64,000 nt of DNA from Zobellia barbeyronii (lineage in GTDB: Bacteria > Bacteroidota > Bacteroidia > Flavobacteriales > Flavobacteriaceae). Position 1 is the stretch's first letter; every line of letters starts with the position of its first letter. This document shows, piece by piece, positions 1-64,000 of this stretch. The notes beneath the pieces were generated by a model. The model had not been told where the DNA came from. It worked only from the letters and a program-made list of their open reading frames with translations, and did not search any database. Both the position numbers and the translations under genes were made by a program. The stretch is taken from contig NZ_JACATN010000005.1 of assembly GCF_018603515.1 (NCBI RefSeq), positions 124,001 through 188,000 on the forward strand, given 5' to 3'.

Positions 1-2
1 AG

Positions 3-1052
3 TTTGTAGTAGGGTTAGGCAATCACGCAGCAGATTTCACTATAAATAGAGCAGACAACATTGGTTTGGTCAGTGCAGGTGTTTCTTTGCTTTACGGGGG
101 GCAAGAAAGTGATGAATGGGAAGCTTATGACCAGTTTAGAAAAAGTATAGAAGCCATTGGCCCTAAAACACTTACCGAAACCAGAGGAGCTAATCCTGCT
201 GATAAAATCACACGGGTGTTAGCCGCTCACAGAGACAAGAATACGCTAGAATGGACGGACTCACCTTATGTAAATGTAAGTGATGAAGTTATTCCTACAG
301 ATGTACCCGCATGGTGGTTGCTGAAGAAGAAAAATGCTTTGTTTTATCACGGAATAGGACGTAAAGATTTTTGTAAATCTTTCATAGGTTCTGCCCTATT
401 AACATTGGACGACCAAACAAAAGCCGAAGAATTAGACCCAAAAATGCCAGACATACTTGCTTATATCTATAGCATAGAAGCGCCGGCCTATCCTTTTGAA
501 ATTGATGCCGATTTAGCAGCTGAAGGTAAACCTGTTTTTGAAGAGAATTGTGTAAAATGTCATGGTTCTTATGGCGAGAATGAAGAATATCCAAACCTTC
601 TTGTAGCACTTAAAACTATTGGTACGGATGCTGCGCTTTCGGACCTTTACACAACACCATCTGATGTTAACGATTATTTTCTAGACTGGTTTAATTCGGG
701 CTGGTTTGGAACAGGAGCCGCTGGTTTAGAATTCAATGCCGAAGGCGGATATATCGCTCCTCCTCTAGATGGTGTATGGGCAACTGCACCTTACTTTCAT
801 AATGGCTCGGTGGCTACTATAGCGGAAGTGTTGGATAGCTCAAAACGACCCACATACTGGAGCAGAAGTTTTAACAGTACCGATTATGACAAAGAAAATT
901 TAGGGTGGAATTACACGGAAGAAACTTCTAAAATTGATAAAGAAACATACGATACCAGCTTAAAAGGATACGGTAATGGAGGACATACTTTTGGTGACAA
1001 ATTAACTGACCAACAACGTCTTGCTTTACTGGAGTACGTAAAAACACTTTAG
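3..1052 (+). CDS. c-type cytochrome, di-haem peroxidase-like (5' end outside window)
   Basis: The reading frame is open to the left edge, so the N-terminus is missing; at least 349 residues are present, ending at the TAG at 1050. One CVKCH haem c attachment motif (codons from 549) opens a C-terminal cytochrome c domain. A downstream segment (PPLDGVWATAPYFHNGS) resembles the region after the second haem in di-haem cytochrome c peroxidase/MauG-like proteins, where the pattern aPYmHnGs is common. Haem attachment implies export to the periplasm. The visible part has only one CXXCH; a second could lie upstream of the window. The electron-transfer role is inferred from the family and the substrate is unknown. 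The gene ends at a strong hairpin shared with the convergent lipoprotein. Confidence 0.75.
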   Translation, partial: FVVGLGNHAADFTINRADNIGLVSAGVSLLYGGQESDEWEAYDQFRKSIEAIGPKTLTETRGANPADKITRVLAAHRDKNTLEWTDSPYVNVSDEVIPTDVPAWWLLKKKNALFYHGIGRKDFCKSFIGSALLTLDDQTKAEELDPKMPDILAYIYSIEAPAYPFEIDADLAAEGKPVFEENCVKCHGSYGENEEYPNLLVALKTIGTDAALSDLYTTPSDVNDYFLDWFNSGWFGTGAAGLEFNAEGGYIAPPLDGVWATAPYFHNGSVATIAEVLDSSKRPTYWSRSFNSTDYDKENLGWNYTEETSKIDKETYDTSLKGYGNGGHTFGDKLTDQQRLALLEYVKTL

Positions 1053-1076
1053 TTTTTCTCGCTCAATAGAACTCAT

Positions 1077-1117
1077 AAAAAAGAGCCCTTATCTTCTGAA
1101 GATAAGGGCTCTTTTTT
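1077..1117. terminator. bidirectional intrinsic terminator
   Basis: A long perfect inverted repeat (GAGCCCTTATCTTC and its complement) is flanked by an A-run on the left and a T-run on the right. It therefore works for both the cytochrome gene on + and the lipoprotein gene on -. Confidence 0.9.
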
Positions 1118-1138
1118 ATAATAATTCTACTTCAGATA

Positions 1139-1942
1139 TTAATCTTTTAGAGTAATAGTTTCTGTGGTTCCATCAGGATAAACAAGCTCACCAAGGTCAT
1201 CACAAGTACCATCACCAAAATCAACATCTACCGTCAATCCGTTTTTAGAAAGTTCCATTAGACCTTTTCCTATATAATCACAACCAAACTGAGCCTGAAG
1301 GTCAGAGGTTACATTTACAGCATAGCTATCGTCATTTGCGTTCACTACCCATTCACCTCCAACAGAAAGTACACCGCTACCAAACTCCTCATCAAAGGCA
1401 ATGGTAAAAGATTTGTTTCCTTTTTCGGTAACAACAGAATCATCTTCCAATGTTAATGACATTTCTGTAACAACATCAAAAACTATAGAGTTCTCTTCTC
1501 CCGCTTTATAACTAAAGCTACGAGTACCATTCATTCCTATTCCATCAATATTCAAATCATTATACGTAACCGTGTAAGCAAATGAATCTGCTTGCTCATC
1601 ATAAACAACAGCCAGCGAGCCGTTAAGGACTTCACCTTCTTCCTCTACAGTACATTGGTCAAAAGAAACCGTAAATCCCGTGTCTGTATAATCTGCCGTA
1701 TAACACGCGTCATCTTTAGCGGATTTTCCTGATTCTCGGTTGTTAAAAAGACTTTGTACAATAGAATCTGCCGCACTGGACAATTCATCTGTCTCCAAAA
1801 TAGTCTTTACTTCAGATTGATCTAATTTTTGATCTTGTTCGTTTTCTAATACTTCTTCCGCATCACTAGTACAGCTAAAAGCTAAAAAAGCGGCTGCTCC
1901 AACAAGAGCGAACGTTCTAACATTTCCAAATAAGTGTCTCAT
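1139..1942 (-). CDS. hypothetical lipoprotein
   Basis: 267 residues. The N-terminus is a lipoprotein signal: charged start, hydrophobic stretch and a lipobox ending FLAFSC (Cys24), so the protein should be lipidated and envelope-bound. The mature part is strongly acidic and rich in beta-type sequence (alternating hydrophobic residues, many Thr/Val/Asp), with four cysteines after the lipid-anchor Cys (CYTADY, DQCTVE, FGCDYIG, GTCDDL) that could form disulfides. I do not recognise a family. It is transcribed away from the GntR regulator and separated from it by about 200 bp, so the two may share a regulatory region. Confidence 0.7.
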   Translation of the reverse strand: MRHLFGNVRTFALVGAAAFLAFSCTSDAEEVLENEQDQKLDQSEVKTILETDELSSAADSIVQSLFNNRESGKSAKDDACYTADYTDTGFTVSFDQCTVEEEGEVLNGSLAVVYDEQADSFAYTVTYNDLNIDGIGMNGTRSFSYKAGEENSIVFDVVTEMSLTLEDDSVVTEKGNKSFTIAFDEEFGSGVLSVGGEWVVNANDDSYAVNVTSDLQAQFGCDYIGKGLMELSKNGLTVDVDFGDGTCDDLGELVYPDGTTETITLKD

Positions 1943-2113
1943 ATTTAATTTTTCGGGGTTATGCCCTTCAAACGATCAATTTTACATTTTAGTATATACA
2001 AGTCTGATTTTCAGATGAAATGTATCGAAACATTTTTTATTAATTTATTTTGTTTTTTCGATTAAAAATTAAAGTCAATAAATCTGAAAAATCATACGGA
2101 AAAAAAAGAAATA

Positions 2114-2125
2114 ATCGTATACGAT
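2114..2125. promoter_or_regulatory. candidate GntR/FCD operator (12-bp palindrome)
   Basis: ATCGTATACGAT is a perfect palindrome 17 bp upstream of the GntR start codon and just upstream of a TATATTTA box (2129-2136). FadR/FCD-type GntR repressors typically bind palindromes with a GTnnAC core, so autorepression is a reasonable inference. Confidence 0.5.
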
Positions 2126-2141
2126 ACTATATATTTACCAT

Positions 2142-2774
2142 ATGGGAATGAGTATTATACTACGTGATAAAGTACGAGAGCATCTTTTGAGACAAATGCA
2201 AAAAGGCGATTTACAACCTGGACAAGGCATTAATCTTGCTGCATTATCTAGAAAATTGAAAGTGAGCGTAACTCCTATTCGGGAAGCTTTGACACAACTG
2301 CAGCAATCCCACATCATACGTGCTATTCCCAACCGCGGATTCGTAATTGCAGCTGTTAATCCAGACGAGGCTAAGAACCTTTATGAGCTTGTTGCTCATT
2401 TAGAAGTTCTGGCACTAGAGGAATCTACGTTTAATGAATCTTCAATATCAAAATTAAAAAAACAAAGAGACCTCATTGCAAACGCCAAAGATGCGCTGGA
2501 ACGTGTGAATGCATATATGGAATTTCATAGATTACTAACCTGTAACTACAAGAATCCTGTGTTCCAACAAATACTTAAAGATTTAAAAACAAGGGTTTTC
2601 TTCTATGAACGTGCTTTTATGTCCAACGATTCCTTTCATTATAATTCTAATGACCAGCATGATGCTATAATTTCTGCTATTGAGGATGATAATATTCCTT
2701 CTGCCGCATTAGTTCTAAAAATGAATTTAATGTTGGTGAAAAGCTACATTGAAAAGCAACTTGTGGTATTATAG
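2142..2774 (+). CDS. GntR family transcriptional regulator (FCD domain)
   Basis: 210 residues, the normal size for the FadR/FCD branch. Residues 5-70 form a winged helix-turn-helix (LAALSRKLKVSVTPIREAL, then the wing around IPNRGFVI), the GntR signature. The rest is an all-helical FCD-type ligand-binding domain, with a metal-type His in EFHRLL and another in NDQHDAI. These regulators are usually repressors released by a sugar acid or carboxylic acid. No sugar-catabolic gene is adjacent, so the ligand and targets are unknown. An in-frame ATG at 2148 is an alternative start. A perfect palindrome in the promoter suggests autoregulation. Confidence 0.85.
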   Translation: MGMSIILRDKVREHLLRQMQKGDLQPGQGINLAALSRKLKVSVTPIREALTQLQQSHIIRAIPNRGFVIAAVNPDEAKNLYELVAHLEVLALEESTFNESSISKLKKQRDLIANAKDALERVNAYMEFHRLLTCNYKNPVFQQILKDLKTRVFFYERAFMSNDSFHYNSNDQHDAIISAIEDDNIPSAALVLKMNLMLVKSYIEKQLVVL

Positions 2775-2952
2775 ATTCTTCAACAAAAATCTTAATTCCC
2801 GTCTTTTATTTAGGCATTTTGACCTAATTCCAAAATTATCTTCAACCTTTTTAAGTAAACCATTGAAGACTTATATGTTGTTCATTATCAATACATAGGT
2901 CAACAAATCACAAAGTTTTTGTAAAATTATATCTGAATTCAAATTACACATT

Positions 2953-2960
2953 TACATTTG
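2953..2960 (+). promoter_or_regulatory. candidate -7 box (TACATTTG)
   Basis: An exact match to the Bacteroidota -7 consensus TAnnTTTG, 86 bp before the small gene at 3046. No TTG element is found at the usual 19-23 bp spacing, so support is partial. Confidence 0.3.
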
Positions 2961-3045
2961 AATTGTATTTCGACTAAAAACCGAAAACGCAGACAACAAT
3001 TTTAAACTAAAGGCGTTTTAACGATACCTAAAAAAACAAAAAGAC

Positions 3046-3189
3046 ATGGGTTACTTATCTCCTCAAATAGAAGTTTTGGCTAGAAAGAAAAAGCAAACAG
3101 AAAAATCTTTAATCAAGAAAGAGCATTCTTGTGGTATTTTTCAAGATTACGGTAATCTAAGCGAAAAAGAAGAGCTAGTTAGAGACTAG
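3046..3189 (+). CDS. small hypothetical protein (47 aa)
   Basis: An ATG-started frame of 47 codons preceded by an A-rich stretch, as is common before flavobacterial starts. The peptide begins MGYLSPQIEVLARKKKQ and is strongly charged (Lys- and Glu-rich) with one Cys in HSCGIF. It has no signal peptide or membrane segment and would be a soluble cytoplasmic protein. It is the only plausible gene in the 411-bp space between the GntR gene and the HAD gene, and its stop overlaps the HAD stop tail-to-tail. I do not recognise a family. Confidence 0.5.
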   Translation: MGYLSPQIEVLARKKKQTEKSLIKKEHSCGIFQDYGNLSEKEELVRD

Positions 3190-3857
3190 TTTTTTAAAAT
3201 TGTTTGGGCAACTTCTAGAATAGTTTTGCCTATTAGTTCCGGCGCTCCGTCTAACGGATAAATAGCGTGACCTTCTCGTGCAACAAATGCGGTTCGCAAT
3301 CCTGCACGTTTAGCTCCCAAAATATCCCATCCATGAGCGGCAACCATCATGGTGCTTTCTGCTGATGCACTCATTTTACCAAGAACGGCTTTATAAGGAG
3401 ACGCGTCAGGCTTATAACTGGCAACCACTTCCACAGACATTATAGCATCAAAATATGAAGCGATACCTGCAAACTGCAATTGTTCTTTTAACAAATTCTC
3501 ATTACTATTAGAAAGAGCTACCAATTTGACACCCGCGTCTTTCAAAAGTTTTAAACCTTCTTTTACATCATCATGCGCGGGCAATTTCTTTATATTCCCT
3601 AAGATTGAATCCACAGTATCTTCCGACAAGTTTTTATCAAATTTTTGCATTGTCATTTTCAGCGTAGCCTTTCCTATTGCGCTAAAGTCTTCGTAATTAC
3701 CAGTTAAAGTTTCAACTAAGGAGTAATGTAGTAAAGTCCTGAACCACAATGAAAAAGCATGTTTTGAATCCAATGCCTCATTTATAGCCGAAGCCAAAGG
3801 GTCTAGATTCAAAAGGGTTTCGTTAATATCAAAAATAAGTAGCTCAGGTTTATTCAT
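3186..3857 (-). CDS. HAD-family hydrolase, haloacid dehalogenase type II-like
   Basis: 223 residues, typical for L-2-haloacid dehalogenase-like HAD proteins. Motif I is FDINETLL with nucleophile Asp10; motif II is the Ser in LVALSNSNEN; the Lys of motif III lies in YKPDASPY; the C-terminal motif is MVAAHGWDILGAKRAG, which matches the type II dehalogenase pattern in which His/Trp precede the Asp. Cytoplasmic. The family includes true dehalogenases and phosphatases, and the substrate cannot be read from the sequence. It starts 24 bp after the emfourin-like gene and may be the last gene of the protease operon. Confidence 0.8.
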   Translation of the reverse strand: MNKPELLIFDINETLLNLDPLASAINEALDSKHAFSLWFRTLLHYSLVETLTGNYEDFSAIGKATLKMTMQKFDKNLSEDTVDSILGNIKKLPAHDDVKEGLKLLKDAGVKLVALSNSNENLLKEQLQFAGIASYFDAIMSVEVVASYKPDASPYKAVLGKMSASAESTMMVAAHGWDILGAKRAGLRTAFVAREGHAIYPLDGAPELIGKTILEVAQTILKN

Positions 3858-3881
3858 TTTGTTCCGTATTTTACTTGCAGT

Positions 3882-4148
3882 TCAGTTATTTCCCTTTTGA
3901 ATATCAGTTATGAAATGTCTGATTTTCTTAGGTAGATTAGACTCATTAAATTGCGATTCGTAAATTCCATCTTCATCCGTAAACTTTACAGTATAGGTAA
4001 AACCGTCACGCAGTTGGCTGTTGTCTTGTTGCGTAACGCTAACCGCCTCACGCATTTCTTTTTCCTCATCTTTACCAAGCTTAACTTCCCCCTCAAAACG
4101 CTTGGGAATCGCCGTAAAACCTCCTTCTATATTTATATCGTACTTCAT
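3882..4148 (-). CDS. emfourin-like inhibitor of the M4 protease
   Basis: 88 residues with no signal peptide. The pattern (short beta-rich protein beginning KYDINIEGGFTAIPKRFEG, with central LRDGFTYTV and a late KKIRHFI) resembles emfourin (M4in), the proteinaceous inhibitor encoded beside protealysin-like M4 proteases. Its ATG overlaps the protease stop codon (TAATG), so synthesis should be coupled to that of the protease. The family call rests on remembered pattern plus operon context; the inhibitory function is inference. Confidence 0.7.
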   Translation of the reverse strand: MKYDINIEGGFTAIPKRFEGEVKLGKDEEKEMREAVSVTQQDNSQLRDGFTYTVKFTDEDGIYESQFNESNLPKKIRHFITDIQKGNN

Positions 4149-5164
4149 TATACAACAATTGGAGTTAGACCTACTTGAGAAAAACTCATACTGATAGCTT
4201 CTACAGCATTTTGAGCTACTTTATCTTCTGAAATCAGCTGTTGAGCGGTACTTACCAAAGTTTCTACCATATCATTAAAGTCAGACGTACGCCAAAGGGC
4301 TTTTAATGTCTCAAACCATATCAATGCACAGTCATCAATACCAATTTCTAAACAGCACAGATAAAAAGCCTTATTAGGTATGCCTGAATTGATATGCACA
4401 CCTTGGTTGTCTCCCATTCCGTTGTAATAATTATCCATATGGTCTGGTTGCGTATCAAAATCATTTGCGGTACCAGGTGCTTTCATGGAACGAATAGCAA
4501 CGCCTGGAAATTCTTCGGTTACCACGCTATCACCAATCAACCAATCGGCATCAGCAATATCTTGCTCCAAGTATTTTTGTTTGATAATCGTTCCAAATAC
4601 ATCAGAAAAATGCTCGTTAAGTGCGCCAGGCTGACTTTGATATTCTAGATTAGCAAAAAACTGGGTTACACCATGTACAAGCTCATGAGCAACAACATCT
4701 ATAGCGCTGGCAAAATCTGTAAATTCTTTACCGTCACCATCGCCATATGTCATTTCATCACCATCCCAATAAGCATTGTTATAAGCTTCACCATAATGCA
4801 CGTTGGATATAATATCAAGTCCATTTCCATCAATTGAATTCAATCCAAAAGTCTCCTGAAAATATTTGCGAACAAAACCCGAAGTATCATATGCGTTATT
4901 CACACTTTCATCCTCTACAGGATCTTGTCCTTCTTGTCTAACCAGCTTCATACGCTGCTCAAATTGGTTCTGAGAATCGTATACGAAACGCTCCCCACTC
5001 CCTTCTGCTTGGTTGCGTAACAACAAATTATTGAGGCTACTGCGTCTGCGTTCCGCAATTCTTCCCGTATCGTTCAAAGCTCTTTTACAACTTCGGTTGC
5101 CATGTTTGGCTAATTTCTCAAGTAAGTACGGTGGAATTATATAGCAATGGGCTTTTGTGCACAT
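4148..5164 (-). CDS. protealysin-like M4 metalloprotease
   Basis: 338 residues, the size of the short-propeptide protealysin branch rather than thermolysin precursors. There is no signal peptide; the N-terminus carries the IIPPYLL segment typical of the protealysin propeptide. Zinc site: H160-E-L-V-H164 in VVAHELVHGVTQ, with the third ligand Glu184 in NEHFSDVFG. The conserved catalytic His257 lies in GVHINSGIPNKAFYL. The Ser of the usual NESFSDV motif is replaced by His. Without a signal the enzyme is probably cytosolic or released unconventionally, as with protealysin. The coupled downstream inhibitor gene supports this family assignment. Confidence 0.9.
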   Translation of the reverse strand: MCTKAHCYIIPPYLLEKLAKHGNRSCKRALNDTGRIAERRRSSLNNLLLRNQAEGSGERFVYDSQNQFEQRMKLVRQEGQDPVEDESVNNAYDTSGFVRKYFQETFGLNSIDGNGLDIISNVHYGEAYNNAYWDGDEMTYGDGDGKEFTDFASAIDVVAHELVHGVTQFFANLEYQSQPGALNEHFSDVFGTIIKQKYLEQDIADADWLIGDSVVTEEFPGVAIRSMKAPGTANDFDTQPDHMDNYYNGMGDNQGVHINSGIPNKAFYLCCLEIGIDDCALIWFETLKALWRTSDFNDMVETLVSTAQQLISEDKVAQNAVEAISMSFSQVGLTPIVV

Positions 5165-5269
5165 AGAAATAGAATTTAGGGTTTGCGACGTAATTTCGCA
5201 TGTTTTAAGAGTATCTCCAAAAAATAAGCGTTAAGCTTTTATCTAAAATTGACATAAGTTACGTCTTAA

Positions 5270-6355
5270 TCAATCTTCGGGAAACAAGCTTTTATCCAAA
5301 CCCGGAACTAAACTAAGGGCATTCTTATAATATACTTTTTTCAAAATTTCATCGGGCAAATTAAGGCCATACATAGCCCAGAACGCATGATATTTCTTAT
5401 AGTAAGGAAAATACTCGTCATTGGTTTCTAAGACCCTAAAATAGGTAGGGAACTCCTCTGGCTTCCAACTATCCTTTCCAAATAGGATTCGATTTTGATA
5501 CTTTGTGAAAAATTCACGTGCATTTTGCGGCTGACGACCTAGCTCTGCAATTACGGCAGCTATACCCACGTACATATTAGGAATGTCATCTAAGAAACCA
5601 CCCAATTGTTGTAAATCATTGGCATACCAACCCATATGAGCACTAATAAATTTTGTTTTTGGATGTTTTTTGAACATACGGTGTTGCTCATCTATAATTT
5701 GTTGCCACGGTGCCGGGTCTGTGTCTGAACGCTTTCTACGGGAATGTGTTTTCAGCTCCAACCACCGTTCATTATCTGCATTCATATCATCCCAAAAGGA
5801 TTTTGGGTCGGCAGAATGAATTAATACGGGAACGCCCAATTCCCCACACTTTGCCCAAATAGGGTCTAAGCGCACATCATCAACCGCCAATCGCTTACCA
5901 TCACTATCTACATTTCTAAGCCCTAGACTTTTGAACACTTTTAAGCCTTTAGCTCCTTTTTTAATATCGGCTTCTAGTTGGTCTACGGTCTTTTGAATCC
6001 AACCTGATTTTCCAGCCCCATCAAAATCCACATTAGCAAAGACTACAAATCTATTAGGATAGTTTTTGGCTATATTATCTACGCTTTCCACCAGTTTGCT
6101 CCCTGAACCCCCGCTTAAATTGACCATAACAGCCTCATTCATAGCGTCCATATCTGCTACCAAACCATTAAGGCTCTGCGCACTCATACTTCTTTGATGA
6201 CTATGAATATCTACAAAAGGATATTTCGCTTTTGTAACCTCATGCACCGGAACCACCAAGGTGGATTTTGGATTATACTCTTCAAACCCCATTTCCTGAG
6301 CAGCTAAACCATTGCAAACCAATACTATTATTGCAAGACTAATTTTCAAATTCAT
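5270..6355 (-). CDS. exported amidohydrolase (TIM-barrel metal-dependent hydrolase)
   Basis: 361 residues. A Sec signal peptide (about residues 1-19, ending GLAAQ) puts it in the periplasm. The metal motif His51-x-His53 lies in FVDIHSHQ at the first strand of an Amidohydro_2-type barrel; later strands carry LIHSAD, ISAHMGWY and FGKDSW, which supply the other ligands. The family includes decarboxylases and lactonases such as 2-pyrone-4,6-dicarboxylate lactonase. The start overlaps the end of the MocA-like gene by 17 bp, making it the last gene of the molybdenum-hydroxylase operon. The substrate is unknown. Confidence 0.8.
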   Translation of the reverse strand: MNLKISLAIIVLVCNGLAAQEMGFEEYNPKSTLVVPVHEVTKAKYPFVDIHSHQRSMSAQSLNGLVADMDAMNEAVMVNLSGGSGSKLVESVDNIAKNYPNRFVVFANVDFDGAGKSGWIQKTVDQLEADIKKGAKGLKVFKSLGLRNVDSDGKRLAVDDVRLDPIWAKCGELGVPVLIHSADPKSFWDDMNADNERWLELKTHSRRKRSDTDPAPWQQIIDEQHRMFKKHPKTKFISAHMGWYANDLQQLGGFLDDIPNMYVGIAAVIAELGRQPQNAREFFTKYQNRILFGKDSWKPEEFPTYFRVLETNDEYFPYYKKYHAFWAMYGLNLPDEILKKVYYKNALSLVPGLDKSLFPED

Positions 6356-6953
6356 TCTTGTTCTTTAATTGTTTATAATCTTCCTCAGTATCAACATCGC
6401 TAATACGATTTCCTGCAGAAACTGTGATAACAGTGTCCCGCTCTTGCTCTAAAAGATGTTTCGCACCAAAATCTTCATTTAGATTTAATAGCATGTCCAC
6501 ATATTTTATTGGAAAAATGGTTGGCACTCCTGCCCTATTTTTATACGCGGTAGCAATGATTCTGTCCGTTTGCTCCACGGATGTAGCAATCAATGTATTA
6601 AGGTATCTAAAATCGATTAAGGGTTGATCCGCCAGCATAATTAATATCCCATCAAACTCTATATCAGATTGTAGCAACCATTTGGTTCCAAAAGCAATAG
6701 AACCACCTAAACCTAATTGCCAAGCGGTATTTTCAATAAAAATTACTTCCTCCTTAATTTGAGATTGTATCAATTTAGTATTTGCGCCCAATACAGTGAC
6801 CACCTCAATTGCATCCGCAGATTTAGCTGTCTTAATAGCATGCTCCAACAAAGTAGTGTCTTTCCAAGGAAGGAGCTGTTTTGGTTTTCCCATTCTTGTG
6901 GAAGCCCCAGCGGCCAATATTAAAATTGCAATACGATGCGGCGTATTCTTCAT
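6339..6953 (-). CDS. molybdenum cofactor cytidylyltransferase-like protein (MocA family)
   Basis: 204 residues, usual for MocA/MobA-type NTP transferases. The N-terminal signature LAAGASTRMGKPKQLLPW is the nucleotide-binding loop, and MLADQPL supplies the metal-binding Asp. MocA converts Mo-molybdopterin to the cytosine dinucleotide form needed by xanthine-dehydrogenase-family enzymes, which fits the operon carrying such an enzyme and XdhC. Its ATG overlaps the xdhC-like stop by one base (TAATG). The cofactor form (MCD rather than MGD) is inferred from context. Confidence 0.85.
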   Translation of the reverse strand: MKNTPHRIAILILAAGASTRMGKPKQLLPWKDTTLLEHAIKTAKSADAIEVVTVLGANTKLIQSQIKEEVIFIENTAWQLGLGGSIAFGTKWLLQSDIEFDGILIMLADQPLIDFRYLNTLIATSVEQTDRIIATAYKNRAGVPTIFPIKYVDMLLNLNEDFGAKHLLEQERDTVITVSAGNRISDVDTEEDYKQLKNKNEFEN

Positions 6954-7963
6954 TAGGTGTGTATTCTACCCTGCTTATTCTTGAGCATTATGGGCTCTTT
7001 ATTTCTTGTAACCGAGAGTATTTCCGAAAGAATGGCCATAGCGATTTCCTGGGCAGTTTCTGCACCAATATCCAATCCTGCCGGACCATGGATTACATCA
7101 AAAAAAGCATCTGAGACTTCAGGGTAATTTTCTATGAATTCGTTTAGAAGTTTCTCCCTTCGTTTTGCAGGCCCCAACATTCCTAGATACACTGGGCGTG
7201 ATTCTTTAATAGCTAACAAATACTTTAAGTCGCGAACATAACTATGTGTCATTAAAACAATTGCAGTTTGTTCGTCAATAGAATTAAGCGATAACATTTC
7301 TGGTTCTTCTGTTAGAAAAAGATTGGCTCCCGGGAAATCATTTATATTCTTTTCCTCTGCTGCAGAAGCCACAATAGTAACTTCCCAACCCGTTAAAGAA
7401 GCAAAGGAACACAACTGCACCGCATCATGTTCCGCACCAATTATAATCAGTTTAAAACAAGGGTTCATTTGTTGCTCAAATAACTCCTTATCATCTGTTA
7501 GAACTGTGTCATTCCGTAATCCAATTTTCTTTCCTCCAAAAACAAAAAACGAACCTAGGCTTGCATCGCTACCTTCACTCTTACTAAAAGATGAAACAAT
7601 TTTAAATTGCTCTCTGCTATTCAATGTGAGCTCAAAGGCTTCAAGGAATGTCGAGCTTGGAGAAAAGGGTTCTATCAATATGTAAAGAATGCCCTCGCAG
7701 CCCAATCGATACCGACCATCATAAATCATCATCTTGGAAACATCTTCTGCAAAAACAGTTTGCGCCTGTCTAATGATTTCTTTTTCTACGCAACCGCCAC
7801 TTACTGCTCCAATCCTCTTGCCGTCTTCACGAATGAGCATACGAACTCCAGGACGACGGTACGAAGAGCCCTCTAAAGCAACGACCGTCGCTAGGACGGT
7901 CTTTTGCTTCTTATTTTTAGCAGCCTTATAGGCTCTAACTAGGTTTTTTAATTCATGCGTCAT
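6953..7963 (-). CDS. XdhC/CoxI family molybdenum-enzyme maturation factor
   Basis: 336 residues with both expected parts: an N-terminal XdhC_CoxI region (VVALEGSSYRRPGVRM, then IGAVSGGCVEKEII) and a C-terminal Rossmann-like XdhC_C region (IIGAEHDAVQL, later IVLMTHSYVRDLKYL and YLGMLGPAKRRE). XdhC proteins bind the molybdenum cofactor, promote its sulfuration and insert it into xanthine-dehydrogenase-type apoenzymes. It lies 48 bp behind the Mo subunit and overlaps the MocA-like gene, so it should serve the operon's own hydroxylase. Confidence 0.9.
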   Translation of the reverse strand: MTHELKNLVRAYKAAKNKKQKTVLATVVALEGSSYRRPGVRMLIREDGKRIGAVSGGCVEKEIIRQAQTVFAEDVSKMMIYDGRYRLGCEGILYILIEPFSPSSTFLEAFELTLNSREQFKIVSSFSKSEGSDASLGSFFVFGGKKIGLRNDTVLTDDKELFEQQMNPCFKLIIIGAEHDAVQLCSFASLTGWEVTIVASAAEEKNINDFPGANLFLTEEPEMLSLNSIDEQTAIVLMTHSYVRDLKYLLAIKESRPVYLGMLGPAKRREKLLNEFIENYPEVSDAFFDVIHGPAGLDIGAETAQEIAMAILSEILSVTRNKEPIMLKNKQGRIHT

Positions 7964-8011
7964 ACAAACCGGAATCGATTAAAGAAAGTGATTTTATTGG
8001 AACCCAATTTA

Positions 8012-10240
8012 CTAGCCCAAAATATCCTCTTCTTTTACTTTCCACAAATCAGCCTGTTCTATAAAAGGTTGTTTATACGCTCTTTTGCCTGTTGCTGCCT
8101 TAAGTGCATTGGCTACTGCTCCTCCTGCTGGCGGTAATGTTGGCTCTCCTAACCCTGTTGGAGAAAGTTCATTTTGTACTAAATGAGTTTCCACAACTGC
8201 TGCGTCTTTCATACGGCCCAAACGATATTTATCATAATTGTTAGCGGTAGGTACTCCATTTTCAAAGCCGAAACTACCATACATACTATGGCCAATTCCA
8301 TCTACAATACCTCCTTCAATTTGGTTTAGTGCGCCCAATGGGTTTACTACAATACCACAATCTACTATACAAGTTACTTTTTTGACCACTGGTAGACCAT
8401 TTTCAATCTGTACGTCCGCAACTTCTGCAACATGCGTGTTATGACAATAATAAGCTACAAAACCTTGATAAGTTCCTTTGGGTTGTTTGCCCCAACCAGA
8501 TTTATCAACTGCCATTTTTATAACGTTTTGCATACGTTCTGCCGAATATTGAATCCGCTCATCTTCGGTACCTTTTACTTTTTCTAAAAGGTCTAAACGC
8601 ATCTTAATTTTATCGACCTCCATTTCTTCGGCTAGTTCATCAAAGAAACTCTGCTCTGCATAGGCCAAAAAGTTCGTATACGGTGCTCGCCATGCGCCAG
8701 TAGTAATGTTACTCTTATAGTTAGCTACATCTACCTGATAATTTTCCACGGTACCAGCAGGAAAGAAATTCGGAATTAATCCGTACATGTTTCCATTAAT
8801 AGCTGCTTCTTTTAATTGGTAGCCTGTTAACTGACCGTCTTTTATTGCTGCTTTAATCCTATATTTTATAGCTGGTCTGTACACACCGGTAGACATGTCA
8901 TCTTCACGAGAAGAAACCATTTTTATTGGTTTTCTAACTGCGTCACTAATTTCTGCTGCTTCATAAACAAAATCGCCATAAAGCCTTCTACCGAAACCAC
9001 CACCCATACGGGTCATCTCTAAATGAATATCTTCAACATCTCTTCCCAAGAGTTCAGCAACGGTATTCGCTGCATCTTCAGGGGTTTGTACAGGTCCTAC
9101 CAAATGAATTTTTTCGTCCGTTACGTTAGCGAAAAAGTTCATAGGCTCCATACAGTTATGAGGCAGAAACGGAGATTCATAGGTACGCTCCAAAACCTTA
9201 TCTGCCGTAGCAAAAGCTTTATTAACATCACCATCTTTTCTCATGGTTACAAAATCTTTACCGTCTAGGAGAGCATTCAGTTTTTCATCGTGAAACTCCG
9301 TGCTTTCTAAAGGTGTAGCATCTGACCAAACGGCTTTAATAGCTTTTTTACCTTTAAAAGCATCCCAAGTCGTCTTTGCCAAAACAACAACTTTACCACT
9401 ACCACTTAATTGGGCTGTCCAATTTACTTTTTCACCACCTAAAAGAGCTTTTGCTTTATCTCCAATCTTAATCACATCAACTACACCGGGCAATGCTTTA
9501 GCCTCAGCAGCATCAAAAGAAACCAATTCTTGTCCAAATGCCGGCGGTCTAAGGACTGAGGCATAAAGCATTCCTTCTTCCTTATAGTCAATACCAAATA
9601 ATGGTTGACCCGTAACAATTTTATCAATATCTACATTACGTCTATCGGTACCTATAATTTTATAATCCTTTGGTTCTTTTAAAACTGCATTTTCAGGAAC
9701 CTCTAAAGCAGCAGCGTCATCTACAACATCACCATAGGTTAGCGTTTCTCCCGCCTTGTTGGTGATTACACCTTCACTTACTGTAAGTTCAGAAGCATCT
9801 ACACTCCATCGTGCAGCAGCCGCATTCACTAACATTTGTTTTGCCGTAGCACCTGTTTGACGGAGCGCATCCCATCCAAAACGAATGGACTGGCTACCAC
9901 CAGCAATTTGTCTTGTGTAATTTTTGGTATCAAGAACCCCTTGCTGCACATATACATTATCCCAAGAAACATCTAATTCTTCGGCAATAATCATAGGCAT
10001 AGAGGTTTTTACCCCTTGTCCAATTTCAGGATTGGGCGAAAAGATAGTCACCGCCCCGTTTTTGGCTATTTTTATAAAAGCATTGAAATCGTTGTAATTC
10101 AAATCGGCCAAATCTACCGGCGGTTTTACATCAGATTTACATGCGGTAAAAAGGTTGAAACCTATTAAAAGGCCACCGCTCGCCAGTGATGACGTTCGTA
10201 AAAAATTTCTTCTACTAAATTGTATGGATGATTTTGACAT
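8012..10240 (-). CDS. molybdopterin-binding hydroxylase large subunit (isoquinoline 1-oxidoreductase beta-like)
   Basis: 742 residues from the ATG at 10240, chosen because it places a Tat-like signal (SRRNFLRTSS, then a hydrophobic run ending FTAC) at the N-terminus; an ATG at 10282 would add 14 residues before it. The Cys after the hydrophobic run may also be lipidated. Molybdopterin-binding motifs include GQGVKTSMPMI, RMGGGFGRR and the C-terminal GLGEPTLPPAGG, whose Glu is the catalytic base of the xanthine oxidase family. The length and the 2Fe-2S partner next door match IorB-type enzymes, which hydroxylate N-heterocycles or oxidise aldehydes in the periplasm. The substrate is unknown. Confidence 0.88.
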   Translation of the reverse strand: MSKSSIQFSRRNFLRTSSLASGGLLIGFNLFTACKSDVKPPVDLADLNYNDFNAFIKIAKNGAVTIFSPNPEIGQGVKTSMPMIIAEELDVSWDNVYVQQGVLDTKNYTRQIAGGSQSIRFGWDALRQTGATAKQMLVNAAAARWSVDASELTVSEGVITNKAGETLTYGDVVDDAAALEVPENAVLKEPKDYKIIGTDRRNVDIDKIVTGQPLFGIDYKEEGMLYASVLRPPAFGQELVSFDAAEAKALPGVVDVIKIGDKAKALLGGEKVNWTAQLSGSGKVVVLAKTTWDAFKGKKAIKAVWSDATPLESTEFHDEKLNALLDGKDFVTMRKDGDVNKAFATADKVLERTYESPFLPHNCMEPMNFFANVTDEKIHLVGPVQTPEDAANTVAELLGRDVEDIHLEMTRMGGGFGRRLYGDFVYEAAEISDAVRKPIKMVSSREDDMSTGVYRPAIKYRIKAAIKDGQLTGYQLKEAAINGNMYGLIPNFFPAGTVENYQVDVANYKSNITTGAWRAPYTNFLAYAEQSFFDELAEEMEVDKIKMRLDLLEKVKGTEDERIQYSAERMQNVIKMAVDKSGWGKQPKGTYQGFVAYYCHNTHVAEVADVQIENGLPVVKKVTCIVDCGIVVNPLGALNQIEGGIVDGIGHSMYGSFGFENGVPTANNYDKYRLGRMKDAAVVETHLVQNELSPTGLGEPTLPPAGGAVANALKAATGKRAYKQPFIEQADLWKVKEEDILG

Positions 10241-10299
10241 GAACAGTATATTATAGAATTGCGGCTTTTGGTTTTTTTTCAAAAGCGTAATAGTATTTT

Positions 10300-10761
10300 T
10301 TAAGCCATTTTTTCAGCAGCTACGCCTACCGCTTTCTTAATGCGGTTATAAGCGGCACATCTACAAATGTTACCGTTCATTGCGTCTTTGATTTCTTCTT
10401 CAGTTGGGCTAGGGTTTTTCGCTAAAAAAGCGGAAGCAGTCATCATTTGACCTGCTTGGCAGTAACCACATTGTGGAACATCTACCTCTTTCCAAGCCTG
10501 TTGTACCGGATGTGAACCATCTTCGGAAAGACCTTCTATAGTTGTAATACTCATACCTACGGCAGATGCTACGGGCAAGGAACAACTTCGTGTGGCGTTT
10601 CCATCAACATGAACCGTACAGGCACCACATTGTGCTATACCACAACCAAATTTTGTACCGACCATATTTAAATGGTCTCGTAAAACCCATAATAATGGGG
10701 TGTCTTCACTAGCTTCTACCGTATGGGCTTTTCCGTTTACCGTTAGTTGATACGTTGGCAT
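10300..10761 (-). CDS. 2Fe-2S subunit of molybdenum hydroxylase (isoquinoline 1-oxidoreductase alpha-like)
   Basis: 153 residues, standard size. The plant-type cluster is bound by Cys residues in GCGIAQCGACTV and the following RSC; the second, helical cluster by CGYCQAGQ and ICRCAAY. This small subunit passes electrons from the Mo centre of the large subunit encoded next. It has no export signal and is presumably carried out with the Tat-signal-bearing large subunit. First gene of the operon iorA-iorB-xdhC-mocA-amidohydrolase. No FAD subunit is present, as usual for IorAB-type enzymes that donate to cytochromes. Confidence 0.92.
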   Translation of the reverse strand: MPTYQLTVNGKAHTVEASEDTPLLWVLRDHLNMVGTKFGCGIAQCGACTVHVDGNATRSCSLPVASAVGMSITTIEGLSEDGSHPVQQAWKEVDVPQCGYCQAGQMMTASAFLAKNPSPTEEEIKDAMNGNICRCAAYNRIKKAVGVAAEKMA

Positions 10762-11090
10762 AAATATCGTTTTAGTTTTGTTTCTTTATTAAGATACTTA
10801 CAAGGTATTAAAATTTTAACTTTTCGTCGCTACTTTAACTTTTCCTTTGGTCTTTTAAAAACTAGGGCTAATCCCATATTTACATCTATTTTTTTACACT
10901 CGTTTTAAGGAATATTTACTTCGATATAAAATCGAATTATCATTTTCCATTAAAGAGGACTCCCTTTTTTCGAAAAAAGTATTTTAACGCTTGACTTAAG
11001 GCCTTAACAATAATTAACATCTTTTTTTACCGTCTTCATACTTTAAATCGAAAATTAGCGTTGTGATGGTTGAACGTAAAAATCACGAAA
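10762..11090. other. intergenic region with divergent promoters
   Basis: 329 bp between divergent genes with no coding sequence I can support. It contains an 11-bp direct repeat, TTTAACTTTTC, at 10815-10825 and 10834-10844 (19-bp offset, close to two helical turns), about 55-85 bp upstream of the 2Fe-2S subunit gene. This may be a regulator site. I found no promoter matching the full Bacteroidota consensus. Confidence 0.4.
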
Positions 11091-12176
11091 ATGAATTCCT
11101 TCTTAAAACTTGTTATGTTTTTTCTATCTATCTCTTTATTTGTTTCCTGTGGGAATGCAGATGATGATGTAAATTATGCCTTAAATACAGGTGATGGATT
11201 TGGACAAGGACAATCTGTTGACAACTGCCTTGACTTGGGTGAAAATGATTTAATTCTATCCATTCAAGACCAGTACACTACAGATCCCGGTAAAGTTTCT
11301 ATTTTCTTTAAAGTTTCTAATAGCGATGGAAGTCCAGTTTCAGGATTGACCGCTGATCAATTTACTATTTACGAACAAGGAAGAAATGATGATTGTTTCA
11401 ATACCATTTCAACTTCAGAATCTAACGCTAGAATTTCTCCTAACGAACAGATTTTTTCAAGTAATACTTTATTGATTTTAGATTTAAGTAATAGTGTTTT
11501 GCAAAGTAGCCTAGAAGAATTAAAGACGGCAAGTACAAGCTTTGTTAACACTGCCATGCCAGAAACAACACAAGAATCTTATAAAATGGCCATTTATTGG
11601 TTTGATGGCGAAGATGTCTTGCACGAGCTAAACCCATTGACTTCTGAAAAATCAGAATTGACTGAAGCCATTGCTACTATCAACAAGGATATAAGTAGCG
11701 ATGTTTCTACAGACCTTTATGGAGCTGTTATTAAATCTACTGATATTGCTACAGAGCTTTTGAACGCAAGTACACAAGGCGATAAAATTGGAGCTGCTTC
11801 AGTAGTTATCTTTACAGATGGTAAAGATCAAGCATCTCGTTATTCAAAAGATTCCGCTCAGAAAAAGGTTGATACCGCAGACCCAAATATTTCTTTTTTC
11901 ACTATTGGTTTAGGTTCTGAGATAGATACGGAAGCTTTAACAGCTATTGGAAAAACTTCTAGTGAGTTTGCTGCTAATAAAGAAGAACTGGAAGAAACGT
12001 TCAATAGAATTTCTGACCTGGTTTCAGATAGAGCTAGCAGTTTTTATCTTTTTGAATACTGTAGCCCTAAAAGAGGTGGTGACAATAATTTAGCTATACA
12101 GGTTAATAAAGGAAGCTTACAAGGTGCTGTTCAGACCAAATTTAATGCTGACGGATTTACCGGAGGCTGCGAATAG
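11091..12176 (+). CDS. von Willebrand factor A domain lipoprotein
   Basis: 361 residues from the ATG at 11091; a TTG 21 bp upstream is in frame but less likely. Signal peptide with lipobox LFVSC (Cys20), so anchored in the envelope. A VWA domain occupies roughly residues 125-310: the MIDAS motif D131-L-S-N-S is followed by VIFTDGKDQASRYS, in the position of the conserved Asp of the fold. VWA lipoproteins usually bind a protein partner through a metal; no partner is visible here. The gene stands alone, ending at a clear terminator. Confidence 0.82.
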   Translation: MNSFLKLVMFFLSISLFVSCGNADDDVNYALNTGDGFGQGQSVDNCLDLGENDLILSIQDQYTTDPGKVSIFFKVSNSDGSPVSGLTADQFTIYEQGRNDDCFNTISTSESNARISPNEQIFSSNTLLILDLSNSVLQSSLEELKTASTSFVNTAMPETTQESYKMAIYWFDGEDVLHELNPLTSEKSELTEAIATINKDISSDVSTDLYGAVIKSTDIATELLNASTQGDKIGAASVVIFTDGKDQASRYSKDSAQKKVDTADPNISFFTIGLGSEIDTEALTAIGKTSSEFAANKEELEETFNRISDLVSDRASSFYLFEYCSPKRGGDNNLAIQVNKGSLQGAVQTKFNADGFTGGCE

Positions 12177-12200
12177 TTAGTAAAACTCCAGAAAAAATAA

Positions 12201-12232
12201 AAAAAAGACACCTATTTTAGGTGTCTTTTTTT
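12201..12232 (+). terminator. intrinsic terminator
   Basis: An AAAAAAGACACC stem with a TATTTTA loop and complementary arm running into T7, 25 bp after the VWA stop. Confidence 0.9.
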
Positions 12233-12398
12233 ATGGCCTGTTTTTAAGCACAAAATACTATGAATCAAATGATTGATGTTAATTTCATCGTATTTCAATG
12301 GCCTTTGGTCGAGAATGTTAATAGCCCTTTAACATCCAATCGCGCACCAACTTCGTATTACTAATGAGTCAAAATACTTTATAACAAAACATTTGAAA

Positions 12399-13226
12399 AT
12401 GAAAAAATCAATTATCCTAAGTACCCTTGCCGTTACCCTATTGGCATCTTGTGTTTCTAAGAAAAAATTTGTTGCTCTTGAGAACAACTTATCTGAAACG
12501 CAAAGCGCATTAACAAAGACCCAAGTTGAAAAGGAAGAGCTTGAAGGGAAAATGACTAAGATTGAAGCTCGTGTTGCCGAGTACAATTCTAAAATTGGTT
12601 CTTTAAAAGAAATCAACGATAGCCAAATGACTTCTGTTGATGATGTTGCTGTAATGAGCAATAACACTAAAGCTAAAATGAGAGCTACTCTTGCAAAAGT
12701 TGACCCTACTAAATTAGCAGGCGCTGAAACTTTACAAGATTCTATGAACTTGGCTATATCTTACAAATTGAAAAAATCTATCTCTGATGATGAAGATGAT
12801 GTAGATGTAAACATAGACAAGACTGTTGTTATGATCAATATATCTGACAAACTTCTTTTCAACAGCGGTAGCTACCGTGTAAGCAGCAAAGCCAATAAGA
12901 TTCTTGAGAAATTAGCACAAGTAATCAACTCTGAGCCAAGCATGGAAGTTATGGTAGAAGGTCATACAGATTCTAAAACTATTAGCACTGAAATGTTCCG
13001 TAATAACTGGGACTTGAGTGTAAAACGTGCTACTAGCGTTGTAGACATCCTTCAAAACAAATACAATGTTGATCCTACAAAAATGATTGCTGCCGGTAGA
13101 AGTAGCTACTTACCATTAGTAGAGAACGACACTAGAGAGAACAGAGCTACGAACAGACGAACTAAAATCGTTATCATTCCTAACTTAAACAAGTTCTTCG
13201 CACTTTTAGATGCTGAGTCTCTTTAA
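12399..13226 (+). CDS. OmpA-family lipoprotein
   Basis: 275 residues from the ATG at 12399 (a TTG two codons upstream is rejected). Signal peptide with lipobox LLASC (Cys18). Residues about 25-75 are heptad-like and probably a coiled coil. The C-terminal OmpA/MotB domain has the peptidoglycan-binding pattern: LLFNSGSYRVS, VEGHTDSK and NRATNRRTKIVI with the conserved Asp and Arg. It is therefore an outer-membrane-to-peptidoglycan tether. Pal-like proteins are shorter; the coiled coil resembles other flavobacterial OmpA lipoproteins. Monocistronic, closed by a terminator. Confidence 0.88.
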   Translation: MKKSIILSTLAVTLLASCVSKKKFVALENNLSETQSALTKTQVEKEELEGKMTKIEARVAEYNSKIGSLKEINDSQMTSVDDVAVMSNNTKAKMRATLAKVDPTKLAGAETLQDSMNLAISYKLKKSISDDEDDVDVNIDKTVVMINISDKLLFNSGSYRVSSKANKILEKLAQVINSEPSMEVMVEGHTDSKTISTEMFRNNWDLSVKRATSVVDILQNKYNVDPTKMIAAGRSSYLPLVENDTRENRATNRRTKIVIIPNLNKFFALLDAESL

Positions 13227-13263
13227 GACCTATTTAGTACCAAGTTTATGAACTTGGTGATTG

Positions 13264-13297
13264 AAAAAGGGAGAACATACCGTTCTCCCTTTTTTTA
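13264..13297 (+). terminator. intrinsic terminator
   Basis: A GGGAGAAC/GTTCTCCC stem followed by T7, preceded by a second perfect hairpin (ACCAAGTT-TATG-AACTTGGT, 13239-13258). Together they close the OmpA gene. Confidence 0.9.
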
Positions 13298-13418
13298 TGC
13301 GGTTTAACGAATTAAAACAATATTAAGCAGGGTTTTTGGCTACTTCGCTGTCTAAAGGAAATGAGAACCCCCATATTCGAAAATGAACACCTACATCCGA
13401 GAACAAATGCTGTGTTAA

Positions 13419-13613
13419 ATGGAAAACTTAGAACACATGGATGTATTAACAGTTATTATCAAGAATACCGCTTTAAACGGAATGCCTAAATGGTACCAGG
13501 CTTTAACCCTTTCGTTATTTGCAATTATAGCTACGGTTGCAATTACAATGTACTTTAAAATTGGTTTTCAGGCGTCTGAAATGTCTGAAATGGCTATGAG
13601 ATTCGGCTATTAA
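13419..13613 (+). CDS. small single-pass membrane protein
   Basis: 64 residues. One hydrophobic helix at about residues 28-46 (LTLSLFAIIATVAITMYF) follows a short soluble N-terminus; the C-terminus is Met- and Glu-rich. An 11-codon frame (13383-13418) ends immediately before this ATG. No family recognised. It stands alone between the OmpA gene and the convergent carboxypeptidase gene, with its stop 12 bp from that gene's stop. Being short, it is called with moderate confidence. Confidence 0.5.
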   Translation: MENLEHMDVLTVIIKNTALNGMPKWYQALTLSLFAIIATVAITMYFKIGFQASEMSEMAMRFGY

Positions 13614-13627
13614 GAGCTGAAAATCTC

Positions 13628-15094
13628 CTATCTGTAAATCATTGCATTTTTAAAATTCGTTTTCTTGTCGCTATTAAGGTCGATAAGAAAACCGTTGATT
13701 ACGGCGTGCGTGATATTATCACCTTTTTTTAGAATGAAGGTAGGATTGAGTCCTACTTCAACTAAAAATTCTGGCACTTCATATTTCTTTCCAATCACGT
13801 GGATTGGAAAGGGTGATGATAAATTTTCCTTAGGAATGTTTACCACACGTACATAGGTATACCCAGATTTTAATAAAAATTTGATGTCCATAGCTGCTAA
13901 TGCGCTAAATGACGATACTAGGTCCGGATACACCTTTCCAGGTGTTATCGTGTACCCAGTGGCATCTAACGTTTCGTACCCATAATAGGTAGAAAGGTCG
14001 CCTTGATCCAAAATGCGACTACTATGCCAAAAATCGTTATGCTCCTCTTTGTCTACTTCTAGGCGGTTCATACCAATATCCAAAATATAGTCTTTTCCTA
14101 AAAGCGGATAGGTTGCATTTTCGATTTTTAGGTCGAAAAGCTTTCGGTCGTTTTCAGGTATTTTTTCATATTCTTCTAAAGCAATCTCTTTGTAATTTTC
14201 AGTAGCAATGGAATAAATGGCAGACAGAATAGAAACATAATTCAGTTTTCTAATTTCTTGCTTTTCTACATCACCAAGATATCCACCGGACTCAATTAAA
14301 ATCGTGCTTGTACCCCACTTTTGAATATTATCGCCAAAAGCTCTTGGCTCAAAGTCATCATTATAACGCCCCACTTGTCCCTGGGCATATTTTTGAATAA
14401 TATTGTTCATAAAGACAATCACTTTCATGGCATTGCCCCTCTTTTCGTTTATATCCTTCTCATAGTTATACGCTGGAGCTAAATATGAGATAGTAGCAGG
14501 TTTTCCCGTTCTTTCTGCATTATAATAGGTGCTTTGATCATGTAAGTTGAAACCAAAATCTGCATCTAAACTATCCCTAACTCTTTTTAAAGTCTGCCCT
14601 TCGGGAGATTGTAACCGTAATGCATCTCGATTAATATCAATACCCAAGCGGTTTCTTCGTCTAAAGACCTCTGCCCCATCAGGATTTAACATTGGCAGAA
14701 AATGCAACGTACAATTGGCTAATATTTCCTGTTTTTCAGTTTCAAAATCAGGGCTATTAAAAAGATTGAAAATATCAAAAATGGCTTGGGTGGCCGTGGG
14801 CTCATCGCCATGCATCTGTGACCATAGAAAAACATTTGTTTCTCCTTCTCCAATACTAATAAGGGATAACGGGCGCCCTTCAATAGAACTTCCGACACGA
14901 CTTACCTTGAATTTATCGTTTTCACGGTATTTTTCAATTAAAGGATATAAATCAAAATGCTTTATACGTCTCTTATTTAACGTTGTTTCTTTATACGTTT
15001 CATACGTATCATAAAGCATGGTAGTTAAATCTTTCTGCTGCGCACTACAAAATAGGCTAGCAACTAGAAACAAAGCGGTAAATTGTATTCTCAT
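13628..15094 (-). CDS. M14 family zinc carboxypeptidase
   Basis: 488 residues with a Sec signal (cleavage near FCSAQQ). The M14 zinc site is His95-x-x-Glu98 in SQMHGDEPTAT, with the third ligand in FNLHDQSTYY; substrate-binding Arg/Asn occur in RRNRLGIDINRD; the catalytic Glu is probably in ILIESGGY. A C-terminal extension of about 180 residues follows the catalytic domain. M14 enzymes trim C-terminal residues from peptides or peptidoglycan stems. Its ATG overlaps the amidase stop by 4 bp (ATGA), which suggests cell-wall peptide processing or scavenging. Confidence 0.85.
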   Translation of the reverse strand: MRIQFTALFLVASLFCSAQQKDLTTMLYDTYETYKETTLNKRRIKHFDLYPLIEKYRENDKFKVSRVGSSIEGRPLSLISIGEGETNVFLWSQMHGDEPTATQAIFDIFNLFNSPDFETEKQEILANCTLHFLPMLNPDGAEVFRRRNRLGIDINRDALRLQSPEGQTLKRVRDSLDADFGFNLHDQSTYYNAERTGKPATISYLAPAYNYEKDINEKRGNAMKVIVFMNNIIQKYAQGQVGRYNDDFEPRAFGDNIQKWGTSTILIESGGYLGDVEKQEIRKLNYVSILSAIYSIATENYKEIALEEYEKIPENDRKLFDLKIENATYPLLGKDYILDIGMNRLEVDKEEHNDFWHSSRILDQGDLSTYYGYETLDATGYTITPGKVYPDLVSSFSALAAMDIKFLLKSGYTYVRVVNIPKENLSSPFPIHVIGKKYEVPEFLVEVGLNPTFILKKGDNITHAVINGFLIDLNSDKKTNFKNAMIYR

Positions 15095-15789
15095 GGGGTA
15101 TTATGTTTTTTTGGTATAAGTTCAAAATTAAGATTTTTGGTGGCTTGTCTTACTTTGTCCATAAAATCCTCTCCTGGATCTGTTTTTATGGTACGATAGC
15201 CTCTGTCCTTTTCCAACCACAAAGGGTGATCTTCAAATAGGGTGTATTCATAATGCCCAATTAGATAATCAATAGCATATTTGTTGGCTAAGTATTTTAC
15301 CAAAGCAATATTAGATTTTACCTGCTCCTCCGTTAAGGGCAACGCATCAGTACCTCCTACGTTTTCAATTCCAATAGCGCAATGGTTTAGGCCAATAACA
15401 TGCCTAGCCATAGTGGTTTCTGGTAGTAGTTGGTAAATACTGCCATCACGATCCACTAAAAACTGAGAGGATACATTTAGACCGCTTACATCCTTAATGT
15501 CTGGCCGCCAGTTTGGTAACGCAGAAGGATTAAAAGCTTCAAAAGATTCTTCTAGCGTGGGTATGACCGTCCAATGCAGCACTATCATTTTAGGTTCTAT
15601 TATTGCCGTCTCTTGTATAATCCCATACCTACTTTTCAAGTATTCTAAACTCAATTGTTTTCGGGTTTCGTCAAAAACAATCGGTTTATCTATAATCTCA
15701 GGAATTTGTACTGTTTCCTTAGCTGGTTTACAATGTATGAAGAAGACGCAGCTGCAAATAGCAAAGAGTATTCTAGATTTTTTAATCAT
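15091..15789 (-). CDS. N-acetylmuramoyl-L-alanine amidase (Amidase_2), lipoprotein
   Basis: 232 residues. Lipobox FFIHC (Cys20). The catalytic domain spans about residues 60-215: VLHWT carries the first zinc His, LIGHYEY another His, and KTDPGEDF the terminal Asp that matches the family pattern HxxxDPG. NHCAIGIENVGG is the conserved strand. It cleaves the lactyl-amide bond between MurNAc and L-Ala. Middle gene of a three-gene operon; both junctions are 4-bp ATGA overlaps. Confidence 0.88.
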   Translation of the reverse strand: MIKKSRILFAICSCVFFIHCKPAKETVQIPEIIDKPIVFDETRKQLSLEYLKSRYGIIQETAIIEPKMIVLHWTVIPTLEESFEAFNPSALPNWRPDIKDVSGLNVSSQFLVDRDGSIYQLLPETTMARHVIGLNHCAIGIENVGGTDALPLTEEQVKSNIALVKYLANKYAIDYLIGHYEYTLFEDHPLWLEKDRGYRTIKTDPGEDFMDKVRQATKNLNFELIPKKHNTP

Positions 15790-16202
15790 TCATCTTTTGT
15801 ATTGACTTCCCGTTTAACACGGTATTTAATTTTTAGTGTCTTATTTCCCCAATTTCTAGCACGCTCCACATCTACACCCATATAAATATCAATTTTATTC
15901 TCCCATCTGCTATGCATTTTATCCATTACCACATAAATGCCGTCCAGACCATTTATCTTTACTTGCGTGCCTTGCCCTATACCCAAATGCAATAAATCCT
16001 GCGATACCGCAATGGTTTTCATACCAGGTATTAAAGTATCTCCCCAGGCCGCCACGCCGGGTTCATCATCTGTCTGCCAGTACACAGAATTGTAGGCAGT
16101 TACATCTACTTCTTTAGTTTTCCAAACGTAATCTTTGTCTTTTTCGGCACACGCAATACATAGCCAAGACAGCAACAAAAACAAGGTTATCTTTTTGTAC
16201 AT
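15786..16202 (-). CDS. 3D-domain lipoprotein (RlpA/MltA-type barrel)
   Basis: 138 residues, probable lipobox WLCIAC (Cys18). The rest is a 3D (three-Asp) domain: VDVTAYNS at the start, TIAVSQDLL and GTQVKINGLDGIYVVMDKM in the centre, then NKIDIYMGVDVERARNWGNK, with Asp residues matching those that give the domain its name. The 3D fold is a double-psi barrel shared with MltA/RlpA lytic transglycosylases. Position upstream of an amidase and a carboxypeptidase suggests it acts on glycan strands. Confidence 0.82.
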   Translation of the reverse strand: MYKKITLFLLLSWLCIACAEKDKDYVWKTKEVDVTAYNSVYWQTDDEPGVAAWGDTLIPGMKTIAVSQDLLHLGIGQGTQVKINGLDGIYVVMDKMHSRWENKIDIYMGVDVERARNWGNKTLKIKYRVKREVNTKDE

Positions 16203-16235
16203 AACGAAAGGGATTTACTTTAAAGCTACATAATT

Positions 16236-17195
16236 TTAAGAAACTGGGTATGGTAGCGGTTCTTCCCTATGGAATGCAATAATGTTTTTAGCCGCAAAAA
16301 CGGACATTAGATTTCTGGCTTCTACCGTTGCAGAACCAATATGTGGGGTAACCGCTACACGCTCCATAGAGAGCAACGGGTTATCGTTTTTCATAGGTTC
16401 TGGATCCGTAACATCCAAACCTGCTCCCCATATCTCATCATTTTCTAAAGCTGCTATCAACCCTTTTTCATGATGCACTTGCCCTCTAGAGGTATTAATG
16501 AAAATTGCGGACGATTTCATTTTCTTGAATGCACTGGCATCAAACTTGTGTTTTGTGGCCTCTGTTAGCGCACAATGAGCCGAAACAACATCGCTTTGCG
16601 CTAATAACTCGTCAAAAGTTACTTTTTGAGCTTGTAGTGCCACTTCCGCTTCTATATTGACAGAGCGATTACAATAAAGAACGCTCATACCATAAGCCCC
16701 TTTGCATCGCCGCGCAAATTCCAATCCTATTCTTCCTAAACCAAAAACCCCAACGGTTTTGTTTTTTAGTTCAATGCCTAAATGTGCCTGAGGTCTAAAA
16801 TGTTGCCATTCTCCTTTCGCTATAGTTTTATGCATATAAAACAATCTTCTAGACACTGCCAACATAAGCATAAAAGCTATATCGGCAGTGGCATCGGTCA
16901 TAGAATTAGGTGCGTTAGCAATAGGTATACCTAGTTTTTTTGCTTCGACTAAATCAATATTGTCATAACCAGCAGCATATTGTGATATAATTTTTAGATG
17001 TTTATTCGCATTTAAAAATGCAGCATCTAAACGATAATTACTGGTGCTCAGAAGCGCATCATGTCTAGCAGTTGCCTCATAAAGTTCTTCTTTTGTCATG
17101 GGTAAATCCTTGGTCCATTTAGTGACTTCAAGGCCTTCCTTTTTCAATAGCTCTATTCCGGCTTCGGGAATATTAAGTGGTACGAGTACTTTCAT
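16236..17195 (-). CDS. NAD(P)-dependent D-2-hydroxyacid dehydrogenase (glyoxylate reductase-like)
   Basis: 319 residues from the ATG at 17195 (MKVLVPLNIP). An in-frame upstream extension exists but would run into the divergent serine hydrolase gene, so it is rejected. Rossmann fingerprint VGVFGLGRIG; substrate-binding segment QYAAGYDNIDL; INTSRGQVHHE carries the conserved Arg, and TPHIGSAT the catalytic His. The family reduces glyoxylate, hydroxypyruvate or related 2-keto acids. In alginate degraders similar enzymes can reduce uronate-derived keto acids, but nothing near this gene supports that here. Confidence 0.85.
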   Translation of the reverse strand: MKVLVPLNIPEAGIELLKKEGLEVTKWTKDLPMTKEELYEATARHDALLSTSNYRLDAAFLNANKHLKIISQYAAGYDNIDLVEAKKLGIPIANAPNSMTDATADIAFMLMLAVSRRLFYMHKTIAKGEWQHFRPQAHLGIELKNKTVGVFGLGRIGLEFARRCKGAYGMSVLYCNRSVNIEAEVALQAQKVTFDELLAQSDVVSAHCALTEATKHKFDASAFKKMKSSAIFINTSRGQVHHEKGLIAALENDEIWGAGLDVTDPEPMKNDNPLLSMERVAVTPHIGSATVEARNLMSVFAAKNIIAFHREEPLPYPVS

Positions 17196-17240
17196 AGGAA
17201 GCAATTTATAAAATCTAGTAGACGGTTTTACAAATTCCTT

Positions 17241-17248
17241 TACTTTTG
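17241..17248 (+). promoter_or_regulatory. candidate -7 box (TACTTTTG)
   Basis: An exact TAnnTTTG match 48 bp before the serine hydrolase ATG. There is no TTG at the usual upstream spacing, so this is a partial promoter call. Confidence 0.35.
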
Positions 17249-17295
17249 CAGACTTATACGTATCTTTTTCATTTTCACAACCCCCAAAAGTTTCT

Positions 17296-18624
17296 ATGAA
17301 AATCTTCAAACGCATACTTTTAATTTTATTTGTAATTCTAGCAGTGGCAGTATATTTTAATTTCCCCAAACTCAATTTTATCTCCGGTTATGCCTCCAAA
17401 AATATGGCCTCTACCGTTTTTCTAACCAATAGAAGTGCCGAGTCCGTTGAATTAAACGATAATGACGTGCCACTAATAAACCTTGCCGATGTTGAGACAG
17501 ATGGCAAGAGCGCTACAGCTTCGGTTTTTGGACTTATGGCACGAAAAGCGATATGTAATGAAGGATTAGGTTGCACACTAGTCAACAAAGACTACGACCC
17601 TGATATCAAGATTCCCGTTCCACAACGTGCGAAAAACGAAAATGACTTAGCCTTTCCTTACGGAGATAAAGAGCCTAAAGACACTGTTTTTCCTAACGTA
17701 GACTATGATCAGCTGCAGAAAGCAATGGACCAAGCTTTTACCAATAACGAAGTTCAAAAAACACGAACTGTTTTGGTAGCTCATAAAAACCAAATTATTG
17801 GTGAAAAGTATCTGGAAGGATTTACAAAAGACACACCTATTTTGGGCTGGAGTATGACCAAAAGTGTATTGGCTACTTTGTACGGAATTTTGGAGTATGA
17901 AGGGAAAATAGACTTAAATGAACCTATGCTTTTAGAAGGTTGGGAAAAAGACGACAGAAAAAAAATAACGCTTAACCATTTGCTACGTATGCAAAGTGGA
18001 CTTGCATGGGAAGAAGATTATACTTCTATTTCTGATGTAACCCGTATGCTTTTCATGGATGCGGACATGACCAAGGCACAAGGTGAAAAGAAAGCTATTG
18101 CTGCGCCAACAGAAGTTTGGAACTACTCTTCGGGAACCTCTAATTTATTGTCCGGTATTTTAAGAAAGCGATTTAAAACGCACCAAGAGTACATAAATTA
18201 TCCTTACCAAGCACTCATTGATAAAATAGGAATGAGCAGTATGCTTATGGAGACAGATATGAAAGGAAATTTTGTTGGTTCTTCCTATGCATGGGCAAAT
18301 ACCAGAGATTGGGCCAAGTTTGGACTATTGTATTTAAACAAAGGGAACTGGAACGGAGAACAACTTTTTGGACCTTCTTGGGTGAGTTATGTATCTGAAC
18401 CCACCATACTTTCTAATGGCACCTACGGTGGTCACTTCTGGCTTAACGCCAACGGAAAATACCCAGATGTACCTAGAGACCTCTATTCTGCAAACGGGTA
18501 CCAAGGGCAGCGTGTTTTTATTATTCCGTCTAAAGATGTAGTGGTCGTTAGAACCGGTCTTGCCGAAGACCCTGATTTTGACATTAACCTTTTCCTCAAA
18601 AATTTATTGGCTGCTATTAAATAA
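17296..18624 (+). CDS. membrane-anchored serine hydrolase (beta-lactamase class C fold)
   Basis: 442 residues. An N-terminal hydrophobic helix (about 7-23) anchors or exports it. The catalytic S186-M-T-K189 in GWSMTKSVLATLY is the SxxK motif of class C beta-lactamase/DD-peptidase relatives; YSSGTSN occupies the YxN position, and the third motif is weak (GGHFWLN instead of KTG). Substrate could be a peptide, ester or amide, and resistance should not be assumed. Transcribed divergently from the hydroxyacid dehydrogenase with 100 bp between them. Confidence 0.82.
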   Translation: MKIFKRILLILFVILAVAVYFNFPKLNFISGYASKNMASTVFLTNRSAESVELNDNDVPLINLADVETDGKSATASVFGLMARKAICNEGLGCTLVNKDYDPDIKIPVPQRAKNENDLAFPYGDKEPKDTVFPNVDYDQLQKAMDQAFTNNEVQKTRTVLVAHKNQIIGEKYLEGFTKDTPILGWSMTKSVLATLYGILEYEGKIDLNEPMLLEGWEKDDRKKITLNHLLRMQSGLAWEEDYTSISDVTRMLFMDADMTKAQGEKKAIAAPTEVWNYSSGTSNLLSGILRKRFKTHQEYINYPYQALIDKIGMSSMLMETDMKGNFVGSSYAWANTRDWAKFGLLYLNKGNWNGEQLFGPSWVSYVSEPTILSNGTYGGHFWLNANGKYPDVPRDLYSANGYQGQRVFIIPSKDVVVVRTGLAEDPDFDINLFLKNLLAAIK

Positions 18625-18903
18625 ATAGCATCGTTTCTGGCTCACGAAAACCTAAGAAAAAGCTTACATATCTTTTTTGTGTAGTTACACAACAATTTTC
18701 CCTTGCGTTGCAACAATAGTTTCGTTGTAATGTAACTTCAGGGTAAGTTTACAGTGTAATAAAAACAAGAAATAAAATTTTCATTTTCATATAGTGTTCT
18801 CGATGAAAGAGCCTTTTCCTTACGGATGGGCTTTTTCTAGTTTTAATAGGTTCGTGCCCTATAAAACCATAATATTAAATACGAAAACACTTTGTTCTGA
18901 AAA

Positions 18904-19746
18904 TCAAGGAATATACTTGTTCTTACCAAAATTAGGCTTCCGCTTTTCTAAAAAGGCATTTCTACCCTCTCTTGCTTCTTCCGTACCGTAAGCTAAACGC
19001 GTGGCCTCACCTGCAAATACTTGCTGACCTACCATACCATCATCCGTTAGGTTCATAGCGAACTTTAGCATTTTTATAGAAGTAGGTGATTTTTCAAGAA
19101 TTTCTTGCGCCCATGAATAAGCGGTGTCTTCTAATTCATCATGGGGAATTACGGCATTTACCATTCCCATTTCATAAGCCTCCTGAGCAGAGTAGTTTCT
19201 TCCTAAGAAAAAGATTTCCCGCGCTTTTTTCTGGCCAACCATTTTAGCCAGGTAAGCAGAGCCATAACCACCATCAAAACTGGTAACATCAGCATCCGTT
19301 TGTTTAAAAATAGCATGTTCTTTACTCGCTAAAGTAAGATCACAAACTACGTGAAGACTATGTCCGCCGCCTACCGCCCAACCTGGCACCACAGCGATCA
19401 CCGCTTTTGGCATAAAACGAATTTGACGCTGCACTTCTAGAATATTCAAACGGTGCATACCATCTTCTCCAACATAACCTTGGTCTCCCCTAGCCTTTTG
19501 ATCACCACCACTACAGAATGAGTAAATACCATCTTTGGTAGATGGGCCTTCCGCAGAAAGCAAAACAACGCCTATAGAAGTATCTTCTTGAGCATCATAA
19601 AAAGCCTGATATAACTCGCTAGTAGTTTTAGGCCTGAACGCGTTACGTACATTAGGTCGGTTAAAAGCAATACGGGCTACACCGTTACACTTTTTATAGG
19701 TGATATCTTCAAATTCTTTGGCTATTGTCCAATCTGGTTTTTGCAT
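18904..19746 (-). CDS. menB: 1,4-dihydroxy-2-naphthoyl-CoA synthase
   Basis: 280 residues, normal for MenB. Crotonase fold with the oxyanion-hole pattern SFCSGGDQKARG and the second loop GWAVGGGHSLHVVCDL; TSFDGGYGSAYLA and the C-terminal KRKPNFGK are typical of MenB rather than generic enoyl-CoA hydratases. It closes the second ring of naphthoquinone from succinylbenzoyl-CoA in menaquinone synthesis, the sole respiratory quinone of flavobacteria. No other men genes lie nearby. Confidence 0.95.
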   Translation of the reverse strand: MQKPDWTIAKEFEDITYKKCNGVARIAFNRPNVRNAFRPKTTSELYQAFYDAQEDTSIGVVLLSAEGPSTKDGIYSFCSGGDQKARGDQGYVGEDGMHRLNILEVQRQIRFMPKAVIAVVPGWAVGGGHSLHVVCDLTLASKEHAIFKQTDADVTSFDGGYGSAYLAKMVGQKKAREIFFLGRNYSAQEAYEMGMVNAVIPHDELEDTAYSWAQEILEKSPTSIKMLKFAMNLTDDGMVGQQVFAGEATRLAYGTEEAREGRNAFLEKRKPNFGKNKYIP

Positions 19747-20108
19747 AATAAAAGTTTAAACGCTGCAAAGTAAAGCAATTTGAAAAAAGAAAGAACCATT
19801 GTTTAAGACTTGTAAGAAATAAAGCTTTAATCCTCAAAAATAAATGCGCTACTATTTCAATAAAATGCGTTTTTATAAACATTTTATCGGAAGACAAGAC
19901 AGTGTTACTTTCAAATTAGACCAATTGTAGGTTTTTTATCATAATAACACCAATAAACACCCTAATTGACAGCATATTACATCAAAATATTATATTTTTA
20001 CACCATTCTTAAATGTAAGAACTAAAGAATATCTTTATTTACAAAGAAAGTTATACACTATGCTATTCTAATCTTTTTCTTGTTAAATTAGAGTATTACA
20101 AATAGCTA
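19747..20108. other. intergenic region upstream of the first PAS kinase
   Basis: 362 bp, very AT-rich, between divergent menB and the kinase gene. No coding sequence is supported. A possible promoter is TTG (19966-19968), 22 bp, then TATATTTT (19991-19998), about 110 bp before the kinase ATG. I see no terminator or repeat. Confidence 0.35.
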
Positions 20109-22724
20109 ATGGACAAAATAAAACAAAATATAGATATTTCAATTGCCGATCTAAATGCGATTGCAAGAATTGGTTATTGGCAGCTTGACACTTCTTCCGA
20201 TACGTATTTACTTGATGACATTTCTTGTGAAATTACTCAGTTACCAAATGGCACTACATTAAGCACAAAAGAAAAACCTCCCTTTTGCCCTACCGGAAAT
20301 AAATGGGCCGTTATACAGGAGACATTAGCTAAAGCTATAGAACAAAAATCTTCTTTTAATCATGAAGTAGAGTTGTTCCTTTCTGATGGAAACTCTATTT
20401 GGGTGTTATTAATCGGAAAAGGTAATTATGATGAGGGAGGTAATTGTGTAAACGTTTCTGGAATGGTCCAGGACATAACGATAAGGAAAAATTCTGAAAT
20501 TGAATTATTCAAAAAAAATGAGATTTTAAACTATACGGAGAACAAGGCTTCGTTAGGTCACTGGAAATGGGACTTAAAGAGTAATGTTATTACCTGCTCT
20601 AGAAATATATCTCGTATAATTGGCTCTCCTGATGGTGAAAAAATTACTATTGAGATATTAACAGAAGGAATTCACCCGGGTGATAAAAAACAGGTACAAG
20701 ATCATCTAAAAAATTCAGTAGAAAGTAAAACATTTACTCCCCTTCTACACCGGTATATCTTAGAGGATGGTACCGAACGTATAATTCAAGTTTTAGGAGA
20801 ACCCCTTTTCAATAAAGCAGAAGAATTAACCGGTTTCATGTGTAGTTCTCAAGATATTACTGCAAAAAAACGTTTTGAGGATGAGCTTTTTGAAAAAAAT
20901 AAATTATTTCTCACTGCTCAACAGAAAGCTCATTTTGGCTATTGGCTATGGAATCTTACAACTGATTTATTTAGTTGTTCCGAGAATATGGCAGATGCTC
21001 TAGGATTTGAAAGGAATGTTGAGTTTACCATGAGTGATCTTCTAAAAGATATTCCTCAAGAAAATCAGAAAGATATCTTAGATACATTAAATAAAACAAT
21101 TGAAACAAAGTCCTTTGTTGAATTTACCCATCCTATTTATATGCATGGGGAACTCAGACACATAAAAGTTACCGGAGAAGTATATACTGATTTAGAAGGC
21201 AACATTTTAACAATCTTAGGAATTTCACAAGATATTACCGATCAAAAAAACTTTGAAAATGAACTCATAAGCAAGAATCAATTACTTGGGTTCGCAGAAC
21301 AAATCACAAAGATTGGTAATTGGCAATGGGATTTAAATACCAATAAAATAAAATGGTCTACTAACCTCTACCGGATTTTTGAACGAGAAGATAATTTACC
21401 AATTGTTTTTGATATTTATTACAGTTATATCCACCCAGAAGACAGAGAAAGGGTGAGCGCAATAATTGACACCATTTTAGAAAGCAAGGATTTTGAAAGA
21501 GTTATACACCGCATCTTATTAGAAAATGGTAAAATTAAAACTGTAGAACTATTAGCTATGGCTATACGGGACCAGTATGGTAATGCTATTGAGATGTTAG
21601 GTACGTTGCAAGATGTTAGTGAGCAACGGGCAGAAGAAATGAAATTTAAAGGTTTGTTGGAATCTGCTCCAAATGCAACGCTCATATTGGATGAAGGCAA
21701 TATTATACAGATGATTAATAAACAAGCTGAGCGCCTATTTAAATATACTCCAGAAGAATTAGTAGGTAGTAATATAGACCTTCTAATACCTTCTAGATTT
21801 GATGAAAAACGAGCACCATTAAGAGAAGCTTTTTATGCCAACCCTACAGTAAAAACCTATGACATGGGTGCTGGTCTTCATATGTTGAACAAAGATGGCA
21901 AGGAAATTCCCGTTCAGGTAACTCTTGGGCCATTGCAAATTGAAGGTGGGCTTCTCCTTTCTGTAGTAATCCGTGATATAACAGAAGAGAAGCTACATCA
22001 AGAAAATATTATAAAAGCTAAAGAAGATTTGGAGACTCTTACTCAAGAGCTTACAACACAGAACCATCAGCTTGCAGATTTTACTCAAATAACCTCTCAT
22101 AACTTACGTGCGCCGGTAAGTAACCTAAACTCTCTCTTGGATATCTATAAAATGATGGACAATGAGGAAGATCAAAAAGAGCTATTCAAAAAATTTGAAA
22201 TCGTAATAGCCCATCTTACACTAACACTCAACACCTTAATAGAAGCACTGACCGCAAAAAACCATACTTCTCTTGAACGTAGTGAGGTATCATTTGGTGC
22301 TACTCTAACGAAAACAAAAGAAATTTTCACTGCTGAAATCAGTAATTCAAAAGCAATTATTAAGAGTAATTTCGCAAAAGTAGACTCTATACGCTACCAT
22401 AAAATATACTTAGAAAGTATATTTCAAAATTTAATAGGTAACGCTTTAAAATATAAATCTAGAGAACGTGTTCCTGAGTTAGAGATAAGTTCTAAAATAG
22501 ATAATGGAAAGACAATCCTAAGCTTTAAAGACAATGGCCTAGGTATAGATTTAGAGAAACATGGACACAAAATATTTGGATTAAACAAAGTATTTCATAA
22601 CCACCCAGAAGCAAAAGGTATTGGTCTTTTTATGACCAAAACGCAAATTGAGGCCATGGGCGGAAAAATTACAGTTTCTAGTAAAGTAGACGAAGGCACT
22701 ACTTTTAATATTCATTTCATTTAA
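20109..22724 (+). CDS. soluble multi-PAS sensor histidine kinase (copy 1)
   Basis: 871 residues without signal or membrane helices, so cytoplasmic. About five PAS/PAC units fill residues 1-640, several with the recurring GHWKWDL or GNWQWDL start and ISQDIT or VRDIT end. The H-box lies in ITSHNLRAPVSN (His664), the N-box in NLIGNALKYKS, and the G-boxes in DNGLGIDLE and GIGLFMTKTQIE. It phosphorylates a response regulator, presumably the one 5 bp downstream. It is the paralogue of the kinase at 23195; the kinase cores are nearly identical while the PAS regions have diverged and differ by one unit. Confidence 0.92.
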   Translation: MDKIKQNIDISIADLNAIARIGYWQLDTSSDTYLLDDISCEITQLPNGTTLSTKEKPPFCPTGNKWAVIQETLAKAIEQKSSFNHEVELFLSDGNSIWVLLIGKGNYDEGGNCVNVSGMVQDITIRKNSEIELFKKNEILNYTENKASLGHWKWDLKSNVITCSRNISRIIGSPDGEKITIEILTEGIHPGDKKQVQDHLKNSVESKTFTPLLHRYILEDGTERIIQVLGEPLFNKAEELTGFMCSSQDITAKKRFEDELFEKNKLFLTAQQKAHFGYWLWNLTTDLFSCSENMADALGFERNVEFTMSDLLKDIPQENQKDILDTLNKTIETKSFVEFTHPIYMHGELRHIKVTGEVYTDLEGNILTILGISQDITDQKNFENELISKNQLLGFAEQITKIGNWQWDLNTNKIKWSTNLYRIFEREDNLPIVFDIYYSYIHPEDRERVSAIIDTILESKDFERVIHRILLENGKIKTVELLAMAIRDQYGNAIEMLGTLQDVSEQRAEEMKFKGLLESAPNATLILDEGNIIQMINKQAERLFKYTPEELVGSNIDLLIPSRFDEKRAPLREAFYANPTVKTYDMGAGLHMLNKDGKEIPVQVTLGPLQIEGGLLLSVVIRDITEEKLHQENIIKAKEDLETLTQELTTQNHQLADFTQITSHNLRAPVSNLNSLLDIYKMMDNEEDQKELFKKFEIVIAHLTLTLNTLIEALTAKNHTSLERSEVSFGATLTKTKEIFTAEISNSKAIIKSNFAKVDSIRYHKIYLESIFQNLIGNALKYKSRERVPELEISSKIDNGKTILSFKDNGLGIDLEKHGHKIFGLNKVFHNHPEAKGIGLFMTKTQIEAMGGKITVSSKVDEGTTFNIHFI

Positions 22725-22729
22725 GAAAT

Positions 22730-23137
22730 ATGCAACACCCCTTTCACCTTTGTATTGTTGATGATGACGATATTTATAGGTTTACAATTATTCAATCTGC
22801 AAAGTTTTCTAAGATTGAACATATAACCTCTGTTTTCCCTAATGGGGAAGAGGCGATAAATTTCATTAAAGAGAATCAGGATACTCCTGACGCGCTACCA
22901 AATCTAATTTTATTAGATATTGATATGCCTATTATGGATGGCTTTCAGTTTCTAAAAACTTACAAAGAGATTGAAGCCAAAATAAGCAAGAAGATTGCCA
23001 TATATATGGTTTCATCATCTGTAGATCCAGAAGATATAGAAAGAGCCAAAAGTTACACAGCGGTTATTGATTATTTATCAAAACCTTTAAAAAGCGATAA
23101 GCTCAAGGCAATAATAGAAAAAACATTAGAAGGTTAA
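22730..23137 (+). CDS. single-domain response regulator (copy 1)
   Basis: 135 residues, receiver domain only. Acidic pocket IVDDDD, phospho-acceptor Asp in LILLDIDMPIMDG, Ser/Thr switch in YMVSSS and Lys in LSKPLKSDK. It has no output domain, so it acts by protein contact or as a phosphorelay intermediate. It starts 5 bp after its kinase and is nearly identical to the receiver at 25444, including long identical DNA stretches. Confidence 0.92.
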   Translation: MQHPFHLCIVDDDDIYRFTIIQSAKFSKIEHITSVFPNGEEAINFIKENQDTPDALPNLILLDIDMPIMDGFQFLKTYKEIEAKISKKIAIYMVSSSVDPEDIERAKSYTAVIDYLSKPLKSDKLKAIIEKTLEG

Positions 23138-23194
23138 GAACCTACAGTTATACACATGCTTTTTTGCTATATAAAAATTTCAAGTTAGTTATTC

Positions 23195-25438
23195 ATGAAT
23201 ATGAAAGATGATAAAAAAACAATGGACGATACTAGCGCGATAACCATTCGTGACATGTTACGCATTGGCACTTGGAATTTAAATATTGAAACAGGTATTT
23301 ATTCGTTGGACAAGGTTACCTGCGAAGTGTTAGGCATACCTTACGATTGTGTAGTTAAAAGAGGTGAAAAATCACTATTTGACAAGCCTGAGGCTACTGA
23401 ATTTTTAATTAAGGATGGGATAATTGAATTAATAAAAACGGGGCAACCTTTTGACCAAGAACTAGAGTTTAAAACTAAAAAAGGAACTGTGATATGGCTG
23501 CACGTTATAGCTACCCGCAAATTAGAAAATGATAAATGCACTGCAATTGCAGGAATCGTACAAGACATTACAAAAAGTAAGCAAACTCAAGAAACATTTT
23601 TAAGGCATAATCAATTATTAAAATTTGCTGAACACAAAGCAAAACTAGGGCATTGGAACTGGGATGCTAGTTCAGATACGTTAATTTGCTCAGAGAACAT
23701 GACTTATATAGTAGGTGTTCCTACGGACGTTCCAGTACCTCTAAGTGTTTTGATAGATAAGGTTCATCCAGAAGACAGAGAGTTCGTAAGAAAGCAAATA
23801 GCATATAATATTAAAACCAAACATTACCATAGTTTTAACCACAGAATGGTAATGCCAGATGGCAGAACCCGAATTATTCAAGTTTCAGGAGATGCTATTT
23901 TGGATGATGAAGGAAACCTCACAAACATATTAGGTATTTCACAGGATGTTACTAGTTATAAAACCATAGAGACTGAGTTAACTAAAAAAAATGAGCTCTT
24001 AATTTTTGCAGAACAAAAGGCTTTATTAGGTCATTGGGAACTAAATACGCTTACCGATGAGGTATTCTGGTCTGCCAATTTGTATTACCTTTTTAAGCAG
24101 GAAGAAAACATAAAACTAGAATTCAATACGTATTTTGAATGTGTACACCCAGATGACCAAGCAGTAGTTACGGCCCATTTTGCTCAAGCGATAGAGCAAA
24201 AACATTTTGACAAAATTATACATCGCATCCTATTAAAAGATGGTACACTAAAGTGGATTAGATTGTTGGGTGATGTTGAGGTTGATAAAAAAGGAAATAC
24301 GGTAAAGTTAGCAGGCACTTGCCAGGATATCTCTGAACAACAACTACAAGAAATCAAGTTTAAAGGACTTGTGGATTCTGCACCTAGTGCAACCATAATA
24401 GTGGGTAATGAAAGTATTATTCAAATGGTTAACAAACAAGGAGAAAGCCTGTTAGGTTATTCTTCTGAGGAATTGGTAGGAAAATCTATAGAAACGCTAA
24501 TCCCTTCAAGATTTGATGAGATTCGTACTCCGCATAGAGAAAAATTCCTGACCAATATGGAGGTAACAATAGTAGACCTTGGTGAAGATTTCTACTTAAC
24601 GCACAAATCTGGAAGGGAAATTCCAGTTGAAATAACCCTTGGCCCTTTGCAAACAGATGAAGGTCTTATTATATCTATGTCTGTAAGAGATCTTACTTCT
24701 GCTAAAATTGCCGAGAGTAAAATTTTAAAAGCGAAAGAGGACTTGGAAATTCTGACCGAAGAACTCACCGCTCAAAATAACCAATTGGCAGACTTTACAC
24801 AAATTACCTCTCACAACCTAAGAGCGCCAGTAAGCAATTTAAATTCGCTTGTGGAAATATACAAAATGATGGGAAGTGAGGAAGAGCGCAATGACCTGTT
24901 CAAAAAATTTGAAACAGTAATCTCTCACCTTTCACTAACTCTCAATACGTTAATAGAAGCATTGAGTGCCAAAAGCCATAATTCATTAGAACGTAGCGAG
25001 CTTTCCTTTAGCAATAAGTTATCTAAAACAAAAGAGATTTTCTCTACAGAAATAGAAAGGACTAAAGCGGTTATTAAAAGTGATTTTTCAGCGGTAGATT
25101 CAATTCGTTATAATAAAATCTACATGGAAAGCATTTTTCAAAATCTAATTGGAAATGCTTTAAAATATAAGTCTCCAGAACGCGTTCCAGAAATAGAGAT
25201 TACTTCAAAATTAGAAAATGGAAAAATTATTTTGAGCTTTAAGGATAATGGCTTGGGAATAGATTTGGAAAAGCATGGTCACAAAATATTTGGTTTGAAC
25301 AAAGTTTTTCATAACCACCCGGAGGCCAAAGGAATCGGTCTCTTTATGACAAAGACCCAAATTGAAGCTATGGGCGGAAAAATTACAGTAACAAGTAAAG
25401 TCAATGAAGGCAGTACTTTCAACATTCATTTTATTTAA
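23195..25438 (+). CDS. soluble multi-PAS sensor histidine kinase (copy 2)
   Basis: 747 residues with about four PAS/PAC units (one fewer than copy 1), then HisKA-like and HATPase regions. Phospho-acceptor His540 in ITSHNLRAPVSN; N-box NLIGNALKYKS; G-boxes identical to copy 1 (DNGLGIDLEKHG). It lacks membrane segments. PAS sequences differ enough from copy 1 to sense different cues. It arose by tandem duplication with the following receiver. Starts 57 bp after receiver 1. Confidence 0.92.
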   Translation: MNMKDDKKTMDDTSAITIRDMLRIGTWNLNIETGIYSLDKVTCEVLGIPYDCVVKRGEKSLFDKPEATEFLIKDGIIELIKTGQPFDQELEFKTKKGTVIWLHVIATRKLENDKCTAIAGIVQDITKSKQTQETFLRHNQLLKFAEHKAKLGHWNWDASSDTLICSENMTYIVGVPTDVPVPLSVLIDKVHPEDREFVRKQIAYNIKTKHYHSFNHRMVMPDGRTRIIQVSGDAILDDEGNLTNILGISQDVTSYKTIETELTKKNELLIFAEQKALLGHWELNTLTDEVFWSANLYYLFKQEENIKLEFNTYFECVHPDDQAVVTAHFAQAIEQKHFDKIIHRILLKDGTLKWIRLLGDVEVDKKGNTVKLAGTCQDISEQQLQEIKFKGLVDSAPSATIIVGNESIIQMVNKQGESLLGYSSEELVGKSIETLIPSRFDEIRTPHREKFLTNMEVTIVDLGEDFYLTHKSGREIPVEITLGPLQTDEGLIISMSVRDLTSAKIAESKILKAKEDLEILTEELTAQNNQLADFTQITSHNLRAPVSNLNSLVEIYKMMGSEEERNDLFKKFETVISHLSLTLNTLIEALSAKSHNSLERSELSFSNKLSKTKEIFSTEIERTKAVIKSDFSAVDSIRYNKIYMESIFQNLIGNALKYKSPERVPEIEITSKLENGKIILSFKDNGLGIDLEKHGHKIFGLNKVFHNHPEAKGIGLFMTKTQIEAMGGKITVTSKVNEGSTFNIHFI

Positions 25439-25443
25439 AACAT

Positions 25444-25851
25444 ATGGCACAGCCTTTTCACCTTTGTATTATTGACGACGATGATATTTATAGGTTTACA
25501 ATTATTCAATCTGCAAAGTTTTCTAAGATTGAACATAAGACTTCAGTTTTTCAGAATGGAGAAGAAGCAATTAATTTCATTAAAGAGAATCAGGATTCCC
25601 CTGATGCGTTGCCAAATCTTATTTTATTAGATATTGATATGCCAATTATGGATGGGTTTCAGTTTTTAGAGACCTATAAAACTATTGGGCCCAATCTGAC
25701 CGAGAAGATTCCTATTTATATGGTTTCTTCCTCTGTAGACCCAGAAGATATTGAGAAAGCTAAAAGCTGTGAATTTGTTGTTGATTACTTATCCAAGCCT
25801 TTAAAAAGTGATAAGCTTAAAGCTATAATAGAAAAGACGATCGGGCTTTAG
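25444..25851 (+). CDS. single-domain response regulator (copy 2)
   Basis: 135 residues, receiver only, with the same acidic pocket, LDIDMPIMDG acceptor and LSKPLKSDK as copy 1. Most differences are in the alpha4-alpha5 face (for example TYKTIGPNLTEKIP), the surface that usually contacts partners. Starts 5 bp after kinase 2 and ends 22 bp from the convergent glycosyltransferase gene. Confidence 0.92.
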   Translation: MAQPFHLCIIDDDDIYRFTIIQSAKFSKIEHKTSVFQNGEEAINFIKENQDSPDALPNLILLDIDMPIMDGFQFLETYKTIGPNLTEKIPIYMVSSSVDPEDIEKAKSCEFVVDYLSKPLKSDKLKAIIEKTIGL

Positions 25852-25872
25852 AACCACTTCAATTCTGGGTAA

Positions 25873-27117
25873 CTATTTTTTTTTATTCTTTTCTTCTATC
25901 CATTTAGACAAATACTTTGTACTCTGTAAAGTTTGATGCTGCACTAAATTTCCCATAAAATTATGAATACGGTGTTCTTCTAGATTTCGCTGTAGATTAT
26001 TCAAGACCAAAGAAAACCGTTCACGTAACTTTTGCTTGTTATACAATTGATTAATAAGATCCAGACCATTCTGCTGTGATTTCTTCCAATCCTTTCTGTT
26101 ACGGTATAATTGTATTGCTTCACGAGCAAAATTCTCTGGTGTTTCTGCTACGACTCCAGACCAAGGCAAACCATCATGCATACCCTCTGCTCCTATGGCA
26201 GTTGTAACGCTTGGTGTGCCATTTTGCATTGCCGTGGTAAGTTTTCCCTTAATACCCGCACCAAAACGCAATGGAGCAAGGTTTACACGTGTGTTCTCAA
26301 AAACCTCATTTACATCTTCGGTCCAACCTTTAATAAGAAATCCTATTTCCGGTTTGTGTAACTGATTTACTTGTTGTGGCATATATGCTCCGTAGACAGA
26401 AACTTCTGCTTCCGGCAAAGCTTTCCTTATCAACGGCCAAATTTCTTTAGACAGCCATAATACCGCGTCTACATTTGGTGCGTGCTTTCCATTCCCTATG
26501 CATACAAAGTTTATCCGTTCATCAAAATCAGACCAGGCTTCTTGTTCTGCATATTGTATTTTCTCCAAAAGAAAAGGTAGATGCAAAAGCAGATTAGAAT
26601 CAATTTTTAAAGTTTCCGTCAGCAGTTGCACTTCAAAAGTAGAAACCATTAAAGAAAGATCACAACGCAGAATACTTGCAACTTCACGTTTGGTAATATC
26701 TTCCTGCAACCAGGTACGTAATGAAAATGGGACTTCTTTTTTATGAGAAACCTCTCTTACCTTTCTAAGCGAATGTAAATCTTCGGTATCAAGTATTTTA
26801 ATAGCATTGGGAACATTCTCAGAGATACGCCACCCAAATTGTTCTTCGGTCAAAAACCGGTCAAATAATACAACCGTAGGATTTATATCTTTTATAAAAT
26901 CATCAAAACCAGAGTCGTTCAACATAATATCCCTAGACTTTATACCTAAAGCATCAAGATCCAATGAGAGTTCGCTTTTGGAGGCCGTGCTTGTGAAGAC
27001 GATATCGAAACCTTCATTTTTGAAAAAATCCAGAAGTTGCAGCATGCGGTTTCCCGCAGCTGTAGAAGCAGGTTCAGGCCAAGTAAAACCAATTACTAAA
27101 AGTACATTTTGCTTCAC
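25873..27117 (-). CDS. glycosyltransferase, GT4-like
   Basis: 414 residues, GT-B type layout. The N-terminal half opens VLLVIGFTWPEPASTAAGNRM; the C-terminal half has FVCIGNGKHAPNVDA, then LAPLRFGAGIKGKL and TPSVTTAIGAEGM, matching the donor-binding region of GT4 enzymes (the G-x-G-K-L and EG pattern). No membrane helix; cytoplasmic. Donor and acceptor are unknown. It follows the helicase gene by 68 bp and could be cotranscribed. Confidence 0.8.
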   Translation of the reverse strand: MKQNVLLVIGFTWPEPASTAAGNRMLQLLDFFKNEGFDIVFTSTASKSELSLDLDALGIKSRDIMLNDSGFDDFIKDINPTVVLFDRFLTEEQFGWRISENVPNAIKILDTEDLHSLRKVREVSHKKEVPFSLRTWLQEDITKREVASILRCDLSLMVSTFEVQLLTETLKIDSNLLLHLPFLLEKIQYAEQEAWSDFDERINFVCIGNGKHAPNVDAVLWLSKEIWPLIRKALPEAEVSVYGAYMPQQVNQLHKPEIGFLIKGWTEDVNEVFENTRVNLAPLRFGAGIKGKLTTAMQNGTPSVTTAIGAEGMHDGLPWSGVVAETPENFAREAIQLYRNRKDWKKSQQNGLDLINQLYNKQKLRERFSLVLNNLQRNLEEHRIHNFMGNLVQHQTLQSTKYLSKWIEEKNKKK

Positions 27118-27185
27118 TTTGCTTTACTTATTTCCTGTAAACATCTGGGATCTAAACTACAGTCAATTAATTTCCCTTTAGGAAA

Positions 27186-28697
27186 TTACATTCTTTCTGC
27201 GAACATTTTAGAGATACTTGAACGTAATTTACGCTCATAATCCTCTTCCAACCACTCTTTGTAGTTTTTGGTGTTGTTCATAATGCAGTACGAATATTGA
27301 CGTACACGGTACTTAATTTCTTCTTTTAGTTCTTTTGCAAGAATACGAGCGTCAAAAACATCTTCTGAGTTCTCTACACAAATTTGAGCATGTTGATCAA
27401 TACTTCGTTCCAATACAATTTTGGACCTTAGACCTTCTGCAAAAACCTTTTTGTATTCCTCTTTTATATTGAACTCAATATTGGTAGAATTTTTGAATTT
27501 TTCACGAAGTGCCGTAGGCATTTCGTAAACGAACTCTTTTTCTATCTCCTCGTCGTTCTTAATGTTTTCCAAGTAGAAATCTGGAAAGTGGAAAATTTCC
27601 TGCCAGTCAATAGGTGCACTCCATAATCCGAAACGTGCTACGTTGTTCCCTAAATCTACTACTGTAAATTCACTCTTATTAGGCAAAATACGAGACCCAC
27701 GACCAATCATCTGAAAATATAGCGTAAGCGAGCGCGTAGCCCTATTTAGCATAATTGTCTCTACAGATGGTTCATCAAAACCAGTTGTAAGAATACTAAC
27801 TGAAGTAAGAATGGCATCTGGTGTATTGGAGAACCATTCTAAAATATCCTTACGTTCCGTAGCCGTATTTTTATTATCTAAATGGCGGATGTTGTAACCC
27901 GCCTTCTTAAAGGTTTCATACACGTAACGAGACGTGTTGATACCGTTATTGAATATCAATGTTTTAGTACCCTCTGCAATCTCTTTATAGCCAGAAAGTA
28001 GTTTACCCAACATACTCTGATTACTATAAAGCTCATCAGAAGATTTTACCGTATAATCACCACTAATACCTAGTTTAAGACTCTGTAAACTAACATCATA
28101 ATTATACATGTTACCCTTAGCCAAGAAGTTTCTCTCAATTAGGGCGCCTATAGACTCACCCACGATCAACTTTTGATAGTTGTCTTTCATGGGTAATTTT
28201 ATGTTAGAACTCAAAGGAGTTGCCGTAACCCCTAAAATTGTAGATTTCTTGAAAAACTTAAAGAGTTTCCGGAAAGAATTGTAATGTGCCTCATCAATAA
28301 TAACTAGGCCAATATCATCAATTTCTACCTTTTCTTCCTGCAACCTATTGTTCAAGGTTTCCACCATGGCAACAAAACACATGAACTCATGTTGGTCATT
28401 AAGTTCTTTTACCTCACTATTGATGATCTTATTCTTGACACCAAAACTCTTCAGCATTTTAGAAGTCTGCGTACTCAATTCTATACGGTGCGTAAGTACT
28501 ACTACTTTCTTTCCCGTTTTTTCTATATAACGACGAGCAATTTCAGAGAAAACTACAGTTTTACCACCACCAGTAGGCAATTGGTACAACAAGTTTCCGT
28601 TTTCTTCAGGATCCTCAAGATGCTTGAAAATCGTATTCAGATCTTCGTTCTGATAATCGTATAATTGCTTTTCGGTTGTATCCTTTTTTAACTCCAA
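27186..28697 (-). CDS. superfamily II DEAD/DEAH-box helicase (RadD-like)
   Basis: 503 residues. Motif I PTGGGKTVV; motif II DEAH in LVIIDEAHYNS; motif III GVTATP; motif VI QMIGRGSRI. The two RecA-like domains cover about residues 10-360 and a lysine/glutamate-rich tail follows. This architecture fits the RadD/YejH branch of DNA-repair helicases more than restriction-enzyme subunits, because no methylase or specificity gene is nearby. The exact role is uncertain. Confidence 0.85.
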   Translation of the reverse strand: MELKKDTTEKQLYDYQNEDLNTIFKHLEDPEENGNLLYQLPTGGGKTVVFSEIARRYIEKTGKKVVVLTHRIELSTQTSKMLKSFGVKNKIINSEVKELNDQHEFMCFVAMVETLNNRLQEEKVEIDDIGLVIIDEAHYNSFRKLFKFFKKSTILGVTATPLSSNIKLPMKDNYQKLIVGESIGALIERNFLAKGNMYNYDVSLQSLKLGISGDYTVKSSDELYSNQSMLGKLLSGYKEIAEGTKTLIFNNGINTSRYVYETFKKAGYNIRHLDNKNTATERKDILEWFSNTPDAILTSVSILTTGFDEPSVETIMLNRATRSLTLYFQMIGRGSRILPNKSEFTVVDLGNNVARFGLWSAPIDWQEIFHFPDFYLENIKNDEEIEKEFVYEMPTALREKFKNSTNIEFNIKEEYKKVFAEGLRSKIVLERSIDQHAQICVENSEDVFDARILAKELKEEIKYRVRQYSYCIMNNTKNYKEWLEEDYERKLRSSISKMFAERM

Positions 28698-28894
28698 GTA
28701 GGTTCTAAAATTTAGCGTTCAATTATAATAAATATGTGGGGGCATCCCAAAATTTGAATTTTACAAAATTAAAGGAAATTTGTACTTATCTGAAATTTAT
28801 TCCTCTTAAATCAATAAAAAGAAAAAAGAAAAGCCTCACTCTACCCTTAAAATATAGCTGTATTCAAGTAATTATTAAGATAAAAATTGAGGTA

Positions 28895-29824
28895 TTAATA
28901 TCCTTTATCCATCACCACCTCATTTAGTAATGGACTACCCTTCTGTAGCCTATCATAATTTTCTAAAATCTGTGGGACTACAGAACTCGTATCAGAAACA
29001 CTAGCGTAATGAGGCGTCATCTGAATTTTCTCATGGTTCCAAAACGGATGTTCCATTGGAAGAGGTTCTTGATGATAAACGTCTAACCCTGCTCCGGATA
29101 GATGGTCGTTATTCAACATTTCTAATAAATCCTCATCTACCAAATGACCACCACGAGCCACATTTATTACAAATGCTCCTTTTGGAAGTTGCTTAAAAAG
29201 TTCTTTATTTAAAATTCCAGTAGTAGCATTGGTCAATGGTAAAAGGCAAACCAAGATTTGAGTGGTTTCAAGAAAACCAGAAAAGCCAGATTCACCTGCA
29301 AAACAACTAACGCCATGAATATCCTTCTTAGAATTTGCCCAACCCTGAACTTTAAAGCCGTATTTCACCAAATCTGTTGCCAATTCTTTACCTAGAGCTC
29401 CCAAGCCCATTATACCGACAGTAAAGTCTGAAATACGATTGTATTGCATAGGTTTCCAAATACCTTTTGTTTGGTTAATCCTGTATCTATCCAGATTTTT
29501 AAGGTGACTAAATATAACGGCAAGCACATGCTCGCTCATGTCTTTGGCCAACATATCATCTACCACACGGGTTATTGGCAAGTTTTCAGGAACTGTATCA
29601 TCCTCAAAAATAAAATCTACCCCTGCCCCACTAGACGCTATAAGCTTTAGATTAGGATAATCTGCCAATGAGCCGTTTGGATGCTTCCAGACTAGGGCCA
29701 TTTCTATTTTATCTTTAGGGTGATTTTCTAAATAGCTGTAAACTTCTAAACCGGGTTGTTGTGCTAAAAGAGCTTCTTTCCAAAGATCAATTTTACCATC
29801 CTGTCTTATAATTACTAACGCCAT
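28895..29824 (-). CDS. NAD(P)-binding 2-hydroxyacid dehydrogenase (GhrA-like)
   Basis: 309 residues from the ATG at 29824 (MALVIIRQDG); longer in-frame starts would overlap the upstream gene and are rejected. The Rossmann motif is VGIMGLGALG, followed by INVARGGHLVDEDLL with the catalytic Arg, and a C-terminal MTPHYAS segment carrying the catalytic His. Short length and the LPLTNATTG segment resemble glyoxylate/hydroxypyruvate reductase A. Two bases separate it from the DUF6155 gene, with which it forms an operon. Confidence 0.85.
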   Translation of the reverse strand: MALVIIRQDGKIDLWKEALLAQQPGLEVYSYLENHPKDKIEMALVWKHPNGSLADYPNLKLIASSGAGVDFIFEDDTVPENLPITRVVDDMLAKDMSEHVLAVIFSHLKNLDRYRINQTKGIWKPMQYNRISDFTVGIMGLGALGKELATDLVKYGFKVQGWANSKKDIHGVSCFAGESGFSGFLETTQILVCLLPLTNATTGILNKELFKQLPKGAFVINVARGGHLVDEDLLEMLNNDHLSGAGLDVYHQEPLPMEHPFWNHEKIQMTPHYASVSDTSSVVPQILENYDRLQKGSPLLNEVVMDKGY

Positions 29825-29826
29825 AT

Positions 29827-30336
29827 TTAGTCTATGATATCTAAGGCTCGAGAAAATCCCTCGCCAAATTGCCAATTCTGCTCTTCAGTTATAGTATAAA
29901 TTTTTACTATGCGCTTTTTATAATCTGCTAAAAGTCCATTTATAGAAATAAACTGAACAGCCTCAGTAAATGAATTCATCATGCTTTTATAAAAGGCATC
30001 GGGTATATTACGATTTTTCTCAAACACCTGAGCAATTTCCAAATTATATAACATAACATCTGCAATAAGGTGTGGATCCACCCCTAGTTTTATAAAATGC
30101 TTTATAAACTTTTGAGCTACAGAACGCCTAGCTTTTGGTCTTCTGCGTCTAACAGGGAAGTATTCATTACTTATTTTAGTCTTTGCTTCCTGAACAAGCT
30201 TGTCTTCCTTTGGATTAAAGATGAAATTATAATACTCTTTTACCTCAGGAAAACGGTCATAAAGGTCTAGAAGCTGTTCTTCTATAGCATCCTTATCAAT
30301 CTCGTTGAGATACTTTTTCAGCTTTCGCTTGCTCAT
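29827..30336 (-). CDS. DUF6155 family protein
   Basis: 169 residues, basic, no signal or membrane helix. The opening MSKRKLKKYLNEIDK, the LYDRFPEVKEYYNFIFNP segment and the central RRRRPKARRSVAQKF match my recollection of the DUF6155 family found widely in Bacteroidota. Function is unknown. First gene of a two-gene unit with the hydroxyacid dehydrogenase, downstream of a good promoter match. Confidence 0.75.
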   Translation of the reverse strand: MSKRKLKKYLNEIDKDAIEEQLLDLYDRFPEVKEYYNFIFNPKEDKLVQEAKTKISNEYFPVRRRRPKARRSVAQKFIKHFIKLGVDPHLIADVMLYNLEIAQVFEKNRNIPDAFYKSMMNSFTEAVQFISINGLLADYKKRIVKIYTITEEQNWQFGEGFSRALDIID

Positions 30337-30353
30337 TTTTCATGATTTAATTT

Positions 30354-30385
30354 CAAAAATAATGTAACTATTAGAAACTCCTCAA
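30354..30385 (-). promoter_or_regulatory. promoter of the DUF6155-dehydrogenase operon
   Basis: On the minus strand: TTG (30385-30383), 21-bp spacer, TATTTTTG (30361-30354), an exact Bacteroidota -33/-7 pair. The -7 box ends 18 bp before the ATG. Confidence 0.6.
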
Positions 30386-30451
30386 TTTTGTAGGTAAATT
30401 CTTAATTTTATAATAAATAGTGTATAAGAATACTCACAAGTCTTTGGAAAA

Positions 30452-30481
30452 TTGGTTATAAAAATGTATACTGTACTCTTG
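30452..30481 (+). promoter_or_regulatory. candidate rpoD promoter
   Basis: TTG at 30452-30454, a 19-bp spacer and TACTCTTG at 30474-30481 (one mismatch to TAnnTTTG), with the ATG 25 bp further on. Confidence 0.5.
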
Positions 30482-30506
30482 TAGCAATCCTAAACATACT
30501 AGATAT

Positions 30507-31370
30507 ATGAGGCAACTAAAGATTATCAAGCAGGTTACGAATCGTGAATCAAAATCATTGGACAAGTACTTGCAAGATATCAGTAAAATTGATCTGATCA
30601 ATGCATCTGAGGAAGTAGAACTCGCACAAAAGATCCGAAAAGGAGACCAAGCAGCTCTAGAGAAATTAACTACAGCCAACCTACGTTTTGTAGTATCCGT
30701 GGCCAAACAATATCAGAATCAAGGTTTAAAGTTACCCGATTTAATAAATGAAGGGAATCTTGGACTTGTTAAAGCGGCGAAACGCTTTGATGAAACTCGT
30801 GGTTTCAAATTTATATCATATGCTGTATGGTGGATTCGCCAATCTATTCTTCAGGCTCTTGCCGAACAATCTCGTGTTGTACGTCTACCTTTAAACAAAA
30901 TTGGTTCTATAAATAAGATTAAAAAGACTTTTTCTTATTTAGAACAGGCTCATGAGAGACCACCTTCTGCCGAGGAAATAGCCAAAGAGCTAGAGATGAC
31001 GGTTAGTGAGGTGAAGCAATCCATGAAAAATTCCGGAAGGCACGTATCTATGGATGCTCCCCTTCGTGAAGGAGAAGATTCAAATCTTTATGATGTACTT
31101 CGTAGTGGAGAGTCTCCTAGACCCGATAAACTTCTAATGCAGCAGTCCCTTAATACGGAGATTAACCGTGCATTAGAGACTTTGTCTCCAAGAGAGGCCG
31201 ATGTAGTTAAATTATATTATGGCATTGGTGATCAACAATCTATGACTTTAGCTGAAATAGGCCAGACTTTTGATCTTACCAGAGAAAGGGTTAGACAAAT
31301 TCGTGAGAAGGCCATTAGAAAATTGCGCCACAACTCAAGAAGCAAATTGTTGAAGACGTATTTAGGATAG
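30507..31370 (+). CDS. rpoD: primary RNA polymerase sigma factor
   Basis: 287 residues, the short form typical of Bacteroidota: region 1.1 is absent and the protein begins directly before region 1.2. Region 2 is covered by [18 protein letters not shown] and the promoter-melting segment [10 protein letters not shown]; region 3 by [14 protein letters not shown]; region 4.2 helix-turn-helix by [22 protein letters not shown]. This sigma factor recognises the TTG/TAnnTTTG promoters seen in this window. Ends at a strong terminator. Confidence 0.97.
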
Positions 31371-31396
31371 TCTTTTTTTACAACATAATTATATAT

Positions 31397-31433
31397 AAAA
31401 AAGCCCTGACGTTTTATCGTCAGGGCTTTTTTT
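31397..31433. terminator. bidirectional terminator between rpoD and the twin small genes
   Basis: AAAAAAGCCCTGACG, a TTTTAT loop and its complement followed by a T-run. A-tract and T-tract on both sides make it functional for rpoD on + and for the small genes on -. Confidence 0.92.
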
Positions 31434-31457
31434 GAACAACTAATATTCACTAAATAA

Positions 31458-31559
31458 CTAAGAAAAATTCAATTTACTAATTTGTTCGCTGTTTAGAATT
31501 TCATTCAAATTTTCAATGAAATTTAAATAAGCTGCGTTGTCTGGGTTTTGTTTTGACAT
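31458..31559 (-). CDS. small peptide gene A (33 aa), paralogue of the next one
   Basis: An ATG-started frame of 33 codons ending 25 bp before the shared terminator. The core reads YLNFIENLNEILNSEQI, matching YLSFLQDLNEILSLNEL in the neighbour with the same spacing. The Leu codons of the shared LNEIL differ between the two copies, so the resemblance is at protein level and not just duplicated DNA. The peptide looks amphipathic helical and acidic, with no signal peptide, no Cys and no membrane segment. Family unknown. It may be a peptide precursor, a regulator or an assembly factor. Confidence 0.5.
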   Translation of the reverse strand: MSKQNPDNAAYLNFIENLNEILNSEQISKLNFS

Positions 31560-31599
31560 AGTTGTAGGTTTTAAAGGTTGATGGATTTGGGATCCTGAT

Positions 31600-31698
31600 T
31601 TACATATAATCTAACTCTACCAATTCATTTAAACTTAAAATTTCATTTAAGTCTTGAAGGAATGATAGGTATTCTTCTCCGTAAGTATCGTAAAGCAT
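31600..31698 (-). CDS. small peptide gene B (32 aa), paralogue of the previous one
   Basis: 32 codons from ATG (MLYDTYGEEYLSF) to TAA, 40 bp upstream of gene A on the same strand, so probably cotranscribed. The shared pattern with A is YLxF[IL]xxLNEIL followed by a hydrophobic residue every three to four positions and an aromatic near the end (NF in A, DY in B). Strongly acidic. A possible promoter lies 53 bp upstream. No family recognised. Confidence 0.5.
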   Translation of the reverse strand: MLYDTYGEEYLSFLQDLNEILSLNELVELDYM

Positions 31699-32233
31699 AA
31701 TAGTATAGGTTAAATTGTTATTTTGATTCGGTGTCTCAAGTATTATGATGTAAACTTATTAATTAAGGCAGCCTTCAACAACAAAATGTGGTGTAACGAA
31801 TAAAACATGTTGTAAAACCTGTTAATCATGTATAAATCTAATTTTGAGAAGCAAATCATGTGTGTAATTCATCGTAAAAATTGAACATTTCATCTATTAC
31901 GTGCTGTTTTCCAACTATTTGTCGTTTTCCGAAGCCAATGTTTACAGGTGACACAAGCTATATAAGCAATTATGATACCGATCTGTGCTACTTTGTTCCA
32001 CCTGTTTCTATATTTTTTCTCTACTTGAAATTAAAAGGAAGTGAATTTCGAAAAATAATAGATTTATCATCTTCTATATCATCTATTTAAGACCAAAAAG
32101 ATTTGATTTTTCCTCCTCCATTTTAATAACAATAAGGATACCTTTCAAAACGTTATTACATTGTATTTATGATAGAATTCAGTCTTCTTAATAGATAAAC
32201 AAGGGATCTTCAAATTACATTCAGACTTATATA
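31699..32233. other. 535-bp AT-rich intergenic region
   Basis: Between the divergent small-peptide unit and the ILEI-GDPD gene. It holds the possible promoter at 31751-31778 and, at 31804-31830, near-repeated ACATGT elements (AACATGTTGT, then AATCATGTAT) that could be a regulator site. A TTG-started frame of 69 codons at 31881 looks non-coding. No RNA gene recognised. Confidence 0.35.
31751..31778 (-). promoter_or_regulatory. possible promoter of the twin small genes
   Basis: On the minus strand: TTG (31778-31776), 17-bp spacer, TAAGTTTA (31758-31751), one mismatch to TAnnTTTG, 53 bp before gene B. Weak but correctly placed. Confidence 0.3.
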
Positions 32234-33532
32234 ATGAAAAACAAAGCGAAAATAGCCACCTTGGCCTTTATGTGTGCCAACCTCTGTATTGGAGCATCTG
32301 ACATTAATTTGATTGAAACTGAGTTTACTCCTATTACCTCAGCAATTGCTATCAATGAAAAAACTGTAACGCTCAGCAGTCATGGTTTTCTTGCCCAGCA
32401 GAAAAGTAGTTTCACTATTTCTGGTCAGACTGAGCATATTGAACGAGGACTAACAGTCATTCATTTTAATTCTGATGAAACCTTTGAGTATAAAACCTAT
32501 GACACCTATTCCAGTCCTGAGGCAGTAGATAAACTTCTACTTATACTAAAGCAGTTACAAGTAAACAAGGCCACTTTTGCTATTCTAGCCCATGATTCTG
32601 CTGTAAACGGTGCTTTAAATTCATCTGCAGAGTTATCAGAAATGGGATTCATAAAACTTGGTACACTAAAAAGTCGGGAAGCCTATGTCATGTATAACTT
32701 TAGTGGTGTAATTACGGAAAAGGTTAACGATCGTTCTGTAATAATTTCAGAAGACGTTCCTGATCTATCAAAGGATGACAAAATCTATTTTCCGCGTATC
32801 ACTTATGAATTTGAACCTAACAACAACCGCTATATTGCCCATGCGGGCGGGGAGATAAACGGAGTTAAGTCTACTAACAGTAAGAATGCCCTAGATGAAA
32901 ATTATAAAAAGGGATTCCGCCTTTTTGAACTTGATATTATTGAAACTTTGGATAAAAAGCTGGTGGCAGCACATGATTGGGATATGTGGGCACGCTTTAC
33001 AGATTATACGGGGGCATTGCCTCCCTCCCATTCAGAATTCATGAAACATAAAATTTATGGAGATTATACTACTCTAGATTTAAAAGGAATAAATGCGTGG
33101 TTCAAGGCGCATCCGGATGCTACCTTGGTTACCGATAAAGTGAACGACCCTGTTGCTTTTGCTAATCAATTTATAGATAAAAGCCGATTACTAATGGAAC
33201 TCTTTAGCCCAATGGCGGTTGAAGAAGCTTCTCAACATGGTATTAACGCCATGATTTCCCAAGGACCATTAATGAAAATAAAAGGGGACAAAATACAATG
33301 GTTAGCAATTAACAATGTGAAACACGTAGCCCTCTCCCGCAGGATATTATCCGCACAGAATAAGTTGATGTTGCAATTAAGAGATGAAGGAATTAAAGTC
33401 TATGTCTACAATGTGAACTTTGACCCTGGTAAAGATGAAAAGTATGTACAAGAGAATGAAATTGGACTTGTATATGGCATGTATGCCGATAAATGGGTGT
33501 TTGATACTAAAGTAAAAAAAGACAGCAAGTAA
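32234..33532 (+). CDS. secreted ILEI-GDPD fusion (glycerophosphodiester phosphodiesterase-like)
   Basis: 432 residues with an N-terminal hydrophobic signal (about 1-20). Residues 71-160 match the ILEI/PANDER (FAM3-like) fold: GLTVIHFNSDETFEYKTYDT, a middle ILAHDSAVN and the C-terminal KSREAYVMYNFSG, the positions of the family's NTY/FDT, DE and RDSW elements. Residues 200-425 are a GDPD-type TIM barrel: His203 in AHAGG, Glu232/Asp234 in FELDI and His247-Asp248 in AAHDWD. GDPDs cleave glycerophosphodiesters. Convergent with, and 9 bp from, an operon encoding an LTA-synthase-like enzyme, so the substrate may be a phosphoglycerol-bearing polymer (inference). Confidence 0.78.
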   Translation: MKNKAKIATLAFMCANLCIGASDINLIETEFTPITSAIAINEKTVTLSSHGFLAQQKSSFTISGQTEHIERGLTVIHFNSDETFEYKTYDTYSSPEAVDKLLLILKQLQVNKATFAILAHDSAVNGALNSSAELSEMGFIKLGTLKSREAYVMYNFSGVITEKVNDRSVIISEDVPDLSKDDKIYFPRITYEFEPNNNRYIAHAGGEINGVKSTNSKNALDENYKKGFRLFELDIIETLDKKLVAAHDWDMWARFTDYTGALPPSHSEFMKHKIYGDYTTLDLKGINAWFKAHPDATLVTDKVNDPVAFANQFIDKSRLLMELFSPMAVEEASQHGINAMISQGPLMKIKGDKIQWLAINNVKHVALSRRILSAQNKLMLQLRDEGIKVYVYNVNFDPGKDEKYVQENEIGLVYGMYADKWVFDTKVKKDSK

Positions 33533-33541
33533 ACGGTGCAT

Positions 33542-34867
33542 TTAGAATTTCACTTCATAGGTGACACCTGCTGAAACTCCATAAAAGAATTTACCTGATG
33601 CGAATGCTAATTCTTGTCTTGTAGCTCCCACATTTGCCCTATAAATATTCGGGCTCTTTTTTCCGGTGAACTGATACTCCAAACTTACCCTTTGCGACTC
33701 TACATACAACAAGGTCTCCGCCAACAGTTCATCTCCAGAAGTCAACTGTCGTAACTCAGGCGAAAAGCCCATACCCACATTCAATCCCAAATAGTTCTCC
33801 GCATCTTTCAAGTATTTGCGTACAAGAAAATTACCTGAAAATTTGGTTAGATTATCTGACAATGGTGTAATGTATGAACGAAGTGAAAAATAATAGTTAC
33901 CTCTATAGTGCCCTAAGGAGTTGGAGATAACAGAAACGTTTTTAGTTTCATAGCTGATGTAACGACCTCCTGCTGAAAATTCAAACGCACCTGGTAAATT
34001 CACATAAAGATCACCACCCATTTTATGCTCCGGATAAATTGATGAGCTAGAATAGCCATAATTCAAATAAGCATAAAAGCGCTTTGAAAACTTTGGATAA
34101 AAATCTAGATCATACTGTACACCATTTGCACCTGATCGATTACTATAGTTTATTCTAGGAATAATACTACCCGCCAACGTTTGTCTTTTAAACGAAATAC
34201 TGGAGTAGTAGATAGGATCATACCTCTGATCAAAGACCGTTGCAGCATTTCTTACTGAAATTTTATTATTGAATACTTCTTCCCCTAGTGGAGTTTTTGC
34301 AGCAAGTTTATCAATAGCCTCTGGTTTTAAGGTTTCTGATTTTTTTTCATTGCTAACCAAAAGAGCTTCTTCTTTAGAAACTACCGAATCGTCTTGATTA
34401 AACCATCCTGATTCTGGGTATTCAGCATTGGCTACGCCTTCTTCGGCAATCGCTTTTAGCCTTTCTACCTCATCATCACTTTTAAGATGCACCAAAGCTT
34501 TATTGGCCAGACCAATTGCGGTAGCATTGTTATCAGCATAAAGTTCATTCTTTATAGAAGCTATCCAGACACTTCTATCCGTCTTGTCTGAAGAAATTAA
34601 GATATTAAATTCATCTCTAGCTTTGTCATACTCTTCACTCCAGCTGTAGGTACTCGCTAACAAAGAGCGAGCGTCATGGTCTTTAGAGTCTGGCTTTATT
34701 AATTGTGTCAACATTACGTTAGCAGACCTAAAATCACCATCATAAGCCAAATTACGAGCCTCCTCAAAACTTACAGCACTAATTTCTTTATATGCCGTAT
34801 CTTGACTCCGGGCGAAAAGGCCTACGAAAATACATAGCACGAACAGAGATGTAGCTTTAAGACTCAT
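33542..34867 (-). CDS. YaiO-family TPR and outer-membrane beta-barrel protein
   Basis: 441 residues. Sec signal (about 1-21, GLFARSQ). Residues 35-145 contain TPR-like helical repeats (EEARNLAYDGDFRSANVML, ARSLLASTYSWSEEYDKA). Residues about 210-441 form a beta-rich region with many aromatic ends and a C-terminal Phe (VTYEVKF), the mark of a Bam-inserted barrel, in the YaiO family layout. It is the likely outer-membrane exit or anchor of the polymer pathway. ATG overlaps the LTA-synthase-like stop by 4 bp; last gene of the operon. Confidence 0.82.
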   Translation of the reverse strand: MSLKATSLFVLCIFVGLFARSQDTAYKEISAVSFEEARNLAYDGDFRSANVMLTQLIKPDSKDHDARSLLASTYSWSEEYDKARDEFNILISSDKTDRSVWIASIKNELYADNNATAIGLANKALVHLKSDDEVERLKAIAEEGVANAEYPESGWFNQDDSVVSKEEALLVSNEKKSETLKPEAIDKLAAKTPLGEEVFNNKISVRNAATVFDQRYDPIYYSSISFKRQTLAGSIIPRINYSNRSGANGVQYDLDFYPKFSKRFYAYLNYGYSSSSIYPEHKMGGDLYVNLPGAFEFSAGGRYISYETKNVSVISNSLGHYRGNYYFSLRSYITPLSDNLTKFSGNFLVRKYLKDAENYLGLNVGMGFSPELRQLTSGDELLAETLLYVESQRVSLEYQFTGKKSPNIYRANVGATRQELAFASGKFFYGVSAGVTYEVKF

Positions 34868-37251
34868 TCTGATTCAAACGAATTAATAGCAGTCTCCGTA
34901 TCAGATTTTTTAATTTTCTCTAAAAAAGCAGTAATTCTTTTATTTCGCGCCTGATTACGTGCGCGTTCTATTTTATCTTCTATTTCATGAGCGCTAGCAC
35001 TATTCTCCTGTACCGTTTCAATTAATTCTAAAGCTTCTTTTGAGCGTTCTGACCAGAAATAAACATCAAACAAAGCAGAATACGAATCAATATAATTTGG
35101 ATTCATTTTAATACAATCGTTCAATATTTTGATAGATGTATCATAATTGCCTTGCCAAACATTAACCCTACCCATTAGTATCTTAGTATCTATGTGGCTG
35201 GGAACATCAGATAAGATGTATTTACATAGTAATAAAGCTTTATCAAATTTTTTATCGAATGCGAGGTCTCTTGCTATGAAATACCCCTTATCTGAATCCC
35301 GCCCATTATAAACGCTGTTGAGCCAAATGGTTTCACTATCAGTAAATTGTTCTTCTTTTACCGTAAAGACAGCCAAGTCATCTGGAATTATCTTATTGTT
35401 ATTCGTCACATAAGCGTTCATAGCTTTGAAGGATTGCATCTTGCTTTCACTTTTAGAACCTCCAAAAGTAGAACCTAAATCCATATTCTCATCCAACGAA
35501 TAAACAGAACCATCAGAGTACAGATTCTCCCCGTCAACAAATTCTTTTAATTCGTTCTTATTACGCATTAGAGGTATGTTCTTAATTGAACGATACTCTT
35601 CGCTCATATCTAACGCGCTACCCATCCATGCGACTTCTTTAGGTGTTTTAAGTTCGTATCTAGACTCAAGAAGAGCCAATAACGTTGGAGTTACATCAAA
35701 ATGAGAATTGACCGCACTCATTTTCTTAGTTGTCTTCAAAAGCGGACTATACATAATTAACGGTACATGAAACCTACTTATATTATTCCGCTGTGGTATT
35801 GGTATTAATCTGTGGTCACCTGTAATAACAAAAATCGTGTTGTCATAATTAGGTTGCTTTTTATATTCTTCTAAAACATATTTTAAAGCATTATCCGTAT
35901 AAAGTAGCGTAGCAAAAACATTCTCGTTCTTTTCTATTACTCTTTCTACCTTTCCTTCATAATCGCCCTGAGCTAGTATCTTGGCTACTTTGGCTTCGTA
36001 GAAATCTTGTTTGGGCGGAAGAAACGGTTCATGAGTACTAATAGTCATATAAACCTCCATACGTGGCTGTTCTGCTGCCCTAGGTAAACTCATACTCTTT
36101 TTAAAAAGTTCTTTATCTGGGTAGCCCCATGAAGTACCTGCGGCATCTTCTTCCTGCATCTGATACTTATTTCCGAATCCCGACTTATCTAGAACAAAAT
36201 CTAAGTTTTCGCTCTGTAAAAATCGATCTACATTATCAAAAGAACTATTAGTTCCTTGATAAAATGAAGTATGGTAGCCGTTGTTCTTTAAAATACTGAA
36301 CAAGGTGAGTTTGTTTGGGTATTTCTCAAGCTCCATAAATCCGCTTTTACCGAAAGGCAACGAACCCAATAGAGAAGGTAGTACACCAAAAGTTCTTCCA
36401 GTGTTACTCAAGCAGTTCTCCCAATACAAAGACTTGGTAGTAAGAGAATCCAAAAATGGAGTAAAACCGCCATATTCTGCTCCTTCACCAACGAAGTCTC
36501 TTCCCAGGCCTTCAACCATTATGAAAACGATATTGGGTTTCTCTTCTTTAAGTTCAAAATAATCACCTAAAACGTTCTCTATCGGTTTTGACTTAATTAG
36601 CGGATACTCTACATCTGAGTTATACGAGGTATCTTCCGTAGAAGTACCATAAAGATTGAGTGCTAGATATTGTGTTTTATTATGGTTAATAGGTTTACCT
36701 TCTATAAAAAGCGTAGCCATAAACATGCTAAATAGAATAATGGTAAATGGATACATTTTACTAATGTGATGGTAATGCTTTGACGTCACCTTATAAAACC
36801 CGTAAAACATACCAACTATAGACACAAGCGCTACTGGAAGCATCCAAGATATTCCTCCAGAATTTGCGATGGTCATCTGAATATCATTGAAGCTATATCC
36901 CAATAAATCTGACCCCAAAGGAACTAAGGCCGTACAGAAATAGCTTATAAGCATTGCCTCGATGATTAAAAGAACAAGAAGTAATGCAAAGATTAAATTG
37001 AAACCATAACGTGGACGTAAATTCTCCCAAAAATTGAATGGAAACGCCAGTATAACCCCTATCAAAGAAGTGAAGCCTATTTGATGCACTACGGCTATAA
37101 GAAAACTGGCTCCAAATATAACATCTACTACACCTTTGAAGTATAGGGTGGTATATTGATAAATAGTAAGCACCAAAAGACTACCGAAGAAAGAAATCAT
37201 CAATCTCGTATAGTGCTTTAAAGAGTATCTATCTATTGTACTTGTATTCAT
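34864..37251 (-). CDS. LTA synthase-like phosphoglycerol/phosphoethanolamine transferase with C-terminal TPRs
   Basis: 795 residues. Five predicted membrane helices (about 15-37, 48-70, 84-106, 135-152, 167-183) precede a periplasmic alkaline-phosphatase/sulfatase-fold domain (about 238-545): metal Glu247 in IVFIMVEGLG, nucleophile Thr287 in NTGRTFG, and metal Asp-His in VITGDHRL. This matches LtaS/OpgB-type enzymes that move phosphoglycerol (or phosphoethanolamine) onto glycans. Unusually, a TPR-like tail follows (about 655-795, for example VNVWQGNYDTSIKILNDC). It sits between a GT2 and an outer-membrane barrel. The donor is unknown. Confidence 0.82.
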   Translation of the reverse strand: MNTSTIDRYSLKHYTRLMISFFGSLLVLTIYQYTTLYFKGVVDVIFGASFLIAVVHQIGFTSLIGVILAFPFNFWENLRPRYGFNLIFALLLVLLIIEAMLISYFCTALVPLGSDLLGYSFNDIQMTIANSGGISWMLPVALVSIVGMFYGFYKVTSKHYHHISKMYPFTIILFSMFMATLFIEGKPINHNKTQYLALNLYGTSTEDTSYNSDVEYPLIKSKPIENVLGDYFELKEEKPNIVFIMVEGLGRDFVGEGAEYGGFTPFLDSLTTKSLYWENCLSNTGRTFGVLPSLLGSLPFGKSGFMELEKYPNKLTLFSILKNNGYHTSFYQGTNSSFDNVDRFLQSENLDFVLDKSGFGNKYQMQEEDAAGTSWGYPDKELFKKSMSLPRAAEQPRMEVYMTISTHEPFLPPKQDFYEAKVAKILAQGDYEGKVERVIEKNENVFATLLYTDNALKYVLEEYKKQPNYDNTIFVITGDHRLIPIPQRNNISRFHVPLIMYSPLLKTTKKMSAVNSHFDVTPTLLALLESRYELKTPKEVAWMGSALDMSEEYRSIKNIPLMRNKNELKEFVDGENLYSDGSVYSLDENMDLGSTFGGSKSESKMQSFKAMNAYVTNNNKIIPDDLAVFTVKEEQFTDSETIWLNSVYNGRDSDKGYFIARDLAFDKKFDKALLLCKYILSDVPSHIDTKILMGRVNVWQGNYDTSIKILNDCIKMNPNYIDSYSALFDVYFWSERSKEALELIETVQENSASAHEIEDKIERARNQARNKRITAFLEKIKKSDTETAINSFESE

Positions 37252-37259
37252 TTATAATT

Positions 37260-38690
37260 TTAAGCGGCTTTTGCAAAGCCTTTACGTACCTGAGATCCCC
37301 AGCCCGATTTAATCCTGAACAATTTCTTGTAATTACCCCTAACAGCAGACCATACTACGATTGGATGAAAAAATATAGGCTCTATAATGGCACAGAGCAT
37401 TAAGGTTAAAATATCTTTTGTTTTCTTATACTCGTTATAACTGTACACATCCCAAAGAATGGCATAAAACGAAAACATAACGGAAAATATATATACCATT
37501 GCCGTTATGGCGATAAAGAAATCCCAATTTAGAATCCCTAAATAGACGAAGAGTATTATGGTAAAAAAACCAAAGAACTCCATAAGCGGTGCAAGCCATT
37601 CATAAAAAAACCAATACGGGTAGCTTAATAACCCTAAGCGACCATATTTGGAATTAAAGAACATGTCTTTATGCTTGAATAAGGTTTCTAAGTTACCTCT
37701 CGCCCACCGATCTCTTTGGTTGACCAGTATTTTTAAATCTTCTGGTACTTCTGTCCAACAGAGGGGGTCTGGTATGTATTCTATGGTATAGGGTTCTTTT
37801 CGGTCATGCATGTACCTACGCATCTTAAAAACAATCTCCATGTCCTCTCCAACGGTACCTGTATCATAACCACCTACGGCTAATGCAATCTCACGGTCAA
37901 AAAAACCAAATGCACCGGATATGATTAGAAGACTATCTATACTACCCCAAGCCATTCTTCCTAAAATAAAAGAGCGGGTATATTCTAATAATTGAAACCT
38001 TGCCAGCCAATTGGTCGGTAAACGTATTTCTTCTAGCTGGCCACCTTCTATTACACAAGAGTTGGCCACACGTATAACGCCGCCAACAGCAATCACCCTT
38101 TTTTCTGAACGTTGATAAAATGATTTCACTACATGTAACAAAGCATCAGGAAGCAAAAGACAATCTACATCTATACAACCTACATAACGATTGGTAGAAA
38201 GTGCCATGCCTGTATTTAAGGCATCGGACTTTCCTCCATTTTCTTTGTCGATGACAGTTAGCTTAGAAAAAGCTCTGTGAGGTGATTTGTAAATACCGCG
38301 AATAGGTTTATTCTTCCAATTCGGGTCAATTTTTTGGTCTATTTGAACAAGGTCGTACGCATCTATCATCTTCTGAAGCGTATCATCCTTACTACCATCA
38401 TTAACCACCATAACCTCGTAGTTCACATACCGAAGCGACATAAGCGACCGTATGTTCTCAACAATGGTCATACCCTCATTATAAGCTGGTGCAATAATGG
38501 TAATGCTAGGCGCTAAAGGAGATGCCATAACCTTTGAAAGGTTACCAAAACTATTCTTTTTTCTATAGTGTATAGAGTTTCTAGTAGACAGGAAACCCAT
38601 TATGGTAAATAAGGTAAATAGAGTTACAGTAAACATCAAGAACATGATGTTTATGTAATCTAAGATTATATTAAAGAGAGTACTATCCAT
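37260..38690 (-). CDS. processive membrane glycosyltransferase family 2
   Basis: 476 residues from the ATG at 38690 (a TTG four codons upstream is rejected); it overlaps the HEAT gene by 8 bp. A membrane helix at the N-terminus, a GT-A domain, then about four helices at the C-terminus. Catalytic motifs: VNDGSKDDT, CIDVDC (DxD), TVGEDMEIV (acceptor-side base) and NQRDRWARG (QxxRW), the set found in PgaC/cellulose-synthase-type polymerases that synthesise and extrude a polysaccharide. The product is unknown. Confidence 0.9.
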   Translation of the reverse strand: MDSTLFNIILDYINIMFLMFTVTLFTLFTIMGFLSTRNSIHYRKKNSFGNLSKVMASPLAPSITIIAPAYNEGMTIVENIRSLMSLRYVNYEVMVVNDGSKDDTLQKMIDAYDLVQIDQKIDPNWKNKPIRGIYKSPHRAFSKLTVIDKENGGKSDALNTGMALSTNRYVGCIDVDCLLLPDALLHVVKSFYQRSEKRVIAVGGVIRVANSCVIEGGQLEEIRLPTNWLARFQLLEYTRSFILGRMAWGSIDSLLIISGAFGFFDREIALAVGGYDTGTVGEDMEIVFKMRRYMHDRKEPYTIEYIPDPLCWTEVPEDLKILVNQRDRWARGNLETLFKHKDMFFNSKYGRLGLLSYPYWFFYEWLAPLMEFFGFFTIILFVYLGILNWDFFIAITAMVYIFSVMFSFYAILWDVYSYNEYKKTKDILTLMLCAIIEPIFFHPIVVWSAVRGNYKKLFRIKSGWGSQVRKGFAKAA

Positions 38691-41607
38691 TAAACTTACC
38701 AATCAGCTTTTTTGGGAAATCTATGATATTGGTTAAAAATGAATTATCGTTAGAGGATATTTCATTAGCCTCAACTTGAATATCCAATACTTTTTTATCG
38801 TACTTTTTATCAAGCACCTCGGTGTCTTCCAATACAAAATCAAAATCTAAAGTATCTGAGGCTCTTGGTACAAAAGCTGTTTTCTTGGTTTTGAAGTACT
38901 CTTTCTTGGACTTAGTTTCTATAAAAGGTTCTAGTATAGAAAGGTCAATAGGTAGTTCTCCCACTGGTCTTGGTATGAGGTCCTTCTCAAATTCGGTTTT
39001 TCTCGAAACTTTTTCTACTAGCAGTTTTAAAACTTCTTGCGCCTTAGCCCTAATTTCTAAATTAGAATCTCCCAAAAGTCCATCCAAAAAAGTAATTTCC
39101 TTTTCATCTCCAACTGAAACAATCTCATCTAGAAGCAACAGCTTAGATTCCGTATCCACATTCTTGAATAAATCTGCAAATACATTAAATGTCGGCATCT
39201 CCAACTCGCGTTCTACTGGTGTTTTACTACTAGTTTGTTTTATTGTTTTCTGTGTATAAGAAAACTGCTCTATAAGACTTGAAATACGGTCTTTTATAAA
39301 ACTCTGGTTTTCTTCTGCCAAAAGCTCTTGTAATAACGGTATCTCTCTATGATCACCCATTTCTTCCAAATCATCAAGAAGCCCCATCATGTACGCTTCA
39401 TGTTCATTGTAATAAATGGGTTCTGGTATTAAATCTGCAAAGGGTTTAATGGGCTTTATAGGCTCTACCTTATCGTTTTCTAATTCATTTTCTCGAAGTT
39501 CATTTTCTGCCATTAGCCAAGATATTACATCTTGAGAATCATTGACCACAGGCCCTACTTGATTAGTATTACTGGGCTCTTCTGAAATTTCTTCTTTTTC
39601 CTCTTTTACTTCTGGAATTGAGTTTTTTGTATCTTCAAACTGAACCTCAAAATCAGATAATGTATAGCCATCTATACTATTTGTATTTTTAGTCTCTACT
39701 TCTTCAGGCGTTGTGTCAACAACATGTTGCTCATCTACAACCTCGTTATCCATAACGATTGGCAAAAAATTAAGCTCATTAATTTCATTAATGAGTCCCT
39801 GTAAATCTTCATTTTCATCCAAAGTACTAGATTCAGGTAATTCATTCTCTACTTTCTGCTCCTCTACTACAATTGGTAGAAAATCGATTTTAGAAACGTC
39901 AAAATCTGGTTTATCTATTGTAGCATCGGATTGAATAATAGAATTAATTTCATCGAATTCAACTTCAATCTTTTTAATATCGCGGCTGGTGTTTTCTGAA
40001 TCTGCCATGGGTTTATATTTTGGTATAGTATGGTTAGTTGTGTGTGTGTTATCATTTGTTACAAGGGGTAAAAAATCGAACCTTAGTGAAGGTTCTGAAA
40101 ATATTTCCGCTTCTGGACTCCTTATTTTCGTTGAAATACCAGAGACCACAACAGGGTCAACAACAATTATCTCGGTTACTTGTAAAGCTTCGATTTGTTC
40201 TGGTTCGCAATCTTCTTTTTCTTCAACTGTTTTATTTTCAGTAATCTCAGGTACTTCAGTATTCACGATTATCTGCTCTGTAGCTTCTTCCTCTGATTGC
40301 TCTATGCTCGTATTAAAATGAACATCATTAGGTAGCTCTTCTGGGGCGCTATCAACAGATATTGATTCCTCTACCGTATCTTCTTCTTTAAAATCCTTAA
40401 CAATAGCAGGAACACCTGTTTTTTCTTCAATCTCTTTTGCTGCTGCAGAAACTTGAGGTAATTCAATTTCTATATTTTCAGTAGTATCAAGTTTTATTTG
40501 TCCTTCTTTGATTTCAGCTACATACTCTTTTGAAACCTCAATACCTTCAGATGGCATAACACTTTCTGGATCAATAGTATTTATAGCTAACAAAGCCTTA
40601 CTAGAAACTAAAAAATCGCTTTCTCCTTTTTCGATTTCATTTAGAAAACCAAGATCATCATGACTACCTATTTCTGCAATGGCCCCTAAGACAGCAATCT
40701 TACTATAGGTGTTAGATTTTTTAAAAATTGATTTAAGCGTAGGTATAGCCTCAGCCACATAAAACTCTTTAATACAGCTAATTGCCTCTTGTTTAATTTG
40801 ATTGTCTTTATGCTTTAGCAGCTCAATAAGAGAGGCATTAGCATCGTTTTGGTTATAATATTTTATAAGCCTCAAGGAGAAAAGAACCACATGCTTATTC
40901 TTTGAAGTAAGCCACATTCTAAACCTAGGCGGTTCAAAACCGTCTTGGTTACGGATAACGTCTAACAACTTTAACTGCTGCCATTCAGATATTTTATAGC
41001 GTGTAGTGTCAAGAAAATAGTTAATTCCTTCTGGTTTTAGTGTAACCGTGGCAATTTCTGCCTGTTTCCTTATAGTGCCTGTTTTGTGATTAATGAATTT
41101 AGTAATAAAACTATAGGCTGATACAACCTGCATTTGTGTAAGTTCCAAAATACCTTTTGAGACAACTTCCCAATGCCAGCTTTTAAGTTTTTCAAAAGCA
41201 TCTTTTTCAAGTCCTAAATCTTGATACAGAGCAAAGAGTCGCGTTTGTGTATCTCCAGAAACATCTTTTCTCAGGTCCAAAAGTACTTCTACTAGTATTT
41301 TTCTATTGAAATCGTTTTTAAGTAATTCACGTATTTCAATTTTAAGGGAGATGTAATTAGATTTTTCGTCTTTATTAGCATCCTCTTCATAAAACAAAAA
41401 CTCACTAATCATTGGTGAAAGTTCCTTTTTACTTTGCCTTGTAAGTCGCGCGGTTCCAGATATTCTATTTCTAAAAAAGAAAACAGAGAGAAAATAGATT
41501 ACAGCTAGGACAATAAAAAATATAGATAAAGCCCACAGAACATCTGTGTTTATCTTAGGTGCCGTTATAAAAGCCACCCCGTTGTATGTGCCGTAGGTAT
41601 CTAACAA
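38683..41607 (-). CDS. large membrane-anchored HEAT-repeat protein
   Basis: 974 residues. One membrane helix at 24-46; the bulk is probably cytoplasmic given the basic RNRISGTARLTRQSKK immediately after it. Helical HEAT-like repeats at about 85-350 and 735-870 flank a long acidic, low-complexity linker (about 350-735). The linker contains three copies of a short motif, DFLPLV (511), DFLPIV (575) and NFLPIV (613). HEAT scaffolds hold protein partners together; position between a receiver and a GT2 suggests it links signalling to synthesis. Starts 2 bp after the receiver stop. Confidence 0.75.
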   Translation of the reverse strand: MLDTYGTYNGVAFITAPKINTDVLWALSIFFIVLAVIYFLSVFFFRNRISGTARLTRQSKKELSPMISEFLFYEEDANKDEKSNYISLKIEIRELLKNDFNRKILVEVLLDLRKDVSGDTQTRLFALYQDLGLEKDAFEKLKSWHWEVVSKGILELTQMQVVSAYSFITKFINHKTGTIRKQAEIATVTLKPEGINYFLDTTRYKISEWQQLKLLDVIRNQDGFEPPRFRMWLTSKNKHVVLFSLRLIKYYNQNDANASLIELLKHKDNQIKQEAISCIKEFYVAEAIPTLKSIFKKSNTYSKIAVLGAIAEIGSHDDLGFLNEIEKGESDFLVSSKALLAINTIDPESVMPSEGIEVSKEYVAEIKEGQIKLDTTENIEIELPQVSAAAKEIEEKTGVPAIVKDFKEEDTVEESISVDSAPEELPNDVHFNTSIEQSEEEATEQIIVNTEVPEITENKTVEEKEDCEPEQIEALQVTEIIVVDPVVVSGISTKIRSPEAEIFSEPSLRFDFLPLVTNDNTHTTNHTIPKYKPMADSENTSRDIKKIEVEFDEINSIIQSDATIDKPDFDVSKIDFLPIVVEEQKVENELPESSTLDENEDLQGLINEINELNFLPIVMDNEVVDEQHVVDTTPEEVETKNTNSIDGYTLSDFEVQFEDTKNSIPEVKEEKEEISEEPSNTNQVGPVVNDSQDVISWLMAENELRENELENDKVEPIKPIKPFADLIPEPIYYNEHEAYMMGLLDDLEEMGDHREIPLLQELLAEENQSFIKDRISSLIEQFSYTQKTIKQTSSKTPVERELEMPTFNVFADLFKNVDTESKLLLLDEIVSVGDEKEITFLDGLLGDSNLEIRAKAQEVLKLLVEKVSRKTEFEKDLIPRPVGELPIDLSILEPFIETKSKKEYFKTKKTAFVPRASDTLDFDFVLEDTEVLDKKYDKKVLDIQVEANEISSNDNSFLTNIIDFPKKLIGKFNG

Positions 41608-41608
41608 A

Positions 41609-41980
41609 TTAGTTTTTGTTCAGTTCGCGGGCAACGCGCACCAAAAGTTCTGACGGACTTACTGGTTTTGATATAAAGTCGTTAGCGCCCAATTCAAATG
41701 CATTCAATACGTTTTCTTCATTTCCCGCAGAGGATATAATAATAATGGGTATTTGAGAATTCAATTCCTTGCGGACGTATGCAATGAGCTCCATACCTGA
41801 GAAGTAAGGCATCATAATATCGCTCACTATTATATCCGGCATAGTACCAGCTAGATATTCTTTTACTTCTTTTCCGTTGGCACGGTGGCTAACATCATAG
41901 CCTCCTTTTTTTAATCGAAAGTTTAGTAGAGATGCAAGCAACTCATCATCTTCCGCCAACAATAATCTCTTTTTGGTCAT
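41609..41980 (-). CDS. single-domain response regulator in the glycan operon
   Basis: 123 residues, receiver only. Acidic pocket LAEDDE, phospho-acceptor Asp54 in IVSDIMMPYFSG, Ser pair in IIISSAG and the conserved Lys in FISKPVSP. No output domain, so it probably acts by binding a partner such as the adjacent HEAT scaffold. Located 11 bp after the HPt gene and 1 bp before the HEAT gene. Confidence 0.92.
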   Translation of the reverse strand: MTKKRLLLAEDDELLASLLNFRLKKGGYDVSHRANGKEVKEYLAGTMPDIIVSDIMMPYFSGMELIAYVRKELNSQIPIIIISSAGNEENVLNAFELGANDFISKPVSPSELLVRVARELNKN

Positions 41981-41991
41981 TGTTGGGGATT

Positions 41992-42726
41992 TTAGTTGTT
42001 GGTCAACTCCACATAAGCACTATCTAATGATTTTTTTACTTTTGGAAATTCTTCATTAAAGCACTTGCAAAGAAACTCTAGATGCTTTGGGTCCTGGTCT
42101 ATTTTGCATCCTTTTTGAATTTGGACAACAATATCATGTAAACCATCTGTTCGCATCATGGCCAGTCCTGCTTTTATTTTATGTGCAGCGAAATCTAACT
42201 GTTCAAAATCCTCACTTTGAAGGTGAATTTTGGCAGCTCCCATGAATTCAAGGGCATTCCCTATGAAAAGGGTAATTAACTCACGCAAAAGGCCCATTTC
42301 GCCCATGCATTCCTCTAGAATTATACTTAAGTCTATTTGAGTATCGCTATTTTGCTTATCGTTGGTCTTTCCTTTAAAAATTAAAAAGTCTTTTTCGTCC
42401 ATAGCAGCATCAATTTCAAGGTCTTTTAAAACATTACCATAAGATTTATGGTGTTCTACAATAGCTTCGTATGTCTGCAAATCTATTTCTGGATAAGCAG
42501 TTTCAAACTCATTAGTTCTGGCTATCGATTTTTTTTCTTGACTATCATTACTAGAATCATTATTGCTCTCCCTAGATAGGAAGACCATTTCTAATAGATT
42601 CTTTTTGAAATGTTGAAAAGATATTTTAAGATGGAAAGCTTCGTCTGTAGTTAATTTTTCAGATGAAAAATTATTAAGATGTGATTCTAAATCCGATAAT
42701 TGGAAAAGTAGGTTTTTCGTTTTCAA
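41992..42726 (-). CDS. histidine phosphotransfer (HPt) domain protein
   Basis: 244 residues. The C-terminal about 110 residues form an HPt four-helix bundle with phospho-His182 in FAAHKIKAGLAMM, the position of the usual AHxLKG motif; the Gly after Lys is replaced by Ala-Gly. The N-terminal half is helical and polar with a Ser/Asn-rich linker. No histidine kinase is adjacent, so phosphate must come from a kinase elsewhere. First gene of the operon. Confidence 0.8.
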   Translation of the reverse strand: MKTKNLLFQLSDLESHLNNFSSEKLTTDEAFHLKISFQHFKKNLLEMVFLSRESNNDSSNDSQEKKSIARTNEFETAYPEIDLQTYEAIVEHHKSYGNVLKDLEIDAAMDEKDFLIFKGKTNDKQNSDTQIDLSIILEECMGEMGLLRELITLFIGNALEFMGAAKIHLQSEDFEQLDFAAHKIKAGLAMMRTDGLHDIVVQIQKGCKIDQDPKHLEFLCKCFNEEFPKVKKSLDSAYVELTNN

Positions 42727-42920
42727 TTTGGGTAGTTTAGGTTAATAAGAATGGGACTGATATATTGTTATTTTTTCATTACTTCATTTATAAAATCCTT
42801 AAGTATATTATGCTATAAAAGTAAAATTCTCTTTTTATCAGAGGGTAGCCAACTTTATGTTCCCTAGAGGCCTATACCTGTTGTCAAAGTGCTTAAATTG
42901 TAGGTTAAAACCATATCAAT

Positions 42921-44222
42921 ATGAAGCATTTTATCTGTTTATTAAGTATTCTATCTGTCCTCTCCTGTGGCGAGACCAATAAAAAAGAGCATGATACCGC
43001 ACAAGAAACTGTCCTAGAAAAAGCCAAAAGGATTCATGAAAAAGTAATTACCATTGATACGCATAATGATATCAATGTCCACAATTTTACAGATAGCCTG
43101 AACTATACTCAGCGGCTGGAGACACAAATTAATCTACCTAAAATGGAAGAAGGTGGTTTGGATGTTTCTTGGCTTATAGTTTATACCGGTCAGGATACAT
43201 TAACCGATGAAGGTTATGCTAAAGCTGAACAGAATGCTATTTCAAAATTTGAGTCCATTCATCGTTTATGCGAAGAAATTGCTCCGGACAAAATAGATTT
43301 GGCCCTAACATCGGATGACGTAAAACGTATACATGCATCCGGTAAAAAGGTAGCCATGATCGGTGTTGAAAATGCGTATCCCATGGGTAATGATTTAACC
43401 AATTTTAAAAAGTACTATGACCTAGGAGCACGTTACATTTCATTGGCGCATAACGGTCATAGCCAGTTTAGTGATTCCAATACAGGAGAGAAAGATAGTG
43501 TATGGCTTCATAATGGTTTAAGTAAATTAGGTCAAGAAGCTGTAAAAGAGATGAATAGATTGGGGATTATGGTAGATGTTTCGCACCCTTCAAAAGAGGC
43601 TATGAAACAGATGATTGCTCTTTCCAAAGCACCTATTATAGCTTCACACTCTTCGGCAAGAGCCTTGTGTAACCATAGCAGAAACCTTGATGATGAGCAG
43701 TTGAAACTTATGAAAGAAAACGGCGGGGTTGTACAAACCGTAGCTTTTAGTTCTTACTTGAACACAGAAAAAGACGAGACTTACAATGCTTATATGAAGT
43801 CTATCTTAGAAAAGGTGGCCGATTCTATGGGTCTTGAATGGTATACGCGAGATCAGTTTTCTTCATTGACCGATACGCAGAAGGAGACCTTTATGAAAAA
43901 CTACCCTAAAGTAAAAAAGATAGGAATTTCAATTGCTGACAAAACTGCTGGTGCTCCCCCAATGGTAGATGTAGCAGATTTTGTAGACCACATAGACTAC
44001 ATAGTCGATTTAATAGGAATCGACTATGTAGGTATTAGTTCTGATTTTGATGGTGGTGGCGGTATCAAAGGTTGGTCAGATGCTTCTGAGACCTTTAATG
44101 TTACCCTTGAACTTGTAAAACGTGGATATACCGAAGAAGAAATAGCCAAATTATGGGGCGAAAATCTGTTGCGGGTTTTAGACGAAGTTCAAGCTGTTGC
44201 CAAAGGCATGCAAGAATCTTAG
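42921..44222 (+). CDS. M19 membrane dipeptidase-like lipoprotein
   Basis: 433 residues. Lipobox VLSCG (Cys16). The M19 metal site starts with His-x-Asp in IDTHNDINVH; a bridging Glu is in MIGVENAYP, His residues in LAHNGHS, VDVSHPS and ASHSSARALCNH, and the C-terminal Asp in GISSDFDGGG. These enzymes hydrolyse dipeptides, including D-amino-acid and beta-lactam-like substrates. Monocistronic; its stop overlaps that of the convergent thioesterase gene. Confidence 0.9.
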   Translation: MKHFICLLSILSVLSCGETNKKEHDTAQETVLEKAKRIHEKVITIDTHNDINVHNFTDSLNYTQRLETQINLPKMEEGGLDVSWLIVYTGQDTLTDEGYAKAEQNAISKFESIHRLCEEIAPDKIDLALTSDDVKRIHASGKKVAMIGVENAYPMGNDLTNFKKYYDLGARYISLAHNGHSQFSDSNTGEKDSVWLHNGLSKLGQEAVKEMNRLGIMVDVSHPSKEAMKQMIALSKAPIIASHSSARALCNHSRNLDDEQLKLMKENGGVVQTVAFSSYLNTEKDETYNAYMKSILEKVADSMGLEWYTRDQFSSLTDTQKETFMKNYPKVKKIGISIADKTAGAPPMVDVADFVDHIDYIVDLIGIDYVGISSDFDGGGGIKGWSDASETFNVTLELVKRGYTEEEIAKLWGENLLRVLDEVQAVAKGMQES

Positions 44223-44614
44223 TCTTCTTTAGCTAAACGATCTACAACGTATTCAATCTTTGTTTTCCCATGAGGCTTCGGCTTCCCGTTATCACCAAGG
44301 TTTACCATAATAATATTATCAACGGTAACGATGGTCTCATGGGTCATTTTATTACGGACTTCGCAATTTAATGTTAATGAGGATTTGCCAAATTTTACGA
44401 CCTCAATACCAATTTCAACAATATCACCCTTTACCGCAGAGCTCATAAAATTGATTTCTGACATGTACTTGGTAACAACTTTTTTACTCTCTAATTGAAT
44501 AATGCTGTACAATGCAGCTTCTTCATCTATCCAAGCTAATACGCGACCTCCAAACAAGGTTTCGTTAGCATTTAAATCTCCGGGTTTAACCCATTTTCTA
44601 GAATGAAATCTCAT
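44219..44614 (-). CDS. acyl-CoA thioesterase (hotdog fold, YciA-like)
   Basis: 131 residues. Single hotdog domain; the central helix region NANETLFGGRVLAWIDEEAAL has the Asn and Asp typical of YciA/BACH acyl-CoA hydrolases, and SEINFMSSAVKGDIVEI is the following strand. Releases free fatty acids from CoA in the cytoplasm. Chain-length preference is unknown. Confidence 0.85.
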   Translation of the reverse strand: MRFHSRKWVKPGDLNANETLFGGRVLAWIDEEAALYSIIQLESKKVVTKYMSEINFMSSAVKGDIVEIGIEVVKFGKSSLTLNCEVRNKMTHETIVTVDNIIMVNLGDNGKPKPHGKTKIEYVVDRLAKED

Positions 44615-44670
44615 GATACTAATGGTTTAAGTGTGTTGAATTTTCTGTAAAATTAGCAAACAAATGCACC

Positions 44671-45567
44671 CTAAAATAGTTTACCGGTAGAATCTTGCAA
44701 CGTTTTTGGGATATGAAGGTCAGTATTCCATTTTTTATTCAATTTGTCAATAAATTGAGCAGAAATTAAAGGAGACTCCAATTCCATATTTTGATGAACA
44801 AAGAAATGAATGTTTCGCAAACCTTGTTCTTTCCAACCATCAAGCCTATCAATCCAATCATCTAAACGGTCATAATCGCTTATGTGATTTGCTCCTACAT
44901 AGCGCACAAAAGCCTCATTATTAGTGAGACGCATATGCAACATATCTCTACGACCCGCGGTGTCTACAACAATATTTGCAATGTTGTTTTCTTGTAAAAG
45001 GTGATACAATTCCTGACTTACCTTTTCATCATTAAACCAATCCGTATGTCTAAACTCCATAGCCAAAGGAAATTCTTTAGGCCAGAATTCTACAAAACGC
45101 ACTACCCGGTCCCAATTTTTAGGATCAAAATTATCATGCATTTGCAAGAAAATTGTCCCCAACTTCTCTTTAAGGTTTGAGGTAACTTCCAAATATCTAT
45201 CAACTATGGGCAGTGAGGCTTCATTTAATCGCCTCAAATGGCTGATGTCTCTAGATATTTTTGGAAAAAATTTGAAGCCTTCTGGCGTTTTATCATACCA
45301 TTTCTCATATTGCTCCCCAGGAAAGATTCGGTAAAATGTAGCATTCAATTCTATACTATTAAATTGAGAACTATAATAAACGAGTTCATCTTTTGTGCCG
45401 CGAGGATAAAAATTCTTTAAATCCTGACGATTCCATTTAGCACAACCAATTGAGATACTCAGAGGCTGATTTTTATCCACAGTAGCCAACACTCCTGCCG
45501 TATCATTATGGTCCTTTGGCAAGGTGAAATCTACTAGTTCTGGGTGTTCTACTTTTCCGAATTTCAT
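44671..45567 (-). CDS. DUF72 domain protein (YecE-like)
   Basis: 298 residues, TIM-barrel DUF72 family: ISIGCAKWNRQDLKNFYP at the start, FNSIELNATFYRI, FKFFPKISRDISHLRRL, then LGTIFLQMHDNFDP and FPLAMEFRHTDWF. The family is widespread and of unknown biochemical role. No signal. Stands alone. Confidence 0.88.
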   Translation of the reverse strand: MKFGKVEHPELVDFTLPKDHNDTAGVLATVDKNQPLSISIGCAKWNRQDLKNFYPRGTKDELVYYSSQFNSIELNATFYRIFPGEQYEKWYDKTPEGFKFFPKISRDISHLRRLNEASLPIVDRYLEVTSNLKEKLGTIFLQMHDNFDPKNWDRVVRFVEFWPKEFPLAMEFRHTDWFNDEKVSQELYHLLQENNIANIVVDTAGRRDMLHMRLTNNEAFVRYVGANHISDYDRLDDWIDRLDGWKEQGLRNIHFFVHQNMELESPLISAQFIDKLNKKWNTDLHIPKTLQDSTGKLF

Positions 45568-45632
45568 CTAAAAACATTTTTTGATTGCGAAGCTCTATTT
45601 ATCAAAGGGTACATAATCGTTTTTAAAGAAAA

Positions 45633-45658
45633 AAAGCGACTAATTTAATAGTCGCTTT
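45633..45658 (-). terminator. intrinsic terminator of the 45681 gene
   Basis: An AAAGCGAC/GTCGCTTT stem with a 10-base loop, followed on the minus strand by a T-run. Located 23 bp beyond the stop. Confidence 0.8.
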
Positions 45659-45680
45659 CTATACTTAAAACTTAAAGTCT

Positions 45681-46280
45681 TTATTTTAATGCTTTCTTTA
45701 TAATAAACCCGGCAATGTTCTTAGCTAGTTTTGCATAACATTCTGAAATACGGTAACCGCTATTGTAATCATTACCCATGGCACCATACCCTTGAACATC
45801 TACATACGTACCTTCCAATAATATATTACTTGGATTCGCAGTTTCATAAACTGTAATAGTAGCATCTATTTCCGCATTCTTTCTTACCACACCAACATTA
45901 TAACCTGCATAGATTTTATTTGAATGAATCTTCATTGTATAATCTGCTGGGTCCATAGAAACGCTAACCTCGCCATCATCAAACCGTTTGTTGAACGATT
46001 CAATAAATTTAGGTTCGTAACGCTCTTCTCTATCTGCAAACCATGACTTTTTAAACTCCTCTCCCTTTCCAGCTTCTTTTTCTTCACGTTTTGCCATCTT
46101 ATCGGCTAAGAAATCCTCCTCTGAATCATATTTAGGAATCTCTAGGTTACTATAATCGAATTCTAAAGTATAAGCCGATACATCTTTTAGGTTTTTAATA
46201 TCGCCTTGACTTACTTTCATCTTTTGTGCATAGGTACTAGCCGATACGACTAATAATGCCATTACTAAATGTTTACGCAT
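45681..46280 (-). CDS. hypothetical exported protein
   Basis: 199 residues with a Sec signal (cleavage near STYAQ). The mature part begins with beta-type sequence (YTLEFDYSNL), then a charged helical stretch (FLADKMAKREEKEAGKG), then beta-rich sequence; the end, AGYNVGVVRKNAEIDATI followed by VQGYGAMG, resembles small secreted proteins of flavobacteria. No family recognised. Monocistronic with its own terminator. Confidence 0.7.
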   Translation of the reverse strand: MRKHLVMALLVVSASTYAQKMKVSQGDIKNLKDVSAYTLEFDYSNLEIPKYDSEEDFLADKMAKREEKEAGKGEEFKKSWFADREERYEPKFIESFNKRFDDGEVSVSMDPADYTMKIHSNKIYAGYNVGVVRKNAEIDATITVYETANPSNILLEGTYVDVQGYGAMGNDYNSGYRISECYAKLAKNIAGFIIKKALK

Positions 46281-46475
46281 CTGAGTACAATTAATTATTA
46301 TGGTTAATATTTAAATACAAGATACAAACGTTTCTAAAATGTGCAAGTTCTGTAACGACTTAAGTACACATATTTATTTTTCCATTGTAGAAGAATTATT
46401 TAAAATTAAATAATCATAAATAAAATAGTAACCACTTCTAATTAAACATATTAACAGATTTATTTAAAGTAAATT

Positions 46476-47831
46476 CTATTTCTTGATATATACCGTTTTT
46501 TTGTTCAAAAACTCCTTAATACCATGGGAAGAAAGCTCTCTTCCGTAACCGGAAATACCAACCCCTCCAAAAGGTAACCTTGGGTCACTTTTCACCAATT
46601 CGTTAACAAAAACTGCACCTTCATCAAATTGAGGAATAAGTTTTTCTACACGGTCTTTATTTGAAGAAAAAATACTCACTCCCAATCCAAAAACAGAATT
46701 ATTAGAAAGTTCAACAGCCTCTTCATCTGTATCAAAAATTGTAATTCCTATGGCAGGCCCAAATGTTTCCTCTTTAAAAATAGGCATATCCACGGTAACT
46801 TCAGAAAGTATGGTAGGTTCAAAAAAGGTGCCTTTCCTATTTCCACCTAAAACAACTTTAGCACCCATTTCAATAGAACCGGAAACTTGCTTTTCTAAAT
46901 CTTCTGCCAAATCCTCACGGGCCATAACGCCTATATATGTGTCCTCGGCCATTGGGTCCCCCACTTTAAAACTCTTTACTTTCTCAACATACTTTTCAGT
47001 AAACTCTTCAGCTATACTCCTATGTACCAAAAGGCGCTTACCAGCAATACAACTCTGACCAACATTTTGAAAACGAGCCATAGCGCATGTCTCTACAGTT
47101 TCATCTAAATTGGCGTCCTCAAACACGACTAGCGCATTGCTCCCTCCTAACTCTAATACCGATTTTTTTATATTTTCTCCAGCAATAGAAGCTACAGAAG
47201 CTCCTGCAGGCTTACTCCCCGTAAGTGTTACGGCCTTTACCAAATCATTCTCTATCACCGATTTAATCTTGTCGCTGCTTAGTACTAAGTTTTGAAAACA
47301 TCCTTTAGGAAAACCGGCATTCTCAAATACTTCCTGTATCATTTCAGCAGACTTCATAACATTTGAGGCATGCTTTAAAATACCCACATTACCAGCCATT
47401 AAATTAGGAGCTACAAAACGGAAAACTTGCCAAAATGGATAGTTCCAAGGCATGACCGCTAATATCACACCCAAAGGTTGGTACTTTACATAGCTGGTTT
47501 CCGCATCCGTTTCAATAATCTCATCTTGCAACTGATTTTCTGAATTTTCTGCGTAATATTCACAAGCCCATGCACATTTTTCTACTTCTGCAATGGATTG
47601 AGAAATTGGTTTCCCCATTTCTTTGGTGATAATCTCAGCATATTTCCTTTTGTTGTTGCGAAGCTCTTCGGCTGCTTTAAACATCAGCTTTGATCGTTCT
47701 TCATAAGAAGTCTTTTTCCAATCAAGAAAACATTCATGTGATGCTTTAATCTTTTCTTCTAACTCACTATTATTTAACTCTTTAAATTGAAATAATTTTT
47801 CTCCGTCATATGGATTTACCGACTCTTTCAT
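46476..47831 (-). CDS. NAD(P)-dependent aldehyde dehydrogenase (succinate-semialdehyde dehydrogenase-like)
   Basis: 451 residues from the ATG at 47831 (MKESVNPYDG); a TTG further upstream is rejected. ALDH motifs: MPWNYPFWQ, TGSKPAG, catalytic Glu in LELGGSNALVV, catalytic Cys in NVGQSCIAGKR, and KEETFGPA. Short length and the opening NPYDGE suit the Sad/GabD group acting on succinate semialdehyde, but other aldehydes are possible. Monocistronic. Confidence 0.88.
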   Translation of the reverse strand: MKESVNPYDGEKLFQFKELNNSELEEKIKASHECFLDWKKTSYEERSKLMFKAAEELRNNKRKYAEIITKEMGKPISQSIAEVEKCAWACEYYAENSENQLQDEIIETDAETSYVKYQPLGVILAVMPWNYPFWQVFRFVAPNLMAGNVGILKHASNVMKSAEMIQEVFENAGFPKGCFQNLVLSSDKIKSVIENDLVKAVTLTGSKPAGASVASIAGENIKKSVLELGGSNALVVFEDANLDETVETCAMARFQNVGQSCIAGKRLLVHRSIAEEFTEKYVEKVKSFKVGDPMAEDTYIGVMAREDLAEDLEKQVSGSIEMGAKVVLGGNRKGTFFEPTILSEVTVDMPIFKEETFGPAIGITIFDTDEEAVELSNNSVFGLGVSIFSSNKDRVEKLIPQFDEGAVFVNELVKSDPRLPFGGVGISGYGRELSSHGIKEFLNKKTVYIKK

Positions 47832-47994
47832 CTTCCGCTTTTTTTTATTTGAAACCAACTATTTCTTCATTGGCCGTATTTGTCTCTATTACAAAGTAAC
47901 AGGTTTGAATTAATGTTCATAACCTCGTTAAGAACTAATTTTAACACAAAAAGGCACTGCCCGCTTAATCTCTACCTTTATAAAAACCCGTATT

Positions 47995-48402
47995 ATGAGC
48001 GATCGATCTAGTATTCTCTTAAGCATTCGTCCAGAAATTCCTTCCGCAAAAATTACCGATGGTATGAGCGAAAACGAAAGGTTTCAAAACCTAACCCTAC
48101 GCCCTATTCTTAAGCTACAAAATTTCATGCTTGTAGCCGTTTTCAAAAATTACATTGCAAAACATAAGAACAGTTTTTATGAACTTACTTTGGAGAAACG
48201 CTTAGACTTCATTGAAAACGCAATCCAAAAAGACATCAAATTCCGTAATTCGTTAAAAGGAATTGTAATTGGCCAATTTACCTTAGAAGAGTATGAAATA
48301 TACATCAAGAACTCTTCTGCTCTAAACAAGCGCATGATGAGCATGGTTGTAGACCGCCTAAAAGACCAAATACAGCTGTTTGAGCAGAAAGTACTAGTCT
48401 AA
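47995..48402 (+). CDS. conserved hypothetical flavobacterial protein
   Basis: 135 residues, helical and basic, no signal. Begins MSDRSSILLSIRPEIPSA and contains KRLDFIENAIQKD and FRNSLKGIVIGQFTLEEY. I recall close relatives across Flavobacteriia, sometimes labelled glyoxalase without visible support for that fold. Role unknown. Ends overlapping the convergent DUF2461 gene by 9 bp. Confidence 0.75.
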   Translation: MSDRSSILLSIRPEIPSAKITDGMSENERFQNLTLRPILKLQNFMLVAVFKNYIAKHKNSFYELTLEKRLDFIENAIQKDIKFRNSLKGIVIGQFTLEEYEIYIKNSSALNKRMMSMVVDRLKDQIQLFEQKVLV

Positions 48403-49074
48403 TAGTGATTCCCCGTTCAAATTGGTTGTGAGTACATCACTCATATAATCGAAAAAAGGTCGTATTGCTCTAAAGGTCTTATTAACTTCATCTGCAAAAC
48501 CAGTAGAAAGCACTTCCTTATCCGTGAATTTCCGGGTAAAAATAAATTGTTTCTTTTTTATCAAATCAATATCCTCATGGGTTTTATCAAAACCTTTGGG
48601 AGCTGTTTTCAATTCGTCACCTTGTAGTTCGCCCCAAGTGGACTTTAAGTTCTTTTGAGATAGAATTTCTCGCATTTCAGAAGCGTCTTCTTCCAATTCT
48701 TTTCGAATACGAAGTAAATCTTCTTTATTCGGATCCCAAAAACCAGTTGCCAAAAATGACTCTCCTGGCTTTATTTGTAGATAGTAACCACCACGTCTTT
48801 GGGCTCCTGCCCTGGAGAAAGAACCTGCAAAATGAGCTTTATAAGGTGTTTTGTCCTTAGAAAAACGAACATCCCTATAAATTCTAAACATTTTTGTTCT
48901 TTCTATTTCATCGTGAGTACCAAGCTTAACCGCTATGGCTTCAAAAAAAGCTTTTACGCTCTGTTCGTGACGTTTAAACTCTGGTTTGTTTTCAGTAAAC
49001 CATTCCCTGTTGTTATTATTTTTAAGCTCAATTAATAAATTGAGTGTTTCTTTAGTAATTATCGGATCTAACAT
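48394..49074 (-). CDS. DUF2461 family protein
   Basis: 226 residues, the usual length. Signature segments: NNNREWFTENKPEF, FRIYRDVRFSKDKTPYKAH and GGYYLQIKPGESFLATGFW. The family (TIGR02453) is common in Bacteroidota and of unknown function. Cytoplasmic. Confidence 0.88.
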   Translation of the reverse strand: MLDPIITKETLNLLIELKNNNNREWFTENKPEFKRHEQSVKAFFEAIAVKLGTHDEIERTKMFRIYRDVRFSKDKTPYKAHFAGSFSRAGAQRRGGYYLQIKPGESFLATGFWDPNKEDLLRIRKELEEDASEMREILSQKNLKSTWGELQGDELKTAPKGFDKTHEDIDLIKKKQFIFTRKFTDKEVLSTGFADEVNKTFRAIRPFFDYMSDVLTTNLNGESLLD

Positions 49075-49162
49075 ACGACCTAAATGTTGTTATTTTAGAT
49101 AAAGTTAACCTTTTTACGAAATCGGCTTTTAGATTTATCAGTAATTTAGCCCTTTCACCAAA

Positions 49163-49963
49163 ATGCATATGGACCATACTTCTATCATTGATAAAATTAA
49201 TAGGCATAAGAAACAGCCTAATTTAAGATACAAACTAAAAGAAAAAGTTGAAGAGTTTACCAATTTACTTTTTTACACCCTTTTTGACATTGATACACCA
49301 GTAGAAAAGAATCTAGGCAAACTAGAACTACTTTTTGATGACGTGGTTAATTTGGCGTGTTGGGATACGAACAAACCTTGTAAAAAAGTTTGGGAAAACT
49401 ACGTTGAAAAACTGCCCGAGATACTGGAACGCCTGAACCTTGATGCAGAAGCAACCGTAAATTGTGATCCTGCGTCATTATCCGTAGAGGAAGTTTATAT
49501 GGCGTACCCTGGCTTTTATGCCATTGTTATCTATCGTTTAGCTCACGAACTGTATTCCATTGGTTTTCCTTTGGTTCCCAGATTAATGACTGAATATGCG
49601 CACCGCCAAACCGGTGTTGATATTAACCCTGGAGCCCAAATTGGAAATTCGTTTCATATTGATCATGGCACTGGTGTGGTAATAGGCGAAACTGCAATCA
49701 TAAAAGAACATGTTAAGATTTACCAAGGTGTAACCTTAGGCGGACTTTATGTGGCTAAACACTTGCATAGTACTAAACGACACCCAACTATTGAAAGAAA
49801 TGTAACCATATACGCAAACGCTACCATATTAGGTGGTAAAACGGTAATTGGCGAGAACTCCATTATTGGAGGTAATGCTTGGTTAACAGCATCGGTTCCT
49901 GCAAATTCAACTGTTTTTCACACGCCTGATATCAAAATAAAAACACTACCCAATGTCTCATAG
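49163..49963 (+). CDS. epsC: serine O-acetyltransferase
   Basis: 266 residues. The C-terminal half is a left-handed beta-helix of hexapeptide repeats (INPGAQIGNSFHIDHGTGVV, then IGETAIIKEHVKI) with the catalytic His in DHGTG. The long helical N-terminus is that of the EpsC/SatA branch in Bacteroidota. Acetylates serine to O-acetylserine, used by CysM encoded immediately downstream (11-bp overlap). An ATG two codons later is an alternative start. Confidence 0.93.
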   Translation: MHMDHTSIIDKINRHKKQPNLRYKLKEKVEEFTNLLFYTLFDIDTPVEKNLGKLELLFDDVVNLACWDTNKPCKKVWENYVEKLPEILERLNLDAEATVNCDPASLSVEEVYMAYPGFYAIVIYRLAHELYSIGFPLVPRLMTEYAHRQTGVDINPGAQIGNSFHIDHGTGVVIGETAIIKEHVKIYQGVTLGGLYVAKHLHSTKRHPTIERNVTIYANATILGGKTVIGENSIIGGNAWLTASVPANSTVFHTPDIKIKTLPNVS

Positions 49964-50837
49964 TATTTTAGACCTAATCGGTAATACCCCTTTGGTAGAA
50001 TCGAAAGTATTGAACACAAACCCTAATGTTAAGCTCTATTTTAAAATGGAAGGGCACAATCCTGGCGGAAGTGTAAAAGACCGTGCTGCGTTCAACATGA
50101 TTAAAAATGGACTTGAGCGTGGTGATTTTGATAAAAATTCTAAGCTTATTGAGGCTACAAGCGGAAATACAGGTATTGCATTAGCCATGATTGCCGGAAT
50201 CTATGGTCTTGATATGGAATTGGTAATGTCAGAAAAAAGCACCGTCGAACGTGTAAAAACCATGAAGGCTTACGGAGCAAAGGTTACCCTTACCCCTGCG
50301 GATATTGGGATTGAAGGAGCTAGAGATTATGCCGAAGCCAAAGTAAAAAACGAAGGCTACGTAATGATTAATCAGTTTTCTAATGATGATAACTGGAAAG
50401 CACATTACAAATCTACCGGTCCTGAAATTTGGAATGATACCGATGGAAAAGTAACTCACTTTGTCTCTTCTATGGGAACCACAGGCACCATTATGGGTAC
50501 ATCTACCTACCTAAAGGAGAAAAACTCGGATATTCAGATTGTTGGTGTTCAACCTACCGACAATTCTAATATTCCCGGAATTCGGAAATGGCCAAAAGAA
50601 TATTTACCTAAAATTTTTGATGCTAAAAAAGTTGACCAGACTATAGAAGTCAGTCAAGAAGAAGCCAAACAAATGGCCATACGGTTAGCTAAGGAAGAAG
50701 GCATCTTTTCAGGTATGAGCAGCGGTGGAGCGGCAGCAGCGGCTTTACGCCTAGCGGAAACACTAGAAAGTGGCATTATTGTTTCTATTGTCTGTGACAG
50801 AGGAGACCGTTACCTTTCTTCTGATTTGTTTGACTAG
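49953..50837 (+). CDS. cysM: cysteine synthase B (O-acetylserine sulfhydrylase)
   Basis: 294 residues, the short CysM form. PLP-binding Lys42 in NPGGSVKDRAA; substrate loop EATSGNTGIALA; phosphate-binding loop MGTTGTIMGT. Makes cysteine from O-acetylserine and sulfide or thiosulfate. It overlaps epsC by 11 bp, giving coupled synthesis of the two last enzymes of cysteine formation. Confidence 0.95.
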   Translation: MSHSILDLIGNTPLVESKVLNTNPNVKLYFKMEGHNPGGSVKDRAAFNMIKNGLERGDFDKNSKLIEATSGNTGIALAMIAGIYGLDMELVMSEKSTVERVKTMKAYGAKVTLTPADIGIEGARDYAEAKVKNEGYVMINQFSNDDNWKAHYKSTGPEIWNDTDGKVTHFVSSMGTTGTIMGTSTYLKEKNSDIQIVGVQPTDNSNIPGIRKWPKEYLPKIFDAKKVDQTIEVSQEEAKQMAIRLAKEEGIFSGMSSGGAAAAALRLAETLESGIIVSIVCDRGDRYLSSDLFD

Positions 50838-50866
50838 AAAATTGTTGATAGGACAAGGTCTTTATA

Positions 50867-51664
50867 TCAATCTAAAATCTTATTCATTCCTTCTTTGAAC
50901 ACTTTAAAGTCTTGAAGGTAATTATGTCCTGCTTTAGGAATACCAAAGAGTTTCTTATTCTTTCCAGGTATAGCCTCGTATAGCTTTTCTGCAGACACAA
51001 ACGGGATTACACCATCTTCCTTTCCATGGAAGATATAGATGGGGCATTCTACTTTTTGTACAAATTCATTAGATGGAAACCTAAAGTTAGACAACCAGTC
51101 TATTGGTAAAAACGGAAAACGATGCTTACCTAGTGCCACAGCACTGTAAAAAGGAGACTCCAACACCATTTTCTCTGGATTATTTTCAGAAGCCAACCAT
51201 GTAGCCACTCCCGTACCAAAAGACCTGCCATAAACTATAATTTTATCTTCCGCATATTGCTCTTTGGCATAATTATAAAAGAGCTGAGCATCATCATACA
51301 AGGCTTGCTCACTCATCTCTCCCGTACTTTTTCCAAAGGTTCTATAATCTACCAAAATAGACTCGTAGCCTTTTCTAGAAAAAAGGTTTGCTACATGTAT
51401 TAAGTGAGAAATATTACCTGAATTACCATGAAAGTAAAGGATGACACCTTTAGCGCTATCTTGCTTAATATGAACGGCATTCAGTTTTGCGCCATCATCC
51501 GTAGTTAAATTTAGCTCCTCAAAATCTTGACAAAAATCATAGGTATGGTTAAGTGGCATTTTAGACGGAAAGAATACCAAACGTTCTTGGAAATTGTAAG
51601 CTAGAACAGCAATTAAAGCATATAGAAATACAAGTATCAATCCCCATTTTTTCAATCTACGCAT
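50867..51664 (-). CDS. membrane-anchored alpha/beta hydrolase (BEM46-like)
   Basis: 265 residues. N-terminal helix (about 8-24) anchors it. Hydrolase motifs: YFHGNSGN (oxyanion side), nucleophile Ser148 in VYGRSFGTGVA, Asp in YIFHGKEDGVIP and His in PKAGHNYLQD. The layout matches BEM46/YfhR-type hydrolases. Substrate unknown. Confidence 0.87.
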   Translation of the reverse strand: MRRLKKWGLILVFLYALIAVLAYNFQERLVFFPSKMPLNHTYDFCQDFEELNLTTDDGAKLNAVHIKQDSAKGVILYFHGNSGNISHLIHVANLFSRKGYESILVDYRTFGKSTGEMSEQALYDDAQLFYNYAKEQYAEDKIIVYGRSFGTGVATWLASENNPEKMVLESPFYSAVALGKHRFPFLPIDWLSNFRFPSNEFVQKVECPIYIFHGKEDGVIPFVSAEKLYEAIPGKNKKLFGIPKAGHNYLQDFKVFKEGMNKILD

Positions 51665-51734
51665 GAAGTACTAAATTTTAATGGTGCTATTTAATAGAAA
51701 AATACAATTATGATGATAAAAAAGGTGGATATCA

Positions 51735-52826
51735 CTACAACCAGTTTTTTCTTTTAAAATAAACCATCATACCAATAAAAAGGGCAATCATCAATGCCCA
51801 TACGTAATAGTATCCGTTTGCAGTATGTAGTTCTGGCATATTGTCAAAGTTCATTCCGTAGACGCCAGCAATAAATGTAAGCGGTATGAAAATAGAGGCC
51901 ATTATGGTCAATACCTTCATAACTTCATTCATCTTATTACTCATATTACTCATGTACATTTCCATGAGACTCATAGACATTTCTCTGTAAATCTGGAGGC
52001 TTTCATTAATTTCCAAAGAGTGATCTAAGGCATCTCTTAGAAATACTTTGGTGTCTTTGGTAATCAAGGGATTTTCTGTATCAATCAAGCGGCTAACCAA
52101 TTCTTTAACGGGGAATATCCAACGTCTTATTCTTAAGACTTCCTTCTTTATTTGCTGAATTTCCTGAGCAATTTCTGGTGTAGGGTTATCATATACCACT
52201 TCCTCCAAATTCTCTATTTTGTGATTCAAATGCTCAAGAACAACAAAATAGTTATCTACAATAGCATCCAATAATGCAAAAAAGAGGTAATCCGCACCCC
52301 GAGTTCTTATACGACCAGATTTACTTTTGATTCGTTGCCTTACTCCTTTAAAGACATCGTCATCCATTTCTTGAAAAACGAGCACACTACTATCCATTAG
52401 TACTATTGCGACATGTTCGTATACGATTTCTTGCTCGGTATTTAGGTACAACATCTTGAAAACACTAAAAATATAATCCTCGTATTCGTCAATTTTTGGC
52501 CGTTGATGGGTATCCACAATATCTTCCAGCACCAAAGGATTGAGTCCAAAGCGTTTTCCTATTTTTTCTATAAAAACTTCATCACTAATACCTACTATAT
52601 CTATCCACGAAATTTCCGGTACTTCTTTATGTGCAACAATAGCATCTATATCTCCAGGAATATGCTCATTAAGAATTGCTTCGTTATATTCTAGAATATT
52701 AACTACACTATCACCCCCTTCTCTTTGGCCCATATAGGTTATGGTACCGGGAGCTTTGCCCATTTTCTTTTGAAATTTGGAAGCTTTCTTTGGAATCAAT
52801 TTCCCTAATCTTTTTCGTCTCGACAT
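51735..52826 (-). CDS. corA: CorA-type magnesium/cobalt transporter
   Basis: 363 residues from the ATG at 52826 (MSRRKRLGKL); the in-frame upstream extension would overlap truA. A long cytoplasmic domain with coiled helices is followed by two C-terminal membrane helices; YGMN, the ion-selectivity motif, lies in IAGVYGMNFDNMPEL. A divalent cation channel of the inner membrane. Start lies 41 bp beyond the truA stop, same strand. Confidence 0.93.
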   Translation of the reverse strand: MSRRKRLGKLIPKKASKFQKKMGKAPGTITYMGQREGGDSVVNILEYNEAILNEHIPGDIDAIVAHKEVPEISWIDIVGISDEVFIEKIGKRFGLNPLVLEDIVDTHQRPKIDEYEDYIFSVFKMLYLNTEQEIVYEHVAIVLMDSSVLVFQEMDDDVFKGVRQRIKSKSGRIRTRGADYLFFALLDAIVDNYFVVLEHLNHKIENLEEVVYDNPTPEIAQEIQQIKKEVLRIRRWIFPVKELVSRLIDTENPLITKDTKVFLRDALDHSLEINESLQIYREMSMSLMEMYMSNMSNKMNEVMKVLTIMASIFIPLTFIAGVYGMNFDNMPELHTANGYYYVWALMIALFIGMMVYFKRKNWL

Positions 52827-52866
52827 GAATAGATTAATTTTTATAAATATAGTAAGAAGTTGGCAA

Positions 52867-53664
52867 CTAGATTTCTTGATTTTTAAAATGTAGGTCATGT
52901 AAAAGCAAACCTGAACCAGGTGCTACGTAGGTAAGTTTCATAGTACTTTCTGGCTTTAAAGAATCCTGAATATCAGCCAAAGACAGCTCACCTTTTCCTA
53001 GTTGAATTAACGCTCCCATCATCATCCTAATCTGGTAACGCATAAAACCTTTTCCGCTTACATGCAGTGCATAACTTTTTTTAGGAAAGAAATTGGCTTT
53101 TAAGAGCTCATTTTCCTTTAGTTCACATGAGATTATGGTGCGTTCAGTTTTCGTGTTCTCCTGTAATCTAGCCGTATAAATTTTGAAATTATGAGTTCCC
53201 TCAAATAGTTCTGCTCCCTTTCGCATTAAATCAACATCTAGCTTATTCAGAATATTAGCAAGAAAAGGTGCGCAAAAAGGATTATTTTTTTCACCGTGAG
53301 AGAAGAGATATACATACTCTTTTACTTTTGCATCTTGAATGATATTAAAGGAACTATTCGTTTCCATTATGTTTAAGACTCTAATATCTGGTGGAAGATT
53401 CTCATTGAAAAGCTGGAGAAATCCGTCCATATCAGTTAAAGGCTCTCCATCTATAAACAGTTCAAACACCATGGATAAGGCAGATACTTTGGCATCTGTC
53501 CGGCCGGCCCCTAAAATTTTAAACTTTTGGCCTTCCAATATGAATTTTAAGGTTTTTGATAACATGGTCTCTACGGTTTTTTGACCAGGTTGTTTTTGCC
53601 ATCCACTATAACGAAAGCCTAAATACTGAAGGCGCACTAAATAACAATAACGGACTACTTGCAT
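52867..53664 (-). CDS. truA: tRNA pseudouridine(38-40) synthase
   Basis: 265 residues. Opening LQYLGFRYSGWQKQPG is typical of TruA; the catalytic Asp56 lies in GAGRTDAKVSA; KGFMRYQIRMMMGAL is the conserved C-terminal segment. Modifies the anticodon arm of tRNAs. Upstream of corA on the same strand. Confidence 0.95.
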   Translation of the reverse strand: MQVVRYCYLVRLQYLGFRYSGWQKQPGQKTVETMLSKTLKFILEGQKFKILGAGRTDAKVSALSMVFELFIDGEPLTDMDGFLQLFNENLPPDIRVLNIMETNSSFNIIQDAKVKEYVYLFSHGEKNNPFCAPFLANILNKLDVDLMRKGAELFEGTHNFKIYTARLQENTKTERTIISCELKENELLKANFFPKKSYALHVSGKGFMRYQIRMMMGALIQLGKGELSLADIQDSLKPESTMKLTYVAPGSGLLLHDLHFKNQEI

Positions 53665-54002
53665 GCAATTCTCTCTTTACAGCCAAGCTACCATTTTTTT
53701 TGTACTTTGTAATAATCAATGTCACGTACCTATCTATATTGTTACAGTGATTAATTTGGTTCTATCTTTATTTCAATAATCTTGCTATTCTAAAGTTTGG
53801 ATTTCATAATATTGTCGGCAAGAGTTATTTAGAATGGAAATTGCTATTTTGTGTGTTGGTTTTAATTATTGATTAAAAATTATAGTTTTTGTCGATATTA
53901 ACAAAGCATACTGCGCTTTGACGATTATTTTAAATAAAGTAGGAAAAAAGACGTTTTTTAGTACCCTTAATTCAACCACCAACCTCTGGAAAACAAATTT
54001 TT
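53665..54002. other. 338-bp intergenic region
   Basis: Between divergent truA and the 54003 gene. Very AT-rich with no coding sequence, tRNA or hairpin I can support. Confidence 0.4.
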
Positions 54003-54485
54003 ATGAAGTTTATTTTAAAAATATTCCCCTGGAAAAGAACAATAAATGTTTCTATTGCTGTTATTGCCGTGCTCATTGTTTTTAATTTTTACGGCCTATA
54101 CACCAATACATTTTATCTACTGAAACCTAACAACTACATATTTCCGTTGTTAAGCTTGTCACACATTACCTTTTTATATGTGTTATGGTTTAAAATTAAA
54201 GAAGATGAGCTAACTGATCCGCAGATGCGCAATATAGAATATATTCTATATGCTGTTTTTGGGGTATATGTTTTTAAAACAATAGAGTCTTTAGTTATTC
54301 TTACAAGCTACTCTAATTTTGAAAACCATATTATACCGGCTAGTTTTATACCGATGGGGATATTGATATTTGTATTACACTTGTTTTTACTAGGTCTTAC
54401 CTTATTAGCTATTAAATACCGTAGAGATATGGTCGGAGCCTATGTATTTGACGATATGAACCAACAAATTGATTCTTGGGAATAA
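54003..54485 (+). CDS. hypothetical four-helix membrane protein
   Basis: 160 residues with four hydrophobic helices at about 12-34, 43-62, 78-100 and 115-138 and a polar C-terminus (YVFDDMNQQIDSWE). No family recognised and no motif suggests transport or catalysis. Monocistronic with a strong terminator. Confidence 0.7.
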   Translation: MKFILKIFPWKRTINVSIAVIAVLIVFNFYGLYTNTFYLLKPNNYIFPLLSLSHITFLYVLWFKIKEDELTDPQMRNIEYILYAVFGVYVFKTIESLVILTSYSNFENHIIPASFIPMGILIFVLHLFLLGLTLLAIKYRRDMVGAYVFDDMNQQIDSWE

Positions 54486-54510
54486 CCATCCAATAACTCT
54501 TTGATAAATA

Positions 54511-54540
54511 CAAAACCCCGTTTTACAACGGGGTTTATTT
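54511..54540 (+). terminator. intrinsic terminator
   Basis: AAACCCCGTT-TTAC-AACGGGGTTT stem-loop followed by T-rich sequence, 26 bp after the 54003 gene's stop. Confidence 0.88.
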
Positions 54541-54586
54541 TTTGAACAAAATAGCTATTGTTCATAATACAATGACAATCTAATGG

Positions 54587-57500
54587 TTATTTGATTACAA
54601 TCTTCTTTGTAACTGTTTTACCATTTGCCTGGCTAATTCTTAGAAGGTATAAACCTCCCGGCACTGATTGAACATTGAGAGAAATTTTCTTATCCTCAAC
54701 TTGACTAACACCACTATGTACTGGATTTCCTGCGGTGTCAAATATTGAAACATCAACACTACGAGAAGTAAAGTCAGGCAAAGAAACATTCAATACATCT
54801 AAAGCTGGTATTGGATACGCTTTTGATACGGTTTCTATTTCAGAAACTTCCTTACGCACCACTTCTATAGGATTGGATAAATCATAACATCCTACAAGGT
54901 CATTGGCGTTTAGGCCTATTTCCGCACCTTCCAGTCCGTCTTCGTAACGCAAATGCCAGATCAAGCAAGTACCTGCACCAGCTCCATCAAAATCTACACC
55001 TTCAACCGCCGCCAAGGATGGTGGGATACCCAATATATTTCCTTCTTCATCCGTGATTACGAACGTACTGTTCTTTCCTGAACGTTCACCTGTAATGACT
55101 ATACCACTGACCATATCTGGAGTTCCATCTACATAAAATTCAAAAGGTCCACCTGTCAACGTTCCGGCATCTGTCTTTGTGCGTACCACCATAATCGGGT
55201 TGGATAGGTCAAAATCCCCCTTTAAATCATTGGCGTTAAGTCCCATTTCTGCACCTTCTAGTCCATCTTCATATCTCAGATACCAGATTAGACATGTACC
55301 CGCTCCTGCTCCATCAAAGTTTACGCCTTCTACAGCTTCCAGTGTTGGTGGAAGTCCGAGTATCTTGCCAGTATCATCCGTAATAACAAAGGAACTGTTG
55401 TTACCCATGGCGTCGCCGCTCATACTGATTCCAGATACCATATCCTCTGTACCATCCACACAGAAATAAAAAGGTCCACCGAAAAGTTCCCCGGCTTCGA
55501 CTATCATTTTTTCCTTACGCACCACTTCTATAGGATTGGATAGATCATAACATCCTACAAGGTCATTGGCGTTTAGGCCCATTTCCGCACCTTCCAGTCC
55601 GTCTTCGTAACGCAAATGCCAGATCAAGCAAGTACCTGCACCAGCGCCATCAAAATCTACGCCTTCTACTGCAGCCAAAGATGGTGGTATACCCAATATA
55701 TTTCCTTCTTCATCCGTGATTACGAACGTACTGTTCTTTCCTGAACGTTCACCTGTAATGGCTATACCACTGACCATATCTGGAGTTCCGTCTACATAAA
55801 ATTCAAAAGGACCACCGGTCAATGTTCCCGCATCTGTCTTTGTACGTACTACCATAATCGGGTTCGACAAGTCAAAATCACCTTTTAAATCATTGGCGTT
55901 GAGTCCCATTTCCGCACCTTCAAGGCCATCTTCATATCTCAGGTACCAGATTAGGCATGTACCCGCTCCCGCTCCATCGAAGTTTACGCCTTCTACAGCT
56001 TCCAGTGTTGGAGGAAGTCCGAGTATCTTGCCCGTATCATCCGTAATAACAAAGGAACCGTTACTGCCCGTCGCATCACCACTCATACCGATTCCCGATA
56101 TCATATCTTCCGTACCATCCACACAGAAATAAAAAGGTCCTCCGGAAAGTTCACCGGCTTCGACCATCATTTTCTCCTTACGAACCACTTCTATAGGATT
56201 GGACAGATCATAACATCCAACAAGGTCATTGGCGTTAAGTCCCATCTCTGCTCCTTCTAGTCCGTCTTCATAACGCAGGTGCCATATCAAGCAAGTACCT
56301 GCACCAGCGCCATCAAAGTCAACGCCTTCTACTGCCGCCAAAGATGGTGGGATGCCTAAAATATTCCCTGCCTCATCCGTGATTACGAAAGTACTGTTCT
56401 TTCCTGAACGTTTACCTGTAATGGCTATTCCGCTGACCATGTCCGGAGTTCCGTCTATATAAAATTCAAAAGGACCACCGGTCAATGTTCCCGCATCTGT
56501 CTTTGTACGAACTACCATAATCGGGTTCGATAGGTCAAAATCACCCTTTAAATCATTGGCGTTCATTCCCATTTCTGCACCTTCTAGTCCATCTTCATAT
56601 CTCAGGTACCAGATTAGGCATGTACCCGCTCCCGCTCCATCGAAGTTTACGCCTTCTACAGCTTCCAGTGTTGGAGGAAGTCCGAGTATCTTGCCCGTAT
56701 CATCCGTAATAACAAAGGAACTATTGGTTCCCATGGGGTCTCCGCTCATGCCGATTCCAGATACCATATCTTCCGTACCATCTACGCAGAAATAAAAAGG
56801 TCCTCCGGAAAGTTCCCCAGCTTCGACCATCATTTTCTCCTTACGAACCACTTCTATAGGATTGGACAGATCATAACATCCAACAAGGTCATTGGTGTTA
56901 AGTCCCATCTCCGCACCTTCCAGTCCGTCTTCATAACGCAAATGCCAGATCAAGCAAGTACCTGCACCAGCGCCATCAAAATCTACGCCTTCAACAGCAG
57001 CCAAAGATGGTGGGATGCCCAATATATTTCCTTCTTCATCCGTGATTACGAACGTACTGTTCTTTCCTGAACGTTCACCTGTAATGGCGATACCGCTGAC
57101 CATGTCCGGAGTACCATCTATATAGAACTCAAAAGGACCACCGGTTAACGTTCCTCCATCCGGTTGGTTTCGATATACCTTAACAGAATTAGAAAAATCA
57201 TAATCCCCTTTTAGGTCAGAAACATTCATACCACCTTCTAGGCCTTCCAAACCGTTCATATAACTTAGATGCCATATAAAACAAGTTCCTACTCCAGCTC
57301 CATCAAAATTTACAGCTTCTGGATTAGGTGGAAGCCCTAATATTTTACCTGTTTCATCAGTAACTACCCACTGTGAATTTTCACCGCTATTTCCACTAAC
57401 GGCAACTCCAGAAACGTGGTCCGGATAATTATCTCCAACGCAAAACTTAAAAGATTCTCCGCTGATTTCTCCTCCATCAGAACCCTCAATTATATCATTT

Positions 57501-57613
57501 GCCATAATTTTAGGAGACATTAAGAGTGTCACTAAAGTCAGCAAAAGTAAAGACCAAGACAATGCTCTAGGTCTGTTGTTCGCACTCAAACAAAAAAGTA
57601 GTTTTCTTTTCAT
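54587..57613 (-). CDS. secreted T9SS protein with eight tandem repeats
   Basis: 1008 residues. Signal peptide with a long n-region (about 1-39, ending KIMAND). Eight repeats of about 109 residues (about 47-925) alternate between type B (FxFC near the start, GDxD near the end) and type A (FEFY, GCYD); all share GTCLIW or GTCFIW and NFDGAG or DFDGAG. Each repeat thus has two Cys in a type-specific pattern. The C-terminal about 80 residues are a T9SS type A sorting domain (YPIPALDVLNV, VPGGLYLLRI, KKIVIK), so the protein is exported to the surface or medium. Function unknown; adhesive or structural roles are plausible. Confidence 0.88.
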   Translation of the reverse strand: MKRKLLFCLSANNRPRALSWSLLLLTLVTLLMSPKIMANDIIEGSDGGEISGESFKFCVGDNYPDHVSGVAVSGNSGENSQWVVTDETGKILGLPPNPEAVNFDGAGVGTCFIWHLSYMNGLEGLEGGMNVSDLKGDYDFSNSVKVYRNQPDGGTLTGGPFEFYIDGTPDMVSGIAITGERSGKNSTFVITDEEGNILGIPPSLAAVEGVDFDGAGAGTCLIWHLRYEDGLEGAEMGLNTNDLVGCYDLSNPIEVVRKEKMMVEAGELSGGPFYFCVDGTEDMVSGIGMSGDPMGTNSSFVITDDTGKILGLPPTLEAVEGVNFDGAGAGTCLIWYLRYEDGLEGAEMGMNANDLKGDFDLSNPIMVVRTKTDAGTLTGGPFEFYIDGTPDMVSGIAITGKRSGKNSTFVITDEAGNILGIPPSLAAVEGVDFDGAGAGTCLIWHLRYEDGLEGAEMGLNANDLVGCYDLSNPIEVVRKEKMMVEAGELSGGPFYFCVDGTEDMISGIGMSGDATGSNGSFVITDDTGKILGLPPTLEAVEGVNFDGAGAGTCLIWYLRYEDGLEGAEMGLNANDLKGDFDLSNPIMVVRTKTDAGTLTGGPFEFYVDGTPDMVSGIAITGERSGKNSTFVITDEEGNILGIPPSLAAVEGVDFDGAGAGTCLIWHLRYEDGLEGAEMGLNANDLVGCYDLSNPIEVVRKEKMIVEAGELFGGPFYFCVDGTEDMVSGISMSGDAMGNNSSFVITDDTGKILGLPPTLEAVEGVNFDGAGAGTCLIWYLRYEDGLEGAEMGLNANDLKGDFDLSNPIMVVRTKTDAGTLTGGPFEFYVDGTPDMVSGIVITGERSGKNSTFVITDEEGNILGIPPSLAAVEGVDFDGAGAGTCLIWHLRYEDGLEGAEIGLNANDLVGCYDLSNPIEVVRKEVSEIETVSKAYPIPALDVLNVSLPDFTSRSVDVSIFDTAGNPVHSGVSQVEDKKISLNVQSVPGGLYLLRISQANGKTVTKKIVIK
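54855..57475. repeat. coding tandem repeat, four higher-order units of about 663 bp
   Basis: Corresponding points recur at 663-bp spacing (for example 55893 and 56556 in the opposite-strand coordinates). Each unit holds two diverged half-units of about 330 bp. Long stretches are identical between units, especially the DFDGAGAGTCLIWHL region. Confidence 0.9.
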
Positions 57614-57697
57614 AATAACGTGTTTTTAATTTGTACCCAAACTAATTGTTATATTGAAGCGAGAAGTCACAGAAAGCTAAACTTTTGAACTAATTCC

Positions 57698-57828
57698 GTG
57701 ATACTTTTGTGAACATTTCCCACATAAACATCAGGTTATCAATAATTTTAGGGTTTCATAGGTTATTATAGCCCCTTGCCTACCATTTGTCTATTTTAGA
57801 CTTCCCGTGATAACTATGTGATACTTTT
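57698..57828. promoter_or_regulatory. paired direct repeats GTGATACTTTT
   Basis: Identical 11-bp sequences at 57698-57708 and 57818-57828, 120 bp apart, in the 238-bp space between the divergent repeat protein and the OmpR-type regulator. Candidate operator sites for that regulator. The left copy contains TACTTTTG, an exact -7 match. Confidence 0.4.
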
Positions 57829-57851
57829 TAACGTCATTCGTACTCTGAATT

Positions 57852-58550
57852 ATGAAAGAAATATTGATTATAGAAGATGATCCAGAAATCATCAAACTCT
57901 TAGAGATTCACCTTACCGATCTTATTTATAAGACATCTAAGGCAATGGATGGCGCCGAAGGTTTACTAATGGCTCTTAACCATGATTACGACCTTATACT
58001 TTTAGATCTAACACTCCCCAGCATGGATGGAATTGAAATCTGTAAAAAGTTAAGAGCCGAAAAAAACACGCCGGTTATCATGCTAACGGCTAAATCTGAA
58101 GAGATTGATCGTGTCCTTGGACTAGAAATAGGTGCTGATGATTACATCACAAAACCCTTTAGTATTCGAGAGTTATTGGCCCGTATTAAAGCTGTAATGC
58201 GTCGTACAGATGCACAACAGGTGAAAACTGAAAGTACTGATACGATTGCTTTTGAGGGACTTTTTATTGATATTGACAAAAGAAAAGTGCTTTTAAACGA
58301 TACCAAAATTGAGCTTTCCCCAAAGGAATTTGAACTTTTAGTTTTAATGGCTTCCAACCCTGGACGCAACTACTCAAGAACAGAACTCCTGAACATGATA
58401 TGGGGGTATAATTTTGAGGGTTACGAACATACCGTTAACTCACATATTAACCGTTTACGAGCCAAAATTGAATCTGACATGGCCAACCCTACCTTTATTC
58501 TCACAACTTGGGGTGTTGGCTATAAGTTTAATGAAGACATCTCACTATGA
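57852..58550 (+). CDS. OmpR-family response regulator
   Basis: 232 residues. Receiver: IIEDDPE pocket, phospho-Asp in LILLDLTLPSMDG, Lys in YITKPFSIRE. C-terminal winged helix of the OmpR/PhoB type: LSPKEFELLVLMASNPG, then HTVNSHINRLRAKIE and TTWGVGYKF. A DNA-binding transcription factor activated by the kinase that overlaps it by 4 bp. Confidence 0.95.
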   Translation: MKEILIIEDDPEIIKLLEIHLTDLIYKTSKAMDGAEGLLMALNHDYDLILLDLTLPSMDGIEICKKLRAEKNTPVIMLTAKSEEIDRVLGLEIGADDYITKPFSIRELLARIKAVMRRTDAQQVKTESTDTIAFEGLFIDIDKRKVLLNDTKIELSPKEFELLVLMASNPGRNYSRTELLNMIWGYNFEGYEHTVNSHINRLRAKIESDMANPTFILTTWGVGYKFNEDISL

Positions 58551-60040
58551 GCCAGAAAGAAAAAACTTTGACGCCCAAGCTGATCAAAAAACTTTGGTTG
58601 GCCTTTATACTTCTTGTCTTATTAATGGGATCTTCATATATATTTATCACTGGCTATTTTGCCAATAAATATAGCCAGGAAACCACGCAACGACTTAATG
58701 CCGATGTGGCTCATCATGTGATTGCCGAAAAATTTAAAGATGCTTCTCCTTTTCTTGAAGATGGTAGCGTCAATAAACCCCTTTTTGGTGATTTAATGCA
58801 TGATATGATGGCCGTAAACCAGAGTATTGAGGTCTATCTACTAAATGAAACGGGAGAAGTTCTGTATTCCGTAGTGCTTGATCATGGTGACAAAAGTTCA
58901 ACCAAGAGTGTTTCATTAACTCCTATAGAGTTTTTTATCAAAAATAAAGGCGAGCGCTTTGTTCTGGGTGATGACCCACGAAATATAGGTGAGCAAAAAA
59001 TATTTTCAGCAGCGCCCTACTCTGTGGATGGTCGTGAAGGATACGTTTATATTGTACTTGCCGGTAAAAAATTTCAAGAAGTGAGCGACAATCTCTTAAA
59101 TCAATATTTCACCAAATTAGGCATTGGAGCAACCTTGTTAACTATGCTCTTTTCTTTGGTTATTGGCCTTTTGGCCATTTGGTTCTTGACTAAAAATTTA
59201 CGTTTAATTACAAAGACAGTCCGTAAGTTTCATGATGGGGACTTGCAAGCACGTATTTCTAATCCAGAAAATTCTGATATTGAAGTGTTTGCTAACTCCT
59301 TTAATGAAATGGCCGATAGTATTGTTGGCAATATGGATAAGATGCAATCTGTTGATTTGTTACGGAGAGAATTGATTGCCAATGTCTCACACGACCTTAG
59401 AACACCACTTGCAATTTTAAAGGGATACATTGAAACGTTACAGATTAAAAACGATTCCCTTACGGAAGAACAAAAACAGGAATACCTACAAATTACGCAT
59501 GACAATGTAGATAAGCTGTCTAACTTAATAAATCAGCTTTTTGAGTATTCTAAGTTGGAAGCAGAGCAAGTTACTCCGGTGAAAGAACCTTTCTCCATAA
59601 CTGAGCTTTCTCACGATCTAATTGCTAAATTCAGGGTTTTAGCAGAACAGAAACAAATTGATCTTCAACTAGACAATCCTGAAGAAAATTGCTTGGTTTT
59701 TGCAGATGTAAGCTTGGTAGAAAGAGCTTTGCAGAACTTAATAGAAAATGCCTTGAAATACACTCAGGCCAACGGCAAAGTGACTTTATCGCTTCAGAAA
59801 AAAGGAAAGAATGTAGAGATAAACATTACCGATACCGGAACTGGTATTCCAGTGAATGAACAGCCCTTTATATTTGACCGCTATAAACAGGTTGATAAAA
59901 GTGCTAAAAAACAAGGGTACGGACTTGGTCTGGCAATAGTTAAAAAAATCATGGATTTACATGATACGACTATTACCGTTTTGAGTAGACCTAAGGAAGG
60001 GAGTTCTTTTATATTTCACCTTCCCGCCTATCAAGTTTAA
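58547..60040 (+). CDS. membrane sensor histidine kinase (HAMP-HisKA-HATPase)
   Basis: 497 residues. Two membrane helices (about 16-36 and 188-210) enclose a periplasmic sensor; HAMP linker about 212-265 (KFHDGDLQARI); phospho-His in NVSHDLRTPLAIL; N-box LIENALKYTQ; G-box GYGLGLAIVKK. Partner of the regulator upstream (ATGA overlap). The signal is unknown; the divergent repeat protein may be a target. Confidence 0.94.
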   Translation: MSQKEKTLTPKLIKKLWLAFILLVLLMGSSYIFITGYFANKYSQETTQRLNADVAHHVIAEKFKDASPFLEDGSVNKPLFGDLMHDMMAVNQSIEVYLLNETGEVLYSVVLDHGDKSSTKSVSLTPIEFFIKNKGERFVLGDDPRNIGEQKIFSAAPYSVDGREGYVYIVLAGKKFQEVSDNLLNQYFTKLGIGATLLTMLFSLVIGLLAIWFLTKNLRLITKTVRKFHDGDLQARISNPENSDIEVFANSFNEMADSIVGNMDKMQSVDLLRRELIANVSHDLRTPLAILKGYIETLQIKNDSLTEEQKQEYLQITHDNVDKLSNLINQLFEYSKLEAEQVTPVKEPFSITELSHDLIAKFRVLAEQKQIDLQLDNPEENCLVFADVSLVERALQNLIENALKYTQANGKVTLSLQKKGKNVEINITDTGTGIPVNEQPFIFDRYKQVDKSAKKQGYGLGLAIVKKIMDLHDTTITVLSRPKEGSSFIFHLPAYQV

Positions 60041-60044
60041 AATA

Positions 60045-60092
60045 AAAAGCTGAACACTATTCATAATTTAAATGAAGTGGTGTTCAGCTTTT
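60045..60092. terminator. bidirectional terminator
   Basis: Long imperfect stem starting AAAAGCTGAACAC and closed by its complement ending CTTTT; the inner arms TTCAT/ATGAA extend it. It serves the kinase on + and probably the PL6 gene on -. Confidence 0.8.
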
Positions 60093-60156
60093 ATATTTAG
60101 TAAACAACAAATTACATTGTTCAGCTACTAATTTCAGTTGATTATTCTCTTCTCTC

Positions 60157-62484
60157 CTATTTCACCCCTAAATCACCACCATCCGTAGCTTTTCCTTTTA
60201 AAGGAGAATCAGGACTTAATGAGTATGATGAATCATCCATAAACTCCGGAGCTAAATCCCATTGATTTTCTACAAAGTATTTCTGATCTCCGGTTACAAC
60301 AAGTTTTTCAGAATTGCTTAGGGCATTATTACGCACTTTAACAATAGGCTCACCAACTACTAAATGCATTTCAATAGCCTTACTATCTTTAAAAATATTG
60401 TTTTTGATATCTGTTTCTTGTACTCCGTATAGTGATATGGCAGATTTGTATTTGTTCTTCTTACCAAAACCAACATTATCAAATACATTGTGATCCATCT
60501 CTAAGAAAGGCCCAAATGTGCTCTCGTCTTTACCTCCTCTATATAACCGTAATGCCGCTCCTTGTAGTTCGCTTATAGTATTGTTTTTCATTATGAAGTA
60601 CTCTACATTGTAAGCTCCAATATCATCAGTCTCCTTATCTAACGCTGCAATACTGCCCGTAATTTTTTTGAAGGTTGAATTTTGAATGCTAATGGTATCT
60701 GCAAATGTACCTTTAGAAACTCTTAGCACATCAAAAGAATGGTTGACCACCATATCTTTAAACTCGCAGTTATCAATAAACAATTTGTAATTATCCAGCA
60801 TGGAGTTTTTACTCGTACTGATAACGGAATTACCAGCGTAATCAGGAGATTTAGCACCATCAAAAGTGATATTCTCCAAAGACAAACTACCACCATCTTG
60901 GATTTCAAATGCCATCATTCTTTCAAATAAAATGGTTGCCTTTTTCTTACCAACTGTTTTAAATGTTAGCGGGTGGTCTATTTTTACAGCTTTCGTTAAC
61001 AAGTAGGTTCCACCTTCTTCCAATTCTATGATGTCTCCAGCTCCTGACGTTTTAACGATTTCATATAACGTATTGATACCTGCTTCTACTTTTAAAGTTT
61101 TACCGGAATTCAACGTTACACTATTGTCTGCTTTAGAATACCACTCTATTCCTGTATTTTGCTTAGTAGCAATTTTTGGACTTATCGTAACCTTAGTTTT
61201 TATTTTCTTTGATGTAGGTATTAAAAAACCTTGCTCGTTTTTTACTAATTTAATATCTGCATTTTTAAAACCAGACTTAATACTTGTTTCTGAGTTTTCA
61301 CCTAAAATATTATCTTTAAAAATAATCCCACTAATATCATCGTTAATAGTGAAAATGTCTTTCTTGTTATCATTATAAATAATGTTCTCTGAAAATTCAG
61401 AAGTTCTTGGTGCTTGACTTCTTTCTTCATCGTTACCTGCACCAAAAAGGATATTTTCACAATTAACAAACGTGTTGTTGTTTACCTTAGAATCAATAAC
61501 CGGTACATAACGATTTGGTGGTGAATCTGGCACACCATTCATCATAACAAAAGCACCTCTAAAACGGTATCCTGTTAAACCAATATGATAGTTGTTAATA
61601 ACTGTTTGCGTTTCATTAATTACACGTACACCTCCCGTACTTGGCTTTCCATTACCTATGAAAACATTACCGTCAACTAGCGTCTCATTTCCATGACGCA
61701 TAGTTAAAGTACCTGTACACTCAAAAAAGGTGTTGTATTTAAAGGTGTTTTGACAAGATTTATTTGAAATAATTTCGTGCTCGCCATTAGTTCTGTCAAA
61801 GTAATTAGACTCTACTAACGTATTAGAATTTTCTAGCGCATGATGACTGGTTCCAATCCTTAAAGTTTCACCTCCGTTATTACCGTAAGTTGGTCGAGGA
61901 CCAAAATAGTTGTGGTCTATTTGGTGATTGTTTGCTCTACTACCTTCTGTGTCCAAACCAACAATCATGGTAACACCTAAGTTCTTTTTTCCTGAAATAT
62001 GGTTATGGTCAATACGGTTATTTTTACCATAAATCGTTACCCAATAATCCTGCACTTGACGTTCTGGATTATTGAAATTATCAATGACACATTCCGTTAA
62101 ACGGCTGTTATTAGCCATTTCTTCTCTATTTTTTCTAAAAGAAATAACTGCATTTGTTGGTGTGTAACCATTTTTAAAAACAAGACCTTTTACTATTAAA
62201 TGGTCACCTGCAATTCTTAGATTAGAAGCTCCTTCTAAAGTTACTTTTCCTTTTTCTTCAACGGTAAGCGTGATTGGCTTTTCTGCCGTACCGTTAGCTT
62301 CAAACAAAAGTTCTGCATCCATCCATGCTCCATTAGCAAGAACAATGCTATCACCTGGTTGCGCCTTTTGAAGCATTTCTTCAAACTCTGCTACATTTTT
62401 TACTGTTCCCATTTGCTGTGCTGTAGCAAATGAGCAGCTAACCGTGATAAAAATTAACGAGAATAATTTATTTAAGTGTGTCAT
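60157..62484 (-). CDS. PL6 alginate lyase with two parallel beta-helices
   Basis: 775 residues. Sec signal (about 1-22, SFATAQQ). The N-terminal beta-helix carries the PL6/chondroitinase-B catalytic pair Lys242 (IISNKSCQN) and Arg263 (LTMRHGNE), spaced 21 residues as in chondroitinase B, with calcium-binding acidic residues in GGETLRIG and GEHEII. A second beta-helix (about 440-775) gives the two-domain layout of AlyGC-type exolytic lyases. It cleaves alginate by beta-elimination, probably in the periplasm. Alginate rather than dermatan sulfate is inferred from the PL7 neighbour. Confidence 0.9.
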   Translation of the reverse strand: MTHLNKLFSLIFITVSCSFATAQQMGTVKNVAEFEEMLQKAQPGDSIVLANGAWMDAELLFEANGTAEKPITLTVEEKGKVTLEGASNLRIAGDHLIVKGLVFKNGYTPTNAVISFRKNREEMANNSRLTECVIDNFNNPERQVQDYWVTIYGKNNRIDHNHISGKKNLGVTMIVGLDTEGSRANNHQIDHNYFGPRPTYGNNGGETLRIGTSHHALENSNTLVESNYFDRTNGEHEIISNKSCQNTFKYNTFFECTGTLTMRHGNETLVDGNVFIGNGKPSTGGVRVINETQTVINNYHIGLTGYRFRGAFVMMNGVPDSPPNRYVPVIDSKVNNNTFVNCENILFGAGNDEERSQAPRTSEFSENIIYNDNKKDIFTINDDISGIIFKDNILGENSETSIKSGFKNADIKLVKNEQGFLIPTSKKIKTKVTISPKIATKQNTGIEWYSKADNSVTLNSGKTLKVEAGINTLYEIVKTSGAGDIIELEEGGTYLLTKAVKIDHPLTFKTVGKKKATILFERMMAFEIQDGGSLSLENITFDGAKSPDYAGNSVISTSKNSMLDNYKLFIDNCEFKDMVVNHSFDVLRVSKGTFADTISIQNSTFKKITGSIAALDKETDDIGAYNVEYFIMKNNTISELQGAALRLYRGGKDESTFGPFLEMDHNVFDNVGFGKKNKYKSAISLYGVQETDIKNNIFKDSKAIEMHLVVGEPIVKVRNNALSNSEKLVVTGDQKYFVENQWDLAPEFMDDSSYSLSPDSPLKGKATDGGDLGVK

Positions 62485-62491
62485 ATGTAAA

Positions 62492-62518
62492 TTGGTTTAC
62501 CAAACTGGTTTACCAAAA
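62492..62518. promoter_or_regulatory. twin operator palindromes TTGGTTTACCAAA / CTGGTTTACCAAA
   Basis: Two adjacent 13-bp copies, each a palindrome TGGT-TT-ACCA. They resemble GntR (FadR/UxuR-type) operators. They cover the -7 box and transcription start of the PL6 promoter, so repression in the absence of alginate is likely (inference). Confidence 0.6.
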
Positions 62519-62543
62519 GTACATATATTTGCTAGACTCACAA
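62514..62543 (-). promoter_or_regulatory. PL6 promoter
   Basis: On the minus strand: TTG (62543-62541), 19-bp spacer, TACTTTTG (62521-62514), an exact -33/-7 match. Expected leader of about 20 bases before the PL6 ATG. Confidence 0.7.
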
Positions 62544-62711
62544 GTTTTTAACAGAAAATCGGTCGATATTCATCCGAATAGATAATTTGACCTTGACGAA
62601 ATTATCAATTCTATAAATTAAGTATTACTGGTTTTACGCTATTTAAACCTACCTATTCCAAATTGCAAAGCAGCAGTATCAATAACTTCAAAATCACCTC
62701 TTAGGCAGATA

Positions 62712-63770
62712 CTATTCTTCAATTGGCAATGTACCTTCGCCTACAGTGGCTTCCTTAAACCAGACCTCCGTATAGCATCCATTTGCATACTGTTTTGGTA
62801 TATCGCCATCATACGTTTCGGAACCTGTACTCCAAACCATATTGTCATCTGGAGATTTTCCATTAGTTTGATTGTACGCACCTTGTTTGAAGTATTGAAT
62901 TTCACCAGCATATGCATTTTCACGTTCAATTCCGTCACGACCAATAGACGCATATAAAGTCCATATTTGTTCCGGTATATCAGATTTCTTAGAGAAATCT
63001 GATTTCAATAAGTTTTTTGTAAATTTTACAGTGTCATGTCCTTCACTTGAAAAGGTTAGATACATTATACCTTTAAAGACATTTATTTCATAACTAAACT
63101 CTTCTCCTAATTCAATTCCATTTTCAGGTTCTTTAGGATATGTAGTAGCGGTTTCTCCAACAACAGACATGTCATTTCCCCAAATGGCTGTTGAATAATC
63201 CCATCTTTTTGAATTGTCTCCTTTTGTATTAATTTCATAATTCCAAAAAACAGAACCTTTTGTATGGCCAGGAAACTTTTTATAAAAGATTTTTATAGGT
63301 TCGTTCTCATGTCCTTCATCACTATGGATTTGCCCAACTACCACAGAATATGACGCGGCAACTCTAGCGTCACCTGAGGTAGATACATGCTGAACCTTTA
63401 GTGTACCGGTTAATTTACCTCCGGTTTCTGGTATCCAATGTTTTTTTTGTCCTAACTCTGTTCTTGTATTACTTGAAGTTCTTGAGGTAACCCCAGAGTT
63501 AGGCGTTTTATAAACTACCCAATCCGCTTGATCATCCTTTTCTACATAGAAAAAATCTTTTTTCTCATAGTTCACTAGTTCTTCCGAACGAGTTCCGTCA
63601 CCTAAAAGAATTTTCCATTCGTCCATAAAAGGAATTACATCACTTGGATATTTAGTTTCCTTCTCAGTTTGAGCTGTTGCCTCTGAACTCGTATCTGGAG
63701 AGACTTTAGCATTGTTCTTACAAGCGAATAATGCTAAAACTGCAACTACCGTAAATACTGATTTTTTCAT
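62712..63770 (-). CDS. PL7 alginate lyase, lipoprotein
   Basis: 352 residues from the ATG at 63770 (a TTG two codons earlier is rejected). Lipobox ALFAC (Cys17), so probably surface- or envelope-anchored. Catalytic PL7 motifs: TRTELGQ (Arg103), QIH at 147-149 and YFKQGAYNQ at 293-301. The QIH form is usually linked with G-block or mixed alginate preference. One catalytic domain, no binding module. Complements the PL6 lyase: PL7 cuts the polymer, PL6 finishes oligomers (inference). Confidence 0.92.
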   Translation of the reverse strand: MKKSVFTVVAVLALFACKNNAKVSPDTSSEATAQTEKETKYPSDVIPFMDEWKILLGDGTRSEELVNYEKKDFFYVEKDDQADWVVYKTPNSGVTSRTSSNTRTELGQKKHWIPETGGKLTGTLKVQHVSTSGDARVAASYSVVVGQIHSDEGHENEPIKIFYKKFPGHTKGSVFWNYEINTKGDNSKRWDYSTAIWGNDMSVVGETATTYPKEPENGIELGEEFSYEINVFKGIMYLTFSSEGHDTVKFTKNLLKSDFSKKSDIPEQIWTLYASIGRDGIERENAYAGEIQYFKQGAYNQTNGKSPDDNMVWSTGSETYDGDIPKQYANGCYTEVWFKEATVGEGTLPIEE

Positions 63771-63786
63771 CTTCAAATTGATTTTA

Positions 63787-63799
63787 CTCGATAATCGAG
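63787..63799. promoter_or_regulatory. 13-bp palindrome upstream of the PL7 gene
   Basis: CTCGATAATCGAG, inverted repeat around a single central A, 17 bp upstream of the PL7 ATG. Possible regulator site or leader hairpin; differs from the PL6 operators. Confidence 0.3.
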
Positions 63800-63810
63800 A
63801 TTAAATGCTC

Positions 63811-63869
63811 CGAGGCTTGCCTCGAAATCAAAGTGTATTCCTTTTAATGCCTCTGGGCTTGCCCCGAGG
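63811..63869. repeat. twin GC-rich stem-loops
   Basis: CGAGGC-TT-GCCTCG (63811-63824) and CCTCTGGGC-TT-GCCCCGAGG (63850-63869), with the same loop and related arms, in the space between the upstream gene and the PL7 gene. Much richer in GC than the surroundings. No T-run follows, so they are unlikely to be simple terminators. Confidence 0.55.
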
Positions 63870-63891
63870 TAGTTTACTAAAGAATACTTAG

Positions 63892-64000
63892 TTAGTACAT
63901 CAGTTTAAGTGGAAGGTTTTCTTCTACGATAAGCTCCCCTGAATTTTTGATTTCGTTATTAGCATGTGTGTTATTTTTGGCACCCCATAAGCGAGCAACG
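63892..64000 (-). CDS. C-terminus of an unidentified gene (start outside window)
   Basis: Frame open to the right edge; 35 residues visible, ending VEENLPLKLMY then TAA. The pattern of alternating hydrophobic residues suggests the last beta strands of an extracellular enzyme. Position upstream of PL7 on the same strand suggests another alginate-locus gene, but the fragment is too short to assign. Confidence 0.55.
   Translation of the reverse strand, partial: VARLWGAKNNTHANNEIKNSGELIVEENLPLKLMY

What the first reader, a model, noticed from the sequence alone, without database searches (positions are those of the whole stretch)
32234..42726. Putative undescribed glycopolymer system: phosphorelay, HEAT scaffold, processive GT2, LTA-synthase-like enzyme, YaiO barrel, with an ILEI-GDPD facing it
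Six tightly packed genes (overlaps or gaps of up to about 11 bp) span all layers: HPt and receiver (cytosolic signal), HEAT scaffold, inner-membrane polymerase, periplasmic phosphoglycerol-type transferase, outer-membrane barrel. The convergent secreted GDPD-like protein could cleave the phosphodiesters that the transferase adds. No known export family (Wza, PgaA, BcsC) is present; the TPR-bearing YaiO protein would fill that place. The parts are known families; the combination as one pathway is inference.
Basis: partly seen in the sequence, partly recalled or inferred. Interest (0 to 1): 0.75.

Follow-up and report, generated by a model that had tools for sequence, protein, structure and literature searches.

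The report
Bacteroidota glycan synthesis and export operon
A conserved gene set in marine and soil Bacteroidota looks like a machine for making, modifying and exporting a surface sugar polymer; it appears to be switched by a protein phosphorelay instead of the usual messenger c-di-GMP, and its modifying enzyme has been lost in some lineages while the rest of its protein was kept.

Summary
The seven genes are real, at the stated places, and tightly packed. REC, HEAT, GT2, LtaS-like protein and YaiO belong together: collinear in 71 of 83 loci with enough flank, all partners somewhere in the stretch in 92 of 110, and GT2 fused to the LtaS-like protein in 10 of 110. GT2 has an invariant processive signature and, in a fused relative, a hyaluronan-synthase-like fold. 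YaiO is predicted as TPR plus a 14-strand barrel; Foldseek's first matches are the exporters BcsC and PelB, with low TM-scores. In 40 GT2-positive versus 40 GT2-negative family genomes, YaiO occurs in 39 versus 0, HEAT in 38 versus 1. No GGDEF or PilZ was found in the genome; 25 of 28 carriers show no GGDEF.

Most likely: a synthase-dependent glycopolymer system controlled by a phosphorelay through REC and a membrane-anchored HEAT protein.

The LtaS-like transferase lost its metal ligands in one clade (12 genomes) and its whole catalytic domain in another genome, keeping membrane and TPR parts, so a structural role is likely. The GDPD is clade-restricted (33 of 110 loci). Polymer identity, phosphate decoration and REC–HEAT contact are inference.

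The parts
41992..42726 (-). HPt protein, 244 aa; hybrid histidine kinase with its core missing (relatives have HisKA-HATPase-REC-HPt, about 600 aa or more)
   Evidence: Pfam Hpt; relatives' domains; its profile aligns to residues 8-124 and 467-592 of a 593-aa relative; phospho-accepting His188 in 52 of 52 aligned
41609..41980 (-). single-domain receiver (REC), no output domain found, 123 aa
   Evidence: Pfam; D11, D54, K105 invariant in 87 of 87 aligned
38683..41607 (-). HEAT-repeat protein with one N-terminal hydrophobic segment (27-45); long variant, the short relatives are about 330-410 aa
   Evidence: Pfam HEAT_2; hydropathy: exactly one such segment in the first 130 aa of 91 of 96 relatives; cytosolic side is inference
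37260..38702 (-). processive-type GT2 synthase with membrane helices
   Evidence: D103, DxD 179/181, ED 287/288, QxxRW invariant in 102 of 102; hyaluronan-synthase-like fold of the fused relative L060
34864..37251 (-). LtaS/OpgB-like protein: N-terminal membrane domain, alkaline-phosphatase-superfamily domain (about 236-612), C-terminal TPR
   Evidence: active-site residues E247, T287, H407, D479, H480, H495 present here (residue roles by alignment and recall)
33542..34867 (-). YaiO-family outer-membrane protein: periplasmic TPR plus 14-strand beta-barrel (predicted)
   Evidence: Pfam/NCBIfam; model pLDDT 85.2; Foldseek first matches BcsC and PelBC, PgaA-type 4y25 at rank 11
32234..33532 (+). 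ILEI-GDPD protein, convergent; clade-restricted accessory
   Evidence: H203, E232, D234, H247 invariant in 33 of 33; beside the operon in 33 of 110 loci

Best explanation
A synthase-dependent glycopolymer system of Bacteroidota. The GT2 protein polymerises a sugar (perhaps a HexNAc, as it is nearest to PgaC and resembles hyaluronan synthase) and passes it through its membrane channel. The LtaS-like protein sits beside it in the inner membrane, adds a lipid-derived phospho-group (probably phosphoglycerol) in lineages with an intact active site, and with its TPR helps hand the chain to the TPR of YaiO, whose 14-strand barrel is the outer-membrane exit. Control is post-translational: a hybrid kinase, HPt and single REC pass phosphate to REC, which acts on the membrane-anchored HEAT protein and so on the synthase, in organisms mostly without c-di-GMP. 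Shown by computation: gene set, conservation, predicted folds, intact residues, catalytic losses, no GGDEF or PilZ match. Inferred: polymer identity, export, phospho-decoration, the TPR hand-over, the REC-HEAT-GT2 contact.
Against: Nothing was tested biochemically. The transferase is not essential to the system: 13 of 110 LtaS-like proteins lack metal ligands, one of 40 GT2-positive genomes has lost the catalytic domain and 6 of 40 show no such protein. A kinase-like ORF (300 aa or more with REC) was seen in only 59 of 110 stretches; the window is among the 51 without. HEAT was not found in 14 of 110 stretches, several of them not cut short (L042, L043, L046, L048). The YaiO model's Foldseek TM-scores are about 0.3, its barrel has 14 strands where known exporters have 16-18 (recalled), and by VIA-align the barrel sits with FadL, CymA and OmpG. 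E. coli YaiO scores -1.3 bits against the profile made from these YaiO proteins, although E. coli matches the Pfam family. REC could act elsewhere.
Confidence: 0.6

Rival explanations
1. The LtaS-like protein is mainly a structural trans-envelope adaptor (membrane platform plus TPR) between synthase and YaiO; its enzymatic domain is an optional extra or, in the clade with lost metal ligands, an anion-binding module like that of PbgA/LapC.
Against: 94 of 110 keep all six active-site residues, and in the two active groups compared the catalytic domain is the best conserved of the three parts. About 660-730-aa relatives without the C-terminal TPR exist (for example L047, L048, L050-L052), so the TPR is not universal either.
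Confidence: 0.4
2. The LtaS-like protein acts on something else (a membrane glycolipid or periplasmic glucan, as OpgB does) and is only co-regulated with a GT2-YaiO exporter.
For: Nearest E. coli protein is OpgB, whose acceptor is a periplasmic glucan (recalled; score). Paralogous HEAT-GT2-YaiO sets without it exist (L037, L132), as do 6 of 40 GT2-positive genomes without it.
Against: Ten single-polypeptide GT2-LtaS-like fusions that need at least five changes on the tree.
Confidence: 0.2
3. The phosphorelay acts on transcription or on another target, and the HEAT protein is a static scaffold.
For: Single RECs can be phosphate sinks or act at a distance (recalled); no contact was tested. In some loci REC lies apart from HEAT (for example L039, L045, L049).
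Against: REC lies upstream on the same strand within range in 72 of 83 loci, usually touching HEAT. No DNA-binding domain was found in the window REC or in the five relatives' kinases scanned.
Confidence: 0.3
4. An ordinary Pga, Bcs, Alg or Pel operon with divergent genes.
For: GT2 is a distant PgaC relative (145 bits against a 422-bit cut-off); the YaiO model resembles BcsC, PelB and PgaA in layout.
Against: None of the seven genes matched a PgaB, PgaD, BcsB or BcsZ family, and no PilZ was found in the genome.
Confidence: 0.05

Closest known systems
E. coli phosphoethanolamine-cellulose system (BcsA, BcsG, BcsC)
   Same: GT2 synthase, membrane-anchored periplasmic lipid-phosphate transferase, TPR plus outer-membrane barrel exporter (PMC11379886 abstract)
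   Different: No BcsB or PilZ found; transferase is OpgB/LtaS-like, not BcsG-like (58 vs 0.5 bits); YaiO barrel of 14 strands (model); REC-HEAT genes; natural GT2-transferase fusions
E. coli PgaABCD (poly-GlcNAc)
   Same: nearest GT2 among the 17 E. coli proteins tested (117 bits); TPR-barrel exporter
   Different: no PgaB or PgaD match in the set; different exporter family
E. coli NfrBA (phage N4 receptor glycan)
   Same: GT2 synthase plus outer-membrane protein making a secreted glycan (PMC8669469 abstract)
   Different: NfrB is c-di-GMP controlled; GT2 similarity only 10 bits
E. coli yaiS-yaiP-yaiX-yaiO cluster
   Same: yaiO beside a putative glucosyltransferase and modifying enzymes (annotation)
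   Different: deacetylase and broken acyltransferase genes instead of an LtaS-like one; no HEAT or REC annotated there; E. coli YaiO is 257 aa
Myxococcus EpsW-EpsZ
   Same: single-domain REC activating polysaccharide synthesis post-translationally (PMC12802240 abstract)
   Different: target is a Wzx/Wzy initiating phosphoglycosyl transferase; a HEAT protein is not mentioned in the abstract
LtaS / OpgB / PbgA (LapC)
   Same: membrane domain plus periplasmic alkaline-phosphatase-type domain
   Different: C-terminal TPR in many members, fusion to GT2, and lineages with lost active site inside an intact operon

Membership tests
Synthase-dependent exopolysaccharide systems (kind) | processive GT2 with D, DxD, ED, QxxRW and membrane helices | tested here: met
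   invariant in 102 of 102; fold match of fused relative to hyaluronan synthase
Synthase-dependent exopolysaccharide systems (kind) | periplasmic TPR plus outer-membrane barrel encoded beside the synthase | tested here: met
   Pfam YaiO and TPR, model and Foldseek; YaiO beside the LtaS-like gene on the same strand in 75 of 83 loci, opposite in 7
Synthase-dependent exopolysaccharide systems (kind) | barrel of the known exporter folds (BcsC, PgaA, PelB) | tested here: inconclusive
   Foldseek ranks BcsC and PelBC first but TM about 0.3; VIA-align's 50 rows show other 14-strand barrels
Synthase-dependent exopolysaccharide systems (kind) | c-di-GMP control (common, not universal) | tested here: not met
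   no GGDEF or PilZ match in the genome; 25 of 28 carriers without GGDEF
Synthase-dependent exopolysaccharide systems (kind) | an exported polymer | not testable with these tools
   needs mutants and polymer analysis
Pga system | PgaC equivalog, PgaB, PgaD | tested here: not met
   PgaC model 145 of 422 bits; no PgaB or PgaD match among the seven genes
Bcs system | BcsA equivalog with PilZ, BcsB | tested here: not met
   CelA 32 of 699 bits; no BcsB match among the seven genes; no PilZ in the genome
LtaS/OpgB-type phosphoglycerol transferase | fold and nucleophile/metal residues | tested here: met
LtaS/OpgB-type phosphoglycerol transferase | transfer of phosphoglycerol from phosphatidylglycerol | not testable with these tools
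   the LtaS-type WxR motif aligns to other residues here and in OpgB (its headgroup role recalled), so it does not decide
LtaS/OpgB (NCBIfam equivalogs) | curated score cut-off | tested here: not met
   LtaS 71 of 970; OpgB models 47 of 572 and 43 of 574 bits
YaiO family | Pfam/NCBIfam YaiO barrel | tested here: met
   213.5 bits vs 23.9; 186 vs 32
GDPD | H, E-x-D, H catalytic residues (recalled motif) | tested here: met
   invariant in 33 of 33; Pfam best stretch only 55 residues

The most novel reading that the evidence does not exclude
A separate, undescribed class of synthase-dependent secretion spread through mostly c-di-GMP-less Bacteroidota, in which a phosphorelay acting through a membrane HEAT adaptor replaces c-di-GMP, and an LtaS-like protein serves first as a TPR-bearing bridge between synthase and YaiO exporter, its phosphotransferase being an optional decoration that whole lineages have switched off.
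Probability: 0.4. Interest if true: 0.78.

Novelty: new variant of a known kind. Interest (0 to 1): 0.64.

Why it matters
Flavobacteria and their kin are major surface colonisers, and how they switch on their own surface polymers without c-di-GMP is, to my knowledge (recalled), largely open. This operon offers a direct candidate for the switch (REC-HEAT), a function for YaiO, and natural enzyme losses that separate the structural from the catalytic role of an LtaS-like subunit. A sample of 299 family genomes holds the GT2 at 239 bits or more in 82, so it is common, not a curiosity of one strain.

Tried and rejected
The GDPD as a core part: rejected. It lies beside the operon in 33 of 110 loci, all within one 42-row branch of the tree. 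After the first 31 stretches, where none had it, I noted it as absent; the 80 named loci corrected that. Its presence only beside LtaS-like proteins without S479 (33 of 33; 32 show all six residues, L111 is cut) fits a role on the product, but dead and GDPD loci are neighbouring clades, so this is one contrast, not a test.

HPt as a stand-alone signal protein from the start: rejected; it aligns to the two ends of a hybrid kinase.

LtaS headgroup residues as a specificity test: led nowhere, since OpgB lacks them too (residue roles recalled).

PDB sequence search with YaiO gave no match better than E 0.39. VIA-align put the YaiO barrel nearest FadL, CymA and OmpG; BcsC, PelB and PgaA are not in the 50 rows shown, which excludes nothing. 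Whole-model Foldseek ranks BcsC first, with TM-scores of about 0.3.

Literature: ten searches of the held library (two of them aimed at the Bcs and Nfr comparisons) listed no paper that, judged by titles and abstract starts, describes this gene set; YaiO with Flavobacterium gave 0 papers. I opened three papers at abstract level (PMC12802240, PMC11379886, PMC8669469) and ran one term search inside PMC7112194, where 'bacteroidetes', 'yaio', 'lta', 'sulfatase' and 'heat' do not occur. Papers such as PMC12419801 were listed but not opened. Subscription papers are not held, so 'undescribed' is limited to these searches.

Sampling limits: loci were chosen by LtaS-like similarity, so counts per locus are conditional on that gene. 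The 83 loci of the order count exclude 27 with short flank, among them 9 of the 10 fusions; of those 27, 8 pass the same five-gene test and 5 have YaiO on the other strand. The 40 positive and 40 negative genomes were picked by me from 82 and 217 (one genome with a split GT2, G334, is among the 217 and was not picked). L064 and L107 repeat the genomes of L032 and L034 and were left out of the tree but not of the locus counts. The tree is the quick method with several long branches and warnings. Many dS values are near or over 1, and two of its twelve LtaS-like pairs were saturated, so dN/dS is rough.

Full report
What is there. The window lies in a 4.98-Mb genome whose same-genus relative G182 has a contig of the same length, 914,779 bases, as a Zobellia uliginosa DSM 2061 contig, so the organism is probably a Zobellia. 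On the minus strand between 42726 and 33542 lie six genes with gaps or overlaps of 20 bp or less: HPt, REC, HEAT, GT2, LtaS-like with TPR, and YaiO; a convergent ILEI-GDPD gene ends 9 bp from YaiO. Pfam and NCBIfam agree on each domain, except that NCBIfam finds nothing in the HPt protein.

Is it one unit? In 296 Bacteroidota genomes the LtaS-like protein matches strongly (269 bits or more) in 28; the next best genome scores 102 bits (at most three candidates per genome were scored, so this is a lower bound). With the window that makes 110 loci with a strong LtaS-like protein. Of 83 with enough flank, 71 carry REC, HEAT, GT2, LtaS-like and YaiO in that order on one strand. Of the 12 exceptions, 7 have YaiO on the other strand, 4 have YaiO on the same strand but no GT2, HEAT or REC in range and strand, and one (L038) shows none of them. 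Some exceptions carry the other genes as a facing operon (for example L051, L052, L055). The 27 loci left out for short flank include 9 of the 10 fusions; 8 of the 27 pass the same test. Without regard to strand or distance, the stretches hold GT2 in 103, HEAT in 96, REC in 101, YaiO in 107 and all four in 92 of 110. GT2 and LtaS-like are one polypeptide in 10 of 110 loci, and a tree of 108 LtaS-like domains needs at least five changes for it.

GT2 scored 239 bits or more in 82 of 299 family genomes, with a gap to 81 bits below apart from one gene split in two pieces. Of 40 such genomes and 40 without, YaiO (Pfam) is in 39 and 0, the HEAT core in 38 and 1 (20 bits), the LtaS-like protein at E<=1e-50 in 34 and 0. 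Two of the 39 YaiO and three of the 38 HEAT matches are weak (YaiO 46 and 54 bits; HEAT 25, 36 and 51 bits). One of the two HEAT misses, G475, shows a weak HEAT match by profile (47 bits). The YaiO miss, G516, is an 80% complete assembly.

YaiO is modelled (pLDDT 85.2, pTM 0.55) as a TPR domain and a 14-strand barrel. Foldseek's first three PDB matches for the whole model are BcsC (3e-11, 8e-11) and PelBC (1.7e-9), with the polysaccharide secretin 4y25 at rank 11, though TM-scores are about 0.3 and rank 4 onward are mostly porins. By VIA-align the barrel sits with FadL-type channels, CymA and OmpG. In E. coli K-12 yaiO lies with a putative glucosyltransferase, a putative deacetylase and a broken acyltransferase gene. 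In six GT2-positive family genomes without an LtaS-like match, HEAT, GT2 and a YaiO protein remain together (in L156 YaiO is on the other strand); in two of them the YaiO protein is a 958 or 989-aa many-TPR form, and in three (L152, L153, L155) a DUF4838 protein follows it directly, one with a NAGLU_N match under its cut-off. This hints at a HexNAc-containing polymer, as inference.

Control. Of 52 HPt proteins aligned, 34 are 500-699 aa long; the Maribacter algarum one is HisKA, HATPase, REC, HPt, and a Lutibacter kinase adds PAS domains. The window protein's profile aligns to residues 8-124 and 467-592 of the 593-aa relative in L151, so the window gene looks like such a kinase with its core deleted. 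A kinase-like ORF of 300 aa or more with REC is in 59 of 110 stretches; many Flavobacterium and Tenacibaculum loci, like the window, show none nearby, so the kinase must often lie elsewhere. HPt His188 is invariant in 52 of 52, REC D11, D54 and K105 in 87 of 87. HEAT has exactly one N-terminal hydrophobic segment in 91 of 96. The genome has no GGDEF and no PilZ match, while 8 and 5 of the 14 control genomes do; 25 of 28 strong carriers have no GGDEF match and three do. The likeliest reading is that phospho-REC acts on the HEAT protein at the membrane. A single REC that activates a polysaccharide enzyme after translation is known in Myxococcus (PMC12802240, abstract), with a different target.

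The surprise: catalysis lost, protein kept. In 13 of 110 LtaS-like proteins (12 genomes) the metal ligand D479 is Ser, H407 is Lys or Ser, and H495 is Lys or Arg, all three in the same 13. They form one clade with SH-aLRT 100. Ten of the 13 carry GT2, HEAT, REC and YaiO in order; the other three (L106, L110, L112) lie on short contigs. dN/dS of the LtaS-like gene is 0.09-0.13 in four of five dead-clade pairs and 0.03-0.08 in six of seven active pairs, the other two pairs being saturated; so the dead form is still under selection, less strongly. The catalytic domain has lost its lead in conservation: for pairs with 40-70% membrane-domain identity, mean identity is 0.52 in the catalytic and 0.50 in the membrane part, versus 0.72/0.64 and 0.67/0.46 in two active groups. 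In a further genome (L151, on a 1.87-Mb contig) the whole catalytic domain is gone in frame and a 383-codon frame coding for membrane domain plus TPR remains between a GT2 with intact motifs and YaiO. This is what one expects if membrane and TPR parts bridge synthase and exporter and the transferase is optional. Against a TPR bridge in all, relatives of about 660-730 aa lack the C-terminal TPR (for example L047, L050, L051).

The GDPD. Its H, ExD, H residues are invariant in 33 of 33. It occurs in 33 of 110 loci, none with S479; 9 of the 13 dead loci have over 8 kb downstream and still show no GDPD. As GDPD and dead loci are neighbouring clades, this is a single contrast. Trimming phospho-groups from the polymer is plausible and untested. 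Z. uliginosa DSM 2061 (L064) shows none while Z. uliginosa C3R17 (L065) has it.

Novelty. As a kind it is a synthase-dependent glycopolymer exporter, and its architecture parallels BcsA-BcsG-BcsC (PMC11379886, abstract). I could not file it under Pga or Bcs (membership table), nor does its GT2 resemble NfrB (10 bits), and ten literature searches of the held library listed no description of it. I rate it a new variant of a known kind.

Noticed in passing
L151:10061-11212: Natural LtaS-like protein without its catalytic domain: membrane domain joined in frame to TPR inside an intact operon.
   Followed up: yes
L152, L153, L155 (downstream of the YaiO protein): DUF4838 protein directly beside the YaiO protein in LtaS-less versions of the cluster, like a dedicated hydrolase; in L157 a GH97 gene faces YaiO instead.
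   Followed up: partly
L037:12636-16446 and L132:13792-17635: Second HEAT-GT2-YaiO set without an LtaS-like gene, next to the full operon (L132 is Flavobacterium psychrolimnae; L037 groups with it).
   Followed up: no
window 20109-25851: Two tandem, similar multi-PAS sensor-kinase-like genes, each followed by a single REC gene (read by eye), a duplication upstream of the cluster; possible kinases for the orphan HPt.
   Followed up: no
window 54587-57613: 1008-aa protein of several near-identical repeats of about 105 residues with a C-terminal sorting-like end (read by eye).
   Followed up: no
window 60157-63776: Two genes that look like alginate-lyase-type enzymes (recalled resemblance, not searched).
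   Followed up: no
L152:3369-6245, L153:8088-11057: YaiO barrels carried on 958 and 989-aa proteins with many TPRs, closer in layout to BcsC and PgaA.
   Followed up: partly
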